The notes under the pieces were generated by a model, which worked only from the letters and a program-made list of their open reading frames with translations, did no database searches and was not told where the DNA came from. A stretch of DNA of 64,000 bases from Comamonadaceae bacterium. GTDB lineage: Bacteria > Pseudomonadota > Gammaproteobacteria > Burkholderiales > Burkholderiaceae_C. Shown one piece after another: positions 1 to 64,000 of this stretch. A program made the translations under genes and the position numbers. The stretch covers positions 1-64,000 of the forward strand of contig CANFWV010000007.1 in NCBI GenBank assembly GCA_947450695.1, written 5' to 3'. Every line of letters starts with the position of its first letter. Within the stretch, counting starts at the first letter, position 1.

Positions 1-54
1 CCGATTAGTCCAAGAACAGCCAAGGCAGATTTAGACACTTATTAGACACTAGCC

Positions 55-87
55 AAAAAAAGGACTAGGCCGTTAAGCTAAGTCCTT
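55..87 (-). terminator. Intrinsic terminator of tRNA-Val
   Basis: On the minus strand AAGGACT, a 14-nt loop region, then AGTCCTT form a 7-bp hairpin followed directly by a run of T (the plus-strand A run at 55-60). It lies 18 nt beyond the tRNA 3' end and is placed to end the tRNA transcript. Confidence 0.75.
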
Positions 88-104
88 GATTTAATTACGT
101 TTTT

Positions 105-179
105 TGGTGGGAGATGCAAGTTTCGAACTTGCGACCCTTGCAGTGTGAATGCAATGCTCTACCCCTGAGCTAATCTCCC
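105..179 (-). tRNA. tRNA-Val, anticodon CAC
   Basis: Read on the minus strand this is a 75-nt cloverleaf including an encoded CCA end. The 7-bp acceptor stem (GGGAGAT with ATCTCCC) closes at the two ends. The D arm carries AGCTCAGGGGTAGAGC. The anticodon stem TTGCA/TGCAA encloses the loop TTCACAC, so the anticodon is CAC and reads GUG valine codons. The T arm carries GTTCGAA. It stands alone, with an intrinsic terminator immediately downstream and dnaQ upstream on the same strand. Confidence 0.93.
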
Positions 180-246
180 GGTGCTTTTCAGCAAGCCTCA
201 TATTATATGAGTTTTTTTAGAGATACCTGCGTAGAGCACTGAATTT

Positions 247-951
247 TCAAGTAGTCAGAGCACGCCACACTGTCTTGCCTTTGCTGGCTTTGTCGATGCC
301 AGTCAACAGCGCCTCGTGAGCAGTCGTCTCTTGGTCATTGGCCAAGAGAAGGGGCAAATCAAAAGTGGTCAGGTCGACAATTTGAATAGCAACACCGGCA
401 TCTGGCTCCGTACCCATGTCCATCACCAAGCTGTTTTGACCGCGCGTAAGGTTAATGTAAACGTCTGCCAGCAACTCGGCATCAAGCAAGGCGCCGTGCA
501 ACGTTCTGCCGGCGTTGTCCACTTCGAGCCTGTCACACAAAGCATCCAGCGAGTTACGTTTACCCGGGAACAACTCCTTGGCCATCATCAGGCTGTCGAC
601 GACCTTGGCCACGACATCTTTCAGCGGTGGCTTGCCGATCAGGGACAGTTCTTTGTTCAGGAAACTGACGTCAAACGGTGCGTTGTGGATGATGACTTCA
701 GCATCCGCCAGATAAGCCAGCAACTCATCGGCTACCGCCGAAAACTTCGGCTTGTCACGCAAAAATTCATTGCTGATGCCGTGGACTTTGAGCGCGTCTT
801 CATGGCTGTCCCGGCCAGGGTTTAGGTAAAAATGCAGGTTGTTGCCGGTCAGCTTGCGGGCGAACAGTTCAACGCAGCCAATCTCAATGATGCGATCGCC
901 GTTTTCGGCAGAAAGACCAGTCGTTTCGGTATCTAGAACAATTTGACGCAT
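247..951 (-). CDS. dnaQ: DNA polymerase III epsilon subunit (3'-5' proofreading exonuclease)
   Basis: A 234-residue DEDDh exonuclease that proofreads for the replicative polymerase. The ExoI motif DTETTG gives D7 and E9, the ExoII motif around HNAPFD gives D94, and ExoIII (LHGALLDAELLADVY) gives H152 and D157, so all five catalytic residues are present. The length fits DnaQ (about 240 residues), and the C-terminal tail after the nuclease domain would contact the alpha subunit. It follows fdx by 55 bp on the same strand and may be read from the isc operon or from its own promoter in that gap. Confidence 0.93.
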   Translation of the reverse strand: MRQIVLDTETTGLSAENGDRIIEIGCVELFARKLTGNNLHFYLNPGRDSHEDALKVHGISNEFLRDKPKFSAVADELLAYLADAEVIIHNAPFDVSFLNKELSLIGKPPLKDVVAKVVDSLMMAKELFPGKRNSLDALCDRLEVDNAGRTLHGALLDAELLADVYINLTRGQNSLVMDMGTEPDAGVAIQIVDLTTFDLPLLLANDQETTAHEALLTGIDKASKGKTVWRALTT

Positions 952-1006
952 AGATTGAATTATCGCTCTGCCTCTGGACCTACATCAGCTCCAAAACCAA
1001 CGCAGT

Positions 1007-1345
1007 TCAATGAAGTTCTTTGGCGTGATTGACAGTGTATTTGGGGATTTCGACGGTCACATTGCTTTGGCCTAAAAAGGCCTGGCAACTCAACCGCGAG
1101 TTGGGCTCCAATCCCCAAGCGCGGTCCAACAAGTCTTCTTCATTTTCATCTAGCTCGTTGAGCGACTTCATGCCTTCGCGCACGATGACGTGACACGTGG
1201 TGCAGGCGCAACTCATGTCGCAGGCGTGCTCGATGTTGATATGGTTTTCGAGCAACGCTTCACAAATGGAAGTACCTGCGGGCGCGCTAACTTCAGCGCC
1301 TTGCGGACAATATTCAGGATGCGGCAATATTTTGATGATGGGCAT
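1007..1345 (-). CDS. fdx: ISC-type [2Fe-2S] ferredoxin
   Basis: A 112-residue ferredoxin that supplies electrons during Fe-S cluster assembly on IscU. The cysteines in HACDMSCACTTCH are C42, C46, C48 and C51, with C87 near the end. The C42/C48/C51/C87 ligand set plus free C46 is the pattern known for E. coli Fdx. It is the last isc gene, 40 bp after hscA. No iscX-like gene follows, unlike E. coli; dnaQ comes next. Confidence 0.95.
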   Translation of the reverse strand: MPIIKILPHPEYCPQGAEVSAPAGTSICEALLENHINIEHACDMSCACTTCHVIVREGMKSLNELDENEEDLLDRAWGLEPNSRLSCQAFLGQSNVTVEIPKYTVNHAKELH

Positions 1346-1385
1346 GATTTTGTGATCTGATAATTTATAAACGGGGTGGTCTGCG

Positions 1386-3245
1386 TCAAACCGCAGAAAT
1401 GTTTTTTCCGGCCAAGGCTTTTTGAATACCGCGGTTCATTCGCTGTGCGGCGAAGTTTTCTGTGCCTTTAGCCAAGGCTTGATTAGCGGCTTCAATGCTG
1501 GCGGCGTCTGCGTCAACACGGGCGCTGGCAACTGCGGCCATGAGGGTATCGATGTTCGACTTTTCTTCGGCTTCGAGCAAGTCGGCATCTGCGCTCAACG
1601 CGCTTTGCGTGGCTTGCAGCATGCGATCTGCGTCAACGCGGGCTTCTGCCAAGGCGCGCGACTGCATGTCCTGCTGAGCTGTCGAAAAACTTTCTTGCAA
1701 CATACGGGCGATGTCGTCGTCCGACAGACCATAAGACGGCTTGACGTCAATCTGTGCAGCCACCCCGCTGCCCTGCTCTTTGGCACTGACGCTCAACAGA
1801 CCGTCAGCGTCGACCGTGAAGGTCACGCGGATTCGTGCTGCGCCAGCGGCCATCGGAGGAATGCCGCGCAGCTCGAAACGCGCCAGACTTCGGCAATCGG
1901 CCACCAAGTCGCGTTCACCCTGCACAACATGCAATGCCAAGGCTGTTTGGCCATCTTTGTAGGTGGTAAAGTCTTGGGCCATCGCCGTCGGAATGGTCTG
2001 ATTGCGAGGCACGATGCGCTCAACCAAACCGCCCATGGTCTCGATGCCCAAAGAAAGAGGGATTACATCAAGCAGCAATAATTCGTCACCCGTGTGGTTG
2101 CCGGCCAGTTGATTGGCGGAGATCGCAGCGCCCAGCGCAACTACTTCGTCCGGGTTCAGGTTGGTCAAAGGCTCACGACCGAAGAAATCAGCAACGGCGG
2201 TCCGGATGGCCGGCATGCGGGTTGAACCACCGACCAAGACCACACCCAGAATCTCGTCTTTGCCGAGTTTCGCGTCGCGCAAAGCTTTGCGCACCGCCGT
2301 CATGGTCTGTGCCGTCAAAGCAGCGGTGATGGTTTCGAAGTCAGCAGTCGTGACAATGGTGTCTATGCGTGCATCTGTTAAATCAAGTTGAAACGAAACA
2401 CTGCCCTGCTTACTCAATGCTTCCTTGACTGCACGTGCTGAGCGCAGCAAAGCGGCCTTGTCGCCAGCGCTATCAACCGCTGTAGTAAGGGTCTGAGCCA
2501 AAGCCCAATCGGCTAAAGCACGGTCGTAATCATCACCACCAAGTGCTGAGTTGCCGCCCGTGGCGACCACCTCAAAAACGCCTTGCGTCAAACGCAGAAT
2601 TGAAATGTCAAAGGTGCCGCCGCCCAAGTCATAGACCGCAAAGACACCTTCACTGTTGTTGTCCAAGCCGTAGGCAATCGCCGCGGCTGTGGGCTCATTG
2701 ATAAGACGCAATACATTCAGGCCAGCGAGTTGTGCAGCATCCTTGGTGGCTTGTCGCTGAGCTTCGTCAAAGTACGCCGGTACGGTGATGACGGCGCCAT
2801 AAACCTCATCGTCAAACGTGTCTTCAGCACGAAAACGCAAGGTCGCCAGGATTTCGGCACTGACTTCGACAGGGCTTTTTTCGCCAGCAGCAGTGTACAA
2901 GCCCACCATGCCCGGCTTGTCGATCAACTGGTATGGGAGACGGCTTGGGTCGGCAATGTCGTGAAGTCCGCGGCCCATCAAACGCTTGACGGAAGCGATG
3001 GTGTTGTGCGGGTCTTCAACCTGGGCGGCTAGCGCCTCAAAGCCGATTTGGCGTTTGTCTGCGCTGAGATAGCGCACAACGCTCGGCAAAATCACACGGC
3101 CTTGCTCATCAGGCAGACATTCGGCCACGCCGTTGCGTACGCTGGCCACCAGCGAATGGGTTGTGCCAAGGTCGATGCCGACAGCGATGCGCCGCTGGTG
3201 TGGATCAGGGGTGTAGCCGGGTTCTGAGATCTGAAGTAATGCCAT
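1386..3245 (-). CDS. hscA: Fe-S assembly Hsp70 chaperone HscA
   Basis: A 619-residue specialised Hsp70 (E. coli HscA is about 616). The N-terminal ATPase domain shows [12 protein letters not shown] near residue 23, the phosphate-2 motif [17 protein letters not shown], and [15 protein letters not shown] substrate-binding domain and helical lid follow. With HscB it is expected to bind the LPPVK motif of IscU, which is present in this operon, and to drive cluster release. It starts 18 bp after hscB within the isc operon. Confidence 0.95.
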
Positions 3246-3263
3246 GTTCTTGTGTGTTCTTTA

Positions 3264-3782
3264 TTAATTGGCGAGCTGGTCGATACGGGTTTCAACCTCA
3301 GTACCGAAACGCTGGATGAACATCAGGCTTCGAACCTCGTTGGCGGCCTTGACATGGTCTTGCGCTACATCCAATGCTTGCGCAATGACGGACAGCTGGG
3401 CCAGCTCAGCTGCGGCGGTTTTTTCGGCGATGACTTCGAGTTGTGCTAGGGTCGTTGCGTCTTCAAGTGCTTCTCGCCATTCCATTTGCTGGATCAAAAA
3501 TGCTGCTGGCATAGCCGTGTTGTTTTCAGCGTTGACATGCGCGCCGTGCAGTTCGCACAGATAGCTGGCGCGCTTTAAAGGATCTTTGAGGCGCTGATAA
3601 GCTTCGTTTATTCGCACAGACCATTGCATCGCGACCCGCTGCGCGGCGACACCCTGCGCCACAAACTTGTCAGGATGGGCTTCGCGCTGGAGTTCTTTCC
3701 AGCGCACATCAATCAGCTCGCGCGGCTGCGCAAACTGCACAGGCAGCTGGAACAATTCAAAGTCTGTAGATTGCAGGTTCAT
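3264..3782 (-). CDS. hscB: Fe-S assembly J-domain co-chaperone HscB
   Basis: A 172-residue co-chaperone with an N-terminal J domain (HPD at residues 36-38) and a C-terminal helical IscU-binding domain. It delivers IscU to HscA and stimulates its ATPase. I take the ATG at 3782 (MNLQSTDFELF), which gives the usual family length. The open frame continues 35 codons further upstream to 3887, but that part overlaps iscA and has no family resemblance. It sits between iscA and hscA as in other isc operons. Confidence 0.92.
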   Translation of the reverse strand: MNLQSTDFELFQLPVQFAQPRELIDVRWKELQREAHPDKFVAQGVAAQRVAMQWSVRINEAYQRLKDPLKRASYLCELHGAHVNAENNTAMPAAFLIQQMEWREALEDATTLAQLEVIAEKTAAAELAQLSVIAQALDVAQDHVKAANEVRSLMFIQRFGTEVETRIDQLAN

Positions 3783-3856
3783 AACAGGAAAAAGCAAGAA
3801 AAAGCCGCCAGCACCGGGGGTGAAGGCGGCAGCCGGTTCAGGGCCGGAAGTGAGCC

Positions 3857-4180
3857 TCAGACTCGAAAGCTCTCTCCGCAGCCACAACGGTCCCGTTCAT
3901 TCGGGTTGATGAATTTAAAGCCTTCGTTGAGACCTTCACGGACAAAGTCCAGTTGAGTCCCATCGATGTAAGCCATGCTCTTCGGGTCGACCAGTACCTT
4001 GACGCCGTTGTCTTCAAAGACAACGTCTTCGGGGGCAATTTCGTCAGCATATTCCAGCTTGTAGGCCAGACCCGAGCAACCCGTGGTCTTGACACCCAAC
4101 CTAACGCCTACGCCCTTGCCGCGTTTGGTCATGTAACGCGTCACATGGCGCGCTGCAGCATCTGTCAAAGTTACGGACAT
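3857..4180 (-). CDS. iscA: Iron-sulfur cluster assembly A-type carrier
   Basis: A 107-residue A-type carrier with the three conserved cysteines C35 ([10 protein letters not shown]), C99 and C101 (CGCGESF) that bind iron or a cluster before transfer to apoproteins. The length matches IscA exactly. Position between iscU (17 bp upstream) and hscB favours IscA over ErpA, which the sequence motif alone would not exclude. Confidence 0.92.
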
Positions 4181-4197
4181 GGTGGCGAATCAATCTT

Positions 4198-4584
4198 TTA
4201 GTGAGCGTGCTTGAGTTTGTAGTCATTGACCGCAGCCTTGATAGCATCCTCGGCCAAGATCGAGCAATGAATTTTGACAGGCGGTAAGGCCAGTTCTTCA
4301 GCGATAGCACTGTTTTTAATGCTCGCCGCTTCGTCCAGCGTCTTGCCCTTGACCCACTCAGTCACGAGAGAGCTGGAAGCAATAGCTGAACCGCAACCGT
4401 AGGTCTTGAAACGTGCGTCTTCGATCACGCCGGTCAAAGGATTCACTTTGATTTGCAACTTCATGACGTCGCCGCAAGCCGGCGCGCCAACCATGCCAGT
4501 GCCAACCGTTTCGTCACCTTTTTCGAAAGAACCGACGTTGCGGGGGTTTTCGTAGTGGTCTACTACTTTTTCGCTGTATGCCAT
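4198..4584 (-). CDS. iscU: Fe-S cluster scaffold protein IscU
   Basis: A 128-residue scaffold on which IscS-derived sulfur and iron are assembled into a [2Fe-2S] cluster. The ligand cysteines are C37 (GAPACGD), C64 (TYGCGSAIASSS) and C107 (KIHCSIL). The HscA recognition motif LPPVK is at 100-104. Numbering after residue 49 is one higher than in E. coli because of a one-residue insertion in VNPLTGVIE. The sequence is otherwise very close to the E. coli protein. Confidence 0.97.
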   Translation of the reverse strand: MAYSEKVVDHYENPRNVGSFEKGDETVGTGMVGAPACGDVMKLQIKVNPLTGVIEDARFKTYGCGSAIASSSLVTEWVKGKTLDEAASIKNSAIAEELALPPVKIHCSILAEDAIKAAVNDYKLKHAH

Positions 4585-4608
4585 GATTAACTCCTGATAT
4601 TGATAATG

Positions 4609-5826
4609 TTAGTGTGCGGCCCACTGGATGGTCGACAGATCGACACCATCCTTGAACATTTCCCACAGGGGAGAAAGTTCGCGCAGCTTGGCCACATTTT
4701 CTTTGATGGTCGCCACGGCGTAATCGATTTCTTCTTCAGTACTCCAGCGGCCAATGGTCATACGCAAGCTGCTGTGCGCCAATTCGTCGCTACGGCCAAG
4801 GGCACGCAAAACATAGCTGGGTTCCAAGCTGGCCGAAGTACAAGCCGAACCACTCGACACCGCCAAACCCTTGATACCCATGATCAACGACTCGCCTTCG
4901 ACGAAGTTGAAGCTCATGTTCAGGTTGTGCGGAATGCGTTTCTCGGCGTGACCATTCAGGAAGACTTCTTCGACGTCTTTCAGGCCAGCCAACATGCGGT
5001 CGTGCAAAGCGCGAATTCGTTTGTTCTCTTCGTGCATCTCTTCCTTGGCGATGCGGTAAGCCTCGCCCATACCGACACATTGATGTGTTGGCAAGGTGCC
5101 GGAACGCATACCGCGTTCATGACCGCCGCCATGCATTTGCGCTTCAAGGCGAATGCGCGGTTTTCGGCGCACATACAAAGCGCCAATGCCCTTGGGGCCA
5201 TAGGTCTTATGGCCTGTCAGGCTCATCAAATCAACCGGTAGCGTGGACATGTCGATGTCCACGCGGCCCGTGGCTTGGGCTGCGTCAACGTGGAAGATAA
5301 CCCCGTGTTCACGGCAGATCGCACCAATGGCCGGAATGTCTTGAATCACGCCAATTTCATTGTTCACGTACATCACGCTAACGATGATGGTGTCGGGACG
5401 GATGGCCGCTTTGAGTGCATCAAGATCGAGCAAACCATCGGCTTGCACATCCATGTAAGTCACTTCAAAGCCTTGGCGCTCAAGTTCGCGACAGGTGTCC
5501 AGCACCGCCTTGTGCTCGGTTTTCACCGTGATCAGGTGCTTGCCCTTGCTCTTGTAAAAGTGGGCAGCCCCCTTGAGCGCGAGGTTGTTAGACTCGGTCG
5601 CACCGCTGGTCCAGACGATCTCACGTGGGTCAGCACCGATCAGGGCGGCCACGTTGTCGCGCGCCTTTTCAACTGCGGCTTCAGCTTCCCAGCCCCACGC
5701 ATGACTACGCGATGCAGGGTTGCCGAAATGCTCGCGTAACCAAGGAATCATGGCGTCCACGACGCGCGGATCGCAAGGATTCGTTGCGCTGTAATCCATG
5801 TAAATGGGGAAGTGAGGCGTTTCCAT
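4609..5826 (-). CDS. iscS: Cysteine desulfurase IscS
   Basis: A 405-residue PLP enzyme that converts cysteine to alanine and passes persulfide sulfur to IscU and tRNA thiolation enzymes. The PLP lysine is K207 in [12 protein letters not shown] and the persulfide-carrying cysteine is C329 in [18 protein letters not shown] and [13 protein letters not shown] are the usual group motifs. It starts 61 bp after iscR and precedes iscU by 24 bp. Confidence 0.96.
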
Positions 5827-5887
5827 GTGTGTGTCTTCGATTGAGGCTGGTTAACGGAGAAATATGACGTGGGCAGCTGATTGAAAA

Positions 5888-6424
5888 TCAGCTCTTAGAG
5901 AAAGCGTTACCCAAGGCAAAAACTGAATTCGGCGCATTGATGCGCATTGGCTTGGCAATCGGCGAGCTGAAGATAGCTTTTTTAACTTGCGGGGTGCTTT
6001 CAATCACGACACCTTTGGCGAGCTGGTCATCAACCAGCTTTTGCAAAGTAACCGAGTCTAGGAACTCAACCATGCGACTGTTCAGCGAGGCCCACAGTTC
6101 GTGAGTCATGCAACGACCGGCTTCGCCTAGGCAGTTTTCTTTGCCACCGCAATGGGTCGCGTCAATCGGTTCGTCGACAGAGACGATGATGTCGGCAACG
6201 GTTATCTTGTCTGCTTTACGGCCGAGCGAGTAGCCGCCGCCTGGACCACGGGTAGATTCCACCAATTCATGGCGGCGCAGTTTGCCGAACAACTGCTCTA
6301 AATAAGACAGAGAAATTTGCTGCCGCTGACTGATAGCAGCCAGCGTGACGGGACCATTGCTCTGGCGCAGGGCCAAGTCAATCATGGCGGTGACCGCAAA
6401 ACGGCCTTTGGTTGTAAGTCGCAT
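5888..6424 (-). CDS. iscR: Fe-S sensing Rrf2-family regulator IscR
   Basis: A 178-residue Rrf2 regulator starting MRLTTKGRFAVTAM, with an N-terminal winged helix and cluster ligands C92, C98, C105 and probably H108 (HCGGKENCLG...RCMTH). The last spacing is C-x6-C rather than the C-x5-C of E. coli. I chose the ATG at 6424, which gives the family N-terminus; the longer frame to 6517 runs through the probable leader. Holo-IscR is known to repress its own operon, and a matching operator lies upstream. Confidence 0.95.
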   Translation of the reverse strand: MRLTTKGRFAVTAMIDLALRQSNGPVTLAAISQRQQISLSYLEQLFGKLRRHELVESTRGPGGGYSLGRKADKITVADIIVSVDEPIDATHCGGKENCLGEAGRCMTHELWASLNSRMVEFLDSVTLQKLVDDQLAKGVVIESTPQVKKAIFSSPIAKPMRINAPNSVFALGNAFSKS

Positions 6425-6587
6425 TTTCAAGCTCCTGTAAATGTTGGTTTGGCTACCAATTTGTCTCACCTTGCGGCTTGTGACCCCAAGGACGTTTTCC
6501 CTACTGTCCCAGACCACTGTGTATGTTTCACAGAAGTGGCTGCGAGGGAGATTTGCTTCGAACTCTGGTTCTCGACTAATTTCCTCA

Positions 6588-6619
6588 AGTATAACAGAGA
6601 GTCCGACTGTTTTAGTAGG
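6588..6619 (-). promoter_or_regulatory. iscR promoter with overlapping IscR type 1-like operator
   Basis: On the minus strand the near-palindrome CCTACTAAAACAGTCGG (6603-6619; half-sites CCTACT and AGTCGG) resembles the type 1 IscR consensus. It overlaps a weak -35 (ACTAAA, 6611-6616). A -10 hexamer TATACT (6588-6593) follows at 17-bp spacing. This predicts a start near 6581 and a leader of about 155 nt before iscR. The arrangement suits autorepression by holo-IscR. Confidence 0.7.
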
Positions 6620-6676
6620 CTAATTATCCTAGGTTGCCATACGGTCATGGCCTACAGGCACCTGAGCCAGACCAAC

Positions 6677-8809
6677 TTAAGGTTTCAATCCATCGGTTAG
6701 AAGAACCAACGGCACATTGTCTTTGCCGGAAGCACCAAAGGCTTGAGCTTTGATCTGGCTGAGCTGGTCGCGAACACGGGCGGCTTTCTCAAACTCCAGA
6801 TTTTTAGCGTGCTCAATCATCAGCTTTTCGAGACGCTTGATTTCGCGGGCAACGTCTTTTTCGCTCATGTCTTCGACTATGGCTTTTTGCATCTCAAACT
6901 TCTCGGCTTCTTTGCCGGACTTCTCGCTGTAAACGCCGTCGATCAAATCCTTGATGCGCTTGACCACACTGCGCGGCGTGATGTTGTTCTCAATGTTGAA
7001 CGCGATCTGCTTGTTGCGGCGACGCTCAGTTTCGCCAATGGCTTTCTTCATAGAGTCTGTGATGCGGTCAGCGTACAAAATCGCCCTGCCGTTGAGGTTT
7101 CGGGCGGACCGGCCGATGGTCTGAATCAAGCTTCGCTCAGATCGTAAAAAGCCTTCTTTATCTGCGTCCAAAATAGCGACCAGACTGACCTCGGGAATGT
7201 CGATACCTTCCCTAAGCAAATTGATGCCGACGAGCACGTCGAAAGCCCCCAGCCGCAAGTCACGCAAGATCTCAACCCGCTCGACAGTATCTACGTCACT
7301 GTGCAAATAACGCACTTTGACGCCGTTGTCAGTGAGGTAGTCGGTCAGCTGTTCGGCCATGCGCTTGGTCAGCGTTGTGATCAGAACACGTTCACACTTC
7401 TCAACGCGAATGCGAATTTCTTGCAGCACGTCGTCCACTTGATGCGTGGCCGGTCGCACTTCCACTTGCGGGTCTACCAAGCCAGTGGGCCGAACCACCT
7501 GCTCGACTACGCGGCCAGAGTGCGTCTGCTCATACGCCGCTGGCGTGGCTGAGACAAAAACAGCTTGGCGCATCTTGCCTTCGAACTCTTCAAACTTGAG
7601 CGGCCGGTTGTCAAGCGCACTTGGCAACCTGAAGCCGTACTCCACCAGCGTCGTCTTGCGGGCGCGGTCGCCGTTGTACATGGCATTAAGCTGGCCGATC
7701 ATGACGTGGCTCTCATCGAGGAACATCAGCGAGTCCTTCGGCATGTAATCGCACAGCGTAGATGGCGCTGAGCCCGGTGGAGCGCCACTCAAATGCCTAG
7801 TGTAGTTTTCAATGCCTTTGCAGTGGCCAATTTCGCCCAGCATTTCCAAGTCGAACCGCGTGCGTTGTTCAATGCGCTGGGCCTCGACCAGCTTGCCCTC
7901 GCTGATGAATTGCTTGACGCGCTCCACCAATTCAAGCTTGATGGTTTCGACCGCGATCATGACCTTGTCGCGAGGCGTCACGTAGTGACTTTTAGGGTAG
8001 ATGACGAAACGGGGAATCTTCTGCCGAATGCGTCCAGTCAACGGATCAAACAACTGAAGCGATTCGATCTCGTCGTCAAACAACTCAATCCGAATGGCTA
8101 GCTCCGAGTGTTCCGCTGGGAAAACGTCGATCACATCACCGCGTACCCGAAACGTACCACGCGCAAAGTCTTGGTCATTGCGGCTGTACTGCATTCGGAT
8201 CAAACGAGCAATCACGTCGCGCTGGCCCATCTTGTCTCCCAGACGCGCGATAAACCGCATCTGGGTGTAATCTTCGGGCGCCCCAATGCCGTAAATTGCA
8301 CTCACGGTGGCTACGATGATGGTGTCGCGACGCTCGAGCACGCTCTTGGTCGCAGACAGCCGCATCTGCTCAATGTGCTCATTGATGGCCGAGTCTTTTT
8401 CGATGAACAGATCGCGCTGCGGTACGTAGGCCTCGGGCTGGTAATAGTCGTAATAGCTGACGAAATACTCGACAGCGTTCTTCGGGAAAAATTCGCGAAA
8501 CTCGCTGTATAACTGGGCCGCAAGCGTCTTGTTGGGCGCAAACACAATGGCCGGCCGACCCATCTGCGCAATCACATTGGCCATGGTGAAGGTCTTGCCC
8601 GAACCGGTGACACCCAACAAGGTCTGGAACACTTCACCGTCGTTGATCCCCTCAACCAATTGCGCAATCGCAGCCGGCTGGTCACCCGCCGGTTCGTAGG
8701 GCATGAACAGCTCAAAAGGCGATCCCGGAAAGCTCACAAAGTGTCCGGGCAAGGCCCCTTCAACCGGCACGCTGGCAGGTACAACCACAACTTCATTGAC
8801 TTCTTGCAT
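6677..8809 (-). CDS. uvrB: Excinuclease ABC subunit B
   Basis: A 710-residue nucleotide-excision-repair helicase-like protein that verifies damage delivered by UvrA and recruits UvrC. Walker A GVTGSGKT is at residues 66-73. The beta-hairpin [27 protein letters not shown] and the C-terminal UVR domain ([23 protein letters not shown]) are all visible. I place the start at the ATG at 8809, with GAGG just upstream; the frame begins three codons earlier only with TTG. The N-terminus is about 30 residues longer than in E. coli. Confidence 0.95.
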
Positions 8810-8938
8810 AAACCTCAATCCTGGCCCGTTAAAATTCCGGACAACTAAACAGAATACGACATTCCGTGGCTGGACGAAAAGATCGTCCTAAAGCCCCGAC
8901 TTGTCCAAACAGCTTCATTATTTTTCAAAGGATTTTCC

Positions 8939-10135
8939 ATGTCTTTGTTCACCACCGTCGAAATGGCACCGCGGGACCCGATTCTCGGACTCAATGAGCA
9001 GTTCAATGCCGACACTAACCCAGCCAAGGTCAATCTGGGTGTTGGCGTGTATTACGACGACAACGGTAAATTACCCTTGCTCGATTGTGTGAAAGCCGCC
9101 GAAAAGCTGATGGCTGACGAACCTAAGCCGCGTGCTTACTTGCCAATTGACGGCATTGCCGCCTATGACGCGGCTGTCAAGAACTTGGTATTTGGGGCTG
9201 ACAGCGAACCCGTCAAGAGTGGCCGTGTGGCGACCGTGCAAGGTATTGGCGGCACCGGTGGTCTGAAAGTCGGCGCTGATTTCTTGAAGCGCCTGAACCC
9301 CAACGCAAAAGTGTTGATCAGCGACCCAAGTTGGGAAAACCACCGCGCACTGTTCACCAACGCCGGCTTTAAGGTCGAGAGCTACCCTTACTATGACGCA
9401 GCTAACCGCGGCGTGAACTTCGCCGGCATGCTAGCTGCACTCAAAGCGGCAGCGCCCGGCACCATTGTTGTGCTGCACGCTTGCTGCCACAACCCGACCG
9501 GTTACGACATCACTGCAGCACAGTGGGACGAGGTCATTGCCGCCATGAAAGCTGGCGAATTGGTCACCTTCCTCGACATGGCTTATCAGGGCTTTGGCCA
9601 CGGCATCGCCGAAGACGGCGCGGTCATTGGCAAGTTCGTGGCCGCTGGCCTGGACTTTTTCGTCTCGACCTCTTTCTCCAAAAGCTTCAGCCTGTATGGC
9701 GAGCGCGTGGGCGCCCTGAGCGTGCTGTGCAAAAGCAAAGAGGAAGCCGATCGTGTGCTGAGTCAGCTGAAAATCGTCATTCGCACCAACTACAGCAACC
9801 CGCCGATTCACGGTGGTGCAGTGGTTGCAGCTGTGCTGAACACCCCTGCTCTGCGTGCCCAATGGGAGCAGGAGCTGGCCGTCATGCGTGAACGTATCAA
9901 ACAAATGCGCACCTTGCTGGTTGAAAAACTCAAGGCTGCTGGCGTCAAGCAAGACATGAGTTTCATCACCCAACAAATCGGGATGTTCAGCTATTCGGGC
10001 CTGACCAAAGACCAAATGGTGCGTCTGCGCAATGAGTTCGCTGTTTACGGCACCGACACGGGGCGGATGTGCGTCGCGGCCTTGAATACCAAAAACATCG
10101 ACTACGTCTGCGCTTCGATCGCCAAGGTGATCTAA
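8939..10135 (+). CDS. Aromatic-amino-acid/aspartate aminotransferase (class I PLP)
   Basis: A 398-residue fold-type I aminotransferase. NLGVGVYYD near the N-terminus, HACCHNPTGYDIT, FLDMAYQGFGHG and the PLP-lysine segment STSFSKSFSLYGERVG are typical of the TyrB/AspC branch, and the C-terminal TGRMCVAALN holds the substrate-carboxylate arginine. It would interconvert aspartate or aromatic amino acids with their oxo acids. Sequence alone does not decide between TyrB-like and AspC-like specificity. It is divergent from uvrB and ends 1 bp before the convergent gene. Confidence 0.88.
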   Translation: MSLFTTVEMAPRDPILGLNEQFNADTNPAKVNLGVGVYYDDNGKLPLLDCVKAAEKLMADEPKPRAYLPIDGIAAYDAAVKNLVFGADSEPVKSGRVATVQGIGGTGGLKVGADFLKRLNPNAKVLISDPSWENHRALFTNAGFKVESYPYYDAANRGVNFAGMLAALKAAAPGTIVVLHACCHNPTGYDITAAQWDEVIAAMKAGELVTFLDMAYQGFGHGIAEDGAVIGKFVAAGLDFFVSTSFSKSFSLYGERVGALSVLCKSKEEADRVLSQLKIVIRTNYSNPPIHGGAVVAAVLNTPALRAQWEQELAVMRERIKQMRTLLVEKLKAAGVKQDMSFITQQIGMFSYSGLTKDQMVRLRNEFAVYGTDTGRMCVAALNTKNIDYVCASIAKVI

Positions 10136-10136
10136 C

Positions 10137-10994
10137 CTAGGCCTCGCCCCAGATCATCGAGCGCATAGAAATAGACGCCAGCTGAAAACTGGTGTTGAAA
10201 AACTTCATCGGCTCGCCAGCATCCACAGCGCCCGCCGCGTACAGCAGTGGTAACAAGTGCTCGTACGTCGGGTGAGCCATCCTCGCCAGGCTACCGAGTT
10301 TCTGGAAACTCTGCAACGCATCCAGCTGCCCTTGCTGGACATAGCCACCGATGGTTTGGTCAAACTCCAGAGCCCAGTCATAGGCTTGATTTGATGATGC
10401 ACCGCGCTGCGCCTGCTCCAGGTTGTGCACCACGTTGCCGCTGGCGACTATCAGCACGCCCCGGCGGCGCAAAGCCTTGAGTTGGCGCGCCAAAGCATAG
10501 TGCTCGCTGGGCGCACGGCCGTAGTCCATGCTGAGCTGCACCACAGGCACATCTGCCTTGGGGAACATCGGTTTGAGGACAGACCATGCGCCATGATCAA
10601 GTCCCCAGTTGATGTCTAGACCCAAAGGCAACGACATGCGCTGGCGCACAGCCCGGCTGATCTCAGTCGCCGCTTCAGGGGAACCCGACGCGGGGTACTG
10701 CTGGTCAAACAACTCCTGTGGGAAACCACCGAAGTCGTGAATTGTCTTTGGTTGCGCCATAGCGGTCAGCCACCACCCCTCGGTCAGCCAATGCGCGGAG
10801 ATGCACAAAATCAGCTGCGGCATCGGCCAGTCCGAGCCAAAACGCGCACCTAGTGCTTGCCAACTGCGCCGATATTCGTTGTCGGTCACGGCATTCATTG
10901 GGCTGCCGTGGCCGACAAACAAGACGGGCAAAGTATCAGTTTGTTTCAATTTATCGAACTGAAGTGTCGACAGACTGCTAGAACTGTTAGCCAT
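10137..10994 (-). CDS. Class III extradiol dioxygenase, 4,5-DOPA dioxygenase family (YgiD-like)
   Basis: A 285-residue LigB-superfamily enzyme of the DODA/YgiD type. Metal-binding histidines are visible in LFVGHGSP (H29), ISAHWLTEGWW (H68), GLDHGAWS and ASGNVVHN. The family opens catechol rings at the 4,5 position; the physiological substrate of bacterial members is often unknown. It is convergent with the aminotransferase with one base between stop codons and stands as a single gene. Confidence 0.85.
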   Translation of the reverse strand: MANSSSSLSTLQFDKLKQTDTLPVLFVGHGSPMNAVTDNEYRRSWQALGARFGSDWPMPQLILCISAHWLTEGWWLTAMAQPKTIHDFGGFPQELFDQQYPASGSPEAATEISRAVRQRMSLPLGLDINWGLDHGAWSVLKPMFPKADVPVVQLSMDYGRAPSEHYALARQLKALRRRGVLIVASGNVVHNLEQAQRGASSNQAYDWALEFDQTIGGYVQQGQLDALQSFQKLGSLARMAHPTYEHLLPLLYAAGAVDAGEPMKFFNTSFQLASISMRSMIWGEA

Positions 10995-11208
10995 ATCACT
11001 TTTGTCTTTCTTTCATCTTGAATTTCAGCCGCTCGCGCCTAACCTTAGGTCATGTCGTATCAACGCATTGTGAAGAAGCTTTCGCCAAGTTGACGACGAT
11101 ACCCTTCGCATGCACCGTATTAGTGTTTGCTCTCCTAATAAACAAGCTCAGCTACTGGTATATTGCACTGCAACATTATCAGCCGTCACACCAAAAAGGG
11201 GCTACGCC

Positions 11209-12618
11209 ATGCTTTATCAAGTCTATGAAACGCAACGCACGATGATGGAGCCTTTCGTCGATTTTGCACAGGCTGCGGCCAAGCTTTATAGCAACCCCTT
11301 GACGCCAGCTGGTCAAAATCCCTTTGCACAGCGCGTCTCCGCCGGCTACAGCCTGATCTATCGCCTTGGCAAAGATTACGAAAAACCAAGTTTTGACCTC
11401 ACCACTGTCGACGTCGACGGCACCAGTGTGGCGATTCATGAACGCATTGAGCTAGACAAACCCTTTTGCGAGCTGCGACGCTTCAAACGTTTCACAGACG
11501 ACCCAGCCACGCTGACACGCCTCAAAGGGCAACCGGTGGTTCTGATCGTGGCGCCGCTATCCGGCCACTACGCCACGCTGCTGCGCGACACAGTCAAAAC
11601 CATGCTGAAAGACCACAAGGTCTACATCACCGACTGGAAAAATGCCCGCACAGTGCCGCTATCGGAGGGTCGCTTCAACTTAGACGACTACGTCAACTAT
11701 GTTCAAGAATTTATCCGCCACCTGCAAGGCGCTTACGGCAATTGCCACGTTATCAGCGTGTGCCAGCCAACCGTCCCGGTGCTCGCCGCAATTTCTCTGA
11801 TGGCCTCCCGTGGCGAAACCACACCGCTGAGCATGACCATGATGGGCGGCCCGATCGACGCACGCAAGTCTCCCACAGCCGTCAACAATCTGGCCATGAA
11901 CAAGAGCTACAGCTGGTTTGAAAACAATGTGATTTTCCGCGTCCCAAGTAACTTTGCAGGCGCTGGCCGACGTGTCTACCCTGGCTTTTTACAGCACACC
12001 GGTTTCGTCGCGATGAATCCAGATCGGCACGCCAGCAGCCATTACGACTACTTCAAAGACTTGCTAAAAGGCGATGACGCAAGTGTCGAAGCGCACCGCA
12101 AGTTTTACGACGAATACAACGCCGTCCTAGACATGGATGCCGACTACTACCTCGACACCATCAAGACCGTGTTTCAAGAGTTCAAGCTAGTCAATGGCAC
12201 GTGGGACGTGTGCAATGAACAAGGCGTCCCTGAACGTGTGCGCCCGGAAGACATCACTACTACGGCACAGTTCACGGTAGAAGGCGAATTAGACGACATC
12301 TCGGGCTCTGGACAAACCAAAGCCGCCCATGGTCTGTGCTCCGGTATTCCAAAGGCCAACCAGCAACACCTTGAGGTCAAAGGCGCTGGGCATTACGGTA
12401 TTTTCAGCGGCCGCCGCTGGCGTGAGAGCACCTACCCGGCGGTGAAATCATTCATTCTGGCGCACAACAAGCCAGCCAGCGCGGGCACTACGAGCAAGCC
12501 CGTGGCCAGTTCGCCATCTAAGCGGAAAACACCAGCGGTCTCAATGGCTGCGGCTAAAACACGTCCTGCAGCTGCAGTCAAAAAAAATCGGCCCGTTAGT
12601 AAAAGCGTTCCCACCTAG
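11209..12618 (+). CDS. phaZ: Intracellular polyhydroxyalkanoate depolymerase
   Basis: A 469-residue intracellular PHA depolymerase that mobilises polyhydroxybutyrate granules. The nucleophile motif is cysteine-based (HVISVCQPTVP), as known for Ralstonia-type PhaZ. Start chosen at ATG 11209 (MLYQVYETQRTMMEPF), preceded by AAAAAGGGG; the longer frame from 11110 lacks family similarity. Residues 419-469 form a low-complexity tail rich in Lys, Ala, Ser and Pro. A TATATT box lies upstream at about 11158-11163. Other PHA genes are not in the window. Confidence 0.92.
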   Translation: MLYQVYETQRTMMEPFVDFAQAAAKLYSNPLTPAGQNPFAQRVSAGYSLIYRLGKDYEKPSFDLTTVDVDGTSVAIHERIELDKPFCELRRFKRFTDDPATLTRLKGQPVVLIVAPLSGHYATLLRDTVKTMLKDHKVYITDWKNARTVPLSEGRFNLDDYVNYVQEFIRHLQGAYGNCHVISVCQPTVPVLAAISLMASRGETTPLSMTMMGGPIDARKSPTAVNNLAMNKSYSWFENNVIFRVPSNFAGAGRRVYPGFLQHTGFVAMNPDRHASSHYDYFKDLLKGDDASVEAHRKFYDEYNAVLDMDADYYLDTIKTVFQEFKLVNGTWDVCNEQGVPERVRPEDITTTAQFTVEGELDDISGSGQTKAAHGLCSGIPKANQQHLEVKGAGHYGIFSGRRWRESTYPAVKSFILAHNKPASAGTTSKPVASSPSKRKTPAVSMAAAKTRPAAAVKKNRPVSKSVPT

Positions 12619-12632
12619 TCAGTTTTAACTTT

Positions 12633-13286
12633 GTGAGTTTGTCCCAACACATCAACGCTTTGCTACCGCAGACCCAGTGCACGCGCTGCGGCTACCCAGA
12701 CTGCGCCGCGTATGCACAGGCCATCGCCGCCAGCGAAGCTGCCATCAATAGATGCCCTCCCGGGGGCGATGAAGGCATTCATCGTTTGGCGGTTCTGACC
12801 GGCCAACCTGTGACGACGCTGGATCCCAACCATGGCCATGAAGGACCGCGCCATGTGGCGGTGATTGACGAAGCTTGGTGCATTGGCTGCACCTTGTGCC
12901 TGCCGGTCTGCCCGACAGACGCTATCCTCGGCAGCAACAAGCGCATGCACAGCGTGATTGAAAAACACTGCACCGGCTGCGAGTTGTGCATACCCGTCTG
13001 CCCAGTGGATTGCATCAGCTTGGTCAATGTGACAGCTCTGAAGACCGGATGGAAGGCTTGGTCGCCGACACAGGCTGAGGACGCCCGCAGTCGTTATGCA
13101 TTTCACCAGATCAAGCAACTACGGGAAACACGTGTCCAAGCCGATCGGCTGGAGAAAAAAGCAGAAGCAGTCTTGGCTGATGTGGCGGCCCATTCAAGGC
13201 ACACCGACAGCGCCGTGTTGGACTCCAAACGCACCGTGATTGAAGCGGCGCTGGCGCGGGCAAGAGCCCGCAGGCTGAACAACTAG
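12633..13286 (+). CDS. RnfB-like [4Fe-4S] ferredoxin, orphan electron-transport protein
   Basis: A 217-residue protein with an N-terminal Fe-S domain (C16, C19, C24, C41) and two CxxCxxCxxxCP ferredoxin motifs (C83/C86/C89/C93 and C113/C116/C119/C123). The C-terminal part is helical and basic. This matches RnfB without its N-terminal membrane helix. It starts at GTG 12633, 15 nt after phaZ. No rnfA/C/D/G/E genes are nearby, so it is probably a soluble electron carrier rather than part of an Rnf pump. Confidence 0.87.
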   Translation: MSLSQHINALLPQTQCTRCGYPDCAAYAQAIAASEAAINRCPPGGDEGIHRLAVLTGQPVTTLDPNHGHEGPRHVAVIDEAWCIGCTLCLPVCPTDAILGSNKRMHSVIEKHCTGCELCIPVCPVDCISLVNVTALKTGWKAWSPTQAEDARSRYAFHQIKQLRETRVQADRLEKKAEAVLADVAAHSRHTDSAVLDSKRTVIEAALARARARRLNN

Positions 13287-13290
13287 GCGA

Positions 13291-14331
13291 CTAGACCGCT
13301 GGCAGTTCGGTCAGGCCCAACACCACCGGCTCAAAAGCGTGCAGTGAAGGCGCACCACCGGTATGGATAAAGAGCACTTTTTCGTCAGGTTTGAAGTAAC
13401 CTTTGCGAGCTAGGCCAATCAAGCCCGCCATGATTTTTCCGGTGTAAACCGGGTCCAACAAAATAGCTTCGGTGCGGGCCAACATCTGTACCGCGTCAAC
13501 CATGGCAGCGTTCGGTACGGAGTACTTAGGTCGCCACCAATCGCCAAAACTCAACACAGCCTCGCGCGGGATGGTTATGCTCAGCCCAAGCAAATCAGCC
13601 ACGGCCTGCGCTTCTTTGTGAACCAGCGGGTCTTGGTCAACCGGGTCGCGACTCACGCCAATACCGATGATCGGAATCTGGATGTTGTTGCCAAGAAAAC
13701 CCGCCAATAAACCACCGTGCGTGCCAGAACTGCCTGAACCCACCACGACTCTGTCAATCTGCACGCCTTGCTCAAAAAACTGCTGTTGCAGTTCTTGGGC
13801 GCAAGCCACATAACCCAAACCACCGACGGCATTGGAACCACCGCCAGGCACGATGTAACCCTTGCGGCCCAGAGCCGCCAATTCAGCGGCCACCTGCTGC
13901 ATTGCCAGCAGCATATTGGTGCCAGCCGGCACCACAGTGACGGTCTCCACACCCATCAGGCGAAACAGAAAATTATTGCCGCTGGCGTCCGCGTTATAGC
14001 TGTCGGGCACGCGTTCTTCGATGACGAAGCGACACTTCATATTTTCTTTGATGGCTGATGACAAGGTCGCACGACAGTGATTGGACTGCGGTGCACCGCA
14101 AGTGATCAATGTGTCAGCGCCTTGGGCTAACGCATCGGCGGCCAGAAACTCAAGTTTGCGCGTCTTGTTACCACCGGGCGTTAAACCCAGCATGTCATCG
14201 CGCTTGATCCAGATCTGCGGTCCTTGTCCATCGGGACAAAGCTCCGATAACGCGCGCGTGAAATTCGGCAGAAACTCAAGCGGCGTGGGGCCAACGGAAT
14301 AACGGCGGCGGGGGAAACGGGACAAATCCAT
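13291..14331 (-). CDS. D-cysteine desulfhydrase / L-cysteate sulfo-lyase-like PLP enzyme
   Basis: A 346-residue fold-type II PLP enzyme of the ACC deaminase/DcyD family. GGNKTRKLEFL carries the PLP lysine, followed by CGAPQSNHCR, GGSNAVGGLGYV, GSGSSGTHGGL and ILLDPVYTGKIMAGL. The motifs are nearer to D-cysteine desulfhydrase (cysteine to pyruvate, sulfide and ammonia) than to ACC deaminase; sulfo-lyases of the same family cannot be excluded. The start is ATG 14331; the upstream extension overlaps the VOC gene. It is the last gene of the propionate operon, 19 bp after the VOC gene. Confidence 0.82.
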   Translation of the reverse strand: MDLSRFPRRRYSVGPTPLEFLPNFTRALSELCPDGQGPQIWIKRDDMLGLTPGGNKTRKLEFLAADALAQGADTLITCGAPQSNHCRATLSSAIKENMKCRFVIEERVPDSYNADASGNNFLFRLMGVETVTVVPAGTNMLLAMQQVAAELAALGRKGYIVPGGGSNAVGGLGYVACAQELQQQFFEQGVQIDRVVVGSGSSGTHGGLLAGFLGNNIQIPIIGIGVSRDPVDQDPLVHKEAQAVADLLGLSITIPREAVLSFGDWWRPKYSVPNAAMVDAVQMLARTEAILLDPVYTGKIMAGLIGLARKGYFKPDEKVLFIHTGGAPSLHAFEPVVLGLTELPAV

Positions 14332-14350
14332 GTGTACTCCAGAATTAGTT

Positions 14351-14833
14351 TCAATGTACAGACGCGGCCATCGCCGCAAAAGCCTTTACCACCTCAGGCG
14401 GCGCCTGCACCAACTCTACCAGCACACCTTCACCCGCAATTGGAAATTCATCATTGGCCTTGGGATGCAAAAAGCAGATGTCAAAACCAGCCGCACCTTG
14501 GCGAATGCCGCCGGGTGCAAAGCGCACGCCTTGCGCCGTGAGCCAGCTCACCGCTTGAGGCAAGTCGTCAATCCACAACCCCACATGGTTCAACGGCGTG
14601 GTGTGAACAGCTGGTTTTTTATCCGGATCAATCGGCTGCATCAGATCTACTTCGACCTTGAACGGGCCAACACCCATGGCACAAATATCTTCGTCGACAT
14701 TCTCGCGTTCACTGACGAAATTACCTGTCACTAGAAGCCCGAGCATGTCGACCCAGAGCGTGCGTAGTTTGGCTTTGCTAGGGCCCCCAATAGCAATTTG
14801 CTGAATACCTAAGACTTTGAATGGACGGTTCAT
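14351..14833 (-). CDS. VOC-family protein, probable methylmalonyl-CoA epimerase-like
   Basis: A 160-residue vicinal-oxygen-chelate protein made of two beta-alpha-beta-beta-beta modules. By alignment from memory with methylmalonyl-CoA epimerase the metal positions are Q12 (where epimerases have His), E61, H83 (LNHVGLW) and E140 (VLVELVQAP). It sits between pccA and the DcyD-like gene in an operon with propionyl-CoA carboxylase and the mutase, exactly where an epimerase is needed to convert (S)- to (R)-methylmalonyl-CoA. Lactoylglutathione-lyase-like activity is an alternative. ATG 14833 has GAGGAG five bases upstream. Confidence 0.72.
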
Positions 14834-14848
14834 GCAGCTCCTCACTTT

Positions 14849-16897
14849 TTAAATGAATTCAACAATAGGCTGATCCACCGTGAGCGATTCACCCTTGGTT
14901 GCGAGCACTTTGCTGACTACACCATCCGCGATAGCAAACAAAACATTTTCCATTTTCATCGCTTCAATGACGGCCACCCGCTCACCGGCTTGAACTTTCT
15001 GACCAACCGTCACGGCCACATCCACCAGCAAGCCAGGCATGGGTGACAACACGTAGCGACTCATGTCCGGTGGCGCCTTGAAGGGCATCATTTTGTGCAG
15101 TTCAGCAGCCCGTGGCGAGAATACCAACGCATCAAGTCGGGTGCCGTTATGGATCAAACGCATCGCCAGTGGGTTCTTACCCACACCACGCTCCACCTGC
15201 GCCGAAAAAGCCTCGCCATTGACAGTACCGCGTATGCGTGCACCGCCCAGATGCCAGGAGCTGCAAATTTCATAGGTCTTACCGCCGGTCTCCACCGCAC
15301 TCGAGCCTGACACCGTTTGATAGTCGCGCACCAGCACCGGCTGCGATGTGTTGTTACCCGAAGCGCCCATGCCGATGACGACAAAATCTTCACTCACCGT
15401 GAGGCCGTGGCCCGGCAGCTGACCGCTGATACCAGCCGCCCGCCCCAACAGTCGTCGATTGACATAAGCGGCTAAGGCGATCAGGAAATCCGGGTCATCG
15501 TGCGGTACATCTTCAGCGCGAAAGCCTTGGCCGTAGTTTTCAGCGATGAAGCCGGTGTTGAAGTCTCCGGTCACAAATTTAGGATGCGCCAGCAAAGCTG
15601 CCTGAAAAGGAATGTTGCTACTGATGCCGCGAATCACAAACGAGTTCAGCGCTTCACGCATCTTGGCGATGGCATCCAGCCGGTCTTTGCCGTGGACGAT
15701 GAGCTTCGCAATCATCGAGTCGTAATGCATCGGAATTTCACCGCCATCTTGCACGCCGGTGTCCACTCGCACGCCATGCAACTTCGTCATGTCTGCCGCA
15801 AACATGGATTGGATAGGCGGCTGAAAACGCACCAATCGACCCGTGCTGGGGAGAAAGTTCCGAAACGGATCCTCAGCGTTGATACGGCACTCCATCGCCC
15901 AACCGTCGCGTTTCACCTCGGCTTGCGTCAGCGGCAGTTTTTCACCGGCAGCCACACGAATCATCAACTCGACCAAATCCAAACCGGTGATGCATTCGGT
16001 CACGGGGTGCTCGACCTGCAAGCGGGTGTTCATTTCAAGAAAGTAAAAGCTCTGGTCTTTGCCAACGACAAACTCCACCGTGCCGGCACTCTGGTACTTC
16101 ACGGCCTGTGCCAGCAGCACGGCTTGCTCACCCATGGCTTTGCGTGTGGCTTCGCTGATGAACGGGCTTGGCGCCTCTTCAATCACCTTTTGGTGGCGGC
16201 GCTGAATAGAACATTCACGCTCGTTCAGGTAAATCACATTGCCGTGGCTGTCGCCGATCAACTGAATCTCAATGTGGCGTGGCTCTTCAACAAATTTTTC
16301 AATGAAGACGCGGTCATCAGTAAAGCTGTTTTTAGCCTCGTTACGGCAGCTGGTGAAGCCTTCAAAAGCCTCCTTGTCATTGAAGGCGACGCGCAAGCCT
16401 TTGCCGCCACCGCCAGCGCTGGCTTTGATCATCACCGGGTAGCCAATGCTTTGGGCAATCTCAACGGCTTTATCTGCGGTTTCGATCGCGTCGTTGACGC
16501 CAGGAATGCAGTTGACACCGGCCGCACCGGCCAGTTTTTTGGACTCAATCTTGTCACCCATGGCGGCAATCGAGTAATGCTTGGGGCCAATGAAGACCAA
16601 GCCTTCTTCTTCAACGCGCTTGGCAAAGCCAGCGTTTTCACTCAGAAAACCGTAGCCTGGGTGCACGGCTTCGGCGCCTGTTTGTTTGCAGGCAGCAATG
16701 ATTTTTTCAGCCTGTAAATAACTGTCACGGCTTGGCGCAGGGCCAATGTTGACGGCTTCGTCAGCCAGCTCTACGTGGCGTGCATCTTTGTCGGCGTCGG
16801 AGTAAACCGCCACTGTTTTGATGCCCATTTTGCGAGCTGTGAGGATGACGCGGCAGGCGATTTCACCGCGGTTGGCGATCAGAATTTTGTTGAACAT
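14849..16897 (-). CDS. pccA: Propionyl-CoA carboxylase alpha subunit (biotin carboxylase + BCCP)
   Basis: A 682-residue biotin-dependent subunit. The N-terminal biotin carboxylase starts MFNKILIANRGEIACRVI, with the ATP-grasp glycine-rich segment KASAGGGGKG and MNTRLQVEHPVTE. The C-terminal carrier domain holds EAMKMEN with biotinyl lysine K648, 35 residues from the end. A middle region of about 170 residues would be the BT/oligomerisation domain. With PccB it makes methylmalonyl-CoA from propionyl-CoA. Start at ATG 16897. It is separated from pccB by an unusually long 343-bp spacer. Confidence 0.93.
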   Translation of the reverse strand: MFNKILIANRGEIACRVILTARKMGIKTVAVYSDADKDARHVELADEAVNIGPAPSRDSYLQAEKIIAACKQTGAEAVHPGYGFLSENAGFAKRVEEEGLVFIGPKHYSIAAMGDKIESKKLAGAAGVNCIPGVNDAIETADKAVEIAQSIGYPVMIKASAGGGGKGLRVAFNDKEAFEGFTSCRNEAKNSFTDDRVFIEKFVEEPRHIEIQLIGDSHGNVIYLNERECSIQRRHQKVIEEAPSPFISEATRKAMGEQAVLLAQAVKYQSAGTVEFVVGKDQSFYFLEMNTRLQVEHPVTECITGLDLVELMIRVAAGEKLPLTQAEVKRDGWAMECRINAEDPFRNFLPSTGRLVRFQPPIQSMFAADMTKLHGVRVDTGVQDGGEIPMHYDSMIAKLIVHGKDRLDAIAKMREALNSFVIRGISSNIPFQAALLAHPKFVTGDFNTGFIAENYGQGFRAEDVPHDDPDFLIALAAYVNRRLLGRAAGISGQLPGHGLTVSEDFVVIGMGASGNNTSQPVLVRDYQTVSGSSAVETGGKTYEICSSWHLGGARIRGTVNGEAFSAQVERGVGKNPLAMRLIHNGTRLDALVFSPRAAELHKMMPFKAPPDMSRYVLSPMPGLLVDVAVTVGQKVQAGERVAVIEAMKMENVLFAIADGVVSKVLATKGESLTVDQPIVEFI

Positions 16898-17240
16898 GGT
16901 GTTGCTTTCAATCAATATTTATTTGGCTCACACGGTGTTGGCGGCTGCGCGTTCCGCCTTGGGCGCGGTTCTTCGCTCCGCCTTGAGCGCGGTGTATCTA
17001 CCTTCGCTCATGTCCCCCGGCCTGCGGCCTCCTCCTTGACTTCGCTGCGGCAGACACACACGTTCAAGGCTACGTAGGTGGTCTTGCACAGTTGCCCTAA
17101 CACCCCCACGGCAAGAGCGATATGCCTAGGCGCTTTGCGTAGGTAAAGCAGGAGACCGAAGGGCGGGGGACACGAAGCAAAGTAACTGGGCAGACCGCTC
17201 CCACCCATGCGGGGAAATACAGAGTTCTTCATGACCACGC
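16898..17240 (-). repeat. Repeat-rich spacer between pccB and pccA
   Basis: A 343-bp stretch inside an otherwise compact operon. It contains two tandem 17-mers differing at one base (TCCGCCTTGGGCGCGGT at 16953-16969, TCCGCCTTGAGCGCGGT at 16977-16993). It also has an inverted pair (TGTCCCCCGGCC at 17011-17022 against GGGCGGGGGACA at 17161-17172; 11 of 12 pair). A 78-codon minus-strand frame (17008-17244) runs through it but overlaps the pccB stop and has no recognisable domain. The structure resembles a dispersed intergenic repeat or small non-autonomous element rather than a gene. No transposase is present. Confidence 0.55.
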
Positions 17241-18773
17241 TCACAACGGAATGTTGCCGTGTTTACGCCACGGGTTTTCGAGCTTTTTGTCTTTCAGCAT
17301 CACCAAGCTGCGGCAAATGCGCTTGCGCGTCTCGTGCGGCAAGATGACATCGTCAATGAAGCCCCGGCTACCGGCCACAAACGGATTCGCGAAGCGAGCT
17401 TTGTATTCGGCTTCTTTGGCGGCCAGCTTGACCGGGTCGCCCTTGTCTTCTCGGAAAATAATTTCAACCGCACCCTTTGCGCCCATGACCGCAATCTCTG
17501 CATTTGGCCAGGCAAAGTTGACGTCACCGCGCAAGTGCTTGGAGGCCATCACGTCATACGCACCACCGTAGGCCTTGCGCGTGATGACGGTGATTTTTGG
17601 CACCGTGCACTCGGCGTACGCGTAGAGCAATTTCGCACCATGTTTGATGATGCCGCCGTACTCCTGCGAGGTGCCTGGCATGAACCCAGGCACATCGACA
17701 AAGGTGATCACCGGAATGTTGAAGGCATCGCAAAACCGTACAAAACGCGCCGCTTTGATCGAGCTCTTGATGTCTAGGCAACCGGCCAACACCAGTGGCT
17801 GGTTTGCCACGATGCCGACGCTCTGGCCTTCCATACGTGCAAAACCAATGACGATGTTCTTGGCGTACTCGGGCTGAATCTCAAAAAAGTCACCGTCGTC
17901 AACTGTCTTGACGATGAGTTCTTTCATGTCGTAGGGCTTGTTGGCGTTCTCAGGTACCAGCGTGTCCAAGCTCATGTCCATGCGGCTGGCCGGGTCTGCA
18001 CTGGGGCGAACCGGGGCTTTTTCGCGGTTGTTCAGCGGCAAATAGTTATACAAACGACGCAACATCAAGAGCGCTTCAACGTCGTTGTCAAAAGCCAGAT
18101 CGGCCACGCCGCTCTTGGTGGTGTGCGTGATGGCACCGCCCAGTTCTTCTGCCGTGACTTCCTCGTGGGTCACGGTTTTCACCACCTCGGGACCGGTCAC
18201 AAACATGTAGGAGCTGTCTTTGACCATGAAAATGAAATCGGTCATGGCGGGCGAGTACACCGCGCCACCCGCAGAAGGGCCCATGATCATGCTGATTTGA
18301 GGAATCACCCCGCTGGCCATGACGTTGCGCTGAAAGACATCGGCGTAGCCACCGAGTGACGCGACGCCTTCCTGGATGCGCGCGCCGCCCGAGTCGTTCA
18401 GCCCAATGACGGGTGCGCCGACCTTCATGGCTTGGTCCATCACTTTGCAAATTTTCTCTGCATGTGCTTCGGACAGCGCACCACCAAAGACGGTGAAGTC
18501 TTGGCTAAAAACAAATACCAGTCGGCCGTTGATCATGCCGTAGCCGGTGACCACGCCATCACCTGGAATCTTGTTGTCTTGCATGCCAAAGTCGTTGCAG
18601 CGGTGCTCAACAAACATGTCCCACTCTTCAAAGGTGCCTTCATCGAGCAACAGTTCCAGCCGCTCACGGGCCGTTAACTTGCCTTTGCCATGCTGCGCAT
18701 CAATCCGCTTTTGACCGCCGCCGAGGCGGGCTGCTGCGCGTTTTTGTTCGAGTTGTTCAAGGATGTCCTGCAT
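17241..18773 (-). CDS. pccB: Propionyl-CoA carboxylase beta subunit (carboxyltransferase)
   Basis: A 510-residue carboxyltransferase that moves CO2 from biotin on PccA to propionyl-CoA. The two crotonase-like halves are visible: N-terminal [21 protein letters not shown] with [14 protein letters not shown] and [13 protein letters not shown], and C-terminal [29 protein letters not shown] with [13 protein letters not shown]. The length fits PccB. The start ATG at 18773 is 12 bp after the meaB stop, which indicates cotranscription. Confidence 0.93.
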
Positions 18774-18785
18774 GAATTGCTTTCT

Positions 18786-19799
18786 TTATGTGATGACTTT
18801 TGACGCTTGATCCAAATGCGCTGCCAGTAGCCTGCGTGCTGCAATTGAGGCGGGAATGTCGCCGCTGACGACCTGGGTCATCAGTGCCGGCAGCAGCGCA
18901 CTGACAGCCGGATTTTGCTTAAAAGCCTGCTTCAGTCCGGCATCAATGCGCTCCCACATCCACGACAGCGACTGCTGCTGTCGCCGGATGGACAACTTTC
19001 CGTTGGCTGTTTGTTTGGCCCGAAACTCAAGGACTGCTGTCCAAAAAAGCGCCACACCCTCTCCTTTCAGCGCACTCAGCTGCATGGCTTTGGGGTGCCA
19101 ATTGGTTTCCTGATAGCCGCTGAACATGCCCAACAACTGCATGGCCGATGTGATTTGCAGCTGTGCGCGCTGCGCTGCAATCGCGTCCATGTCGGCTTTG
19201 TTGATGATGACCAGATCCGCCAGCTCCATCACGCCTTTTTTAATGGCTTGCAAATCGTCGCCGGCATTCGGCAATTGCATCAGCACAAACATATCGGTCA
19301 TGTTCGACACCGCTGTTTCGCTTTGGCCGACACCGACAGTTTCGACAATCACCACGTCGTAGCCGGCGGCTTCGCAGACCAACATGGCTTCGCGGGTTTT
19401 TTCGGCGACGCCGCCCAAGGTTCCGCTGGAAGGGCTGGGCCGGATGTAGGCTTTTTCATGAACAGACAACTGTTCCATGCGCGTTTTGTCGCCGAGGATA
19501 GAGCCGCCCGAGACGGTGCTTGAGGGGTCGATGGTGAGTACCGCCACCCGATGACCTTGGGCGATCAGGTACAAGCCCAAGACTTCAATGAAGGTGGACT
19601 TGCCAACGCCCGGCACACCGCTGATGCCCAAGCGAAACGATTTCCCGGTGTGCGGCAACAAGGTGGTGAGCAAGGCATCGGCTTCAAGCCGATGATCGGC
19701 CCGCGTTGACTCCAACAACGTGATGGCCTTGGCGATGGCACGGCGCTGCACGGCGGCATTGCCCTGCAAAATCGAAGCCAGCAACGCGGGAGAGCTCAC
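18786..19799 (-). CDS. meaB: Methylmalonyl-CoA mutase-associated GTPase MeaB
   Basis: A 337-residue G3E-type GTPase that protects and reloads the B12 cofactor of methylmalonyl-CoA mutase. Walker A GVPGVGKS is at 61-68, followed by [21 protein letters not shown], the metal-binding segment [10 protein letters not shown] and the base-recognition motif NKAD. It begins with GTG, and its first bases overlap the TGA of the mutase gene (GTGA), so the two are translationally coupled, which fits a chaperone-client pair. Confidence 0.93.
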
Positions 19800-21961
19800 T
19801 TCAGGCAGGCCTTGATCTGCTCCAGCACATCTTTGGCGCTGGCCGGAATCGGCGTGCCGGGACCGTAAATGCCTTTGACGCCAGCCTCGTAGAGCATCTC
19901 GTAATCTTGCCGCGGAATGACGCCGCCGACAAACACGATGATGTCGTCGGCACCTTGCTTCTTCAGCTCAGCAATGATCGCCGGCACCAGCGTTTTATGC
20001 CCTGCAGCCAAGGTCGACACACCGACCGCGTGAACATCGTTTTCAATCGCTTGGCGCGCGCATTCTTCAGGCGTCTGGAACAGCGGGCCCATGTCGACGT
20101 CAAAGCCCAAGTCGGCAAACGCCGTGGCCACCACCTTGGCACCGCGGTCATGGCCGTCTTGCCCGAGCTTGGAGATCATCACGCGGGGGCGACGGCCCTC
20201 CGCTTCAGCAAAGGCGTTGATCTCAGCTTTGAGAGTTTCCCAGCCTTCAGCTGAGTCATAAGCAGCAGCGTACACACCGGTCACCTTTTGCATGTCGGCG
20301 CGGTGGCGCCCATAAACTTTTTCAAGTGCGTCGCTGACTTCGCCCACGGTGGCCCGAAGTCGCACCGCTTGGATGCTCAGGTCCAGCAGATTGCCGCTGT
20401 TGCTTTCTGCGGCTGCGGTCAATGCATCTAGCGCGACCAGCACAGCGGCATCGTCGCGCTTGGCCTTGATCGCCTTCAGGCGCGTGATCTGTCCGTCGCG
20501 CACGGCCACGTTGTCAATGTCACGGGTTTCAATCGCGTCTTCGGTTTTGAGTTTGTATTTGTTGACGCCCACGATGACGTCTTTGCCGCTGTCGATGCGC
20601 GCCTGCTTTTCAGCGGCGGCGGCCTCGATCTTCAGCTTGGCCCAGCCGCTGTCCACGGCTTGTGTCATGCCACCCATAGCGTCGACTTCTTCGATGATTT
20701 TCCACGCAGCGTCGGCCATGTCTTGGGTTAGCTTTTCCATCATGTAGCTGCCGGCCCAAGGGTCAATCACATTCGGAATGTGGGTTTCTTCTTGGATGAT
20801 GAGCTGCGTGTTGCGCGCGATGCGGGATGAAAACTCGGTCGGCAGCGCAATGGCTTCGTCAAAGCTGTTGGTGTGCAGGCTTTGGGTGCCACCGAAGACA
20901 GCGGCCATGGCCTCAATGGTGGTACGCACCACGTTGTTGTACGGGTCTTGCTCGGTCAGGCTCCAGCCACTGGTTTGGCAGTGCGTGCGCAGCATCAGGC
21001 TCTTCGGGCTTTTGGCGTTGAACTCTTTCATGATGCGGCACCACAGCAAACGCGCCGCGCGCATCTTGGCAACTTCCAGGTAGAAGTTCATGCCGATGGC
21101 CCAGAAAAAACTCAGGCGGCCGGCAAAGCCGTCAACGTCCAGCCCCTTGGCGATCGCAGTCTTCACGTACTCTTTGCCGTCTGCCAGCGTAAAGGCCAGC
21201 TCCAGCGCTTGATTAGCACCGGCCTCTTGCATGTGGTAACCAGAGATGCTGATCGAGTTGAACTTCGGCATGTGCTGCGCCGTGTACTCGATGATGTCGC
21301 CAATGATGCGAATGCTGGGCGCCGGCGGGTAAATATAGGTGTTGCGCACCATGAATTCTTTGAGAATGTCATTCTGAATGGTGCCGCTCAACTGCGCCTG
21401 CGAGACGCCCTGCTCTTCAGCCGCCACCACGTAACCGGCCAGCACCGGCAACACCGCGCCATTCATCGTCATTGAGACAGAGACCTTGTCCAGCGGAATC
21501 TGGTCGAACAGGATTTTCATGTCTTCAACGCTGTCAATCGCCACGCCAGCCTTGCCGACGTCACCCGTCACACGCGGATGGTCGGAGTCGTAGCCGCGAT
21601 GCGTGGCCAAGTCAAACGCCACCGAAACGCCCTGCCCACCAGCAGCCAACGCCTTGCGATAAAACGCATTAGATTCTTCAGCTGTTGAAAAGCCGGCGTA
21701 TTGCCGAATCGTCCACGGACGGACGGCATACATCGTTGCCTGAGGGCCTCGGATAAACGGCTCAAAACCCGGCAATGTGTTGCTGTACGGTAAATCCTTG
21801 ATATCTTCAGCCGTGTACAACGGCTTAACGCTGATGCCATCGGGTGTTTGCCAGTTGAGTGCATTCACGTCTCCCCCCGGTGCCGATTTGGCAGCGGCAT
21901 GACCCCAATCTTCAAGACTGGCTGGACTGAATTCAGGGGCTGAGGATGGTTTTTGACTCAT
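19796..21961 (-). CDS. scpA: Methylmalonyl-CoA mutase, large chain
   Basis: A 721-residue adenosylcobalamin enzyme interconverting (R)-methylmalonyl-CoA and succinyl-CoA. The N-terminal TIM barrel shows [14 protein letters not shown] and [15 protein letters not shown]. The C-terminal B12 domain carries GQDGHDRG with the cobalt-ligand H604. It corresponds to the single catalytic chain; no separate small beta chain is nearby. I chose ATG 21961 ([11 protein letters not shown]); the frame extends 12 codons further. It is the first gene of the operon, divergent from a GntR regulator. Confidence 0.93.
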
Positions 21962-22048
21962 GACGCACCAAGGTTGACTTGAAGAGAATAGCCCCATAAC
22001 GGTGAGGCTGACTGCTGAATTTCTTTAAGATTGGCAGTTTACATCATT

Positions 22049-22054
22049 TATAAT
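22049..22054 (+). promoter_or_regulatory. -10 box of the GntR regulator gene
   Basis: TATAAT lies one base before the first possible ATG (22056), within a TTATAATTAT dyad that could be an operator half-site for a GntR-type protein. Its position argues that transcription starts near 22061 and therefore that ATG 22095 is the real start. No good -35 hexamer is seen at normal spacing, which hints at an activator or an unusual promoter. Confidence 0.5.
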
Positions 22055-22094
22055 TATGAATTCAGAATTAAGATTGCCGAAGGTAAATTCACCC

Positions 22095-22730
22095 ATGGCC
22101 ACTGCGTCACTGACCCCACGCGCACTCTACCAAGAAGTCGCTGAGCTATTACGTCAGCGTATTTTCAACCGGGAATTAACACCCGGTAGTTGGATTGATG
22201 AGCTGAAGCTTGCGGAGGAATACGGCATCAGTCGAACACCCCTGCGTGAAGCGCTAAAGGTACTCGCCACCGAGGGTTTAGTGACTATGAAACTCAGGCG
22301 CGGCGCCTATGTGACCGAAGTGTCTGAGCGCGACTTGACGGATGTTTACCACTTGCTGTCCCTGCTCGAAAGTGATGCAGCGGGCGTAGTAGCCGCGCAG
22401 GCGAGTGACGTTCAACTGAAAGATTTACAAACGTTGCACCGCGAACTCGAAAAATCGGTCAGTAACCGCGAAAGGTTTTTCCAGGTTAACGAGCGCTTTC
22501 ACATGCGCCTGCTAGAAATCGCCGACAACCGCTGGCGTGACCAGATGGTCGCCGACCTGCGTAAAGTCATGAAGCTGAATCGGCACAACTCACTGTTGAA
22601 GAGCGGTCGGATTCAAGAGTCCCTCGCTGAACACCAAGCCATCATGAATGCATTGCTGGCGCGAGATGTGAAGGCTTCGGCAGACGCCGTGCAGACCCAT
22701 TTCAACAACGGGCTGCAAGCGGCCGCTTGA
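22095..22730 (+). CDS. GntR-family regulator (FCD domain)
   Basis: A 211-residue regulator with an N-terminal winged helix (residues about 8-75, including YGISRTPLREALKVLATEGLV) and a C-terminal all-helical FCD ligand domain (VYHLLSLLESDAAGVVAAQ onward, ending AVQTHFNNGL). ATG 22095 is preferred over 22056 because the -10 box abuts 22056 and GAAGG lies upstream of 22095. It is divergent from the methylmalonyl-CoA mutase operon and probably controls it in response to a small organic acid or CoA thioester. The effector is unknown. Confidence 0.87.
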   Translation: MATASLTPRALYQEVAELLRQRIFNRELTPGSWIDELKLAEEYGISRTPLREALKVLATEGLVTMKLRRGAYVTEVSERDLTDVYHLLSLLESDAAGVVAAQASDVQLKDLQTLHRELEKSVSNRERFFQVNERFHMRLLEIADNRWRDQMVADLRKVMKLNRHNSLLKSGRIQESLAEHQAIMNALLARDVKASADAVQTHFNNGLQAAA

Positions 22731-22758
22731 GTCATGAGTCGCTTCATCTTCGCTTAAG

Positions 22759-24093
22759 TTAAGCCAGCTGTACCGCCGCCACAAGGCGCTCAGCGCAGTG
22801 CTTGGCTTGCGCAGCATCTCTGGCTTCGACCATGATGCGCAACAGTGGCTCTGTACCGCTGGCACGAATCAAGATTCGCCCCGTCTCACCGAGCTCAGCC
22901 TCAACGGCTTTGCTCTCAGCTTGCAGCGCCAAACTTGACTTCCAGTCCTGACCCGGCCGCAAACGCACGTTGAGCAGAACTTGCGGGAATAAAGTGACGT
23001 CGACCAGCAACTCTGCCAACGGTTTGCCGCTGCGAACGCAAGCTTGCAGCACCTGCAATGCGCTGATCAGACCATCGCCTGTGGTGTGTTTGTCGAGCGC
23101 AAGTAAGTGGCCGGAACCCTCACCACCTAACAACCAACCATTTTTTTCCAATTCTTTAAGCACATAACGGTCGCCGACCTTGGCACGCACAAACTGCACG
23201 CCGCGGGCTTTCAGGGCAACTTCCACGGCCAAGTTGGTCATCAAGGTCCCGACGGCGCCGATGACTTCCTCACCACGAGCCAAGCGCTCGCTGACCATCA
23301 AAAATAAAACTTCGTCGCCGTTGAAGAGCCGGCCATTAGCATCCACCAGCTGTAACCGATCCGCATCACCGTCCAGTGCCACGCCATAGTCTGCAGCATG
23401 CGCTTTGACAGCCTGAATCAGCGCCTCCGGATGCGTCGCACCCACCTCGTGGTTGATGTTCAGGCCGTCGGGTGCGCAGCCAATGCAAACGATGTCCGCG
23501 CCCAGCTCATGAAAAACTTCCGGTGCCACTTGATAAGCCGCACCATGAGCCGCATCGACCACAATCTTTAAGCCCTTCAGCGTCAGATCATGAGCGAAGG
23601 TACTTTTACAAAACTCAATATAGCGGCCGGCAGCATCGTCGAGCCGTTTGGTTTTGCCGAGATTCGCGGAGTCAACCCAGACCGGAGGCTGAGCCAATGC
23701 AGCTTCAACCGCTTCTTCCCAAGCGTCGGACAACTTAGTCCCGTGTGCACTGAAAAACTTGATCCCGTTGTCGGCAAAGGCATTGTGACTGGCGCTGATC
23801 ACCACACCCAAGCTAGCGCGCTGCGTGCGAGTGAGATAGGCTACGCCAGGCGTTGGCAAAGGACCAAGCAACACCACATCGACACCAGCCGAATTGAAGC
23901 CTGACTCCAGAGCACTCTCGAGCATGTAGCCCGAAATTCTGGTGTCTTTACCAATCAGCACCGTCGGGCGCTCCTCGGTCTGCTTCAAGACCCGACCGAC
24001 CGCATGGGCCAAGCGCAAAACGAAATCAGGCGTGATGGGCGCTTGCCCAACTGTGCCGCGAATGCCATCGGTGCCGAAATACTGTCTGCTCAT
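22759..24093 (-). CDS. glmM: Phosphoglucosamine mutase
   Basis: A 444-residue enzyme converting glucosamine-6-phosphate to glucosamine-1-phosphate for peptidoglycan and LPS precursors. The phosphoserine is S102 in [13 protein letters not shown], the metal loop is [11 protein letters not shown], and the sugar-binding GEGSGHLL and C-terminal phosphate site [14 protein letters not shown] are present. It follows folP by 56 bp. The order ftsH-folP-glmM is conserved in many proteobacteria. Confidence 0.95.
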
Positions 24094-24149
24094 CTAAAGA
24101 ACTCCCGGGCAATGCCCTTGCTTGTTATTTTTTTGTGCGCAAGCATGAC

Positions 24150-25046
24150 TCAAATTGACGCGGCGGTCCAGACTTTCAGCGCTTGCACTGTCTGGCGCAC
24201 ATCATGCACCCGAACCACCCGTGCGCCTCGCTCAACCGCCAACAATGCCGCAGCAATGCTAGGCACCATGCGCTCGGCCACAGGCAAAGGCGTCGGCGCT
24301 TCAACAACTGCAAACTCGTCAGCACACAGCATCGCCAGCGATGATTTTCGCGACCAACCCGCCAACAGCGGGTAGCCCAGACTCAGCACATCCGACTGCC
24401 GCTGCAACAAAGATAAGTTTTGCACCACCGTTTTGCCAAAGCCAACCCCCACGTCGAGCACGATGCGAGTGGGATCGACCCCTGCGTTGAGCAGCCCTTG
24501 GGCGGTCAACTGCAAAAAAATCAGTACCTGTTGCACCACATCACCCGTCATGGGGGCGGTTTGCATGGTGAGGGGTTCGCGGTGCATGTGCATCAGGCAA
24601 ACACCGCAATGAGGATGCCCAGCCACCACCTGCACAGCGCCCGGTTTGCGCAAGGCCCAGATGTCATTGATGATGTCCGCGCCCAGGTCGAGCACAGCCT
24701 GCATCACTTCAGGTTTGTACGTGTCGACCGAAACCGGGACACCCAGCGACACAGCATGGTGCACCACCGGCAGCACCCGCGCCAGCTCCTCATCCAACGG
24801 GAGAGCAGCAGCACCGGGCCGCGTTGACTCACCGCCAATGTCCAAGATGTCCGCACCCTCTTTGAGGAGCTGCTCGCAATGCGCCAGCACGCTAGCGGGG
24901 CTGCGGCTGGAGAAATAAGTGCCCCCATCAGAAAAAGAATCGGGCGTGGCATTAACGATGCCCATGACCCGAGGCCTAGTCAGATCTATCTGAAAACGGC
25001 TGGTTTGCCAGAAGGGATTCGTCACTGCATGCGCCTCCTGCGCCAC
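24150..25046 (-). CDS. folP: Dihydropteroate synthase
   Basis: A 298-residue TIM-barrel enzyme condensing p-aminobenzoate with the pterin pyrophosphate in folate synthesis; it is the sulfonamide target. The signatures VMGIVNATPDSFSDGG and DIGGESTRPGA are intact, with VSVDTYKPEV and the C-terminal RVVRVHDVRQT. The first codon of the frame is GTG (25046); two hairpins lie between it and ftsH. Confidence 0.94.
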   Translation of the reverse strand: MAQEAHAVTNPFWQTSRFQIDLTRPRVMGIVNATPDSFSDGGTYFSSRSPASVLAHCEQLLKEGADILDIGGESTRPGAAALPLDEELARVLPVVHHAVSLGVPVSVDTYKPEVMQAVLDLGADIINDIWALRKPGAVQVVAGHPHCGVCLMHMHREPLTMQTAPMTGDVVQQVLIFLQLTAQGLLNAGVDPTRIVLDVGVGFGKTVVQNLSLLQRQSDVLSLGYPLLAGWSRKSSLAMLCADEFAVVEAPTPLPVAERMVPSIAAALLAVERGARVVRVHDVRQTVQALKVWTAASI

Positions 25047-25059
25047 TGTATTTAGGAAG

Positions 25060-25078
25060 CTCTGCAGCTTATGCAGAG
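25060..25078 (-). other. Perfect hairpin in the ftsH-folP gap
   Basis: CTCTGCA, a 5-nt loop, then TGCAGAG form a perfect 7-bp stem without a T run. It lies 14 nt upstream of the folP start and downstream of the ftsH terminator. Its place suggests a 5' leader structure for folP or a processing site; no function can be assigned. Confidence 0.5.
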
Positions 25079-25084
25079 ACCAAG

Positions 25085-25112
25085 AAAAAACGGGGCTAAG
25101 CCCCGGTTTTTA
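25085..25112 (-). terminator. Intrinsic terminator after ftsH
   Basis: CGGGGC-TAA-GCCCCG is a perfect 6-bp stem at 25091-25105. It is flanked by an A run on the left and a T run on the right, so it can act in both directions. On the minus strand it comes 26 nt after the ftsH stop and ends in six T. It should separate ftsH from folP transcription at least partly. Confidence 0.82.
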
Positions 25113-25130
25113 CCTCACTAGTTCACAGAT

Positions 25131-27050
25131 TCAAGCCACGGTAGGTGCCGGCTCTGCCGTCACGGCAGGTGTACCGCCGCTTGGAGGCGTGCCGCCCACA
25201 GATGGGTTGCGTGGCACCCAATCTTTAGGCGCACGTGGCTCACGGCCAGCCATGATGTCGTCGAGTTGTTCGACATCAATGGTCTCCCATTCCATCAGCG
25301 CTTTCGCCATGGCGTGCATCTTGTCCTGATTACCTTCAATCAGACCACGGGCCAAAGCGTACTGCTGGTCAATGATGCGACGCACTTCGGAGTCGACCTT
25401 CTGCATGGTCTGCTCACTCATGTTGGTGGTCTTGGTCACCGAACGACCCAAGAACACTTCGCCTTCGTTATCGGCGTAGACCATAGGACCCAAGGCTTCG
25501 GTCATGCCGTAGCGAGTCACCATGTCCCGCGCAATAGAGGTTGCGCGTTCAAAGTCGTTACTGGCGCCGGTGGTCATCTGGTTCATGAAGACTTCTTCGG
25601 CAATCCGGCCCCCAAACAGCATGCTGATCTGGCTCAGCATGTACTCGCGGTCGTAGCTGTAGCGGTCTTGCGCCGGCAAGCTCATGGTCACGCCAAGGGC
25701 GCGCCCACGCGGAATGATGGTGACCTTGTGAACAGGGTCGCACTTAGGCAACAGCTTGCCCAGCAAGGCGTGGCCTGACTCATGATATGCCGTGTTACGA
25801 CGCTCTTCCTCAGGCATAACCATGCTTTTACGCTCAGGGCCCATCAGGATTTTGTCCTTGGCCTTTTCGAAGTCGACCATCTCAACCACACGGGCACTGC
25901 GGCGGGCAGCCATCAAAGCGGCTTCGTTGCAGAGGTTGGCCAAGTCAGCACCCGACATACCGGGCGTACCGCGCGCAATGATGCTGGCGTTGACGTCCTG
26001 GCCGAGCGGCACTTTACGCATGTGCACATTGAGAATTTGTTCTCGGCCGCGAATATCGGGCAGCGTCACATAGACCTGACGGTCAAATCGACCTGGACGC
26101 AGCAAAGCAGCATCCAAAATGTCGGGGCGGTTGGTGGCAGCCACGACGATCACACCGACGTTGGTTTCAAAACCGTCCATCTCGACCAGCATCTGGTTCA
26201 GGGTTTGCTCACGCTCGTCGTTGCCACCGCCCAAGCCTGCGCCACGCTGGCGACCCACAGCGTCAATCTCGTCAATAAAAATAATGCAAGGGGCATTTTT
26301 CTTGGCGTTCTCGAACATGTCTCGGACGCGGGAAGCACCCACACCAACAAACATTTCAACAAAATCTGAACCGGAAATCGAGAAGAAAGGAACTTTGGCT
26401 TCGCCAGCGATGCCTTTGGCGAGCAGTGTTTTACCCGTCCCCGGAGGGCCGACCAGCAAAAGCCCGCGCGGAATACGTCCGCCAAGTTTCTGGAATTTGG
26501 AGGGGTCTTTCAGGAAGTCGACAATTTCTTTGACCTCTTCTTTGGCCTCGTCGCAACCGGCGACGTCAGCAAAGGTCACGGTGTTGTTGGCTTCGTCCGT
26601 CAAGCGGGCTTTGCTTTTACCGAAGCTGAAAGCACCGCCTTTACCGCCCCCCTGCATCTGCCGCATGAAATAAACCCAGACACCAATCAACAGCAACATT
26701 GGGCCCCAGCTGACGAGCAACGTCATCAGCAGTGAGCCTTCTTCGCGTGGTTTGACATCGAACTTGACGTCATTGGCGATCAAGTCACCGATCAGACCAC
26801 GGTCCAAGTACGTTGCGGTGGTGCGAATACGGCGGTCATCCATGGTCACGGCTGCGATTTCTGTACCGCCCTGACCTTCAGCGATGGTGGCCGTTTTGAT
26901 TCGCTTGCCTCGAACTTCTTCTAAAAAGTCCGAGTAACCCATAGCGCTTGCGCCGCCGCCCGCACGTGTGTCAAATTGCTTGAACACGGTGAACAACACC
27001 ATGGCAATCACTAACCAAACCGCAATTTTTGAAAACCACTGATTGTTCAA
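25131..27050 (-). CDS. ftsH: ATP-dependent zinc metalloprotease FtsH (TTG start)
   Basis: A membrane-anchored AAA+ protease of 639 residues. Two N-terminal membrane helices are visible (around [15 protein letters not shown] and [22 protein letters not shown]), with a periplasmic loop between. Walker A is GPPGTGKT, Walker B is [11 protein letters not shown], and the zinc site is HESGH. I chose TTG at 27050, giving the family N-terminus [13 protein letters not shown], because GGAG sits six bases upstream; the in-frame ATG at 27089 adds 13 residues unlike the family. Confidence 0.93.
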
Positions 27051-27177
27051 GGAGTACTCCGTTGTAAGAACAGTAATGCAGATGCGCACTATTTTAGGGG
27101 TTTCAAGAGCCCAGCTCGAATGAGCGGAATACTTCAGCCCCTTGGCGAAAGCGGGTTTCTGAAGAATTTATGCCCAG

Positions 27178-27864
27178 TCAGGCGTCAATAACCGCCTGCA
27201 CCGGCATTTCCTTCAATCCCATACCAATCAAAAAAGTCTCTGAAGAGCCGGGCCTAGAGGCCTTAGGCTTGATCGGCTTGACGACCCGAAACACCGATTT
27301 AAAGAGTTTCACCAACTCACTGTAACCGTCGCCATGGAAAAGCTTCACCACCAATGCGCCGTCAGACTTCAGGTGTTTTTGTGAAAATTCGACTGCGAGT
27401 TCAACCAAATGAGAAATTCGGGCGGCGTCCGCAGCACCAATACCGGATAAATTCGGAGCCATGTCAGAAATCACCACATCGACCTTGCGGGTTTGGTCCA
27501 GCGCTTGCTCGAGCTGACTGAGCACCGCGTCTTCCCGAAAGTCACCCTGAATAAAAACCACGCCCTCGACCGGCTCCATCGGCAGCAGGTCAAGCGCGAT
27601 GATACGGCCATTCAACGCGCCCACCGCAGCGCCCACCGGTGACAGTTTGCGCCTGACATATTGGCTCCACGCACCCGGCGTACTACCCAAGTCGACCACA
27701 CAATAACCGGGTTTGATGAGCCCGAGGGTGTCGTCAATTTCCTTGATTTTGTAGGCCGCCCGGGCGCGATAGCCCTCCTGCTTGGCCAGTTTCACATAGG
27801 TGTCGTTGACATGGTCGTTCAACCACGCCTTGTTCACCTTCTTACTTTGAGTCTTGACTTTCAT
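27178..27864 (-). CDS. rlmE: 23S rRNA 2'-O-ribose U2552 methyltransferase
   Basis: A 228-residue FtsJ/RlmE methyltransferase. SAM-binding [12 protein letters not shown], catalytic-aspartate motif SDMAPNLSG and the lysine motif VVKLFHGDG are visible, and the N-terminus is basic. Start at ATG 27864 ([17 protein letters not shown]); the longer frame overlaps the divergent yhbY gene. rlmE-ftsH with divergent yhbY is a conserved arrangement. Confidence 0.94.
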
Positions 27865-27930
27865 GCCTCTATTGTCCCTCGCCGAAGGGCTCTGCGCCGC
27901 GGCGTTGGCCGTTGCGTCGATAATTGCGAT

Positions 27931-28407
27931 ATGGCCAAAATAATTCTCACCCCTGCCCAGCGCAAAGATCACCGCGCTGATGCGCATCACCTCAACCCGG
28001 TTGTCATGATTGGCTCCGACGGTTTGACTGACGGCGTCAAGAAAGAAATCGATGGCGCGCTCAATGCCCACGGACTGATCAAAATCCGCGTTTTGTCAGA
28101 CGACCGGCCTGGCCGCGAAAACATGTTTCAGACTCTGGCCGATGAGTTGAATGCTGCACCTATTCAGCACATTGGCAAGTTGCTGGTGCTGTTTCGCACA
28201 GCTATTCCGAAAGAAAAGAAAGTCAGCGAAGACCGCATGGCTGGCCCGCGCGATGTCAAAGTGCTGAAAAATAGCAGTCGCTACGGCCAGCGCCCAGAAG
28301 TCAAGACCCTGCGCGTTCTGGGTAACCAACGCCTGACCCCGGGTGGTAATGTTCGTCGTGCCAAAAAACCAAAACAGCGCAGCGCTAAGAAGTCTGCCCA
28401 AGACTGA
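27931..28407 (+). CDS. yhbY: YhbY-family ribosome assembly RNA-binding protein
   Basis: A 158-residue CRS1/YhbY (CRM-domain) protein. The first 95 residues match the domain known to associate with pre-50S particles: [31 protein letters not shown], the GREN motif within [10 protein letters not shown], and LLVLFRTA. The remaining 60 residues are a strongly basic tail rich in Lys and Arg, absent from the 97-residue E. coli protein. It starts at ATG 27931, divergent from rlmE with 66 bp between. Confidence 0.9.
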
Positions 28408-28410
28408 TCC

Positions 28411-28422
28411 GGCCTTCGGGCC
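28411..28422 (+). terminator. Possible weak terminator hairpin after yhbY
   Basis: GGCC-TTCG-GGCC is a short stem with a stable UUCG loop, 4 nt after the yhbY stop. There is no T run, so termination is uncertain. It could equally be an RNA-end stabiliser before the oligopeptidase gene. Confidence 0.35.
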
Positions 28423-28484
28423 TCTAGGGGTCCATTCCGCTCCTTCGGGGGTTTAGTTTGAGTGAATCGCCCATAGCTAACTTT

Positions 28485-30530
28485 ATGACCAATCCACTGC
28501 TCTCTAATTCCCCGCTTCCCCTTTTTGACCAAATCCAGCCAGAGCATGTCAGCCCGGCTATGGATACTTTATTGGCCCGAACAGAGGCCGCGCTGACCGA
28601 GGTCACGCAAGATGCGTTTCAAGCCAGCTGGCCAGAGATCGCTCGAGTGCTCGACGTGGCGACTGAAAAGCTCAGCAGCGCTTGGGGCGCTGTGAGTCAC
28701 CTCAACAGCGTGGCCGACACGCCCGAACTGCGCGCCGCCTACAACGCCGCGTTGCCACGTGTGACCGAGTTTTGGACCCGTCTAGGTGCCGACGAGCGCC
28801 TGTACGCCAAATACAAAGCCATCGACGTCAACGCCCTCAACACCGAGCAACGCCAAGCGCACAAAAATGCAGTCCGCAACTTTGTGTTGTCAGGCGCCGA
28901 GCTCGTTGGCACGGACCGCGTGCGCTTTGCACAAATTCAAGAGCGACAAGCCGAGCTGAGCCAAAAGTTCAGTGAAAACGCACTCGACTCGACCGAGGCT
29001 TTTTCCTATTACGCCGGTGCTGACGAACTTGACGGCGTCCCGGCAGACGTGCAGGCATCAGCCCACGCTCAAGCATTAGCCGAGGGCAAAGAGGGCTACA
29101 AGCTCACGCTGAAAATGCCAAGCTATTTGCCGGTGATGCAGTTTGCCAAGAGCAGCGCCCTGCGTGAAAATCTCTACCGTGCCTACAACACACGCGCCAG
29201 CGACCAAGCGCCTGCCGAACACAGTGTTTTTGACAACAGCGCCATCATGAAAGAAATTTTGGCCTTGCGGCTCGAAGAGTCGCAACTGCTGGGTTACCGC
29301 AATTTTGGTGAAGTTTCGGTCGTGCCCAAAATGGCCGAGTCGCCAACCCAGGTCATTACATTCTTGCGCGACCTCGCACAACGCGCCCGTCCTTATGCCG
29401 AAAAAGATGTGGCTGACCTGCGCGCTTTCGCCGCTGAGCGCTTGAACCTCACCACCCCACAACCTTGGGATTACGCCTACATCGGCGAGAAGCTCAAGGA
29501 GGAACGCTACGCCTTCAGCGAACAAGAAGTCAAACAATACTTCACCGCCCCCAAGGTTCTGGACGGCCTCTTCAAGATTGTCGAAACACTCTTTGAAGTC
29601 AGCCTGTCCAAAGACATGGCCCCCGTGTGGAAACCGGGCGTAGAGTTCTACCGCATTGAGCGCGCCGGCCAACTCGTCGGCCAGTTTTACCTGGACCAAC
29701 CGGCCCGAACCGGTAAACGCGGTGGCGCTTGGATGGACGATGTGCGCGCCCGCTGGTTGCGCCCTGACACCGGCCAACTTCAAACCCCTGTGGCGCACTT
29801 GGTCTGCAACTTTGCCGACGGTGTAGGGGGCAAACCGGCCCTGCTCACGCATGACGACGTGACCACGCTGTTCCACGAATTTGGCCACGGCCTGCACCAC
29901 ATGCTGACACAGGTCAACGAGCGCGATGTCTCTGGCATCAGCGGCGTGGAATGGGACGCTGTGGAGTTGCCCAGCCAGTTCATGGAAAACTTTTGCTGGG
30001 AGTGGGACGTGCTCAAGCATATGACGGCCCATGTGGACACCGGCGAGGCACTGCCGCGAGCCCTGTTCGACAAGATGACAGCTGCAAAGAATTTCCAGAG
30101 TGGCATGCAAACGCTGCGGCAAGTGGAGTTCTCACTCTTCGATATGCTGCTGCACACCGAAGAAAACCCAAGCAAAGATGTCATGTCGCTGCTGGCCGAC
30201 GTCCGTGCCGAGGTGGCCGTGATTCAGGCTCCACCCTACAGCCGCCCTGCGCACACCTTCAGCCACATATTTTCAGGTGGCTATGCCGCTGGGTATTACA
30301 GCTACAAGTGGGCCGAAGTGCTCTCGGCCGATGCGTACGCAGCCTTTGAGGAATCCGCCGCTGTTGATGCCGCCAAAGGCGTTGGCACCGTCAACGTCGA
30401 GACAGGCCGCAAATACCGCGAAGCCATTTTGGAAGCCGGTGGTAGCCGACCCGCGATGGAGTCCTTCAAAGCCTTCCGCGGCCGCGAGCCGTCGATCGAC
30501 GCCCTGCTCCGGCACCAAGGGATGGCGTAA
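28485..30530 (+). CDS. prlC: Oligopeptidase A (M3 zinc metallopeptidase)
   Basis: A 681-residue cytosolic M3 peptidase that degrades short peptides, including cleaved signal peptides. The zinc motif HEFGH lies at about residues 464-468 (LFHEFGHGLHHML), with the further glutamate in the GVEWDAVELPSQFMENF segment. The length fits PrlC. ATG 28485 (MTNPLLSNSPLPLF) is preferred; a TTG nine codons earlier is possible. It is convergent with the next gene with 7 bp between stops. Confidence 0.93.
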   Translation: MTNPLLSNSPLPLFDQIQPEHVSPAMDTLLARTEAALTEVTQDAFQASWPEIARVLDVATEKLSSAWGAVSHLNSVADTPELRAAYNAALPRVTEFWTRLGADERLYAKYKAIDVNALNTEQRQAHKNAVRNFVLSGAELVGTDRVRFAQIQERQAELSQKFSENALDSTEAFSYYAGADELDGVPADVQASAHAQALAEGKEGYKLTLKMPSYLPVMQFAKSSALRENLYRAYNTRASDQAPAEHSVFDNSAIMKEILALRLEESQLLGYRNFGEVSVVPKMAESPTQVITFLRDLAQRARPYAEKDVADLRAFAAERLNLTTPQPWDYAYIGEKLKEERYAFSEQEVKQYFTAPKVLDGLFKIVETLFEVSLSKDMAPVWKPGVEFYRIERAGQLVGQFYLDQPARTGKRGGAWMDDVRARWLRPDTGQLQTPVAHLVCNFADGVGGKPALLTHDDVTTLFHEFGHGLHHMLTQVNERDVSGISGVEWDAVELPSQFMENFCWEWDVLKHMTAHVDTGEALPRALFDKMTAAKNFQSGMQTLRQVEFSLFDMLLHTEENPSKDVMSLLADVRAEVAVIQAPPYSRPAHTFSHIFSGGYAAGYYSYKWAEVLSADAYAAFEESAAVDAAKGVGTVNVETGRKYREAILEAGGSRPAMESFKAFRGREPSIDALLRHQGMA

Positions 30531-30537
30531 TTCACCG

Positions 30538-31383
30538 TCATGGCAAGCGGAGACCGGACATCCATGCCAGCCCGGCACTTGTTCCGCCGGGTTGTTCGCC
30601 TTTGAGTGGTCGATACTCGCAACCCACCCAGCCGTCCCATCCGCAGGAGGCTGAGACTTCGTCGATGACTTTGAACAAGTAGTCGTAATTCAGCTCACCC
30701 ATGCCGGGTTCGTGGCGTTCTGGGACGCCGGCAATCTGAAAATGGCCTACTGCCCCGGTCGGCAGGTACTGGCGGATTTTCATGGCGACGTCGCCTTCGA
30801 CGATCTGACAGTGGTACAGGTCCATCTGCACTTTGAGATTGCTGGCGCCGACCGCAGCCAGCACCTCATGCGCATGGTCTTGACGGTTCAAGAAAAAACG
30901 CGGTATGTCGCGTGTGTTGATCGGCTCGATCATGATGTCGCGCCCACGCGCTGCGGCCAACTCTGCAGCCCACTGCAAATTAGCCACATACAAAGGTTGC
31001 AACGCTTCACGTGACCCACCTTGAGGCAACAACCCAGCCATCACGTGAATTCTGGGGCAATCGAGCACGTCGGCATAGTCCAGCGCCAGTTGCACGCCGG
31101 CACGAAACTCAGCCTCACGCCCGGGTACTGCGGCCGTCCCGCGGTCACCAACTGTGTCCCAGCCATGAGCGATGCTGGCCGCGTCCGTGCCACCAGGGGG
31201 GGCGTTGAACAGCACCTGTTTCAAGCCATTACCTTGCAGCCTAGCGGCGATTTCTTGGGGACTGAAGGCGTAAGGAAACAAAAATTCGACCGCCTTGAAG
31301 CCGTCTTTGGCAGCCGCTTCAAAACGCTCCAAAAAAGGCAACTCGGGGTACATCATGGAAAGATTGGCGGCGAATTTAGTCAT
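30538..31383 (-). CDS. Hydroxypyruvate isomerase-like TIM-barrel protein
   Basis: A 281-residue xylose-isomerase-like TIM barrel of the Hyi family. [58 protein letters not shown] and [20 protein letters not shown] are characteristic. Members interconvert hydroxypyruvate and tartronate semialdehyde, or act on related keto sugars (OtnI). No glyoxylate genes lie nearby to fix the substrate. It is followed upstream by rpiA on the same strand. Confidence 0.82.
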
Positions 31384-31428
31384 GCTTTAAACAGAGATGA
31401 GATAGTTGATTTTTATGACGCTAACCGA

Positions 31429-32100
31429 CTAAAACACCAAGGTCTTCACGCCGGCTTCAGTCCCCAACAAGCACACATGTGCTTTTTGAAATGCAAACAC
31501 GCCCACCGTCACCACGCCTGGCCATTGGCTAACCTGCAGCTCGAATGCCATCGGCTCCAAAATCTGCAAACCCGTCACATCCAAAATATGTTGGCCGTTG
31601 TCGGTGACCAGCGGCAGGCCGTTTTTCAAGCGCAGTGTGGCCAGGCCGCCCATGGCAGCAAACTGCAGCGCTATGCGTTGGGCTGACATGGGAATAACTT
31701 CGACTGGCAGGGGAAATTTTCCAAGAGTCGTGACCAGTTTGCTGTCGTCAGCAATGCAGATGAACTGGCGCGACTGAGCCGCCACAATTTTCTCGCAGGT
31801 GAGCGCCGCACCGCCGCCTTTGATCATGTTGCCGGCGTGGTCAATCTCGTCGGCACCGTCGACATACACATCAAGTTCTTCAACCTCGGTCGCCTCAAAG
31901 ACCTTGATACCCAAAGCCTGCAGGCGTTCTGTCGACGCGATGGAGCTCGATACCGCCCCGGCGATGGTGTGCTTGACAGTGGCCAGCGCATCGATGAACT
32001 TGTTGACCGTCGATCCGGTGCCAACACCAACCAGCATGCCGGGTTGTATGTAATGCAAGGCGGCTTGGCCGACGAGTGTTTTCAATTCATCTTGTGTCAT
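31429..32100 (-). CDS. rpiA: Ribose-5-phosphate isomerase A
   Basis: A 223-residue pentose-phosphate enzyme interconverting ribose-5-phosphate and ribulose-5-phosphate. The signatures [41 protein letters not shown] with the catalytic acids, and [19 protein letters not shown] are intact. ATG 32100 ([10 protein letters not shown]) gives the family length. It is divergent from pyrD. Confidence 0.95.
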
Positions 32101-32204
32101 AGGGTTCCGAGTGGTTTTTTGCGACAATCAACGCTCTTGCCCACGCCCCGGGTCTTGCCCGCTAAAACGTGTAGCTGCCTTGTCATTCAGCCCTGAATTA
32201 TCCA

Positions 32205-33314
32205 ATGTCCCTGCTCCCTTACGCTCTGGCCCGCCCTTTTTTGTTTAGCCTGGACGCGGAAACAGCCCACGACCTGACGATGGCCGCACTGGTGCGCACG
32301 CAGCACACGCCCTTCAACATGGCGTATGGCGCAAGCCGGATTGAAGATCCGGTTCAGGTCGCCGGGCTGACTTTTCCGAACCGCGTTGGCATGGCTGCAG
32401 GGCTGGACAAAAACGCCCGCTGCATTGACGGGTTAGCTGCCATGGGCTTTGGCTTTGTCGAAGTCGGCACCGTCACGCCCCAACCGCAGATTGGCAACCC
32501 GAAGCCACGCATATTTCGCTTGCCCGAGGCGAATGCACTGATCAATCGCCTGGGTTTGAACAACGACGGGCTGGATGCTTTTATCGACAACGTCAAGCAG
32601 GCTCGATTTCGCGAAGACAGCCGCAGACGCGGTCAAACGCCCATGTTGCTGGGTCTGAACATTGGTAAGAACGCCACCACTCCAATGGAAAACGCGACCG
32701 ATGACTACTTGGCCTGCTTGGATGGTGTCTACCCGCATGCTGACTACGTGACCATCAACATTTCCAGTCCCAACACCAAAAACCTGCGGACTCTGCAAGC
32801 CGACGAGGCGCTAGACGCCCTCCTAAGCGCCATGGCCCTGCGCCGTGAAGCACTGGCCGAAAAGCATGGTCGCCGCGTTCCATTTTTCGTCAAAATCGCA
32901 CCCGATCTGGACAACGCACAGATCGAGGTGATCGCGCGCACGATGCAGCGCTATGCACAAGCAGATGCCGCAGGCAGTCAACTCGGCTGGGGTCTGTTGG
33001 CCACCAACACCACCATCAACCGTGAAGCCGTGAAAGGCTTGGCGAATGCTAAAGAAGCTGGCGGCCTGTCAGGCACACCGGTGCTGGCAGCCAGCAACCA
33101 CGTGATACGGCAACTGCGTCAGTCTTTAGGCAAAGACTTTCCCATTATTGGTGTCGGTGGGATTTTGAGCGCTGAAGATGCCCTGAGCAAAATCCAAGCT
33201 GGTGCCGACGTCGTGCAGATCTACACCGGCCTGATTTACAAAGGACCAGAGCTTGTCAAGCAAGCTGCCGCGGCCATCCAAAAGTCTCAAACCGCTTCAA
33301 AAAGCACATCCTGA
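32205..33314 (+). CDS. pyrD: Dihydroorotate dehydrogenase (quinone), class 2
   Basis: A 369-residue membrane-associated FMN enzyme oxidising dihydroorotate to orotate in pyrimidine synthesis. The N-terminal helices ([23 protein letters not shown]), [26 protein letters not shown] with the class 2 catalytic serine, and the C-terminal FMN phosphate site [26 protein letters not shown] are visible. Its last 28 bp overlap, antisense, the end of the DUF3830 gene. It is the biosynthetic counterpart to the adjacent heterocycle-catabolic operon, and the two are probably unrelated in regulation. Confidence 0.94.
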
Positions 33315-33697
33315 GCACCCTCCCAAAGCACCTTGTTACCAAGTTGCCGGAGCTGCTCGCGGCCCTCCACGATGGTCAGGAAATGGTTACCCGCCAGCTG
33401 GCCCATCTTGCTAGAAAAACTGCAAGCACCGTAAGCCAAAATGATCTCGGTTTCGCTATAGCCGCCAGGGTAAAACAGCATGTCGCCGACTGACGGATGG
33501 CTGGTGTGATTCTCGAACCCCACGCCAAGCTGGAAATCTCCCAAAGGAACCCAGCAGCCTTCGCCACTCCAGCGCACATGAATCAGTTTTTGACGATACG
33601 GCAGAAGCTTGCTGAAAGCGGCCACGGTGAGTGGCGCGTCCGGATGTGTTTCGCCCAAAAAATGTAGTCCGCCAACGGTGATCTTGATCAATGACAT
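33287..33697 (-). CDS. DUF3830 / cyclophilin-like fold protein
   Basis: A 136-residue protein resembling the DUF3830 family of small cyclophilin-like beta barrels ([49 protein letters not shown]). Biochemical function is unknown. Members of this type are often found beside catabolic amidohydrolases and ABC importers, as here. It is the last gene of the ten-gene operon, 21 bp after the permease, and its 3' end overlaps pyrD on the other strand by 28 bp. Confidence 0.7.
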
Positions 33698-33718
33698 AAG
33701 ACTCTTTTAAAAAAGGGA

Positions 33719-34501
33719 TCAACCCATGCTCAAGTCAGTCTTGCGCTGAGCCCATCCGGTCATGCGGCCCTCGACCCAAGAAGACATGGCGTACAAAAAT
33801 ATCCCCATGATGGCCAGCAGCACCAAGCCGGCAAACACCAAGGGCACATCGAAATTACCGCTGGCAATCATCATCACCGTGCCAATGCCTTTGTTGGCCG
33901 CCACGGTTTCGCTCAGCACCGTGCCAACAAAAGACAGTGTGATGGCGATCTTCAGAGAGGCGAACAAGTAAGGCATCGCACGCGGCAAACTGACGTTCCA
34001 CAATATGTCGTGTTTGCGGGCACCCAGCACGCGCAGCACATCTTCCAGTTCAGGTTCGGTACTCGCCAGACCCGTGGCCACATTCACCACCACCGGGAAG
34101 ATGCAAATCACCATCGAGGTCAAAATGGCCGGCACCGTGCCCGAGCCAAACCAGACCACGAACAGCGGCACCACCGCTACTTTCGGAATACTCGAAAAAC
34201 CCACCAGCAACGGGTAGGCTACGTCGTAAGCCAGCCGAGAAGACCCAATCAGCACACCGACCAAAATGCCGATCATCACGCCCAAAGCAAAACCAGCCAG
34301 CGTGGTGTACAGCGTTTGAACCGTGTGCGGCCAAAGCAAGGGCATTTTGTCAATCAAGACCAGCGCGACCTGACTTGGCCGTGGCAAAACCAAATCAGAC
34401 ACACCGCTGACAAGACAAGCAATTTCCCAGAACAAAAAGAAACCCAACAGGGTGAAAGCTGACAACATGCGTTGCCGCGTTTGAGAAGACATGTTGTTCA
34501 T
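33719..34501 (-). CDS. ABC transporter permease (TauC/SsuC type)
   Basis: A 260-residue inner-membrane permease with about six hydrophobic helices. It carries the cytoplasmic EAA-like loop VLGARKHDILWNVSLPRAMPYLFASLKIAI that docks to the ATPase. The family imports taurine, alkanesulfonates, pyrimidine precursors (ThiX-like) and various heterocycles. Its ATG overlaps the TGA of the ATPase gene by four bases. Context with amidohydrolases implies a nitrogenous cyclic substrate. Confidence 0.88.
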   Translation of the reverse strand: MNNMSSQTRQRMLSAFTLLGFFLFWEIACLVSGVSDLVLPRPSQVALVLIDKMPLLWPHTVQTLYTTLAGFALGVMIGILVGVLIGSSRLAYDVAYPLLVGFSSIPKVAVVPLFVVWFGSGTVPAILTSMVICIFPVVVNVATGLASTEPELEDVLRVLGARKHDILWNVSLPRAMPYLFASLKIAITLSFVGTVLSETVAANKGIGTVMMIASGNFDVPLVFAGLVLLAIMGIFLYAMSSWVEGRMTGWAQRKTDLSMG

Positions 34502-35367
34502 GCCGGCACCGCCTGCGCTTGTGCTAAATCTAGGGCGTCACCATCTCGACGGGCCGCTGCAATAAGCATGCGCAATTGCTGTACCAAGCCGGCGAATTCA
34601 GCCGAATAGCTGCTCGCTAAAGTCCGAGGTCTGTCGAAAGGCACATCACGCACGTCAATGATGCGACCCGGTCGGGAGCTCATCACGCAGATTTTGTTGG
34701 CCAGGTAAGCCGATTCACGCAGGTCATGCGTGACCAGCAGCACGGTCGGTTTCTTGTCCATCCACAGCGACTGCATGATGTCCCACAACTCCTCGCGAGT
34801 GAATTGGTCCAGCGCGCCAAAAGGCTCGTCGAGCAGCAACAACTCCGGGTCATGAATCAGTGCCCTGCAGAGGGAGGCGCGCTGCAACATACCGCCAGAA
34901 AGTTGCCACGGACGTTTGTCACCAAAGCCGCGCAAACCCACCTGCGCCAACAGTGCCTCAACACGGTCGGTGTATTCGGCATGCCGCTTGCGCCGGAAGT
35001 CTTGCCGAAAGGGTTGAACAATCTTCAGCGGGATCATCACGTTGTCGCGAATCGTCAACCAAGGCAGCATGGTTGGATTCTGAAACGCCAGACCCACACG
35101 CAAGCGCGGTGCCTCTGACGCATTGCTATCGCCCTTCCCCCGGGAAGCCACCGCACCGACCTCACGCCCGTTCGCGATGACCGCACCTGAACTCGGTTTG
35201 AGCAGCCCGGCCACCAGTTTAAGGATGGTGGATTTTCCGCAACCACTGGGACCGACCAAAGCGACGAAGTCACCCTTGTCGATGCCCAGTGACGTGTGGT
35301 CCAGCGCCACCGTGCCACCGCCGTAGCGCAGTGTCACGTCGGACAGTTGAATGAACGAATTTGTCAT
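34498..35367 (-). CDS. ABC transporter ATP-binding protein (TauB/SsuB type)
   Basis: A 289-residue ATPase. Walker A GPSGCGKS is at 39-46, the Q loop is FQNPTMLPWLT, the signature is LSGGMLQRA (Met instead of the usual Gln), Walker B is LLLLDEPFGALDQ and the H loop is VTHDLRESAYLA. A segment of about 15 polar residues (ASRGKGDSNASEAP) is inserted before the Q loop. ATG 35367 is preferred over GTG 35379. It is coupled to the permease. Confidence 0.9.
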   Translation of the reverse strand: MTNSFIQLSDVTLRYGGGTVALDHTSLGIDKGDFVALVGPSGCGKSTILKLVAGLLKPSSGAVIANGREVGAVASRGKGDSNASEAPRLRVGLAFQNPTMLPWLTIRDNVMIPLKIVQPFRQDFRRKRHAEYTDRVEALLAQVGLRGFGDKRPWQLSGGMLQRASLCRALIHDPELLLLDEPFGALDQFTREELWDIMQSLWMDKKPTVLLVTHDLRESAYLANKICVMSSRPGRIIDVRDVPFDRPRTLASSYSAEFAGLVQQLRMLIAAARRDGDALDLAQAQAVPA

Positions 35368-35398
35368 GACGTCTTTCACTTGATTTCAAATGCAACCG

Positions 35399-36544
35399 CT
35401 AGAGCGCGGCGCGGCTGGACATACGGACGATCGCGGCCAAGGGCCCGCCACCGGCCGGGCCTTGGTGCTCAGCACCCCCAGAAACGTAGAGTGCGCCTTG
35501 CCCCACCACAGACGCCAAGACGGCCCCGACCGCGGCGCGTGCGTGGCGCGTGGAATGAATGTCGGAGTCGTTGAGCATGGTGTGGCGCACACCTCGCACC
35601 AAGGCGTTGGGGCTGGCCTCGGCTTTAGCCAACAGGTTCACCACCCGCGCCGATACCTCGGCTTGATCCCGTTCAGGGTCCAAGCCAAAAACGTCCTTCA
35701 ACAGCTTGCGCACACTGGCCGCATCAATGGCATCCGTCATGACGGTGTGGGCAATGCGCAGCGTTGAAGCACTGCCAACCGCCTCGCCTAGCACGATCAC
35801 GACATTGCCTTCGAGCTCAATGCCTGCCGACACTGAAGCCCGCTCAGAATAAAGTGTCCAGTCGCTCAAGACCACCGCGTCATTCACTTGCGCGGGTGTC
35901 AGTTCATTCAGTGCCAGCGCCACGCCAAGGGCTGAAGCACCGCGTGAATAGCCCATCGATTCGTAGCTGTCGTGCGTCACCGGTGTGCATCCGCGTGCCA
36001 GCGCATCAGCTGTTTTGGCGGCTGTCAACAGTGGACATTTGACTTGCACAAAATGCACATCCGCAGCGTCTGAAATGCCCGCATCGCGCATCGCTGCCAG
36101 CGTGGCGTCCTGCGTGGCTTTGATCTGTGCGGAGCGCCCCATTTCTTCAGACAGGAAGTCGCGCGTATGGGCAATCCCCAGAACCAAACGCTTTTCAGTA
36201 AAGCCTTGTCCGGCAGCAGCGGGAATCCAGCGGCGGGTGAAAACCGTGAAATGCGGCGACAAAACGCCTTCAGTTCCACCCGACATCACCAAGGCCACAC
36301 GCCCATGAACCTGCGCAGGCGTGCAACCCAAGGCAGGCGCCAGCAAATGACACCAGGCGCTGCTGGCGTATTCGCGTGTGAAGTCGTTCACACACCCATT
36401 GCCCTCGGTCTTACCCATCACCGCCACAACCTCGGCAGGCAGCAACTCGCCAGAATCGATCAGCGCTTGCATGCCCGACAAATCTCCGGGGCCACGGCAA
36501 GGGATGCGCCAGACCTCGACCTGTTGACACGGAGGTTGGGTCAT
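35399..36544 (-). CDS. Ring-opening amidohydrolase (cyanuric acid hydrolase / barbiturase family)
   Basis: A 381-residue member of the AtzD/TrzD/barbiturase family, which hydrolyses cyanuric acid or barbiturate rings and has a unique fold of three concatenated domains. The three Lys-Ser dyads can be read: K45 (MGKTEGNGCVNDFTR) with S88 (MSGGTEG), K169 (QVKCPLLT) with S239 (SVSAGIELEG), and K307 with S356 (YVSGGAEHQGPAGGGP). The motif MGYSRGASALGVALAL is also present. Specificity (cyanuric acid, barbiturate or another ring) is not decided by what I can see. Its ATG overlaps the stop of the next upstream gene by four bases. Confidence 0.9.
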   Translation of the reverse strand: MTQPPCQQVEVWRIPCRGPGDLSGMQALIDSGELLPAEVVAVMGKTEGNGCVNDFTREYASSAWCHLLAPALGCTPAQVHGRVALVMSGGTEGVLSPHFTVFTRRWIPAAAGQGFTEKRLVLGIAHTRDFLSEEMGRSAQIKATQDATLAAMRDAGISDAADVHFVQVKCPLLTAAKTADALARGCTPVTHDSYESMGYSRGASALGVALALNELTPAQVNDAVVLSDWTLYSERASVSAGIELEGNVVIVLGEAVGSASTLRIAHTVMTDAIDAASVRKLLKDVFGLDPERDQAEVSARVVNLLAKAEASPNALVRGVRHTMLNDSDIHSTRHARAAVGAVLASVVGQGALYVSGGAEHQGPAGGGPLAAIVRMSSRAAL

Positions 36545-38040
36545 ACGTCAACTTTCGGACGGCGCAAGGCCGCCATGACTTCATCCGACGGTAACGCGTT
36601 CATAGGCACACCGGCCGGTGTCTGCAAGATCGCGCTGGTGTAGTGCTCGGTGTTGCGCGGCTTCGGGGTTGGCATTTTTTGCACGCTCTTGACGGAGCGC
36701 CCCCAACCGGCGGATTCAGCCACGAGCTTGCAGTGTTGCATGACAAAACGCCCACGCACCAGCGTGTGCACTGGATAACCCTGCACGGCACGACCATTCC
36801 ATGGCGAAATCTTGCTGATACTTTGCAGGCGATTTTGCGAAAGCACGCCTGCGAGGGCCATGTCGACGATGGCAATGTCAGCATGCGCACCCGGCGCGAT
36901 GACGCCCTTGGTGCCGAAAAGTCCCCAGGCTTTGGCCGGTGCAACCGAGCTCCACCGGACGTAGTCCATCAAGGTTGCGCGGGCTTTGTTGACTTCCGTC
37001 AACATCAGCGGCATCTGGGTTTCGACACCCGGGAAACCGCAATCACAATCCCAAATACTCTCGCGAGTTTTTTCATCCGGCGAGTGCGGCGCGTGATCGG
37101 TCGCGATCATGTCGATGGTGCCGTCCATCAAGGCATCCCACAACGGCTGGTTGTGGCGCGCTTCACGGATAGGCGGATTGAGCCGCATGATGCCGCCCAG
37201 CGTGCGCATGTGGTCTGTGTTGAGCAGCAAATATTGCGGGCAAGTTTCAGCTGTGACATCGACACCCCTGCGCTTGGCTTCACGCAGCAAGTAAAGCGAG
37301 TCAGCCGCGCTGTGGTGCGCAATGTGGACACGTGCACCAGTCCATTCGGCCAACGTCAGCACGCGACCAATGGCTTCGATTTCCGCCACCGCTGGACGGG
37401 CAGCCAAGTGCGCAAAGGCATCGATGCGTCCTGCGGCTTGCATGTGTTGCTGACGTCGCGACAAGATGGAGGAGTTCTCAGCATGCACCACAGTCCGGAT
37501 ACCCAGGGGTGCTAATTTTTCAAAACCTTCCAGCAGCGCGCCGTCACTGGGCGCTGGCAAATTGCCAAAGGTGTTGCCCACAAAAGCCTTGAAGCTGGTG
37601 ACCCCTGCATCCAGCAAATCTTCAAGCCGGTCCACTGAATCGTCGCCCAAAAGGCCATGAATGCCGAAATCAACATACGAAGATTCAGCGGCTTTTTGTT
37701 TGATGCGCAAGGCCTCGACGGTACCAGTCGAAGGATTCGTGTTCGGCATTTCGAACACGGTCGTGACGCCGCCGCAGGCCGCTGCGGCAGAGCCGGTCTT
37801 CCAGGTTTCTTTGTTCGGATAACCCGGGTCCCGAAAATGAACGTGGCTGTCAATCGCACCGGGCAGCAGGTACAGTCCGTCGGCCCGCATCTCTTGGCGC
37901 GCAGGCGGCATCACATCGTCATGACCCACCGCCACAATGAGTTCGCCAGCGATAGCAACTGAGGCTTCGATGATCTGGTCGCCCGACACCACGCGTGCGC
38001 CGCGAATCACCAAATCGACTTCTTTCATAGCGCGGCTCAT
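36541..38040 (-). CDS. Dihydroorotase/allantoinase-like amidohydrolase
   Basis: A 499-residue metal-dependent cyclic amidohydrolase. The binuclear-site residues are complete: H66 and H68 (DSHVHFRDPG), carboxylated-lysine candidate K151 (TSFKAFVG), H186 (VVHAENSS), H242 (VHIAHHSAAD) and D315 (ATDHAPHSPDEK). It could open hydantoin, allantoin, dihydropyrimidine or a related ring. The C-terminus runs about 50 residues past the usual end of the domain. Its ATG at 38040 shares a base with the SDR stop codon (TGATG). A biosynthetic pyrC role is unlikely given the context. Confidence 0.85.
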   Translation of the reverse strand: MSRAMKEVDLVIRGARVVSGDQIIEASVAIAGELIVAVGHDDVMPPARQEMRADGLYLLPGAIDSHVHFRDPGYPNKETWKTGSAAAACGGVTTVFEMPNTNPSTGTVEALRIKQKAAESSYVDFGIHGLLGDDSVDRLEDLLDAGVTSFKAFVGNTFGNLPAPSDGALLEGFEKLAPLGIRTVVHAENSSILSRRQQHMQAAGRIDAFAHLAARPAVAEIEAIGRVLTLAEWTGARVHIAHHSAADSLYLLREAKRRGVDVTAETCPQYLLLNTDHMRTLGGIMRLNPPIREARHNQPLWDALMDGTIDMIATDHAPHSPDEKTRESIWDCDCGFPGVETQMPLMLTEVNKARATLMDYVRWSSVAPAKAWGLFGTKGVIAPGAHADIAIVDMALAGVLSQNRLQSISKISPWNGRAVQGYPVHTLVRGRFVMQHCKLVAESAGWGRSVKSVQKMPTPKPRNTEHYTSAILQTPAGVPMNALPSDEVMAALRRPKVDV

Positions 38041-38831
38041 CACAGCATTGCCCAACCGCCGTCCACCGGCAAGTCCACACCGGTGATCTGGCGCGACACG
38101 TCACTGGCCAAAAACAAGCAAGCGTTGGCGATGTCGTTGTCGGTTGAAACACGCCGCAGTGCGTAGTCCGCAGCGTGCCGCGTCATGGCTTCATCCAGCG
38201 AAATGCCCAACTTGTCGGCCATGTTGGCGCAGACCTTCTCACGAAAGCGCGGACCATCGACCATGCCGGGCGCCACGCAATTGACATTGATCCCGTACGG
38301 GCCGGCTTCCAGCGCGAAGCTTTTGGTGATGCCGCGCAGACCCCACTTGGAGGCCGAGTAGGCTGTACGACCGGCACGGCCCCGCATCCCAAACGTGCCG
38401 CCCACATTGACGACCTTACCGCTCTTACGCTCGACCATGCCCGGCAAAACAGCGTGCATGGTGTTGAAGCAGCCGGTCATGTTGAGCTCAACGATGTCGG
38501 AAAACTCAGCCGACGTGGTTTCCCAACCCGTCTTGCCGATCGGGCCTGAGCCACCGGCCACGTTGACGAGAATATCAATGCGACCGAAACGCTGAGTCGC
38601 GGCAACGGCGAGTGCCTCAGTCTGTTCAGCGTCGGTCATGTCACAAGGCACCACTAACACGTCGACACCCAGCGCACGGGCTTCGGCCGCAACGGGTTCG
38701 ATGGCCTCGATGTCCCGGCCAGCCAACACCAGCTTAGCGCCCTCTTGCGCGAAGGCCAGCGTCACCGCCCGGCCCATTCCCTTGGCTGGACCGGTGATCA
38801 CAGTCACCTTGTCTTTGAGTTGAAGGTTCAT
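38040..38831 (-). CDS. Short-chain dehydrogenase/reductase
   Basis: A 263-residue classical SDR. The cofactor motif is TGPAKGMG at 13-20, the NAG-like motif is VNVAGG, and the active-site Tyr and Lys are Y158 and K162 (YSASK). The position 13 residues before the tyrosine, normally the catalytic serine, is G145 in VNVGGTFG, with T146 next to it. D40 after the second strand favours NAD over NADP. It probably oxidises or reduces a ring or side-chain alcohol in the operon's pathway; the substrate is unknown. Confidence 0.85.
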   Translation of the reverse strand: MNLQLKDKVTVITGPAKGMGRAVTLAFAQEGAKLVLAGRDIEAIEPVAAEARALGVDVLVVPCDMTDAEQTEALAVAATQRFGRIDILVNVAGGSGPIGKTGWETTSAEFSDIVELNMTGCFNTMHAVLPGMVERKSGKVVNVGGTFGMRGRAGRTAYSASKWGLRGITKSFALEAGPYGINVNCVAPGMVDGPRFREKVCANMADKLGISLDEAMTRHAADYALRRVSTDNDIANACLFLASDVSRQITGVDLPVDGGWAML

Positions 38832-38852
38832 GGCAATAGTCTTTCAATCAAC

Positions 38853-39872
38853 TCAAAGTTTGGAAGGTCGCTCAGCACGCGCTGGCAAAAAGCTACGATT
38901 AAAAACTTCTTCCGGCAGCGGGGTACGGGCCAACTGGTTGGCCTCCACCACGACACCGATAGAGCGTTTCAGGCGCACAGAATCCACATCGCCCAAGCCA
39001 ATCTTGGCGATCTCGGGGTGGCTCATCTCTTCTTTCAGCGTGGCGATCAGGCGTTCTTTTTCAACTTCACGTTTGAGCAGTGGCTCGCGCTTCATCAGCG
39101 AGTCCATGGCCAGTTCTGGCGTGGCCACGGTGTCGACGATGGCACGATTCAGCGCCTTCAAGAAACCCTGCACGGCCTTCGGGTTGTCGCGCACGAAATT
39201 GCGTGAGAAAAGAATCGTGTTCGAGTACAGGTCAAGACCGAAATCACCGTAGTTGATGAAGCGCAAATCTTTCGCAGGATCAAGGCCTACCAACTTGGCG
39301 CTGAAGTAAATCGTGTTGATGTAGCCGAACACGCCATCAACCTGGCCGCGAATCAGCATTTGCTCGCGCAGGTTGGGGGCCATGTTGCTAATGGCGATCT
39401 TGCTGGCATCCAGCTTGGCGGCCTTGGCAAATGCCGGGAATAGCTTAAGTGCGCCGTCATTGGCCGGACCGCCGATGGTTTTACCTTCGAAGTCTTTGGG
39501 CGTGCGGATCGGACTGTCCTTTTTAACTGCAATGGTGAAAGGCGGCGTGTTGTACAGCATGTAGACGCCCACAGGTGCCTCAGTCGGCCGCTTAGCGGCG
39601 AAGTCAATCAGCGCATTGATGTCACCAAAACCAGCGTCGTAAGCGCCACTGGCCACCTTGGCGATGGGGGCAGACGAGCCCTCGCCTTGGTCAATTTCAA
39701 CGTCAAGACCTTCTGCTTTGAAATAGCCTTTGTCTTGAGCTACAAAAAACCAGGCTTGTGGCCCTTGGTACTTCCAGTTCAGCACCAACTTGATCTTGGT
39801 CTGCGCAAACGATGCAGCGGGCAAGAGCGCAGCGCACAGGCTGAGCACGGCAATACGGCGATTAAATTTCAT
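38853..39872 (-). CDS. ABC transporter substrate-binding protein 1 (NMT1/TauA-like)
   Basis: A 339-residue periplasmic receptor starting MKFNRRIAVLSLCAALLPAASFA with a clear signal peptide. The mature protein begins TKIKLVLNWKYQGPQAWFFVAQDKGYF, typical of receptors for thiamine-pyrimidine-like and heterocyclic compounds. ATG 39872 is used; the upstream extension overlaps the deaminase-like gene. It is clearly paralogous to the receptor at 41189-42235. One of them must serve the single permease/ATPase pair. Confidence 0.88.
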   Translation of the reverse strand: MKFNRRIAVLSLCAALLPAASFAQTKIKLVLNWKYQGPQAWFFVAQDKGYFKAEGLDVEIDQGEGSSAPIAKVASGAYDAGFGDINALIDFAAKRPTEAPVGVYMLYNTPPFTIAVKKDSPIRTPKDFEGKTIGGPANDGALKLFPAFAKAAKLDASKIAISNMAPNLREQMLIRGQVDGVFGYINTIYFSAKLVGLDPAKDLRFINYGDFGLDLYSNTILFSRNFVRDNPKAVQGFLKALNRAIVDTVATPELAMDSLMKREPLLKREVEKERLIATLKEEMSHPEIAKIGLGDVDSVRLKRSIGVVVEANQLARTPLPEEVFNRSFLPARAERPSKL

Positions 39873-39888
39873 GTGAATTCCTGTGGGG

Positions 39889-41178
39889 TTAGATATTGAT
39901 TGGGGTAATAAATGATTGCGAAGGAAACAACGGAGGGGGAAACTTTGAAGGGGCAACCGGCAACGGCCCCGAAACCTGAGCGCCACTTTTGACAACGGCG
40001 AGCTTGGCGGCCTGCAACAAAACAGCTTCGGGCGCAGAACGGGCATCCAGCACCACCAGATCGGCCGCACAACCGGCTGACAAACCATGGTTTGCGAGGC
40101 GCAACATGCGTGCGGAGTTGGTGGTCATGGTTTGCCACATTTTTTCAAGCCCGGCGTTGTGCAACTGGTGGGTGATTTGCGCCAACAACAACATAGCCTT
40201 GAGCGGATCCGCATCTCCAAATCGAACAAATGGATCGCGCATGTTGTCCGTGCCGCAGGACACGTTGACACCCGCCTCCATCAGCTCTAGCACCCGCGTC
40301 AGTCGCATGCGCGTTGGCAAAACACAAACTTGGACATCAGCTTTTTTAAGCAGATCGATGGTGTTGGCAGCCACGGCATCGTTCACATGCGCCAGCGATG
40401 CGATATGCGAGACAGCCACACGCCCTTGCCAACCCTGCGCCATGGTTTTCTGCGCCACATAAGGCAAGGTGAACGCGTCAGCGCTGTCCCAGTTGTCCAA
40501 GTGATAGTCGATGTCGCAACCGTGCTTTGCCGCCAGCGCAAAGGTTTCGTCAACTTGGCGCTCGGGGTCTGAAGGCCAGAGACGTGCATTGATGTTGCCG
40601 CCGACGATGCGCAGACCGCCTTCAATCGCTTGGGCAACATACGAGCCGGCACCATCTTCAATGGACCCTGCGGTTTCAAACCAACCTTCTTGAGGAAAAG
40701 CGATGACCTGCAAATCGACTAGACCGGCGAGTGCCCGCGCTGCCGCCTGCACCCCTTGAACGCCACGTTGTCCGATGAAACGATCAGCCTCGCAATGGGT
40801 GCGCGCTGTGGTGGTGCCGTGGGCCAGTCCCATTTCAAGTCCACGCCGCGCCCGTCTCGTGACATCTTCAACGGTGAAGTCCGACTTGAGTTGCCTGACC
40901 GTACGAATGGCCGCGTTGAGGTCGACCGCAGCCACAGCATCGGCCGTGCGGTCGCCGGTCAAGGCCTTGTCGAGATGCACATGCGGGTCGACAAACCCGG
41001 GGGAGACCAAGCGGCCCTGTGCATTCCAGACGGCTTGAAGGTCACACGCGGCGTCAAAGTCAGCATCGACACTGACGTCCGTGATGAGACCGGCCGCTAT
41101 CGAGATAGACCACCGGCCTTCCCGGCCAGGCAAGACTGCGTTGCGGATGGCCCAGTTGGTGTTCATGCCAGGGGTCAC
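39889..41178 (-). CDS. Cytosine-deaminase-like amidohydrolase
   Basis: A 429-residue amidohydrolase of the CodA/AtzC type. Metal and substrate residues seen are H66 and H68 (DPHVHLDKA), Q163 (FPQEGW), H226 (HLDN), H258 (VSHIAS) and D311 (GTDNMRDPF). The glutamate of the CodA motif HCDE, a proton shuttle, is replaced by N229. Expected chemistry is hydrolytic removal of an amino or alkylamino group from a nitrogen ring, but the substitution leaves this open. GTG 41178 has AAGG eight bases upstream, overlapping the previous stop; ATG 41166 is the alternative. Confidence 0.85.
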   Translation of the reverse strand: MTPGMNTNWAIRNAVLPGREGRWSISIAAGLITDVSVDADFDAACDLQAVWNAQGRLVSPGFVDPHVHLDKALTGDRTADAVAAVDLNAAIRTVRQLKSDFTVEDVTRRARRGLEMGLAHGTTTARTHCEADRFIGQRGVQGVQAAARALAGLVDLQVIAFPQEGWFETAGSIEDGAGSYVAQAIEGGLRIVGGNINARLWPSDPERQVDETFALAAKHGCDIDYHLDNWDSADAFTLPYVAQKTMAQGWQGRVAVSHIASLAHVNDAVAANTIDLLKKADVQVCVLPTRMRLTRVLELMEAGVNVSCGTDNMRDPFVRFGDADPLKAMLLLAQITHQLHNAGLEKMWQTMTTNSARMLRLANHGLSAGCAADLVVLDARSAPEAVLLQAAKLAVVKSGAQVSGPLPVAPSKFPPPLFPSQSFITPINI

Positions 41179-41188
41179 GCTCTGCGCC

Positions 41189-42235
41189 TTAGTAAGCCGA
41201 CTTCACCAAGCGCTCTGCCTTTGGCGGCAAAAAGCTGCGGTCAAACACTTCAGCAGGTGTCGGTGTGCGTGCCAGTTCGTAGCTGTCAACAATCTGCGTG
41301 ATGGCCCGCGACATGCGCACGTCCTTGACATCGCCGAGGCCAATCTCTGCCGCTTCAGGTGTCAGGATGCTACTTTTTAGGACGTAAACAAGCCGGCGCT
41401 TTTCGATGTCTTTGTTGATCAACGGCTCGTTCTTGGCCAAGTTGTCGATGCAAGGATCTGGGTTAGCAGCGCATTCCTTCAAGGCTCGGTTGACGGCACG
41501 GACCATGCCCGCCACCGCCTTTGGTTTTTCTTTCAGCAGCTTAGAAGACACCAAGACCCCATTGCTGTACAGGTCGAGTCCGCTGTCGTTGTAGAACATC
41601 CAGTGGATGTCTTTGTCAGGGTCAACACCCAGCGCCACCAAATTCATGTAACTGGTAGCAGAAAAAACCGCCGAAGCATCGACTTGTCCTCGCAACAGCA
41701 TCTGCTCCTGAAGATTCGGCGCCATGTTGGTCCAGGTCACTTTTTTCTCATCAATGCCGTTCTTTTTAGCCAGGGCGGCGAACACTTTGAAGGCCGCTCC
41801 GCCGGCAGGTGAGCCCAGCGTCTTGCCTTCAACATCTTTGAAAGACTTGATCGAACTGCCGGCCTTGGTGATGAGTGCAAAAGGGGCACGGTTGTAGATC
41901 ATGTAGACCATCACCGGGGCGTCGCCGGGGCGCGTCGAGGCGCCCTGAATGATGGCGTTCATGTCACCCACACCGGCTTGGTAAGTGCCCGACATGACGC
42001 GCGACACAGCCGCCGCAGAACCTTCGCCTTGGTCGATGGTCACGTCCAGGTTTTCGGCCTTGAAGTAGCCCTTGTCCTGAGCCCAGTAAAACCAGGCATG
42101 AACGCCCTGAATTTTCCAGTCCAACGTGAACTTGATCTTGGTTGGCTCTTGCGCGCAAGCAGGCAGCACGCAGGCCAGCGCAACAGCGCCGATGCCGAGA
42201 TGAATGCCGATGGAACGCCAGTTGGGTAATTTCAT
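41189..42235 (-). CDS. ABC transporter substrate-binding protein 2 (NMT1/TauA-like)
   Basis: A 348-residue periplasmic receptor with a signal peptide ending near ACVLPACA. The mature start TKIKFTLDWKIQGVHAWFYWAQDKGYF and the segments NMAPNLQEQMLLRGQVD and SGLDLYSN align along the whole length with the receptor at 38853-39872. The identity is roughly half by eye, so this is a duplication followed by divergence. It starts one base after the stop of the RutB-like gene. Confidence 0.88.
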   Translation of the reverse strand: MKLPNWRSIGIHLGIGAVALACVLPACAQEPTKIKFTLDWKIQGVHAWFYWAQDKGYFKAENLDVTIDQGEGSAAAVSRVMSGTYQAGVGDMNAIIQGASTRPGDAPVMVYMIYNRAPFALITKAGSSIKSFKDVEGKTLGSPAGGAAFKVFAALAKKNGIDEKKVTWTNMAPNLQEQMLLRGQVDASAVFSATSYMNLVALGVDPDKDIHWMFYNDSGLDLYSNGVLVSSKLLKEKPKAVAGMVRAVNRALKECAANPDPCIDNLAKNEPLINKDIEKRRLVYVLKSSILTPEAAEIGLGDVKDVRMSRAITQIVDSYELARTPTPAEVFDRSFLPPKAERLVKSAY

Positions 42236-42236
42236 G

Positions 42237-43094
42237 TCACGACTTTCTAAGTGGGGTTGGAGTGCGGGATTGGCTTGGTTTTGGTGGCTTGCTGCTCGCC
42301 TTTAAAGCGGGCAACAATGCAGCGGTCGTGGCGACAAAACCGTGTAATTGCTGAACGATGAAATGGATTGCCTTGCTCACATAAGCCGGTGATGGGGTGC
42401 TGCAGGCATCAGCCAACAGCACGCAGTCGTAACCTAAAAAGCCAGCGTCTTGCAGCGTGGAGAACACGCAGCGGTCGGTATTCACGCCGGCGAACAGCAA
42501 GGTGGTGATACCTTGTTGCCGCAAGATGCTGTCCAGCTCGTTGTCCCAAAAGCCGCTCAGTCGGTGCTTGAAAACAGTGATGTCTGTAGGCTCGGCACTC
42601 AGCTCATCAATCACTTGTGCACCCCACTCGCCCGCGACCACGGACAAGCCACGGTCGTCTGGTGAAGCTTCGGCATAGCCAACGCCGTCCACGCTGCGCT
42701 TGCCTTTGAACTGAACTGTCGGACTGAGGTTGAGCCTGTCTGGCCGCACACCCCAGTTCAGCCAGACCACCGCACCGCCTGCCGCACGCCAAGCAGGCAG
42801 TAGGCCGGCGATGGTGGCGATCGGCTTGCGCATGGGTTTGACGCTGATCCCTTTTTGTCCAAACCAGCCTTTGGGATGGCAGAAATCGTTTTGCATGTCG
42901 ATCACCACCAGCGCGCTGCGAGCGAGGTCAATCTCAATGCGCTGTGGCAACGCATCGAATTGCACCGCAACAGTGCGGCGCGCTAGACGCACCAGACTCA
43001 CGCCTGTATCGCTCAGCGTCCAGGCATTGTGAGGCGTAGGGCCAAACAAAGTGGATTCCAAATTGGTGCGTGAGTGACGGGCAGAAGGTTTCAT
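42237..43094 (-). CDS. RutB-like cysteine hydrolase (isochorismatase superfamily)
   Basis: A 285-residue hydrolase starting at ATG 43094. The catalytic triad is D66 (VVIDMQNDF), K176 (FKHRLSGFWDNELDSIL) and C209 (GVNTDRCVFSTL). The blocks around the Lys and Cys resemble ureidoacrylate amidohydrolase RutB and, more broadly, biuret hydrolase, enzymes that cleave ureido or biuret products after ring opening. It is the first gene of the operon. The N-terminus has about 55 residues before the core domain, and the C-terminus ends in a Pro/Ser-rich tail. Confidence 0.85.
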   Translation of the reverse strand: MKPSARHSRTNLESTLFGPTPHNAWTLSDTGVSLVRLARRTVAVQFDALPQRIEIDLARSALVVIDMQNDFCHPKGWFGQKGISVKPMRKPIATIAGLLPAWRAAGGAVVWLNWGVRPDRLNLSPTVQFKGKRSVDGVGYAEASPDDRGLSVVAGEWGAQVIDELSAEPTDITVFKHRLSGFWDNELDSILRQQGITTLLFAGVNTDRCVFSTLQDAGFLGYDCVLLADACSTPSPAYVSKAIHFIVQQLHGFVATTAALLPALKASSKPPKPSQSRTPTPLRKS

Positions 43095-43105
43095 GCCTAT
43101 AACTA

Positions 43106-43209
43106 CGCATGAGCCATGCCGAGACAGCGGTCTTATATATGCTTTTTTAAGCACCAACTGCTGCCGTAACGGCAACGCTCATGGCATGGGCCGTGGCATG
43201 GCTCGTGCG
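43106..43209. repeat. Inverted repeat flanking the divergent promoter region
   Basis: GAGCCATGCC at 43111-43120 is exactly complementary to GGCATGGCTC at 43195-43204, and the match extends with one mismatch into the outer CGCA/TGCG. A third partial copy (ATGGCATGGG) is at 43181-43190. The arms lie on either side of the T-N11-A box, so they may be additional regulator sites. Confidence 0.6.
43162..43174. promoter_or_regulatory. LysR-type T-N11-A operator
   Basis: TGCCGTAACGGCA is a perfect dyad (TGCCG-TAA-CGGCA) that also fits the T-N11-A box of LysR regulators. Its centre is about 75 bp from both divergent start codons (43094 and 43244), the usual recognition-site position. The AT-rich stretch at 43135-43149 between it and the catabolic operon could hold that operon's -10 region. 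Confidence 0.65.
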
Positions 43210-43243
43210 TTGCTCTGCCAAACCCGCCACAACTTGAACCCCT

Positions 43244-44170
43244 ATGAACCATCTTCGCTTTCTGAAGTACCTTGACGAAGTCGCCCGCACAGGCTCGATC
43301 AGACAGGCCGCCGAACACTTGCACATTGCACCCTCTGCGGTCAACCGCCGTATCCAAGATCTGGAGGAGGAACTTGGCACGCCTCTTTTTGAGCGCCTGC
43401 CACGCGGGGTTCGACTGAACGCCGCAGGCGAGCTGTTTGTGGCCTACATTCGCAGCCGTTCCGCACACCTTGACCAAGTGCGCTCAGAAATTGAAGATTT
43501 ACAAGGGCTGCGCCGCGGCAGTGTCAAACTTGTCGCCAGTCAGGCGTTGGCGCCAGCCTTCTTACCCAAGGTCATCGCCAGCTTCCGCGGCCATCATCCG
43601 CTGGTGGCAGTGCAAGCGCACATCGGGGACCACTTGCAAGCCGTGCAGGCCCTGCGCGACTTTGAAATGGATTTAGCGTTGGTGTTCAATCTCGCACCAG
43701 AACCAGATATTGAGCGCATCGCGGAGTTTGAGCAAAAACTGGTGGCAACCCTGCACCGCGACCACCCTTTGGCGCAACAACCTGAATTGAGAATTCGTGA
43801 CTGCATCGACTACCCACTGGTGCTGCCTGAACAAGACATCGGCGGCAGGCAACTACTCGATCACTATCTGGCGCGCAGCTCCATCAAATTAAGGCCTGTC
43901 GTTGAAAGCAACAGTTTTGAGTTCATGCGAGGTTATCTCTATCACGAACAAGCCATCACGTTTCAGATCGCCATTGGGGCAGTGACAGACGGCGGAGCGC
44001 TGGTTGCGCGAGAAATTTCTGACAGAGGTTTTCCCAAAGGTCAACTGGTGCTGGCCAGTTTGCGCAACCGACAGTTGCCGGTGATAGCGCATGCATTCGT
44101 AGAACACGTGCGCGCAGCCCTGAGGGCCGAAGGCTCGGCAAGCCTCAATCCGGCACGAACTTTAGCCTGA
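43244..44170 (+). CDS. LysR-family regulator of the heterocycle operon
   Basis: A 308-residue LysR regulator. The N-terminal HTH (FLKYLDEVARTGSIRQAAEHLHIAPSAVNRRIQDLEEELGTPLFER) is followed by a periplasmic-binding-like effector domain (GSVKLVASQALAPAFLPKVIASF onward). It is divergent from the ten-gene operon with 149 bp between starts and a T-N11-A box in the middle, so it very probably activates that operon in response to a pathway compound. Its 3' end overlaps the next gene by 26 bp. Confidence 0.9.
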   Translation: MNHLRFLKYLDEVARTGSIRQAAEHLHIAPSAVNRRIQDLEEELGTPLFERLPRGVRLNAAGELFVAYIRSRSAHLDQVRSEIEDLQGLRRGSVKLVASQALAPAFLPKVIASFRGHHPLVAVQAHIGDHLQAVQALRDFEMDLALVFNLAPEPDIERIAEFEQKLVATLHRDHPLAQQPELRIRDCIDYPLVLPEQDIGGRQLLDHYLARSSIKLRPVVESNSFEFMRGYLYHEQAITFQIAIGAVTDGGALVAREISDRGFPKGQLVLASLRNRQLPVIAHAFVEHVRAALRAEGSASLNPARTLA

Positions 44171-44402
44171 ACTTGACCTCATCTTCTGGCAGTTCCAGCG
44201 TGACCAGTTGGCCCATCTTGTTGTCCTTCAGGCGGCAGGCAGCAAACAAACTGAATTTGCCTTTGAGATAGTAGCTCTCCATGTCGATCAGCATGTACGG
44301 ATACGGCACAAAAACTTCGTGTTCAAAAATCAAACGGTGCAGGTTGCGCGGCGACGGGAAGAGTTTGTAGTCGTCGGTGGTGATGCTTTGTGCGGTGGCC
44401 AT
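44145..44402 (-). CDS. Conserved small protein of unknown function
   Basis: An 85-residue protein, MATAQSITTDDYKLFPSPRNLHRLIFEHEVFVPYPYMLIDMESYYL onward, with alternating charged and aromatic residues suggesting a small beta-rich fold. I do not recognise a domain. Coding is supported by a clean ATG, a compact frame and normal codon usage. It converges on the LysR gene with a 26-bp 3' overlap; no operon partner is seen. Confidence 0.6.
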   Translation of the reverse strand: MATAQSITTDDYKLFPSPRNLHRLIFEHEVFVPYPYMLIDMESYYLKGKFSLFAACRLKDNKMGQLVTLELPEDEVKFRLKFVPD

Positions 44403-44541
44403 GCGGGTTGTGATCCGTGAAATCTGTCGTGAAGGTCGGCGCTGAAATGCAGCGCGCTGTAAGCTAGGCGCTTATTTTCGCTCAAGCCCCGATACCGTCT
44501 TTTCTACTTTTAAAAACTAGCGATCCAAGTCGCCCTGCCCC

Positions 44542-45141
44542 ATGAACGAACGCCTCGCCACGCCAGACAAGGAAGCCATCGCCCTGCTTGATCCCTTCAC
44601 CGGTTTGGGCCTGCACCAGATCCAGTTGGTGAGCACTGCCGCACACGCGCAGCAAGCCCTTGAAGCGCTGGCGAGTGCCCGCGTGCTCGGCTTCGACACC
44701 GAATCAAAACCGACTTTCGAGCGCTATGAAGTGTCGGACGGACCGCACATCGTGCAATTGGCCACGGTCGACCAAGGCTATATTTTTCAGTTGACTGACC
44801 CTGGCTGCCGCCAAGCGCTGGCGCAGTTGTTAGAGTCACCGAGTATCACCAAGGCCGGCTTTGGTCTGGGGGATGACCGCCGCCGCATCGTCAGCAAACT
44901 CGGCGTTGACCTGCAAGGGGTGCTCGACCTCAACATGGTTTTCAACCAACGCGGCTACCGCAAAGACATGGGCGTGCGTGGGGCTGTGGCGCTTATGTTC
45001 AACCAGCGTTTTTTGAAGTCGCGCAAAGCCACCACATCGAACTGGTCCAAGCCCGAGTTGTCTTCATCGCAACTGAGCTATGCCGCCAATGACGCCTATG
45101 CGGCGCTACGGGTTTATGTGGCGCTCGGCTTGTGCGATTGA
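44542..45141 (+). CDS. DEDDy 3'-5' exonuclease domain protein (RNase D-like)
   Basis: A 199-residue protein that is almost only the exonuclease domain. Catalytic residues are D52 and E54 (GFDTESKP), D111 or D112 ([10 protein letters not shown]), and Y180 with D184 ([11 protein letters not shown]), which puts it in the DEDDy class with RNase D and WRN. It lacks the HRDC domains of full RNase D, so an RNA- or DNA-trimming role in a partner complex is possible. Its end overlaps the convergent flavoprotein gene by 28 bp. Confidence 0.85.
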
Positions 45142-46238
45142 ACGGCGGCCATCGCGGCCACGTAAGCCCCCAGCGCCAGTGCGCTGGTCAGGCCCGGGGA
45201 TTCAATGCCGAACAGGTTGATCAAACCTTGGATGCCGTGCTCAGACTGGCCCTGAATGAGGAAGTCACGCGCAGCTTCTTCTGGGCCTTGAATTTTGGGC
45301 CGAATGCCGGCGTAGCCCGCTGTCAGCGCGCCATCTTGCAGACCCGGCCAGTACTTGCGAACCTCGGCATAAAAAGCCTCGCCACGCGCGGCGTCCACCA
45401 CCAAGTCGTCGGGCGAATTGACCCACTCAACGTCCGGACCGAACTTGGCCTGACCGCCCAAATCAAGCGTCAAGTGAACCCCCAGACCGGCGGCTTCGGG
45501 CACCGGATATATCAAACGCTCAAAGGGTGAGCGACCAGCCAGCGTGAAGTAATTGCCCTTGGCGTAATAGCTGGGCGGCACATGGGCGGCATCCAGGCCG
45601 GTGAAATGCCGTGCCAGCGACTGCGCATACAGGCCAGCCGCATTGATGAGCAGAGAGGTTTGCAATTCGGTACCGTCTTGCGTCACGACGGTGATGAGAT
45701 CGGCACCGCAATTGGCCGAGGCCACCCGCGAATTCAGCGCCACCAAACCGCCCGCGTTTTCCAAGTCACCCTGCAAGGCCAGCATGAAGGCGTGGCTGTC
45801 AACAATGCCGGTGCTGGGCGACAACACGGCCGCGACGCAATCAAGTTGCGGCTCCAGTGCCTGCGCTTCTTCGCGTGTCAGCAACACCAAGTCCAGCACG
45901 CCATTGGAGGCGGCTTTGGCGATGATAGCTTGCAGCTGCGGCACTTGCGCCGTGTGCGTTGCCACGATCAGTTTGCCGCAGCGACTGTGCCCGATGCCGC
46001 GCTCAGCAGCGTAAGCGTAGAGCTGGTTTTTACCGTCCACACACAGACGCGCTTTGAGCGATCCCTGCGGGTAATAGATACCGGCGTGAATCACCTCGCT
46101 GTTGCGCGAACTGGTGCCGGTGCCAATCGCATTCTCAGCTTCAAGCAACCAGACCTCGCGGCCGTGCAAAGCCAGCGCGCGGGCCACAGCCAAGCCGACC
46201 ACACCCGCACCAATCACCACGGCATCGACCTGTTCCAT
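45114..46238 (-). CDS. FAD-dependent oxidoreductase, L-2-hydroxyglutarate oxidase (LhgO)-like
   Basis: A 374-residue flavoprotein of the DAO superfamily. The FAD-binding motif [16 protein letters not shown] is at the N-terminus, followed by [19 protein letters not shown], which is characteristic of the LhgO/L2HGDH group, and the C-terminal [12 protein letters not shown]-like segment ([14 protein letters not shown]). It probably oxidises L-2-hydroxyglutarate or a similar 2-hydroxy acid. ATG 46238 is preferred over the GTG one codon before. It lies 30 bp after the formylglutamate hydrolase and may be cotranscribed with it. Confidence 0.85.
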
Positions 46239-46268
46239 CACTGTCCTTGTTCTACTTGACTGCCACGC

Positions 46269-47117
46269 TCAAAGCTGACGCGGATCGGTATTGCGCAGCA
46301 CGTCCACCAACGAACGCAAGTGAGCCTTGAGTGGCGCGTAACCAGCATTCAGCTCGAAGGTTTTCTCGTCCATGTAGAGCTTGCGGTTGACTTCAACCTG
46401 AACGCTGTGGCGGTCTTGCTCAGGCGCGCCAAAGCGACGCACCAGCTCCACACCTTTGTAGGGATGGTTCAACGAGACTTGGTAACCGAGGCTGGTGAGG
46501 TGGTCGTGCACAAGCTGCGCCAGCGCTGGGCTGCACGTCGTGTGATCGCGGTTGCCGATCACAAAATCGGCATGCGCTTCGCCCGGAAATTCGGTCGCAT
46601 GACTGGACGCAATCGCCGGCATGGAGTGGCAATTAACGTGGATGCTGTAGCCGTGTTGAGCATGGGCCGCCTCAATCGCCTCAGCCACCGCCGCGTAATA
46701 AGGCTGCCAGCATTTCACAATGCGCGCCTGCACTTCGACGACCGATAGTTTCCGATCGTAAAGTGGGACGCCGTCGTCGGTGGTGCGCCAAATCAAACCC
46801 TTGCCGAGCCTGACTTTCGAGAGGATTTTCGGATCAGTCGCGACGGGGTGAGGCCACGGCGCATCGAGCAAACTTACATCGATCTCAGTCGTGTCTCGGT
46901 TTGCATCCAGGTAGCTGCGCGGAAACATCGCTTCAACCCAGTGCACACCGAGTCCGGAGGCGAAGTCATAGAGCTTGTCCACATGCGTATCTTCGGCGCT
47001 GCGCAGCGCCTGCAAGGTGCAGGCATACGCAAAATCAGCCGGATAGTCCGTGCCACTGTGGGGCGAGTCCAGCACCAGCGGGCCGCTGCCTGGAAGATAA
47101 CGAATGTAGGAAGTCAT
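46269..47117 (-). CDS. N-formylglutamate amidohydrolase-like enzyme
   Basis: A 282-residue HutG/FGase-family zinc hydrolase. PLVLDSPHSGTDYP, DTHVDKLYDF, FPRSYLDANRDTTEIDVSLL, HVNCHSMPA and QVEVNRKLYMDE are family blocks with the metal-binding His and Asp residues. It would release formate and glutamate from N-formylglutamate, but no other hut genes are in the window, so the substrate is inferred. The start is ATG 47117 (MTSYIRYLPGSGP). With the downstream LhgO-like gene it suggests a glutamate/hydroxyglutarate link. Confidence 0.82.
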   Translation of the reverse strand: MTSYIRYLPGSGPLVLDSPHSGTDYPADFAYACTLQALRSAEDTHVDKLYDFASGLGVHWVEAMFPRSYLDANRDTTEIDVSLLDAPWPHPVATDPKILSKVRLGKGLIWRTTDDGVPLYDRKLSVVEVQARIVKCWQPYYAAVAEAIEAAHAQHGYSIHVNCHSMPAIASSHATEFPGEAHADFVIGNRDHTTCSPALAQLVHDHLTSLGYQVSLNHPYKGVELVRRFGAPEQDRHSVQVEVNRKLYMDEKTFELNAGYAPLKAHLRSLVDVLRNTDPRQL

Positions 47118-47285
47118 CTGGCTATTGTGGCCTGTGAGTGAGCCCATCAACAACAAAAGAAAAGCAGATGAGGACGTTTGTCCTACAAGCCATCTCCCCT
47201 GCGGCCGACACTTCCAATCACGGATCTTAAAGACAATCCAACATCAGTTGTTTTCTTAAACGTTCTTTTCATTGAAGGAGTTACT

Positions 47286-47870
47286 GTGAGCAAACACATG
47301 CACAAATATTCAAGCTTGGTTTTGGCCGTTGCAAGTTTAGGTTTGATGGGTTTCGGTGTGGCAGCCCATGCCCAAAGCGCCGGCACATCGTCAAGCATGT
47401 CAAGTACAAATTGGGCGCCTGCCGAAGGTCAACGTTACATCGGCTTGAATGGCGGAAGTACAGATCTGCGTCTTGGCAACAACTCCACCGCCTACGAAAT
47501 CTATGCCGGTGGCATGTGGAACAAGAATTTTGGTTTGGAAGTCGGACTGACTGACTTCGGCAACATTCATCGTCCTGGCAATTCGGTGGATGCTTATGGC
47601 ATCAGTGTCAAGGCTGTCGGTGTGGTGCCCATTTCTGAATCATTCAGTGCTTTTGCCAAACTGGGAACCATGTATACGCGCACCAAGGTGACGGGTACAT
47701 CCAGCGTGCTCAGCGACAACGGCTGGGGAACAACTTACGGTGTTGGCGTGAACTACGACTTCACACGTCAGTTTGCGGCAGTTTTGGAATGGGATCAGAC
47801 AAATCTTAATTTGGCAGGTAGCAGCGATCACATCAACACCACGTCAGTGGGTCTGAAGTACCGGTTCTGA
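47286..47870 (+). CDS. Small outer-membrane beta-barrel protein
   Basis: A 194-residue exported protein. The signal peptide runs to about VAAHAQS, and the mature part is a series of amphipathic strands with Gly/Tyr alternation (YIGLNGGSTDLRLG, AYEIYAGGMWNKNFGLEVGLTDFG) ending in the C-terminal Phe typical of barrels (VGLKYRF). I chose GTG 47286 because AGGAG stands seven bases before it; the frame is open further upstream. It resembles eight-stranded OmpA/OmpW-like barrels. A strong terminator follows, and an OmpR/EnvZ pair lies downstream. Confidence 0.8.
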   Translation: MSKHMHKYSSLVLAVASLGLMGFGVAAHAQSAGTSSSMSSTNWAPAEGQRYIGLNGGSTDLRLGNNSTAYEIYAGGMWNKNFGLEVGLTDFGNIHRPGNSVDAYGISVKAVGVVPISESFSAFAKLGTMYTRTKVTGTSSVLSDNGWGTTYGVGVNYDFTRQFAAVLEWDQTNLNLAGSSDHINTTSVGLKYRF

Positions 47871-47906
47871 CCCATTTGCCATTTCCCATAGGAAGATGGG
47901 GCTTTC

Positions 47907-47940
47907 AGCCTGTCGCTTCAAAAGAGCGACAGGCTTTCGC
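47907..47940 (+). terminator. Intrinsic terminator after the outer-membrane protein gene
   Basis: AGCCTGTCGCT (47907-47917), a 7-nt loop, then AGCGACAGGCT (47925-47935) form a perfect 11-bp stem followed by TTTCG. It is the strongest hairpin in the window and isolates the barrel gene from the response regulator. Confidence 0.78.
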
Positions 47941-48062
47941 GCGCTTGACTTCAATCACCCCTGAAACTTGTGTAACGGAGTGTCAGCGGTGGCCAACAAA
48001 TGCGACAACTGGCCTTTTGTTCCCTCAGAATCAGCCTTGTTACATATAGAAATTTAAGCACT

Positions 48063-48794
48063 ATGTCCCAACTCCACACCCGCGCAGACAAAATTCTGAT
48101 CTTGGATGATGACGCGCGCATTCGTGACTTATTGCGACGCTACCTGACCCAGGAAGGCTTCGAAGTCATTTTGGCCGAAGACAGCAAAGCGCTTAACCGC
48201 ATCATGTTGCGCGACGCGGTCGACTTGATCGTGCTAGACCTCATGATGCCGGGAGAAGATGGTTTGTCGATATGCCGGCGCTTGCGCGCTGCCAACGACC
48301 GCACGCCCATCATCATGCTCACAGCAAAAGGCGAAGACGTCGATCGCATCGTTGGCTTGGAAGTCGGCGCTGACGACTACCTTGCAAAGCCTTTCAATCC
48401 GCGTGAACTGCTGGCCCGCATCCATGCGGTGCTGCGCAGACGACCTGCGGTGGAAGTGCCGGGAGCACCGTCGTCAGATCAAGAGCTTGTCAAGTTCGGC
48501 CCCTTCTCTTTTGACATGGGACTTCGAACCCTGCACAAAAATGGTGAAGAGTTACCTTTGACCACGGGTGAATTCGCCATGCTGAAAACATTGGTGCGGC
48601 ACCCGCGCCAACCACTGTCGCGTGAAAAGTTGGCGCAAATGGCGCGCGGACGCGAGTTTGAGCCCTTTGACCGAAGTCTCGATGTTCAGGTGTCGCGCCT
48701 GCGCAAGCTGATTGAAGTTGATGCCGCAGCGCCTCGCTACATCCAGACGGTCTGGGGTGTTGGCTATGTGTTTGTGCCAGACGGCACGAATTGA
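48063..48794 (+). CDS. OmpR-type response regulator
   Basis: A 243-residue OmpR/PhoB-family regulator. The receiver domain carries ILDDDAR, the phosphorylated D59 (VLDLMMPGEDG), TAKGEDVD and the lysine in DDYLAKPFNP. The C-terminal winged helix (LTTGEFAMLKTLVRHPRQPLSREKL, DVQVSRLRKLIE) follows. The start is ATG 48063. The sequence is close to OmpR. Neighbouring genes are an outer-membrane barrel and an EnvZ-like kinase, so osmotic or envelope control of porins is likely. Confidence 0.92.
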   Translation: MSQLHTRADKILILDDDARIRDLLRRYLTQEGFEVILAEDSKALNRIMLRDAVDLIVLDLMMPGEDGLSICRRLRAANDRTPIIMLTAKGEDVDRIVGLEVGADDYLAKPFNPRELLARIHAVLRRRPAVEVPGAPSSDQELVKFGPFSFDMGLRTLHKNGEELPLTTGEFAMLKTLVRHPRQPLSREKLAQMARGREFEPFDRSLDVQVSRLRKLIEVDAAAPRYIQTVWGVGYVFVPDGTN

Positions 48795-48912
48795 CAAGTC
48801 CAATACAACCGATACAGGTGACAACAGGCTATCGGCGCTAAGTCGCGAAGACTTCAGCGGCACAATGCACTGGTTGACTCATCAAATAATTCCTGTTCAC
48901 CCGGATCCCAAA

Positions 48913-50298
48913 ATGAGTACGCGGCACCAGAGTATTCTGGAAAATACACCTGCACCGCTAGACGCGTTGCCAACGCCAGGCGTGAGCTTGTTTTGGCGTA
49001 CGTTTTTCTTTCTGGCCGTGCTGCTGCTGGTGTCCATCGTGACGTGGCTTCAAACATTTAGCTCGCTTGAGTCAGAACCACGAGCGATTCAAAATGCCCA
49101 ACAAATTGCATCGCTGGTAAACCTCAGCCAAGCGGGACTGCGATACGCGGACGCCATTGCCCGGGTTTCACTGATCAAAACCCTGGCGGAACAAGAAGGC
49201 GTACGTATTTCGCCGCGCAAGTCCAGCGACCGCTTTATACCGCTGGGGACGGACACCCTGAGTCTGCGCATCAGCGAAGAGCTTTATAAACGCATGGGCA
49301 GCAGCACCGTGGTGGCGAAGTCTGTCAATGGGCAGCCAGGTTTGTGGGTTGGTTTTCACATTGAAGAAGATGCCTACTGGCTGCAGACAGATCTGGAACG
49401 GGTCGGCCCCGCACGCACCAGCACATGGGCCATTTGGTTGACGACGGCGGCATTGTTGTCGCTGGCTGGCGCGGTCTTCATTGCCGGGCTGATCAATCGG
49501 CCACTTAAGCAACTCTCTTATGCAGCAGGGCGAATGCGCGAAGGCGATTTTGACGCCAGCCTGCTGGACGAACAAGCCACCACAAGCGAAATTCGTGAAG
49601 TCAATATCGGCTTTAACCGCATGGCAGAACAGCTGTCAAAAATGGAGACCGACCGCGCCATTATGATGGCGGGCATCTCACATGACCTGCGCACACCGCT
49701 GGCACGTCTGCGTCTAGAAACCGAGATGAGTGTCAGCGACGAGAGTGCCCGCGCTCACATGGCTGCCGACATCAGCCAGCTCGACGCCATCATCGACAAG
49801 TTCATGGATTACGCACGGCCAGACCAGACGAAACTTGAAAGCTTTCAACTGAACGCCATTGTGGAAGCAGCGATATACACCGTGGCCGACAACATAGATT
49901 TGCATGTCAGCGTCCAGATCCCGCCTGAGCTGACAGTCAACGCAGACAAGGTGGAGTTATTGCGCGTCATCACCAACTTATTGGAAAATTCCCGCCGTTA
50001 CGGGAAAAGCCCCGGAGCGTCATTCGCCACGGTAGAAATAACAGCGAAGGTGAATGGCCAATGGGTACAACTGAAAATTTTGGACCACGGTCCAGGTGTG
50101 CCTGAAGACAGCTTGCGAAAGTTGACACGGCCGTTTTATCGCGGCGATGCGGCACGGACATCCGCCACCGGCGCTGGCTTGGGCTTGGCCATTGTTGAAA
50201 AAACCATCATCAGCATGGGGGGCGTATTTTCACTCGCGAATTCCGACACAGGTGGTCTGGCCGCTCACATCAAATTACGCAAAGGCTTAATCAGCTGA
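48913..50298 (+). CDS. EnvZ-like sensor histidine kinase
   Basis: A 461-residue kinase. Membrane helices lie at about 28-48 and 172-194 with a periplasmic domain between. These are followed by HAMP, the phospho-acceptor H257 (AGISHDLRTPLARLRLE), N box (NLLENSRRYG), and the G boxes DHGPGVP and GAGLGLAI. The start is uncertain: ATG 48913 is used, but ATG 48865 (MHWLTHQI) is possible. The frame is open back into the regulator gene. It pairs with the upstream OmpR-type regulator. Confidence 0.88.
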   Translation: MSTRHQSILENTPAPLDALPTPGVSLFWRTFFFLAVLLLVSIVTWLQTFSSLESEPRAIQNAQQIASLVNLSQAGLRYADAIARVSLIKTLAEQEGVRISPRKSSDRFIPLGTDTLSLRISEELYKRMGSSTVVAKSVNGQPGLWVGFHIEEDAYWLQTDLERVGPARTSTWAIWLTTAALLSLAGAVFIAGLINRPLKQLSYAAGRMREGDFDASLLDEQATTSEIREVNIGFNRMAEQLSKMETDRAIMMAGISHDLRTPLARLRLETEMSVSDESARAHMAADISQLDAIIDKFMDYARPDQTKLESFQLNAIVEAAIYTVADNIDLHVSVQIPPELTVNADKVELLRVITNLLENSRRYGKSPGASFATVEITAKVNGQWVQLKILDHGPGVPEDSLRKLTRPFYRGDAARTSATGAGLGLAIVEKTIISMGGVFSLANSDTGGLAAHIKLRKGLIS

Positions 50299-51270
50299 GA
50301 TTTTAGCGTCCGTGACCACCTTCTGCCAACGGGCTACGTCGCTCTTGATCAATGCTTCAAGTTGCGCTGGCGTGCTGCTTCGAATCGTCAGCCCTTGCTT
50401 GGCTAGCGCGGACTTCACCTCGTCCATATTGAGGACTTCAATGAAGTCACGATTGAGCCGTGCGACCAAGTCGGCTGGTGTCTTTGCCGGTGCCAGCACG
50501 CCGAACCACGCATCGACACTGTCCATGACATCAATGCCTTGCTCTTTGAACGTGGGCACATTCGGTGCCAGTGGGCTGCGAACCTGACCGCTCACCGCCA
50601 GCTCACGTATTTTCCCGCCATCGATGAGCGGGCGTAAGGAGTGACTCGTGGCAATCATCATCTCTACTTGCCCCCCTGCCAGGTCAGTCAATGCACCTTG
50701 GATTCCCTTATAGGGAATATGCATGGCGCTGAGCCCGTATTGCGTCTTGAGCAACTCCATGGCCAGATGGTGTGGTGTCCCATTGCCAGGTGTCGCGTAA
50801 TTGATCTTGCCATTGCTCTTTTTAATCAGTGCAATCATGGAAACCATGTCCTTGGCCGGCACACTCGGATGCACGGCGAATGAGTACCCCCCCTCCGCCA
50901 ACTTCGCCACCGGTGCAAAGTCAGCATTCGGGTCATAAGGCAACTTTTTGTACAGCGCCGGCGTCATCGTGAATGAGTTGATCGCCATCAACAGCGTGTG
51001 TCCATCCGGTGCAGCAGCCGCCACTTGAGCCGCGCCAATATTGCCGCTAGCACCAGGCTTGTTGTCAATCACCACAGGGTAACCCCAGCGTGCCGAGAGC
51101 TTGGGGGCCATCAGTCGGGCGATGATGTCGCTGCCACTGCTGGGGGTAAAGGGAACGACCAGCGTGATCGCCTTGCTGGGGAATGGCGCGCTAGTCTGAG
51201 CGTGAACCAAGCCGGGACCACCGGCCAGCACGGCCACAGCCGCGAAGAGCATCGAATTTATTAATTTCAT
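50287..51270 (-). CDS. Bug/TctC-family tripartite tricarboxylate transporter receptor
   Basis: A 327-residue periplasmic receptor with a signal peptide ending near GLVHAQ. Family blocks are PFPSKAITLVVPFTPSSGSDIIARLMAPKLS, VVIDNKPGASGNIGAAQVA and INYATPGNGTPHH. These receptors are very numerous in Burkholderiales and bind small carboxylates or amides. No TctA/TctB membrane genes are adjacent, so it may be an orphan sensor or use a distant transporter. It follows the ACMSD-like amidohydrolase by 37 bp and overlaps the kinase gene end by 12 bp. Confidence 0.88.
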   Translation of the reverse strand: MKLINSMLFAAVAVLAGGPGLVHAQTSAPFPSKAITLVVPFTPSSGSDIIARLMAPKLSARWGYPVVIDNKPGASGNIGAAQVAAAAPDGHTLLMAINSFTMTPALYKKLPYDPNADFAPVAKLAEGGYSFAVHPSVPAKDMVSMIALIKKSNGKINYATPGNGTPHHLAMELLKTQYGLSAMHIPYKGIQGALTDLAGGQVEMMIATSHSLRPLIDGGKIRELAVSGQVRSPLAPNVPTFKEQGIDVMDSVDAWFGVLAPAKTPADLVARLNRDFIEVLNMDEVKSALAKQGLTIRSSTPAQLEALIKSDVARWQKVVTDAKISAD

Positions 51271-51307
51271 AGGACAGTCGCCTCGTCAAAAACCAGTTCC
51301 GATTGCC

Positions 51308-52333
51308 TTAGCAAAGATGTGGCAAGCCCAGTAACTTGAAGGCATTGCCAAAGTAGATCTTGCGCGCGTCATCGGCATCGAGATCAAGATCCTCAATAGA
51401 CCGAATGCCTTCGCGAATGAACATTGGACCTTCTTCAGGGTCAAATGGACAATCGCTGGCAAATACCACTTTGTCCGCCCCAAAAAAGTCAAGACCACAG
51501 CGCAGTGCCGAGCTTGAACCGCCCAACACGGTATCGCCGTAAAACATCTTGAAATAGTCGATGGGCGGCTTAGACAAAGACGCCAACACAGCAGATTCCG
51601 AGCCATCGTCACTGCGGCTGCCCAATTGCGCCCACAACGTTTCAGCACGACCCGAAAAATAAGGCAGCATGCCGCCGCAGTGGTGCGTGATCAATCGCAA
51701 TGCAGGCAAGCGCTCCAGCAGGCCAGAGAACACCATGCGCGACATGGCCACGCTGGTTTCAACCGGCCAGCCTAGCACTTGCCAAATTTCGTACTTAGAT
51801 TTGTCTTCGTTGGCGTAATCAGGCTTCGACGCTGGCCGCGTCGGGTGCATCCACACCGGCATGTTGTGCTTGTGGGTGATGCGCTCAAAAATTTGAAAAA
51901 TCTCTGGCTCGTCCAATGCACGGCCGTTGACGTTGGTCAAAATCTGAACGCCCTTAGCGCCCAGTTTTTCAATCGCATAGTCCATTTCCAACAGCGCTGC
52001 CGCCGGATTGTTCATCGGCAATGAGGCCACGAAGGTAGGGAATTTATCTGGCCAACGACGGCAAATCTCAGCCATGCCTTCATTGGCAACGCGAGCGAAT
52101 TCAGGTGATACATCGGGACCACCCAGCATCTCTGGGGACGGCACCGCCAAGGAAATCACCTGCTGCACTTCAGGCCATGCATTGAGCATCTCCACGCGCG
52201 CTTCCATGTCCCACAGCATGCGCAAATTACTCATGCGACGGATCATGCCCGGCTCTTTACCGTGTTTCTTCACCAGTTCCAAGTAGGACGGTGGCATCAC
52301 GTGGTTGTAAATGTCTATCTTGGTTTGCTTCAA
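51308..52333 (-). CDS. ACMSD-like amidohydrolase (amidohydrolase 2 family), TTG start
   Basis: A 341-residue TIM-barrel hydrolase/decarboxylase-like protein beginning LKQTKIDIYNHVMPPSYLELV. Expected metal residues: the family's N-terminal HxH is here YxH (IDIYNH), while the later ones (MHPTRP, THHCGGMLPYFSGR, FASDCPFDPEEG) are present. Relatives decarboxylate or hydrolyse aromatic-ring products. TTG 52333, with AGGGG seven bases upstream, gives the family N-terminus; an upstream ATG (52414) adds 27 unlike residues. It forms a pair with the Bug receptor. The substrate is unknown. Confidence 0.78.
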   Translation of the reverse strand: MKQTKIDIYNHVMPPSYLELVKKHGKEPGMIRRMSNLRMLWDMEARVEMLNAWPEVQQVISLAVPSPEMLGGPDVSPEFARVANEGMAEICRRWPDKFPTFVASLPMNNPAAALLEMDYAIEKLGAKGVQILTNVNGRALDEPEIFQIFERITHKHNMPVWMHPTRPASKPDYANEDKSKYEIWQVLGWPVETSVAMSRMVFSGLLERLPALRLITHHCGGMLPYFSGRAETLWAQLGSRSDDGSESAVLASLSKPPIDYFKMFYGDTVLGGSSSALRCGLDFFGADKVVFASDCPFDPEEGPMFIREGIRSIEDLDLDADDARKIYFGNAFKLLGLPHLC

Positions 52334-52461
52334 TGTAAGCCCCTTGCTGATGAAACTGTTTAACCCACGCTGGCACTCTTTATTTAGGGCACGAATGATG
52401 CTGTAGGCGTCCATTTGTCATGGCGGATCTGCATGGTATTTTCAGCGAGCGATCTCCGGGA

Positions 52462-52499
52462 GATAGCAAATCCATCCAACTGATAGCAAATATGTATCA
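52462..52499. promoter_or_regulatory. Direct and inverted repeats upstream of the amidohydrolase/Bug pair
   Basis: GATAGCAAAT occurs at 52462-52471 and again at 52482-52491, exactly 20 bp apart (two helical turns). The second copy is part of the dyad TGATA-9-TATCA (52481-52499). The gap 52415-52530 contains nothing else, so this looks like an operator for the minus-strand pair or the start of an unseen regulator site. Confidence 0.5.
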
Positions 52500-52530
52500 G
52501 AGCAGATCATGCTTGCCCCTCGCAGAGGAT

Positions 52531-53052
52531 TTATTGGCCATGCAACAACACAACCGCCCTCGCCTCCATGCTCAGGCCTTCACCGACGGGTCCCATCTTT
52601 TCGGCCGTCTTCGCTTTGACATTCACTTGGTCAAACGCCAGGCCTAGCGCGTCTGCAATGCGGCGCTGCATAGCCGGAATATGTGCCGCCAATTTAGGCG
52701 CTTGCGCGATCACCGTGCTGTCGACATTGCCAATCAACCAGCCTTTTTCACGCACACGTCTTGCCGCTTCAATCAACAAAACGATGGAGTCGGCGCCCTT
52801 GAATTGAGCGTCAGTGTCCGGGAAATGCCGGCCAATATCGCCCAAAGCAGCCGCACCCAACAGTCCGTCGGTGATGGCGTGCAACAACACGTCTGCATCC
52901 GAATGCCCCAACAAGCCGCGATCGTAAGGCACGTGCACCCCGCCAATGATCAGTGGCCGACCGGCCACCAATGCATGCGTGTCCCAGCCTTCGCCGATAC
53001 GGAAACGCGGAACGGATGGCAGCAATGGCGAGGCGGGTTCAGGCGATGTCAT
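52531..53052 (-). CDS. ispF: 2-C-methyl-D-erythritol 2,4-cyclodiphosphate synthase
   Basis: A 173-residue MEP-pathway enzyme. The zinc-binding [36 protein letters not shown] and C-terminal [17 protein letters not shown] segments are diagnostic. The N-terminus is about ten residues longer than in E. coli. It follows ispD by 34 bp, the usual ispDF arrangement. Confidence 0.95.
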
Positions 53053-53086
53053 GAGGTCTTGAGTCTTGAGAAAGGCGTGGTTTAGA

Positions 53087-53887
53087 TCAGCCTTGCCGGC
53101 TCAGCAATATGGCTTCAGCCAAAGCAAAGTCTTCAGGATAAGTGATCTTGATATTTTGGGCGCTCCCGCGAACCAGTTTGGGCGAGAAGCCCAAGGCTTC
53201 CATCGCGCTGGATTCGTCGGTCACGGCGAGTCCGCTTTTCACTGCTTGCTCCAGTGCCTGCAGCAAGGCACCGATGCGAAACATTTGCGGCGTTTGCGCC
53301 AGCCACTTGCCGGCTCGGTCCAAGGTGACGCTGACCCTTGTACCGTTAACATCCAGGCGTTCACACTTGAGGGTGTCCGCCAAGGGCTGAGCCAATAAAC
53401 CGCCGACCGCGTCGTCACTGCAGCTGGTGATCAATGCTTGAATTTGAGTGGCGGTGATCAGGCAACGGGCCGCATCGTGCACCAACACCCAGTCGTTAGC
53501 GTTTGCCGCGCCGGGCGTGTTTAGCAATGCTTTAAGGCCATTTTGTACGGAGGCCGCCCGGGTCGCGCCACCGGCAGGCAGCAGAACTTCACCCTCCGCG
53601 TTAAAGCCGGGAAAGACGTCCTCAAAGGCGCTGTCATCCGGGGAGATCACCACCCACAGTCCTGCCAAAGCGGGCCTTAGCGCCCGAAAGGCCTCGACCG
53701 TGTGGATGATCATCGATGTGCCGGCGATCGGCTGGTATTGCTTGGGCAAACCGGAAACGCCATCAGCACTGGGCAAGCAGGCGCGAGCACCTTGCCCAGC
53801 ACAAGGAATCAAGACGAAAATCCGCGCTGACGCCTGCGCATCTTGAAAGGCGGGGGAATTCCGGGATTTTTCTGCGTTCTCGTTCAT
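53087..53887 (-). CDS. ispD: 2-C-methyl-D-erythritol 4-phosphate cytidylyltransferase
   Basis: A 266-residue MEP-pathway cytidylyltransferase. [10 protein letters not shown]...[14 protein letters not shown] corresponds to the CTP-binding N-terminal loop, with about ten extra residues between its two halves. [37 protein letters not shown] and [11 protein letters not shown] complete the family signature. The first 28 residues precede the conserved domain, so the true start might be slightly later, though no better ATG is seen. It is divergent from mfd. Confidence 0.93.
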
Positions 53888-53994
53888 AAGTTCATCATAG
53901 ATTCTAAAATCGCGTCAGCACCCCCATTCATCTGTTTGGGGGTTTTTGGTATTGGCGCTGCCTACAGTCCTTCTTCTGGTGTTTCTGAGTACCC

Positions 53995-56900
53995 ATGGAT
54001 TTACCCAAACTCGTTCCAGGCAAACGCTTCACGTTGCCCCAACCTGTCGGCTCGGCCGACGCTCTCTTGCTGGCCCGGCTAGGCCTGCGCGAAAAAGCGC
54101 AAGGCAAACTCACGGCCATCATCACGCCGGATGCGACCACGGCTCAACGGCTGCTCGACGAATTGGTGTTTTTTGCCCCTGAGCTGCGCTGTGTCATGTT
54201 CCCCGACTGGGAAACCCTGCCGTACGACCCCTTTTCGCCGCACCAAGATTTGATCAGCGAGCGGCTGGCGACGCTCTGGCGCATCAGCCAGCGCGACAAA
54301 GACACCGGCGCTGACTTGGTGATCGTGCCCGCCACCACCGCGCTGTACCGGCTTGCGCCACCGAGCTTTTTGGCCGGCTACACCTTTGAGTTCAAGGTCA
54401 AACAAAAACTCGACGAAGCCAAGCTCAAGGCACAACTCACGCTGGCCGGCTACAGCCATGTCACCCAAGTGGTCAGCCCCGGGGAATACGCCGTGCGCGG
54501 CGGCCTGATTGACTTGTTCCCAATGGGCTCGCTGGTGCCTTACCGGGTGGACTTGTTCGACGACGAAGTCGACTCTATCCGAACCTTTGACCCGGACAGC
54601 CAACGCAGTCTGTACCCGGTGCCCGAAGTACGGCTGTTGCCAGGCCGTGAATTTCCGATGGACGACGACGCCCGCGCCAAGTTCAGAAGCCGCTGGCGTG
54701 AACTGCTTGACGGCGACCCGACCAAAAGTCGCATCTACAAAGACATGGGCAATGGCGTGGCCACAGCCGGCATCGAATATTACTTGCCGCTGTTTTTTGA
54801 AGAAACCGCCACCGTCTTTGACTACCTTGGCAGCCGCCCGGATGACGCGACTGTCGTGCTGCATGGCGATCTTGAGCCGGCGTTTCAACGCTTCTGGCAA
54901 GACACCAAAGACCGTTACCGCTTGGTGCAAGGCGTACCCGAAAGGCCAGCGCTGCCACCGGAATCTTTGTTCCTCGGCATTGAAGAGTTCTACGCCCGGG
55001 CCAACCATTACCCGCAACTCGCCTTGCGGGCTTCGGTGTCGGATGTGGCCGACAGCGCGCACTTTCAAAAGCTGCCCGCCATGGCCGTGGTCCGCGGCGC
55101 GGAAGACCCGCTCGGCCAACTCAAAAAACACATTGCCGGCACGGCGCATCGCGTCCTGATCTTGGCCGAGAGTGACGGCCGACGCGAAAGCCTGCTCGAC
55201 TTTTTACGCGCCAGCAGTGTCAGTCCCCCGGCCTTCGACTCGCTAGAAGACTTTCAGACCAGCCCCGAAAAGCTAGGCATCGCCACGGCGGCACTTGCGG
55301 AGGGCTTCAGCTGGCCCGAAGAAGCCATTGACTTTGTCACCGAAACAGAGCTCTTTGCCGCCGGCGTGACCATTCGCCGTCGCAACAAAAAGCAAGAACA
55401 AGTCAGCGATGTTGAAGCGCTGATCAAAGACCTGTCCGAACTCAACGTGGGTGACCCTGTGGTTCACAGCGCGCACGGCATTGGCCGCTACAAAGGCCTC
55501 ATCAACATGGATTTGGGCCAAGGACCTAGCGAGTTTTTGCACCTGCAATATGCCGATGACGCCACACTCTATGTGCCGGTCGGACAACTGCACCAGATCA
55601 GCCGCTACACCGGCGTCAGTGCCGACGAAGCCCCTCTGCACCGCTTGGGCAGTGGCCAGTGGGAAAAAGCCAAACGACGCGCGGCCGAACAGGTGCGGGA
55701 TTCAGCCGCCGAGCTGCTGAACATTTACGCCCGCCGCGCCGCCCGCGAAGGCCATGCGTTTCGCTACTCGCCTAATGACTACGAAACCTTTTCCAACGAC
55801 TTTGGCTTTGAAGAAACCGCAGACCAGCGGGCCGCCATTCACGCGGTGATTCAAGACATGATCAGCCCGCGCCCGATGGACCGGTTGATCTGCGGCGACG
55901 TGGGTTTTGGCAAGACAGAAGTCGCCTTACGCGCTGCCTTTATCGCCATCACCGGCGGCAAACAAGTTGCCCTGCTGGCGCCGACCACGCTGCTGGCGGA
56001 GCAGCATTACCAAACCCTGGTCGACCGCTTTTCCAAGTGGCCGGTGAAGGTGGCTGAGATGAGTCGTTTTCGGTCAGCAAAAGAAATTACTGCCGCCATG
56101 AAGGGCATTGCCGACGGCACGGTGGACATCGTCGTCGGCACGCACAAGCTGCTGAGCAAGGAAGCGAAGTTCCAACGTTTGGGTCTACTGATCATTGACG
56201 AAGAGCATCGTTTTGGCGTGCGCCACAAAGAAACCATGAAAGCGTTTCGCGCCGAGGTCGACGTACTGACGATGACCGCCACGCCGATCCCGCGCACACT
56301 GGGCATGGCCCTCGAGGGCCTGCGCGACTTGAGCGTGATCGCCACCGCACCGCAGCGCCGTCTCGCGATCAAAACCTTTGTCCGCAGCGAAAGCAATGGC
56401 GTGATTCGAGAAGCCGTGCTGCGCGAACTCAAGCGCGGTGGTCAGGTTTACTTTTTGCACAACGAGGTCGACACGATCCAGAACCGGCGCGAGAAGCTGG
56501 AAGCCTTGCTGCCTGAAGCACGCATCGCGGTAGCGCACGGCCAGATGCCCGAGCGCGAACTCGAAAAGGTCATGAAAGACTTTGTCGCGCAGCGCTACAA
56601 CCTGCTGCTGTGCTCGACCATCATCGAGACCGGCATCGACGTGCCGACCGCCAACACCATCGTCATGGCGCGCGCTGACAAGTTCGGTCTGGCGCAGCTG
56701 CACCAGCTGCGCGGCCGCGTGGGCCGCAGCCACCACCAAGCCTATGCCTACCTGATGGTGCCCGACCTTGAGGGCTTGACGAAGCAGGCCAGCCAGCGGC
56801 TCGACGCCATCCAGCAAATGGAAGAACTTGGCTCCGGTTTTTACCTGGCCATGCACGACCTAGAGATTCGCGGTGCCGGCGAAGTGCTGGGCGAAAACCA

Positions 56901-57477
56901 GTCCGGCAACATGCTTGAAGTCGGCTTCCAGCTCTACAACGAAATGCTGTCCGAGGCTGTGCGCTGCCTGAAAGCCGGCATTGAGCCTGACTTGCTGAAT
57001 CCGCTCCACGTAGGCACGGAAATCAACCTGCATGCGCCTGCCCTGCTGCCGGATGATTATTGCGGTGACGTGCATTTGCGCCTTAGCTTTTACAAAAAAC
57101 TCGCGGTCGCCAAAACCGCCGATCAGATCGACAACTTGCTCGAAGAGATCGTCGATCGCTTTGGCAAGTTGCCACCACAGGGCCAGACGCTGATCGACAT
57201 ACACCGTCTGCGTGTTCTGGCCAAACCGTATGGCGTGGTCAAGGTCGATGCTGCACCGGGCGTGATCCACATCACCTTCCAGAAAGATCCGCCAATCGAG
57301 AGCCTAGCGATCATGCATTTGATCCAGAAAAACAAACACATCAAGCTCGCTGGTAACGACAAACTGCGTATTGAGCGCGAACTCCCTGACCCGAAAGACC
57401 GGGCCCAGATGGTCCGCGATGTGCTGCGCTCTCTTGGCCAGCCTCGGGCGGAACCTATACCTGTTTTGCCCGCTTAA
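53995..57477 (+). CDS. mfd: Transcription-repair coupling factor
   Basis: A 1160-residue translocase that removes RNA polymerase stalled at lesions and recruits UvrA. The N-terminal UvrB-like module shows FPDWETLPYDPFSPHQDLISERL. The polymerase-interacting CarD-like domain starts at NVGDPVVHSAHGIGRYKG. The RecG-like motor has Walker A around K640 (GDVGFGKTE) and DEEH at 735-738, followed by TMTATPIPRTL and QLRGRVGRS. The C-terminal regulatory domain is complete. It is full length and probably the first gene of mfd-serB. Confidence 0.96.
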   Translation: MDLPKLVPGKRFTLPQPVGSADALLLARLGLREKAQGKLTAIITPDATTAQRLLDELVFFAPELRCVMFPDWETLPYDPFSPHQDLISERLATLWRISQRDKDTGADLVIVPATTALYRLAPPSFLAGYTFEFKVKQKLDEAKLKAQLTLAGYSHVTQVVSPGEYAVRGGLIDLFPMGSLVPYRVDLFDDEVDSIRTFDPDSQRSLYPVPEVRLLPGREFPMDDDARAKFRSRWRELLDGDPTKSRIYKDMGNGVATAGIEYYLPLFFEETATVFDYLGSRPDDATVVLHGDLEPAFQRFWQDTKDRYRLVQGVPERPALPPESLFLGIEEFYARANHYPQLALRASVSDVADSAHFQKLPAMAVVRGAEDPLGQLKKHIAGTAHRVLILAESDGRRESLLDFLRASSVSPPAFDSLEDFQTSPEKLGIATAALAEGFSWPEEAIDFVTETELFAAGVTIRRRNKKQEQVSDVEALIKDLSELNVGDPVVHSAHGIGRYKGLINMDLGQGPSEFLHLQYADDATLYVPVGQLHQISRYTGVSADEAPLHRLGSGQWEKAKRRAAEQVRDSAAELLNIYARRAAREGHAFRYSPNDYETFSNDFGFEETADQRAAIHAVIQDMISPRPMDRLICGDVGFGKTEVALRAAFIAITGGKQVALLAPTTLLAEQHYQTLVDRFSKWPVKVAEMSRFRSAKEITAAMKGIADGTVDIVVGTHKLLSKEAKFQRLGLLIIDEEHRFGVRHKETMKAFRAEVDVLTMTATPIPRTLGMALEGLRDLSVIATAPQRRLAIKTFVRSESNGVIREAVLRELKRGGQVYFLHNEVDTIQNRREKLEALLPEARIAVAHGQMPERELEKVMKDFVAQRYNLLLCSTIIETGIDVPTANTIVMARADKFGLAQLHQLRGRVGRSHHQAYAYLMVPDLEGLTKQASQRLDAIQQMEELGSGFYLAMHDLEIRGAGEVLGENQSGNMLEVGFQLYNEMLSEAVRCLKAGIEPDLLNPLHVGTEINLHAPALLPDDYCGDVHLRLSFYKKLAVAKTADQIDNLLEEIVDRFGKLPPQGQTLIDIHRLRVLAKPYGVVKVDAAPGVIHITFQKDPPIESLAIMHLIQKNKHIKLAGNDKLRIERELPDPKDRAQMVRDVLRSLGQPRAEPIPVLPA

Positions 57478-57495
57478 ATCACAAGAACAAACTTT

Positions 57496-58236
57496 ATGAC
57501 CACAACGAAAACGCCGCCCACAACCACCACAGGCGCGTATGCCCAAGGCCTTGACGTGAAGGCGAGCGTCATCAAGCGCCCGCTCAGTGACTTCAAACTG
57601 ATCGCCTTCGACATGGACTCGACGCTGATCAACATCGAATGCGTCGACGAAATTGCCGACGCCGTCGGCCGCAAAGCAGAAGTCTCGGCTATCACCGAAG
57701 CGGCGATGCGCGGGGAAATCACCGATTTCAAAGAAAGCCTGCGTCAGCGCGTTGCCCTGCTCAAAGGCGTGCACGCGGACAGCATGGAAGGCGTTTACCG
57801 CGAACGACTGCGCCTGAACCCCGGTGCGGCTGAGTTGGTGTCTGCCTGCAAAAAAGCCGGCTTGAAGGTGCTGCTGGTGAGTGGTGGGTTCACGTTTTTC
57901 ACCGACCGTGTACGCGTCGAACTGGCGATTGATTTCACGCGTTCAAACATGCTGGAAATCAAAGACGGCCTGTTGACAGGCCGCATGGTGGATCAACCCT
58001 GGGGTGATATTTGCGACGGCGAAGAGAAAAAGAAAATGCTTTTGCAAACCTGTGCGCAGTTGGGCATCAGTCCTTTGCAAGCGATTGCCATGGGCGACGG
58101 CGCGAATGACCTGCCGATGATGAGCGTGGCCGGATTGTCGGTGGCCTATCACGCCAAGCCGAAAGTGCGCGAGCAAGCCATGGTGGCGATCAATGCCGGT
58201 GGACTTGACCGATTACTGGAAGTGTTGCAGTCCTAA
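57496..58236 (+). CDS. serB: Phosphoserine phosphatase
   Basis: A 246-residue HAD phosphatase for the last step of serine synthesis. The nucleophile motif AFDMDSTLIN gives D39 and D41, LLVSGGFTFF is motif II, and MGDGANDLPMM is motif IV. The ACT-like N-terminal domain of the longer E. coli protein is absent; a Thr/Pro-rich stretch replaces it. It follows mfd by 18 bp, so cotranscription is likely. Confidence 0.94.
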   Translation: MTTTKTPPTTTTGAYAQGLDVKASVIKRPLSDFKLIAFDMDSTLINIECVDEIADAVGRKAEVSAITEAAMRGEITDFKESLRQRVALLKGVHADSMEGVYRERLRLNPGAAELVSACKKAGLKVLLVSGGFTFFTDRVRVELAIDFTRSNMLEIKDGLLTGRMVDQPWGDICDGEEKKKMLLQTCAQLGISPLQAIAMGDGANDLPMMSVAGLSVAYHAKPKVREQAMVAINAGGLDRLLEVLQS

Positions 58237-58323
58237 TGAATGAAATAATTTAATTCTTTTTAATTGCACCAACTCAACAACAAAGGGTAAAATTACATTA
58301 CAAATAACGTATTAATATATTTA

Positions 58324-58770
58324 ATGATTAATTTATTGGTGAGTAAGTTGCTGTTATTGGCATTTGCACTTCTTGTACTTTCCAATGCGACACAGGCCGC
58401 CACTTGGTACGCGCTCGCAGCTCCGGGAAGCATCAGCGGGGCATCCGTCGAAGTGGATATTGAATCGCTGCAGAGTCAAGGCGACAAACGCCATTTGATC
58501 ACGCGCATTACTTTTTCCCAACCTCAAAAAGAACAAAACATCAGCTTTCAGTCCGTGATTGCAGAACTTGAAATTTCATGCAGCACCGATCAGGACATTT
58601 GGAAGAGCATCAATTTCTTCCTCAACAGTGGTGCCGAAGGCAAACCGCTCAGTTCTGTTAATTTTGGGCCTGATGGCATATCCATCCGGGTTCTGAAGAT
58701 GTTGCCAGAAAAAGCATGGGCGACATTGCAACGAGGCACCTGCGGCAGAAACACCACCCTCTTCCCTTGA
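58324..58770 (+). CDS. Exported protein of unknown function
   Basis: A 148-residue protein with a signal peptide (LLLLAFALLVLSNATQA) and a mature domain rich in beta strands: ATWYALAAPGSISGASVEVDIESLQ, with two cysteines (C83 and C141) able to form a disulfide. It loosely resembles small surface-adhesin-E-like proteins; I would not assign a function. The upstream 90 bp are strongly AT-rich compared with all neighbours, which may mark a strong promoter or a recent insertion. It is convergent with the Hsp70-like gene, 5 bp apart. Confidence 0.65.
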   Translation: MINLLVSKLLLLAFALLVLSNATQAATWYALAAPGSISGASVEVDIESLQSQGDKRHLITRITFSQPQKEQNISFQSVIAELEISCSTDQDIWKSINFFLNSGAEGKPLSSVNFGPDGISIRVLKMLPEKAWATLQRGTCGRNTTLFP

Positions 58771-58775
58771 GCAAC

Positions 58776-60044
58776 TCAGCCAAACTTCCGGGCAGCATCA
58801 ATCGCCAAGCCCGCCCCGATGCTGCCAAACAAATCGCCTTCAATACGCTGCGCCTTAGGCAGCAGTTCCCCAACACTTTGGCGCAGCAGCGGTACGCCAC
58901 TTGAACCGCCAGTGAAGAAGACTGTGTCGACTTGATCGGCAGCGACGCCAGCATCGCGCAATAATTTGTTGACCGTCGCGCCAATACGATCCACTAAGCC
59001 GGAAATGGATTGGACGAAAACAGCACGCTGTAAAACCACCGCTTTTGACGCGCCAATCCGGCTCAAATCCATCGTCGCGTCAAGCTCCGTGGACAAGCTG
59101 ATCTTGGCCGCCTCGACTTGCAGCGCCAACCAATGCCCGTCTTTTTGCTGAACCAAATTTTGCAAGGCTTGCAACTTGTCCGACTCGCGCCCTTCGCGCG
59201 TCACCTCGACAATCTGCGCCCAGGCCTTGCGTGTGTAGGTTTGGTTGATGGTGTGCCAAGTGGCCAGATTGAAGTACGGTGATGAAGGCACTTGCAAGCC
59301 ACTTTTGAGTTGGCTGCCCAGCCCCAGCAGGGGCATCACGCCGGCCAAGCTGAGGTGTTTGTCAAAGTCAGTACCACCAATGTGCACACCGCCGCTGGCC
59401 AGAATATCGTCTTTGCGCTCCAGCTTGCCAGCCCGCTCCGGACCCAGTCGAACCAGCGCAAAGTCCGAGGTGCCGCCACCAATGTCGACCACCAGCACCA
59501 GCTCTTCGCGGCTGATCTGTGACTCGTAATCAAACGCGGCGGCAATCGGCTCGTACTGAAACTCGATATGACGCAGACCCGCCGCACGGGCGATGTCAGC
59601 CAGTGTGTTTTCTGCCACCTTGTCGGCCAGCGGGTCGTCGTCGACAAAATAAACTGGACGCCCGAGCACCGCGCTGCTGAAGCTTTGTCCGGCGGAGTTT
59701 TCAGCGCGGCTTTTGAGCTCGCCAATAAAGAGCGCCAGCAGTTCCCGAAACAGCAACACCCGACCGGCAACTTCGGTGAAGTCGTCCATCAAGGAGGTGC
59801 CGAGCAGGCTTTTCAAAGACCGCATAAGGCGGCCTTCATCGCCGCTCAGGTAGTCAGCTAAAGCCGCACGACCGTAGCTGGTCACGCTGTCTTCTGCGTG
59901 GAAAAAGACGACTGACGGCAAGGTCAGCTTGTCGCCTTCCAGCGCCAGCAATGCGGCTTGGTTCGGTCGACTCCAACCGACGGTTGAATTGGACGTGCCA
60001 AAGTCAATGCCACAGGCCTGGGCTGCGCCCCTCATATGGGTCAT
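58776..60044 (-). CDS. Hsp70-family protein lacking the substrate-binding domain (YegD-like)
   Basis: A 422-residue protein containing only the actin-like ATPase part of Hsp70. It has ACGIDFGTSNSTVGW, VVDIGGGTSDFALVRL and VFFTGGSSGVPLLRQ, and ends at the last ATPase subdomain without a peptide-binding domain, as in YegD. The ATG at 60044 is preferred; an in-frame TTG three codons earlier overlaps the stop of the upstream gene, and ATG 60035 is also possible. It is translationally linked to the 168-residue partner. The client is unknown. Confidence 0.85.
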   Translation of the reverse strand: MTHMRGAAQACGIDFGTSNSTVGWSRPNQAALLALEGDKLTLPSVVFFHAEDSVTSYGRAALADYLSGDEGRLMRSLKSLLGTSLMDDFTEVAGRVLLFRELLALFIGELKSRAENSAGQSFSSAVLGRPVYFVDDDPLADKVAENTLADIARAAGLRHIEFQYEPIAAAFDYESQISREELVLVVDIGGGTSDFALVRLGPERAGKLERKDDILASGGVHIGGTDFDKHLSLAGVMPLLGLGSQLKSGLQVPSSPYFNLATWHTINQTYTRKAWAQIVEVTREGRESDKLQALQNLVQQKDGHWLALQVEAAKISLSTELDATMDLSRIGASKAVVLQRAVFVQSISGLVDRIGATVNKLLRDAGVAADQVDTVFFTGGSSGVPLLRQSVGELLPKAQRIEGDLFGSIGAGLAIDAARKFG

Positions 60045-60049
60045 AACGC

Positions 60050-60556
60050 TCAACCCGGCTTTTTGAATTGCTGGTCAGCCCAAGCGATAGCACTGCTCCG
60101 ACTGAGTTTGAAAGACGCTGCCACACGCACTTCAGCCAGTAGATCGCCAGCATCATCGTGCGCACTCAGGGTGCCGTAGGGGTTGTCTTCGTCAGGGACG
60201 ATGTCCAGCGACACCGTGACGCGCGCAGCCCCGGCGATGACGGTGATGCTTTGGTGCAGCGAGGCATGCAATTGCTGCTCGTGGCGGCGCACAAATTCAG
60301 ACGCGGTCTTCACCAAGGTGTGGAAAGCGTTGACGTCTAACGGCTTCGGATTTTTCTTGTCACGGCCCATCGTCCAAGGCCCGATCAAGGCCGGCTCAGG
60401 TTCGCCGTCTTTGATCATGGCCACCGCCCAGCCGTCATCGTCTTCATTTTTCAGCACCCGCGCGGTCCAGCCATCGTCTTGCCACAAGCGTGGCTGCTGG
60501 ACAAGTTCGGGTTCTTCTGGCGCGTTGGAGGTAGCAGATGGGATCAAGGGGTACAA
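60050..60556 (-). CDS. Conserved protein coupled to the Hsp70-like gene, function unknown
   Basis: A 168-residue protein starting, as far as I can see, at TTG 60556 because an in-frame stop lies three codons upstream and no ATG is suitable. WQDDGWTARVLKNEDDDGWAVAM and EPALIGPWTMGRDKKNPKPLDVNAF are compact tryptophan-rich segments. The C-terminal half alternates strands (ITVIAGAARVTVSLDIVPDE). No domain is recognised. Its end abuts the Hsp70-like start, suggesting a functional pair. Confidence 0.68.
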   Translation of the reverse strand: MYPLIPSATSNAPEEPELVQQPRLWQDDGWTARVLKNEDDDGWAVAMIKDGEPEPALIGPWTMGRDKKNPKPLDVNAFHTLVKTASEFVRRHEQQLHASLHQSITVIAGAARVTVSLDIVPDEDNPYGTLSAHDDAGDLLAEVRVAASFKLSRSSAIAWADQQFKKPG

Positions 60557-60567
60557 ATCAAGTTAAA

Positions 60568-60596
60568 AATCGAGCAAAGCCTCAGGGCGCTCGATT
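60568..60596 (-). other. Terminator-like hairpin in the leader of the Hsp70-like operon
   Basis: AATCGAGC (60568-60575) and GCTCGATT (60589-60596) are perfectly complementary with a 13-nt loop. On the minus strand the stem runs straight into five T. It lies only 12 nt upstream of the TTG start of the 168-residue gene, with no minus-strand gene ahead of it. It therefore looks like an attenuator or a start-site-masking structure rather than a normal terminator. Confidence 0.5.
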
Positions 60597-60688
60597 CTAA
60601 AGGGCTTAGGCACGAGAGAATTTATTGGGGTCTGAACGCCCACCAGCGTATGGCTTGAAGCGCAGCGAGGTGTCCCCAAATAGCGGGC

Positions 60689-61159
60689 ATGACAACGCCA
60701 ACATCCCAAGCCACAACGCCTACTGTGCACATTGTTTGCCCGCACTGCCAGACCACCAACCGCGTCGCCAAGGCCGACTTGGGCAAGGCGACCGACTGCG
60801 GACAATGCCATCAATCGCTGTTCCGCGGAAAGTCCGTGGCACTGACTGAAGCGACTTTTGACAAGCACTTGCAGCGCAATCAAATCCCGGTGCTGGTGGA
60901 TTTTTGGGCCCCGTGGTGCGGGCCTTGTCTCCAGATGGCACCAGCCTATGAGCAAGCAGCGCAGCAATTGGAGCCACAGGTAAGGGTCGCTAAGGTCAAC
61001 ACCGAAGAAGCCCAAAATTTGGGGGCACGTTACAACATCCGCAGCATTCCAACCTTGGCGCTGTTTTTAAATGGCCAAGAAATCGCCCGTCAACCGGGTG
61101 CCATGGGCGCGGCTGACATCGTGCGATGGACGCAAGCGCAGTTGGCTCAGCAGCGCTGA
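60689..61159 (+). CDS. trxC: Thioredoxin 2 (zinc-binding thioredoxin)
   Basis: A 156-residue thioredoxin with an N-terminal zinc-ribbon extension (C17, C20, C37, C40) and the thioredoxin domain with active site WCGPC (C77, C80) and the cis-Pro in RSIPTLALF. This layout is specific to TrxC, an oxidative-stress-related disulfide reductase. It is convergent with the helicase gene with 7 bp between stops. Confidence 0.94.
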   Translation: MTTPTSQATTPTVHIVCPHCQTTNRVAKADLGKATDCGQCHQSLFRGKSVALTEATFDKHLQRNQIPVLVDFWAPWCGPCLQMAPAYEQAAQQLEPQVRVAKVNTEEAQNLGARYNIRSIPTLALFLNGQEIARQPGAMGAADIVRWTQAQLAQQR

Positions 61160-61166
61160 ACCGATT

Positions 61167-62441
61167 TCAGACGTCTTCGCCAGTCGCCTGCAAGGCCGCT
61201 GCGCGCAGCTTGTCTTTCTTGCTGGGCCGCTTGCCTTTGATGCCGCCGGTGGACTCGCCCGCAGCACTGCGGCTTTCAGTGGCGGCCAGCACCGGTGCCA
61301 CGTCAGTCGGCTCAAAACCGAGCACCTGCTCACGCATCACACAAAAGCCTTGACGCTTTTCGATCAAGCGAAAATGCGCTTCGGTGGCGGCGCTGACAAA
61401 ACTCACGGCCAAGCCGGACTCGCCTGCGCGCCCGGTCCGGCCAATGCGGTGCACGTAGTCCACGGCCGAGCGCGGCAAGTCGTAATTAACCACCACCGGT
61501 AGCAACGCCACGTCCAAGCCGCGCGCCGCGACATCGGTCGCGATCACCACTTTGACGTCTGAATTTTTAAAGTCGAGCAGCACTTGCGTGCGCTTGCCTT
61601 GACTCAGTTCGCCATGAAAAGGCTCGGCTTCCAAGCCGGCTTTGCGGAGCTTGTCGGCCACCATCTCGGCCGCGTGTTTGGTCGCCACAAAGACCAGCAC
61701 ACGGCTCCACTTTCTTTGCGTGATCAGGTGCCGCAGCAACTGGGTGCGACGGCTGCTGTCGATTTCAATCGCCAGCTGCGCAATGGCGCTGATTTCAAGC
61801 ACCACAGGCAGCACTTCAACGCGCGCCGGAGATTGCAGCAAGCTGGCGGCCAGAGCCTGTACCGGTGCCGGCAAAGTGGCCGAGAAAAACAGGTTTTGCC
61901 GGCGGGCGGGCAGCAAGGCCAAAATGCGCTTCAGTTCTTCGTCAAAGCCGAGATCGAGCAGCCGATCGGCCTCGTCCAGCACCAATGTCTGCACCGCCGA
62001 CAAATCAAGCGCGTTGTGGTCAATCAGGTCCAGCAGGCGGCCGGGCGTCGCCACCACCCAGTCGGTGCCGCTGCGCAAGCCCATCATCTGCGGGTTGATC
62101 GAAACCCCGCCAAAGACGACAGTGACTTTGAGCTCAGGCGCTACTTGCAGCGCGAGTTGACGTGCGACCTCGCCAATTTGAACCGCCAGCTCACGCGTTG
62201 GCACCAAGATCAGCGCCCTCACCCGCCTGGGCCGAGTACTCGGAACAGCCGCCAGCATTTGCAAAATCGGCAGGCAAAAGGCAGCCGTTTTGCCAGAACC
62301 CGTTTCAGCGGATGCCAGCACATCGCGGCCAGCCAAAATAAGCGGAATGGCGGCCGCTTGCACCGGCGTCGGCTGGGTGTAGTTCAGGCCAGCAAGAGCG
62401 CGAAGAAGGGTCGGCGACAAGCCGAGTGTGGAAAAAGACAT
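61167..62441 (-). CDS. DEAD-box RNA helicase
   Basis: A 424-residue ATP-dependent RNA helicase. The Q motif (LGLSPTLLRALAGLNYTQPTPVQ), motif I (ASAETGSGKT), motif II (VLDEADRLLDLGF), motif III (SAT) and motif VI (HRIGRTGRAG) are all present. The short basic tail (GIKGKRPSKKDKLRA) resembles the RhlE group; I do not assign a symbol. Likely role is in ribosome assembly or RNA turnover. Confidence 0.9.
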   Translation of the reverse strand: MSFSTLGLSPTLLRALAGLNYTQPTPVQAAAIPLILAGRDVLASAETGSGKTAAFCLPILQMLAAVPSTRPRRVRALILVPTRELAVQIGEVARQLALQVAPELKVTVVFGGVSINPQMMGLRSGTDWVVATPGRLLDLIDHNALDLSAVQTLVLDEADRLLDLGFDEELKRILALLPARRQNLFFSATLPAPVQALAASLLQSPARVEVLPVVLEISAIAQLAIEIDSSRRTQLLRHLITQRKWSRVLVFVATKHAAEMVADKLRKAGLEAEPFHGELSQGKRTQVLLDFKNSDVKVVIATDVAARGLDVALLPVVVNYDLPRSAVDYVHRIGRTGRAGESGLAVSFVSAATEAHFRLIEKRQGFCVMREQVLGFEPTDVAPVLAATESRSAAGESTGGIKGKRPSKKDKLRAAALQATGEDV

Positions 62442-62599
62442 GCAGGGGGCGTTCTGAAAGCGAAAGGGGCGATTTTAAGCGCCAGCCGACCCGACTGGCG
62501 CTTGAGGCCGCATAATCATGGGCTTCCGACAGGCAGGCGCAAAGCACTGCACTGCATCCCTCTGCGCTAGTCCGCAAGCAAACAAAATCAAAGGCGCCC

Positions 62600-62950
62600 G
62601 TGAGAAAAACGTACAAACTTCAGGTCGAAGGCAAAAACCCGGACCGCGTGCTGGACGCCCACAAACACGAGATCCGGAAGTACGTTAAACGCCAACGCCG
62701 CGTGCCACTGCCAGCAGGCGTGGATTTTTGGGACTTCGACTGCAAGTTCGGCAGCACAGAGGAATCCGCTGAAGTCGTGCATTTGGCAGAAATCATCACG
62801 CGCATCGACGCGGCTGTCGTCGAAGGTGCAGAGCAGTTTTTCGTTGAGGTCTTAGCCAAAGAAGGACACCGCCGCACGCGGCCGGCTGGTGAGTCTGCGT
62901 CGCATCAAGCCGATGGCTTAGACGAAGGTGACGACGACCTCACGCCCTGA
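62600..62950 (+). CDS. DUF6172-like small protein
   Basis: A 116-residue protein beginning at GTG 62600. The conserved-looking core MRKTYKLQVEGKNPDRVLDAHKHEIRKYVKRQRRVPLPAGVDFWDFDCKFG is basic. It is followed by VHLAEIITRIDAAVVEGAEQFFVEVLAKEGHRR and an acidic tail. I believe this corresponds to DUF6172, but from memory only. Function is unknown; the mixed basic/acidic pattern would suit RNA or ribosome contact. Its last 11 bp overlap the convergent gene. Confidence 0.7.
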   Translation: MRKTYKLQVEGKNPDRVLDAHKHEIRKYVKRQRRVPLPAGVDFWDFDCKFGSTEESAEVVHLAEIITRIDAAVVEGAEQFFVEVLAKEGHRRTRPAGESASHQADGLDEGDDDLTP

Positions 62951-63242
62951 TGTCAAACTCCGCTTCGCCCATGTAGCGATGCGGACCCAAGGCCGCCGTC
63001 AGCGCGGCCGATTCAGCGGCTTGCCACTGGTTGAAGATTTCTAATTCTTCGGTGCTCAAGACATCCGCTGACGGCGACTCGCCGTAGACAGCCACCAGTT
63101 TGCGGTACATCGAATACACCGGCAGCACCAGCGCAGCATCGCCCAAAGCTTCATTCAAAGCCACACAAAAACGTTTTTCTGCTGCGCGCTTGTCAAGCTC
63201 GCTGACATCTTCATAGGCAAACAAACGAACGCTGTAGCTCAT
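62940..63242 (-). CDS. Small protein of unknown function
   Basis: A 100-residue protein (MSYSVRLFAYEDVSELDKRAAEKRFCVALNEALGD onward), mostly helical. No domain is recognised. The ATG at 63242 overlaps the TGA of the upstream lipoprotein gene (ATGA), so it is translationally coupled, and the longer frame to 63332 lies inside that gene and is rejected. Confidence 0.6.
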   Translation of the reverse strand: MSYSVRLFAYEDVSELDKRAAEKRFCVALNEALGDAALVLPVYSMYRKLVAVYGESPSADVLSTEELEIFNQWQAAESAALTAALGPHRYMGEAEFDIRA

Positions 63243-63919
63243 GGCGCGGCGATTTCCATGCGGCGACGCAAGCGTTTGGCCTCGACCATGTCGCCGGCTT
63301 GCTCGGCCCGCAAAGCCTGCACGCCCAGCCACGCCAGCAAGGGCCGACGCCAGCCTTGGGCTGACGCTGTCTCTACAGCTTTCGCCAAGGCGGCCGGACT
63401 GGCTTGGCTCGTGCGCAGTAGCACCCCAGCGCTCACCAGCCGTGACAGCGGGTCATCCATGGCCTGCATCACACTGGCTTGTGCCGTGGGCGCAGCCGAG
63501 ACCAAGCGTTGCTGCGCAGACGGCAGCAGCGCAACGTGCTGACCCGTGACGCGTCCAGCCAAGTAGTCGGCATACACCTGGTCAGCCGCCGACGCATCTG
63601 CGCGCAGCAACTCAAAGCCGGCACACGGTTCCAGCACCAAACTGGCCACGCGGGTCGCGCAGCGTAGCAGTTCAAGCCGGGCCAATGCGTCCGGACGGCC
63701 GGTGCTGGACAGCGCCTCCCGCGCCTTGGTAAATTCAAGCTCCTCGACGCGCGTGTTGCCCGTCAAGTAGGCGGTGACGAAACGGTCGCTGGCGCTCTTG
63801 GCGCTGAGTTGCCAATCCGGCATGGCTAGCTGGCTGGTGCAGCCCTGCAATAACAACGCCGACAGAAATAAACTGACAGCGAACGCAAGGGTAAAAAGTC
63901 GAAAACAAAAAACAGTCAT
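63239..63919 (-). CDS. Putative lipoprotein of unknown function
   Basis: A 226-residue exported protein with a signal peptide ending in the lipobox LLLQGC (Cys27), so it is probably anchored in the outer membrane. The mature part is helical and Ala/Leu-rich (EVAREALSS-like repeats of helices), with no recognised domain. Its ATG overlaps the stop of the partial gene at the window edge and its stop overlaps the next ATG, so all three are one operon. If the edge gene is MlaD-like, this lipoprotein may belong to a lipid-transport system. Confidence 0.68.
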   Translation of the reverse strand: MTVFCFRLFTLAFAVSLFLSALLLQGCTSQLAMPDWQLSAKSASDRFVTAYLTGNTRVEELEFTKAREALSSTGRPDALARLELLRCATRVASLVLEPCAGFELLRADASAADQVYADYLAGRVTGQHVALLPSAQQRLVSAAPTAQASVMQAMDDPLSRLVSAGVLLRTSQASPAALAKAVETASAQGWRRPLLAWLGVQALRAEQAGDMVEAKRLRRRMEIAAP

Positions 63920-64000
63920 GGCAACTTCACCTCAGTCTCGCGGGCAAACGGCCATCTACGATTGATCGCATTGACCAAGCTGTCGACCTTGATCAAACTG
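63916..64000 (-). CDS. C-terminal end of a probable MlaD/MCE-type protein (partial)
   Basis: Only the last 27 complete codons are in the window: SLIKVDSLVNAINRRWPFAR then ETEVKLP and TGA. The ending NxINRRWPFxRxxEVKLP resembles C-termini of MlaD-like (MCE-domain) proteins of Burkholderiales lipid transporters, recalled from memory. The TGA overlaps the ATG of the lipoprotein gene. The identity needs the neighbouring sequence. Confidence 0.4.
   Translation of the reverse strand, partial: SLIKVDSLVNAINRRWPFARETEVKLP

Follow-up and report, generated by a model that had tools for sequence, protein, structure and literature searches.

A LysR-divergent operon linking a predicted cyanuric acid hydrolase to a recurring SDR, dihydroorotase-like and DUF3830 gene set in a Comamonadaceae bacterium

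We have analyzed a stretch of 64,000 nucleotides (the window) from the draft genome of a Comamonadaceae bacterium, in which a compact group of catabolic and transport genes is found (Table 1). The original prediction described ten closely spaced genes on the minus strand, with a LysR gene diverging from them, and coordinates and strands confirm this arrangement. As the LysR gene lies on the plus strand within 33287-44170, this span holds eleven genes. The gaps, said to be at most 25 bp, are indeed so with the gene starts chosen here. Starting at DUF3830, the joints are a gap of 21 bp (DUF3830/permease), an overlap of 4 bp (permease/ABC ATPase), a gap of 19 bp (ABC ATPase/AtzD), an overlap of 4 bp (AtzD/DHO), an overlap of up to 16 bp (DHO/SDR) and gaps of 21 bp (SDR/SBP2), 16 bp (SBP2/CodA-like), 10 bp (CodA-like/SBP1) and 1 bp (SBP1/RutB-like). 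The open reading frame of the RutB-like gene reaches 43175, and its likely start (ATG at 43094) was picked by comparison with relatives. Between 32900 and 44600 there was no excess of promoter-like sites (1 against 3.4 expected from shuffled sequence) or of terminator-like sites (14 against 14.4).

Table 1. Genes of the operon and its divergent regulator, with positions in the window
Feature	Position	Strand	Basis
DUF3830 protein, distant relative of solved 3kop	33287-33697	-	PF12903
ABC transporter permease	33719-34501	-	PF00528
ABC transporter ATPase	34498-35379	-	PF00005
AtzD, cyanuric acid hydrolase (by sequence)	35399-36544	-	NF052395, active-site residues, tree
DHO, dihydroorotase/allantoinase-type cyclic amidohydrolase	36541-38055	-	TIGR00857, TIGR03178
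SDR-family dehydrogenase/reductase	38040-38831	-	PF13561/PF00106
SBP2, NMT1-type substrate-binding protein	38853-39872	-	PF09084
CodA/AtzC-like amidohydrolase (putative aminoheterocycle deaminase)	39889-41178	-	closest solved 2qt3/4cqb; AtzC-type active-site residues
SBP1, NMT1-type substrate-binding protein, neighbour of deaminase	41189-42235	-	PF09084
RutB-like, RutB/BiuH-superfamily cysteine hydrolase (isochorismatase fold), own subfamily	42237-43094	-	PF00857
LysR-family regulator, divergent from operon	43244-44170	+	

Judging by its residues and relatives, the window AtzD very probably acts as a cyanuric acid hydrolase. It scored 519.5 bits against the NCBIfam equivalog NF052395 (cutoff 360) and retains all three Ser-Lys dyads and the three substrate-binding Arg, with spacings matching those of the Azorhizobium enzyme. 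Its 11-position signature is shared by 91 of 110 rows (83 of the 102 distinct sequences). According to an excerpt of PMC4051656, barbiturase has Gln where cyanuric acid hydrolase (CAH) has Arg188 in domain B, and the window AtzD has Arg at this position. Besides, the AtzDs of L060 (with AtzF and AtzH) and L061 (with AtzF, AtzE and AtzH) nest within the 100/99 clade of the window AtzD. Of the two activities originally suggested, the Arg and the tree placement disfavour barbiturase and favour cyanuric acid hydrolase. Along the tree, carriage of a DHO operon requires at least three gains or losses by starred branches; the AtzDs of such operons appear in several parts (the main Burkholderiales clade, L082, and L093 with L111).

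The AtzD of the Pseudomonas sp. ADP operon atzDGEHF (pADP-1, L110) is 61% identical to that of the window and matches it at all dyad and Arg positions. Both operons have a divergent LysR, and the window host also has AtzG-E-H and AtzF. However, the window AtzD lies away from atzG-E-H-F and shares its operon with SBP1-deaminase, SBP2, SDR, DHO, RutB-like and DUF3830, and the binding protein is NMT1-type in the window operon and BMP-type in that of Pseudomonas. No second AtzD was found in the host draft genome (92.7% complete). Its contig C64 codes for AtzG-E-H, BiuH (411.3 bits against the NF050097 cutoff of 370), a formamidase, a BiuH-like gene and a BMP-type transporter, with no AtzD, and AtzF is found on contig C72. 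The triuret/biuret route uses TrtA, BiuH and AtzF (excerpt of PMC7948467); contig C64 is similar to the route in that excerpt in having BiuH and a BiuH-family protein, but adds atzG-E-H, the formamidase and the BMP-type transporter. In the relatives L139, L060 and L061, AtzD lies within or adjoining a cluster of the AtzG-E-H/AtzF kind, and in L082 the SDR-DHO-AtzD stretch is divergent from AtzG-E and AtzF.

The RutB-like protein had been read as a biuret hydrolase, which our analysis disfavours. It shares the isochorismatase-like cysteine hydrolase fold and the Asp-Lys-Cys triad (34 of 34 rows) with BiuH, TrtA and RutB, and has a KxRxSGF stretch as in RutB, but stays below the cutoffs for BiuH (NF050097, 117.2 bits against 370) and RutB (TIGR03614, 134.1 against 377.95). 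Lys145 of BiuH contacts biuret (excerpt of PMC5806882); at this position 33 of the 34 rows have Leu and one has Phe. A protein that does exceed the BiuH cutoff lies on C64.

The other enzyme families assigned in the original prediction were upheld. DHO passed the multi-type dihydroorotase model TIGR00857 (315.4 bits, cutoff 279.05), was borderline for the allantoinase AllB model TIGR03178 (358.3 against 357.85, half a bit over), and remained below the cutoffs of the allantoinase NF004839 (370.5 against 631) and of the D-hydantoinase/dihydropyrimidinase TIGR02033 (308.2 against 393.25). Like dihydroorotase and AllB it has the metal ligands, the carboxylated-Lys position and the HFRDPG and MPNT motifs; unlike them it belongs to a catabolic operon, with AtzD or M20 as its neighbour. 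Of the residues of the HFR, MPNT and DHAPH motifs of dihydroorotases, ten that we checked were present in 70 of 70 rows; His73 was lost from a single row (69 of 70), and His248 was variable. Arg75, Asn105, Lys156 and Asp320 did not vary across the 70 rows, of which 56 are distinct. The conserved Arg and Asn are presumably the carboxylate binders of dihydroorotases, so the substrate of DHO is probably a carboxylated cyclic ureide. The host has two further, distant DHO paralogues at E 1e-10. DUF3830 matched the profile of the solved 3kop (E 5e-6) and showed 43 invariant columns in 25 sequences. We know of no activity for the SDR, DHO, RutB-like or DUF3830 proteins of this set. As for the TauABC-like import proposed, the broad Pfam families were matched, but the scores fell short of the NCBIfam cutoffs for TauC (84.6 against 342), TauB (183.7 against 357) and the SsuA family (70.4 and 62.1 against 163.5).

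Is this gene set conserved in other genomes? We examined 80 AtzD loci, the best 80 of 163 from one scan of genome contigs and therefore not a random sample. Gene presence was counted by tblastn with identity thresholds of our choice; a codon-position gene caller missed genes and served only to find candidates. SDR, DHO and AtzD occurred together in 42 of these best 80, and with SBP2, ABC ATPase and permease (hereafter core loci) in 40, which indicates that the set is more than a chance assembly. From this same selection, 37 of the 40 core loci also had the RutB-like gene and 14 a LOG-family gene, and a LysR homologue at 40% identity or more was found in 48 of the best 80. The most conserved enzymes were DHO and SDR, the latter with a median identity of 82.5% across the 40 core loci. 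The original prediction held that the dihydroorotase-like enzyme, the SDR and DUF3830 fit no known pathway; this stands for the three proteins, but they form a recurring set. DHO orthologues were rare: of 399 genomes sampled across the order, 7 had one, counting the host of the window, and the 11 further members of its family that were listed had none. AtzD was found without DHO in 35 of the best 80 of 163 loci, some of them short. Among ten DHO genomes, AtzD was not found at E 1e-15 in three, two had homologues of 45-46% only, and AtzF was not found in two; the two Azospirillum loci viewed had no AtzD within 25 kb. Acetamidase/formamidase genes occur in alpha variants of the core, and at 60% identity or more these were found in 0 of the best 80 of 163 AtzD loci.

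The CodA-like protein had been likened to AtzC, and its best solved relative is indeed the AtzC-type 2qt3/4cqb (N-isopropylammelide aminohydrolase). The deaminase of L082 is closest to 2paj, which we take to be isoxanthopterin deaminase, and is AtzB-like. AtzC has the Zn ligands His60, His62, His217 and Asp303 and a catalytic His249 (numbering in an excerpt of PMC4577212). Mapping these columns by alignment of the CodA-like protein to its solved relative, we found all five kept in 7 of 7 rows, together with Gln160, Lys65 and Asn304, but the substrate-pocket residues His219 and Trp309 were replaced by Asp and Phe (7 of 7 rows). The predicted link to the lower s-triazine route is supported, and the s-triazine reading as a whole in part. 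In the 40 core loci the deaminase was CodA-type in 6, c10 in 27, both in none and neither in 7; two of these last (L055 and L059) had a weaker c10-like gene at 30%, and L032 and L044 showed no deaminase in the stretch of the locus covered. Among the core loci that showed both genes, SBP1 stood immediately upstream of this exchangeable deaminase every time (33 of 33).

The gene set and its conservation, the family and active site of AtzD and the downstream genes of the host are visible in the sequence, and from them we infer all the reactions, their order and the roles of SDR, DHO, RutB-like and DUF3830. The reading that we favour, with a probability of about 0.55, is a LysR-controlled operon for the import and degradation of nitrogen heterocycles made up of three joined units. 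One would be SBP1 and the deaminase (AtzC-like here), importing and deaminating an amino-heterocycle. Another, the putatively older core of SBP2, SDR, DHO and DUF3830 with the shared ABC ATPase and permease, would import and open a carboxylate-bearing cyclic ureide: the SDR may shift its oxidation state, DHO would then hydrolyse the ring amide, and the RutB-like hydrolase could remove the exposed amide or ureido group, a role that in relatives might be taken by an M20 amidohydrolase or an acetamidase/formamidase. In the third, AtzD would open cyanuric acid to carboxybiuret/biuret, which AtzG-E-H, BiuH and AtzF of the host (C64 and C72) would convert to ammonia and CO2. The first two units may either supply AtzD with cyanuric acid or act alongside it. 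Counting against this explanation are the core without AtzD, the two of ten genomes in which AtzF was not found, the absence of acetamidase/formamidase at 60% identity or more from the best 80 of 163 loci, the dependence of the carboxylate on the role of two residues, L032 and L044 with no deaminase in the stretch covered, and the draft state of the host genome.

One linear route to cyanuric acid, from 5-azacytosine or another amino- or hydro-s-triazine, seems unlikely to us. CodA or c10 would deaminate, the SDR would oxidise the hydrate to cyanuric acid for AtzD to open, and the side product N-formylbiuret would go to DHO with RutB-like or a formamidase. Triazine-type deaminases do adjoin AtzD (AtzC-like here, 2paj/AtzB-like in L082), and formamidase genes are found in the host Atz cluster and, as acetamidase/formamidase, in the alpha variants. 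However, the core is present in genomes without AtzD, 5-azacytosine is a rare compound, and the open-licence titles and abstract openings listed gave no report of bacterial conversion of oxonic acid or azauracil to cyanuric acid. The single pathway of the original prediction (deamination, opening, trimming by the second amidohydrolase, RutB-like as biuret hydrolase) we hold to be very unlikely. Gene content and order and the likeness to AtzC and AtzD speak for it, but the RutB-like protein scores below the BiuH cutoff and lacks Lys145, a protein above that cutoff lies on C64, and a single path is weakened by the SDR-DHO core without AtzD and by AtzD without DHO.

It is somewhat more doubtful than the 5-azacytosine route that AtzD has shifted to a barbiturate-like trioxo ring, the operon degrading purine or pyrimidine derivatives only. 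DHO, RutB-like and M20 belong to families that we associate with pyrimidine/purine catabolism, and the LOG-family gene of 14 of the 40 core loci (from the best 80 of 163) would agree. Against it, AtzDs of atzF/atzH operons nest in the same clade, and no dyad or Arg position has changed, not even the Arg for which barbiturase has Gln (excerpt of PMC4051656). Least probable is pterin/folate catabolism, with a pterin deaminase and a core that opens a reduced pteridine: the CodA-like protein of the window is closest to AtzC, and we know of no dihydroorotase or AtzD step for pteridines. In its favour, the L082 deaminase is closest to 2paj, and folate and pteroate are substrates of a pterin deaminase from Variovorax sp. 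F1; the excerpt of PMC9513972 names only endoribonuclease genes beside it. We do not favour a creatinine route (deaminase, hydantoinase, N-carbamoylsarcosine hydrolase), which would have no place for AtzD and SDR, or an anaerobic purine route of the xanthine-amidohydrolase type, which would fit the formamidase but not AtzD or SDR.

A narrower proposal, also improbable and marginally below the barbiturate-like ring in our estimate, is that the operon degrades oxonic (allantoxanic) acid, i.e. 5-azaorotate, plus amino analogues. These are s-triazines that can form on oxidation of urate or guanine. The Arg and Asn that bind a carboxylate would let DHO accept this isostere of orotate, the SDR would oxidise or reduce the C=N or carbinolamine carbon, and the decarboxylated azauracil would yield cyanuric acid for AtzD and then biuret for the host route. 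Urate oxidation yields triuret and cyanuric acid (excerpt of PMC7948467). The open-licence literature gave no paper on oxonic acid with cyanuric acid in bacteria, or on allantoxanic acid.

In the same literature we found no paper on DUF3830, no relevant one for 'ring-opening amidohydrolase' and, in the titles and abstract openings listed, no description of the operon. What we observe is that more than one part of the AtzD tree is linked to a conserved core of SDR, dihydroorotase-like and DUF3830 proteins, which comes with a transporter and deaminases of its own. The set is present in named Variovorax strains (e.g. L035 and L037), so that it can be tested. The substrate of the core, once known, could reveal a natural source of cyanuric acid and show a role for the enzymes of the AtzD set that predates herbicides and pool chemicals. 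It would also help to show what a dihydroorotase-like subfamily, an isochorismatase subfamily and DUF3830 do. If the substrate were oxonate, clearing away oxidised purines would be a natural function of cyanuric acid hydrolases, older than industry.

All ten closely packed minus-strand genes of the original prediction are present, as is the LysR gene divergent from them, with intergenic gaps of 1-21 bp and otherwise short overlaps. Pfam and NCBIfam searches bore out the family assignments: DUF3830, ABC permease, ABC ATPase, AtzD, a dihydroorotase/allantoinase-type protein (DHO), SDR, two NMT1-type binding proteins (SBP1 and SBP2), a CodA/AtzC-type amidohydrolase and an isochorismatase-type hydrolase (RutB-like). 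That a pyrD-like gene lies next to the operon with its dihydroorotase-like gene is probably chance.

Coordinates of the operon and of genes mentioned in the text
Feature	Sequence	Position	Remark
Ten-gene operon and LysR gene	window	33287-44170	operon on minus strand, LysR divergent
SBP2 gene	window	39872	probable start
RutB-like gene	window	43094	probable start
pyrD-like gene	window	32205-33314	dihydroorotate dehydrogenase by eye; convergent with operon, overlaps DUF3830 end by 28 bp
FAD-dependent oxidoreductase-like gene	window	45114-46241	outside operon; by eye from translation
N-formylglutamate amidohydrolase-like gene	window	46269-47156	outside operon; by eye from translation
Formamidase	L137 (host contig C64)	8387-9517	inside atzG-E-H/BiuH cluster
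RutB-like, AtzD, c10 deaminase	L054 (Variovorax MAG)	9086-12762	consecutive; beside BiuH-type genes

Conservation in other genomes, proposed earlier as a check, was found. Scanning genome contigs for AtzD gave 163 loci, and in the best 80 of them DHO was present in 45, SDR, DHO and AtzD together in 42, and these three plus SBP2, ABC and permease in 40 (the core loci). The latter also contained the RutB-like gene (37), SBP1 (35), DUF3830 (32) and a LOG-family gene (14). As deaminase, 27 had c10, a divergent TRZ/ATZ-type enzyme, 6 the CodA type, 7 neither and none both. Among those seven, L055 and L059 show a weaker c10-like gene (30%), the sequence of L039, L065 and L068 ends near the operon, and no deaminase was seen within L032 and L044. 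All 33 core loci having both genes (deaminase at least 50%) place SBP1 directly upstream of the deaminase and in its orientation. Median identities to the window were 84.9 for DHO, 82.5 for SDR, 82.7 for DUF3830 (32 loci), 81.9 for the permease, 77.8 for ABC, 74.2 for SBP2, 63.0 for SBP1 (35), 71.6 for AtzD, 70.3 for CodA (6), 69.4 for LysR (39) and 65.1 for RutB-like (38), so the core (SBP2, SDR, DHO, DUF3830, ABC ATPase and permease) appears under tighter constraint than AtzD. The LOG-family protein recurring with AtzD is nucleotide phosphoribohydrolase-like and might free a ring from a nucleotide. AtzD is paired with a cyclic amidohydrolase in another way in seven Methylobacterium-type loci (L089, L090, L091, L096, L100, L102, L106), where the gene directly after it is hydantoinase-like but differs from DHO (29-32%); L089, L090 and L096 have a carbamoylase-like gene (by eye) opposite.

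Every sequence test that we made points to a cyanuric acid hydrolase for the window AtzD. It scored 519.5 bits with the cyanuric acid amidohydrolase equivalog model (cutoff 360), and in the suggested comparison with characterised cyanuric acid hydrolases and barbiturases the former ranked top: five led the seven solved relatives, with a barbiturase next and an unnamed ring-opening amidohydrolase last. No residue of the three Ser-Lys dyads or the three substrate Arg is lost, and their spacings in the ADP AtzD match the published ones of the Azorhizobium enzyme. An 11-position signature is common to 91 of the 110 rows aligned, or 83 of the 102 sequences that are distinct. Barbiturase, according to PMC4051656, has Gln at one of the substrate Arg positions. 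In the tree (96 rows, 89 different) the window AtzD falls in a 52-row clade (support 100/99) that includes AtzDs adjoining other Atz genes: AtzF, AtzH and BiuH-type in L060 and the twin L003/L139, and AtzF, AtzE and AtzH in L061. Since L082 and L093/L111 sit apart from the main clade, the starred branches require the DHO-operon label to have been gained or lost three times or more; three changes may also be read as a single gain with two losses. Within the main clade several forks are open, which leaves its branching order unsure. In a separate sample of the order, 300 genomes in size, AtzD (E 1e-20) occurred in 22.

The operon copy is the single AtzD found in the host genome (92.7% complete draft), and the genes of the route after it are, by sequence, present on other contigs. 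C64 carries AtzG-AtzE-AtzH with a BMP-type transporter and two BiuH-family proteins, one scoring as BiuH (411.3, cutoff 370) and the other under that cutoff (257.2), and C72 an AtzF (741.3, cutoff 511.05), so a downstream outlet would exist for the AtzD product. The C64 cluster includes a formamidase (542, cutoff 406, NF009803), which recurs in L054, L060, L061, L109 and L139; we know of no role of formamide in cyanuric acid breakdown. The RutB-like/AtzD/c10 row of L054 has no SDR, DHO or NMT1 transporter with it, and in Sulfuriferula (L073/L146) AtzD-c10-LOG adjoins AtzE-AtzH without DHO. AtzD itself is inside or adjoining an AtzG-E-H/BiuH-type cluster in L139, L060 and L061, and PMC6219798 reports Rhodoferax and Variovorax clusters in which atzG-E-H stand together with allophanate hydrolase.

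DHO passed the multi-type dihydroorotase model (315.4, cutoff 279.05), exceeded the allantoinase cutoff by half a bit (358.3 against 357.85) and stayed under that of D-hydantoinase (308.2 against 393.25). In 70 rows (56 distinct) there is no variation at His71, Arg75, Asn105, Lys156, His191, His247, Asn293, Asp320, His321 or His324; His73 is present in 69 rows and His248 is variable. The corresponding Arg and Asn contact the carboxylate of the substrate in dihydroorotases, and their retention suggests a carboxylated ring as the DHO substrate. The host has two other distant DHO paralogues (E 1e-10). The best solved relatives of the CodA-like enzyme are of AtzC type (184.8 bits), ahead of cytosine deaminases (138.1); as in AtzC, the Zn ligands, His249, Gln160, Lys65 and Asn304 are retained in 7/7, whereas His219 and Trp309 are not kept. 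The RutB-like protein retains the catalytic triad in 34/34 rows, with position 215 variable, but BiuH Lys145 is replaced in all 34 (Leu 33, Phe 1), which marks it, on these residues, as a subfamily of its own. Among solved structures, 3kop was the only match of the DUF3830 profile. DUF3830 also has a different catabolic setting: in L116, L118, L119 and L121 it adjoins a dihydropyrimidinase, and the genes there include those for an FAD oxidoreductase, a DapA-family protein and amino-acid ABC components.

With a limit of E 1e-130, DHO orthologues were found in 4 genomes out of 398 sampled from the phylum and 7 out of 399 from the order, the window's own in both. Of these ten genomes, five (window included) have AtzD at 60% or more, two only at 45-46%, and in three no AtzD was found at E 1e-15; eight of the ten have AtzF (E 1e-60). 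G002 (L156) reads RutB-SBP2-SDR-DHO-M20-ABC-PERM-SBP1-c10, with an M20 amidohydrolase at the window's AtzD position; G180 has DHO-M20, G620 SDR-DHO-c10 and a distant M20 (29%), G571 SBP1-c10-SBP2-SDR-DHO-ABC-PERM-acetamidase/formamidase, and the 6 kb contig of G525 two SDRs, DUF3830 and DHO. Skermanella shows SBP2-SDR-DHO-ABC-PERM-SBP1-c10-AtzD-acetamidase/formamidase-DUF3830, a set that two Azospirillum plasmid loci have without AtzD. M20 and AtzD are adjacent in L082 and L143, therefore they are not simple substitutes for each other. The single pathway predicted originally is weakened: the core occurs in genomes where no AtzD was found at E 1e-15, which speaks against one compulsory path through cyanuric acid.

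The operon is real; its enzyme families are ordinary, their combination is unusual and the core is uncharacterised. The set, patchy in its distribution though present in many Burkholderiales and in a handful of Alphaproteobacteria, is conserved and modular as judged from sequence. We infer that the unit of SBP1 and deaminase would supply a deaminated ring, while SBP2, SDR and DHO (perhaps with DUF3830) would open a carboxylated cyclic ureide, the exposed amide being removed by the RutB-like enzyme, M20 or formamidase. The two units would either yield cyanuric acid or act beside AtzD.
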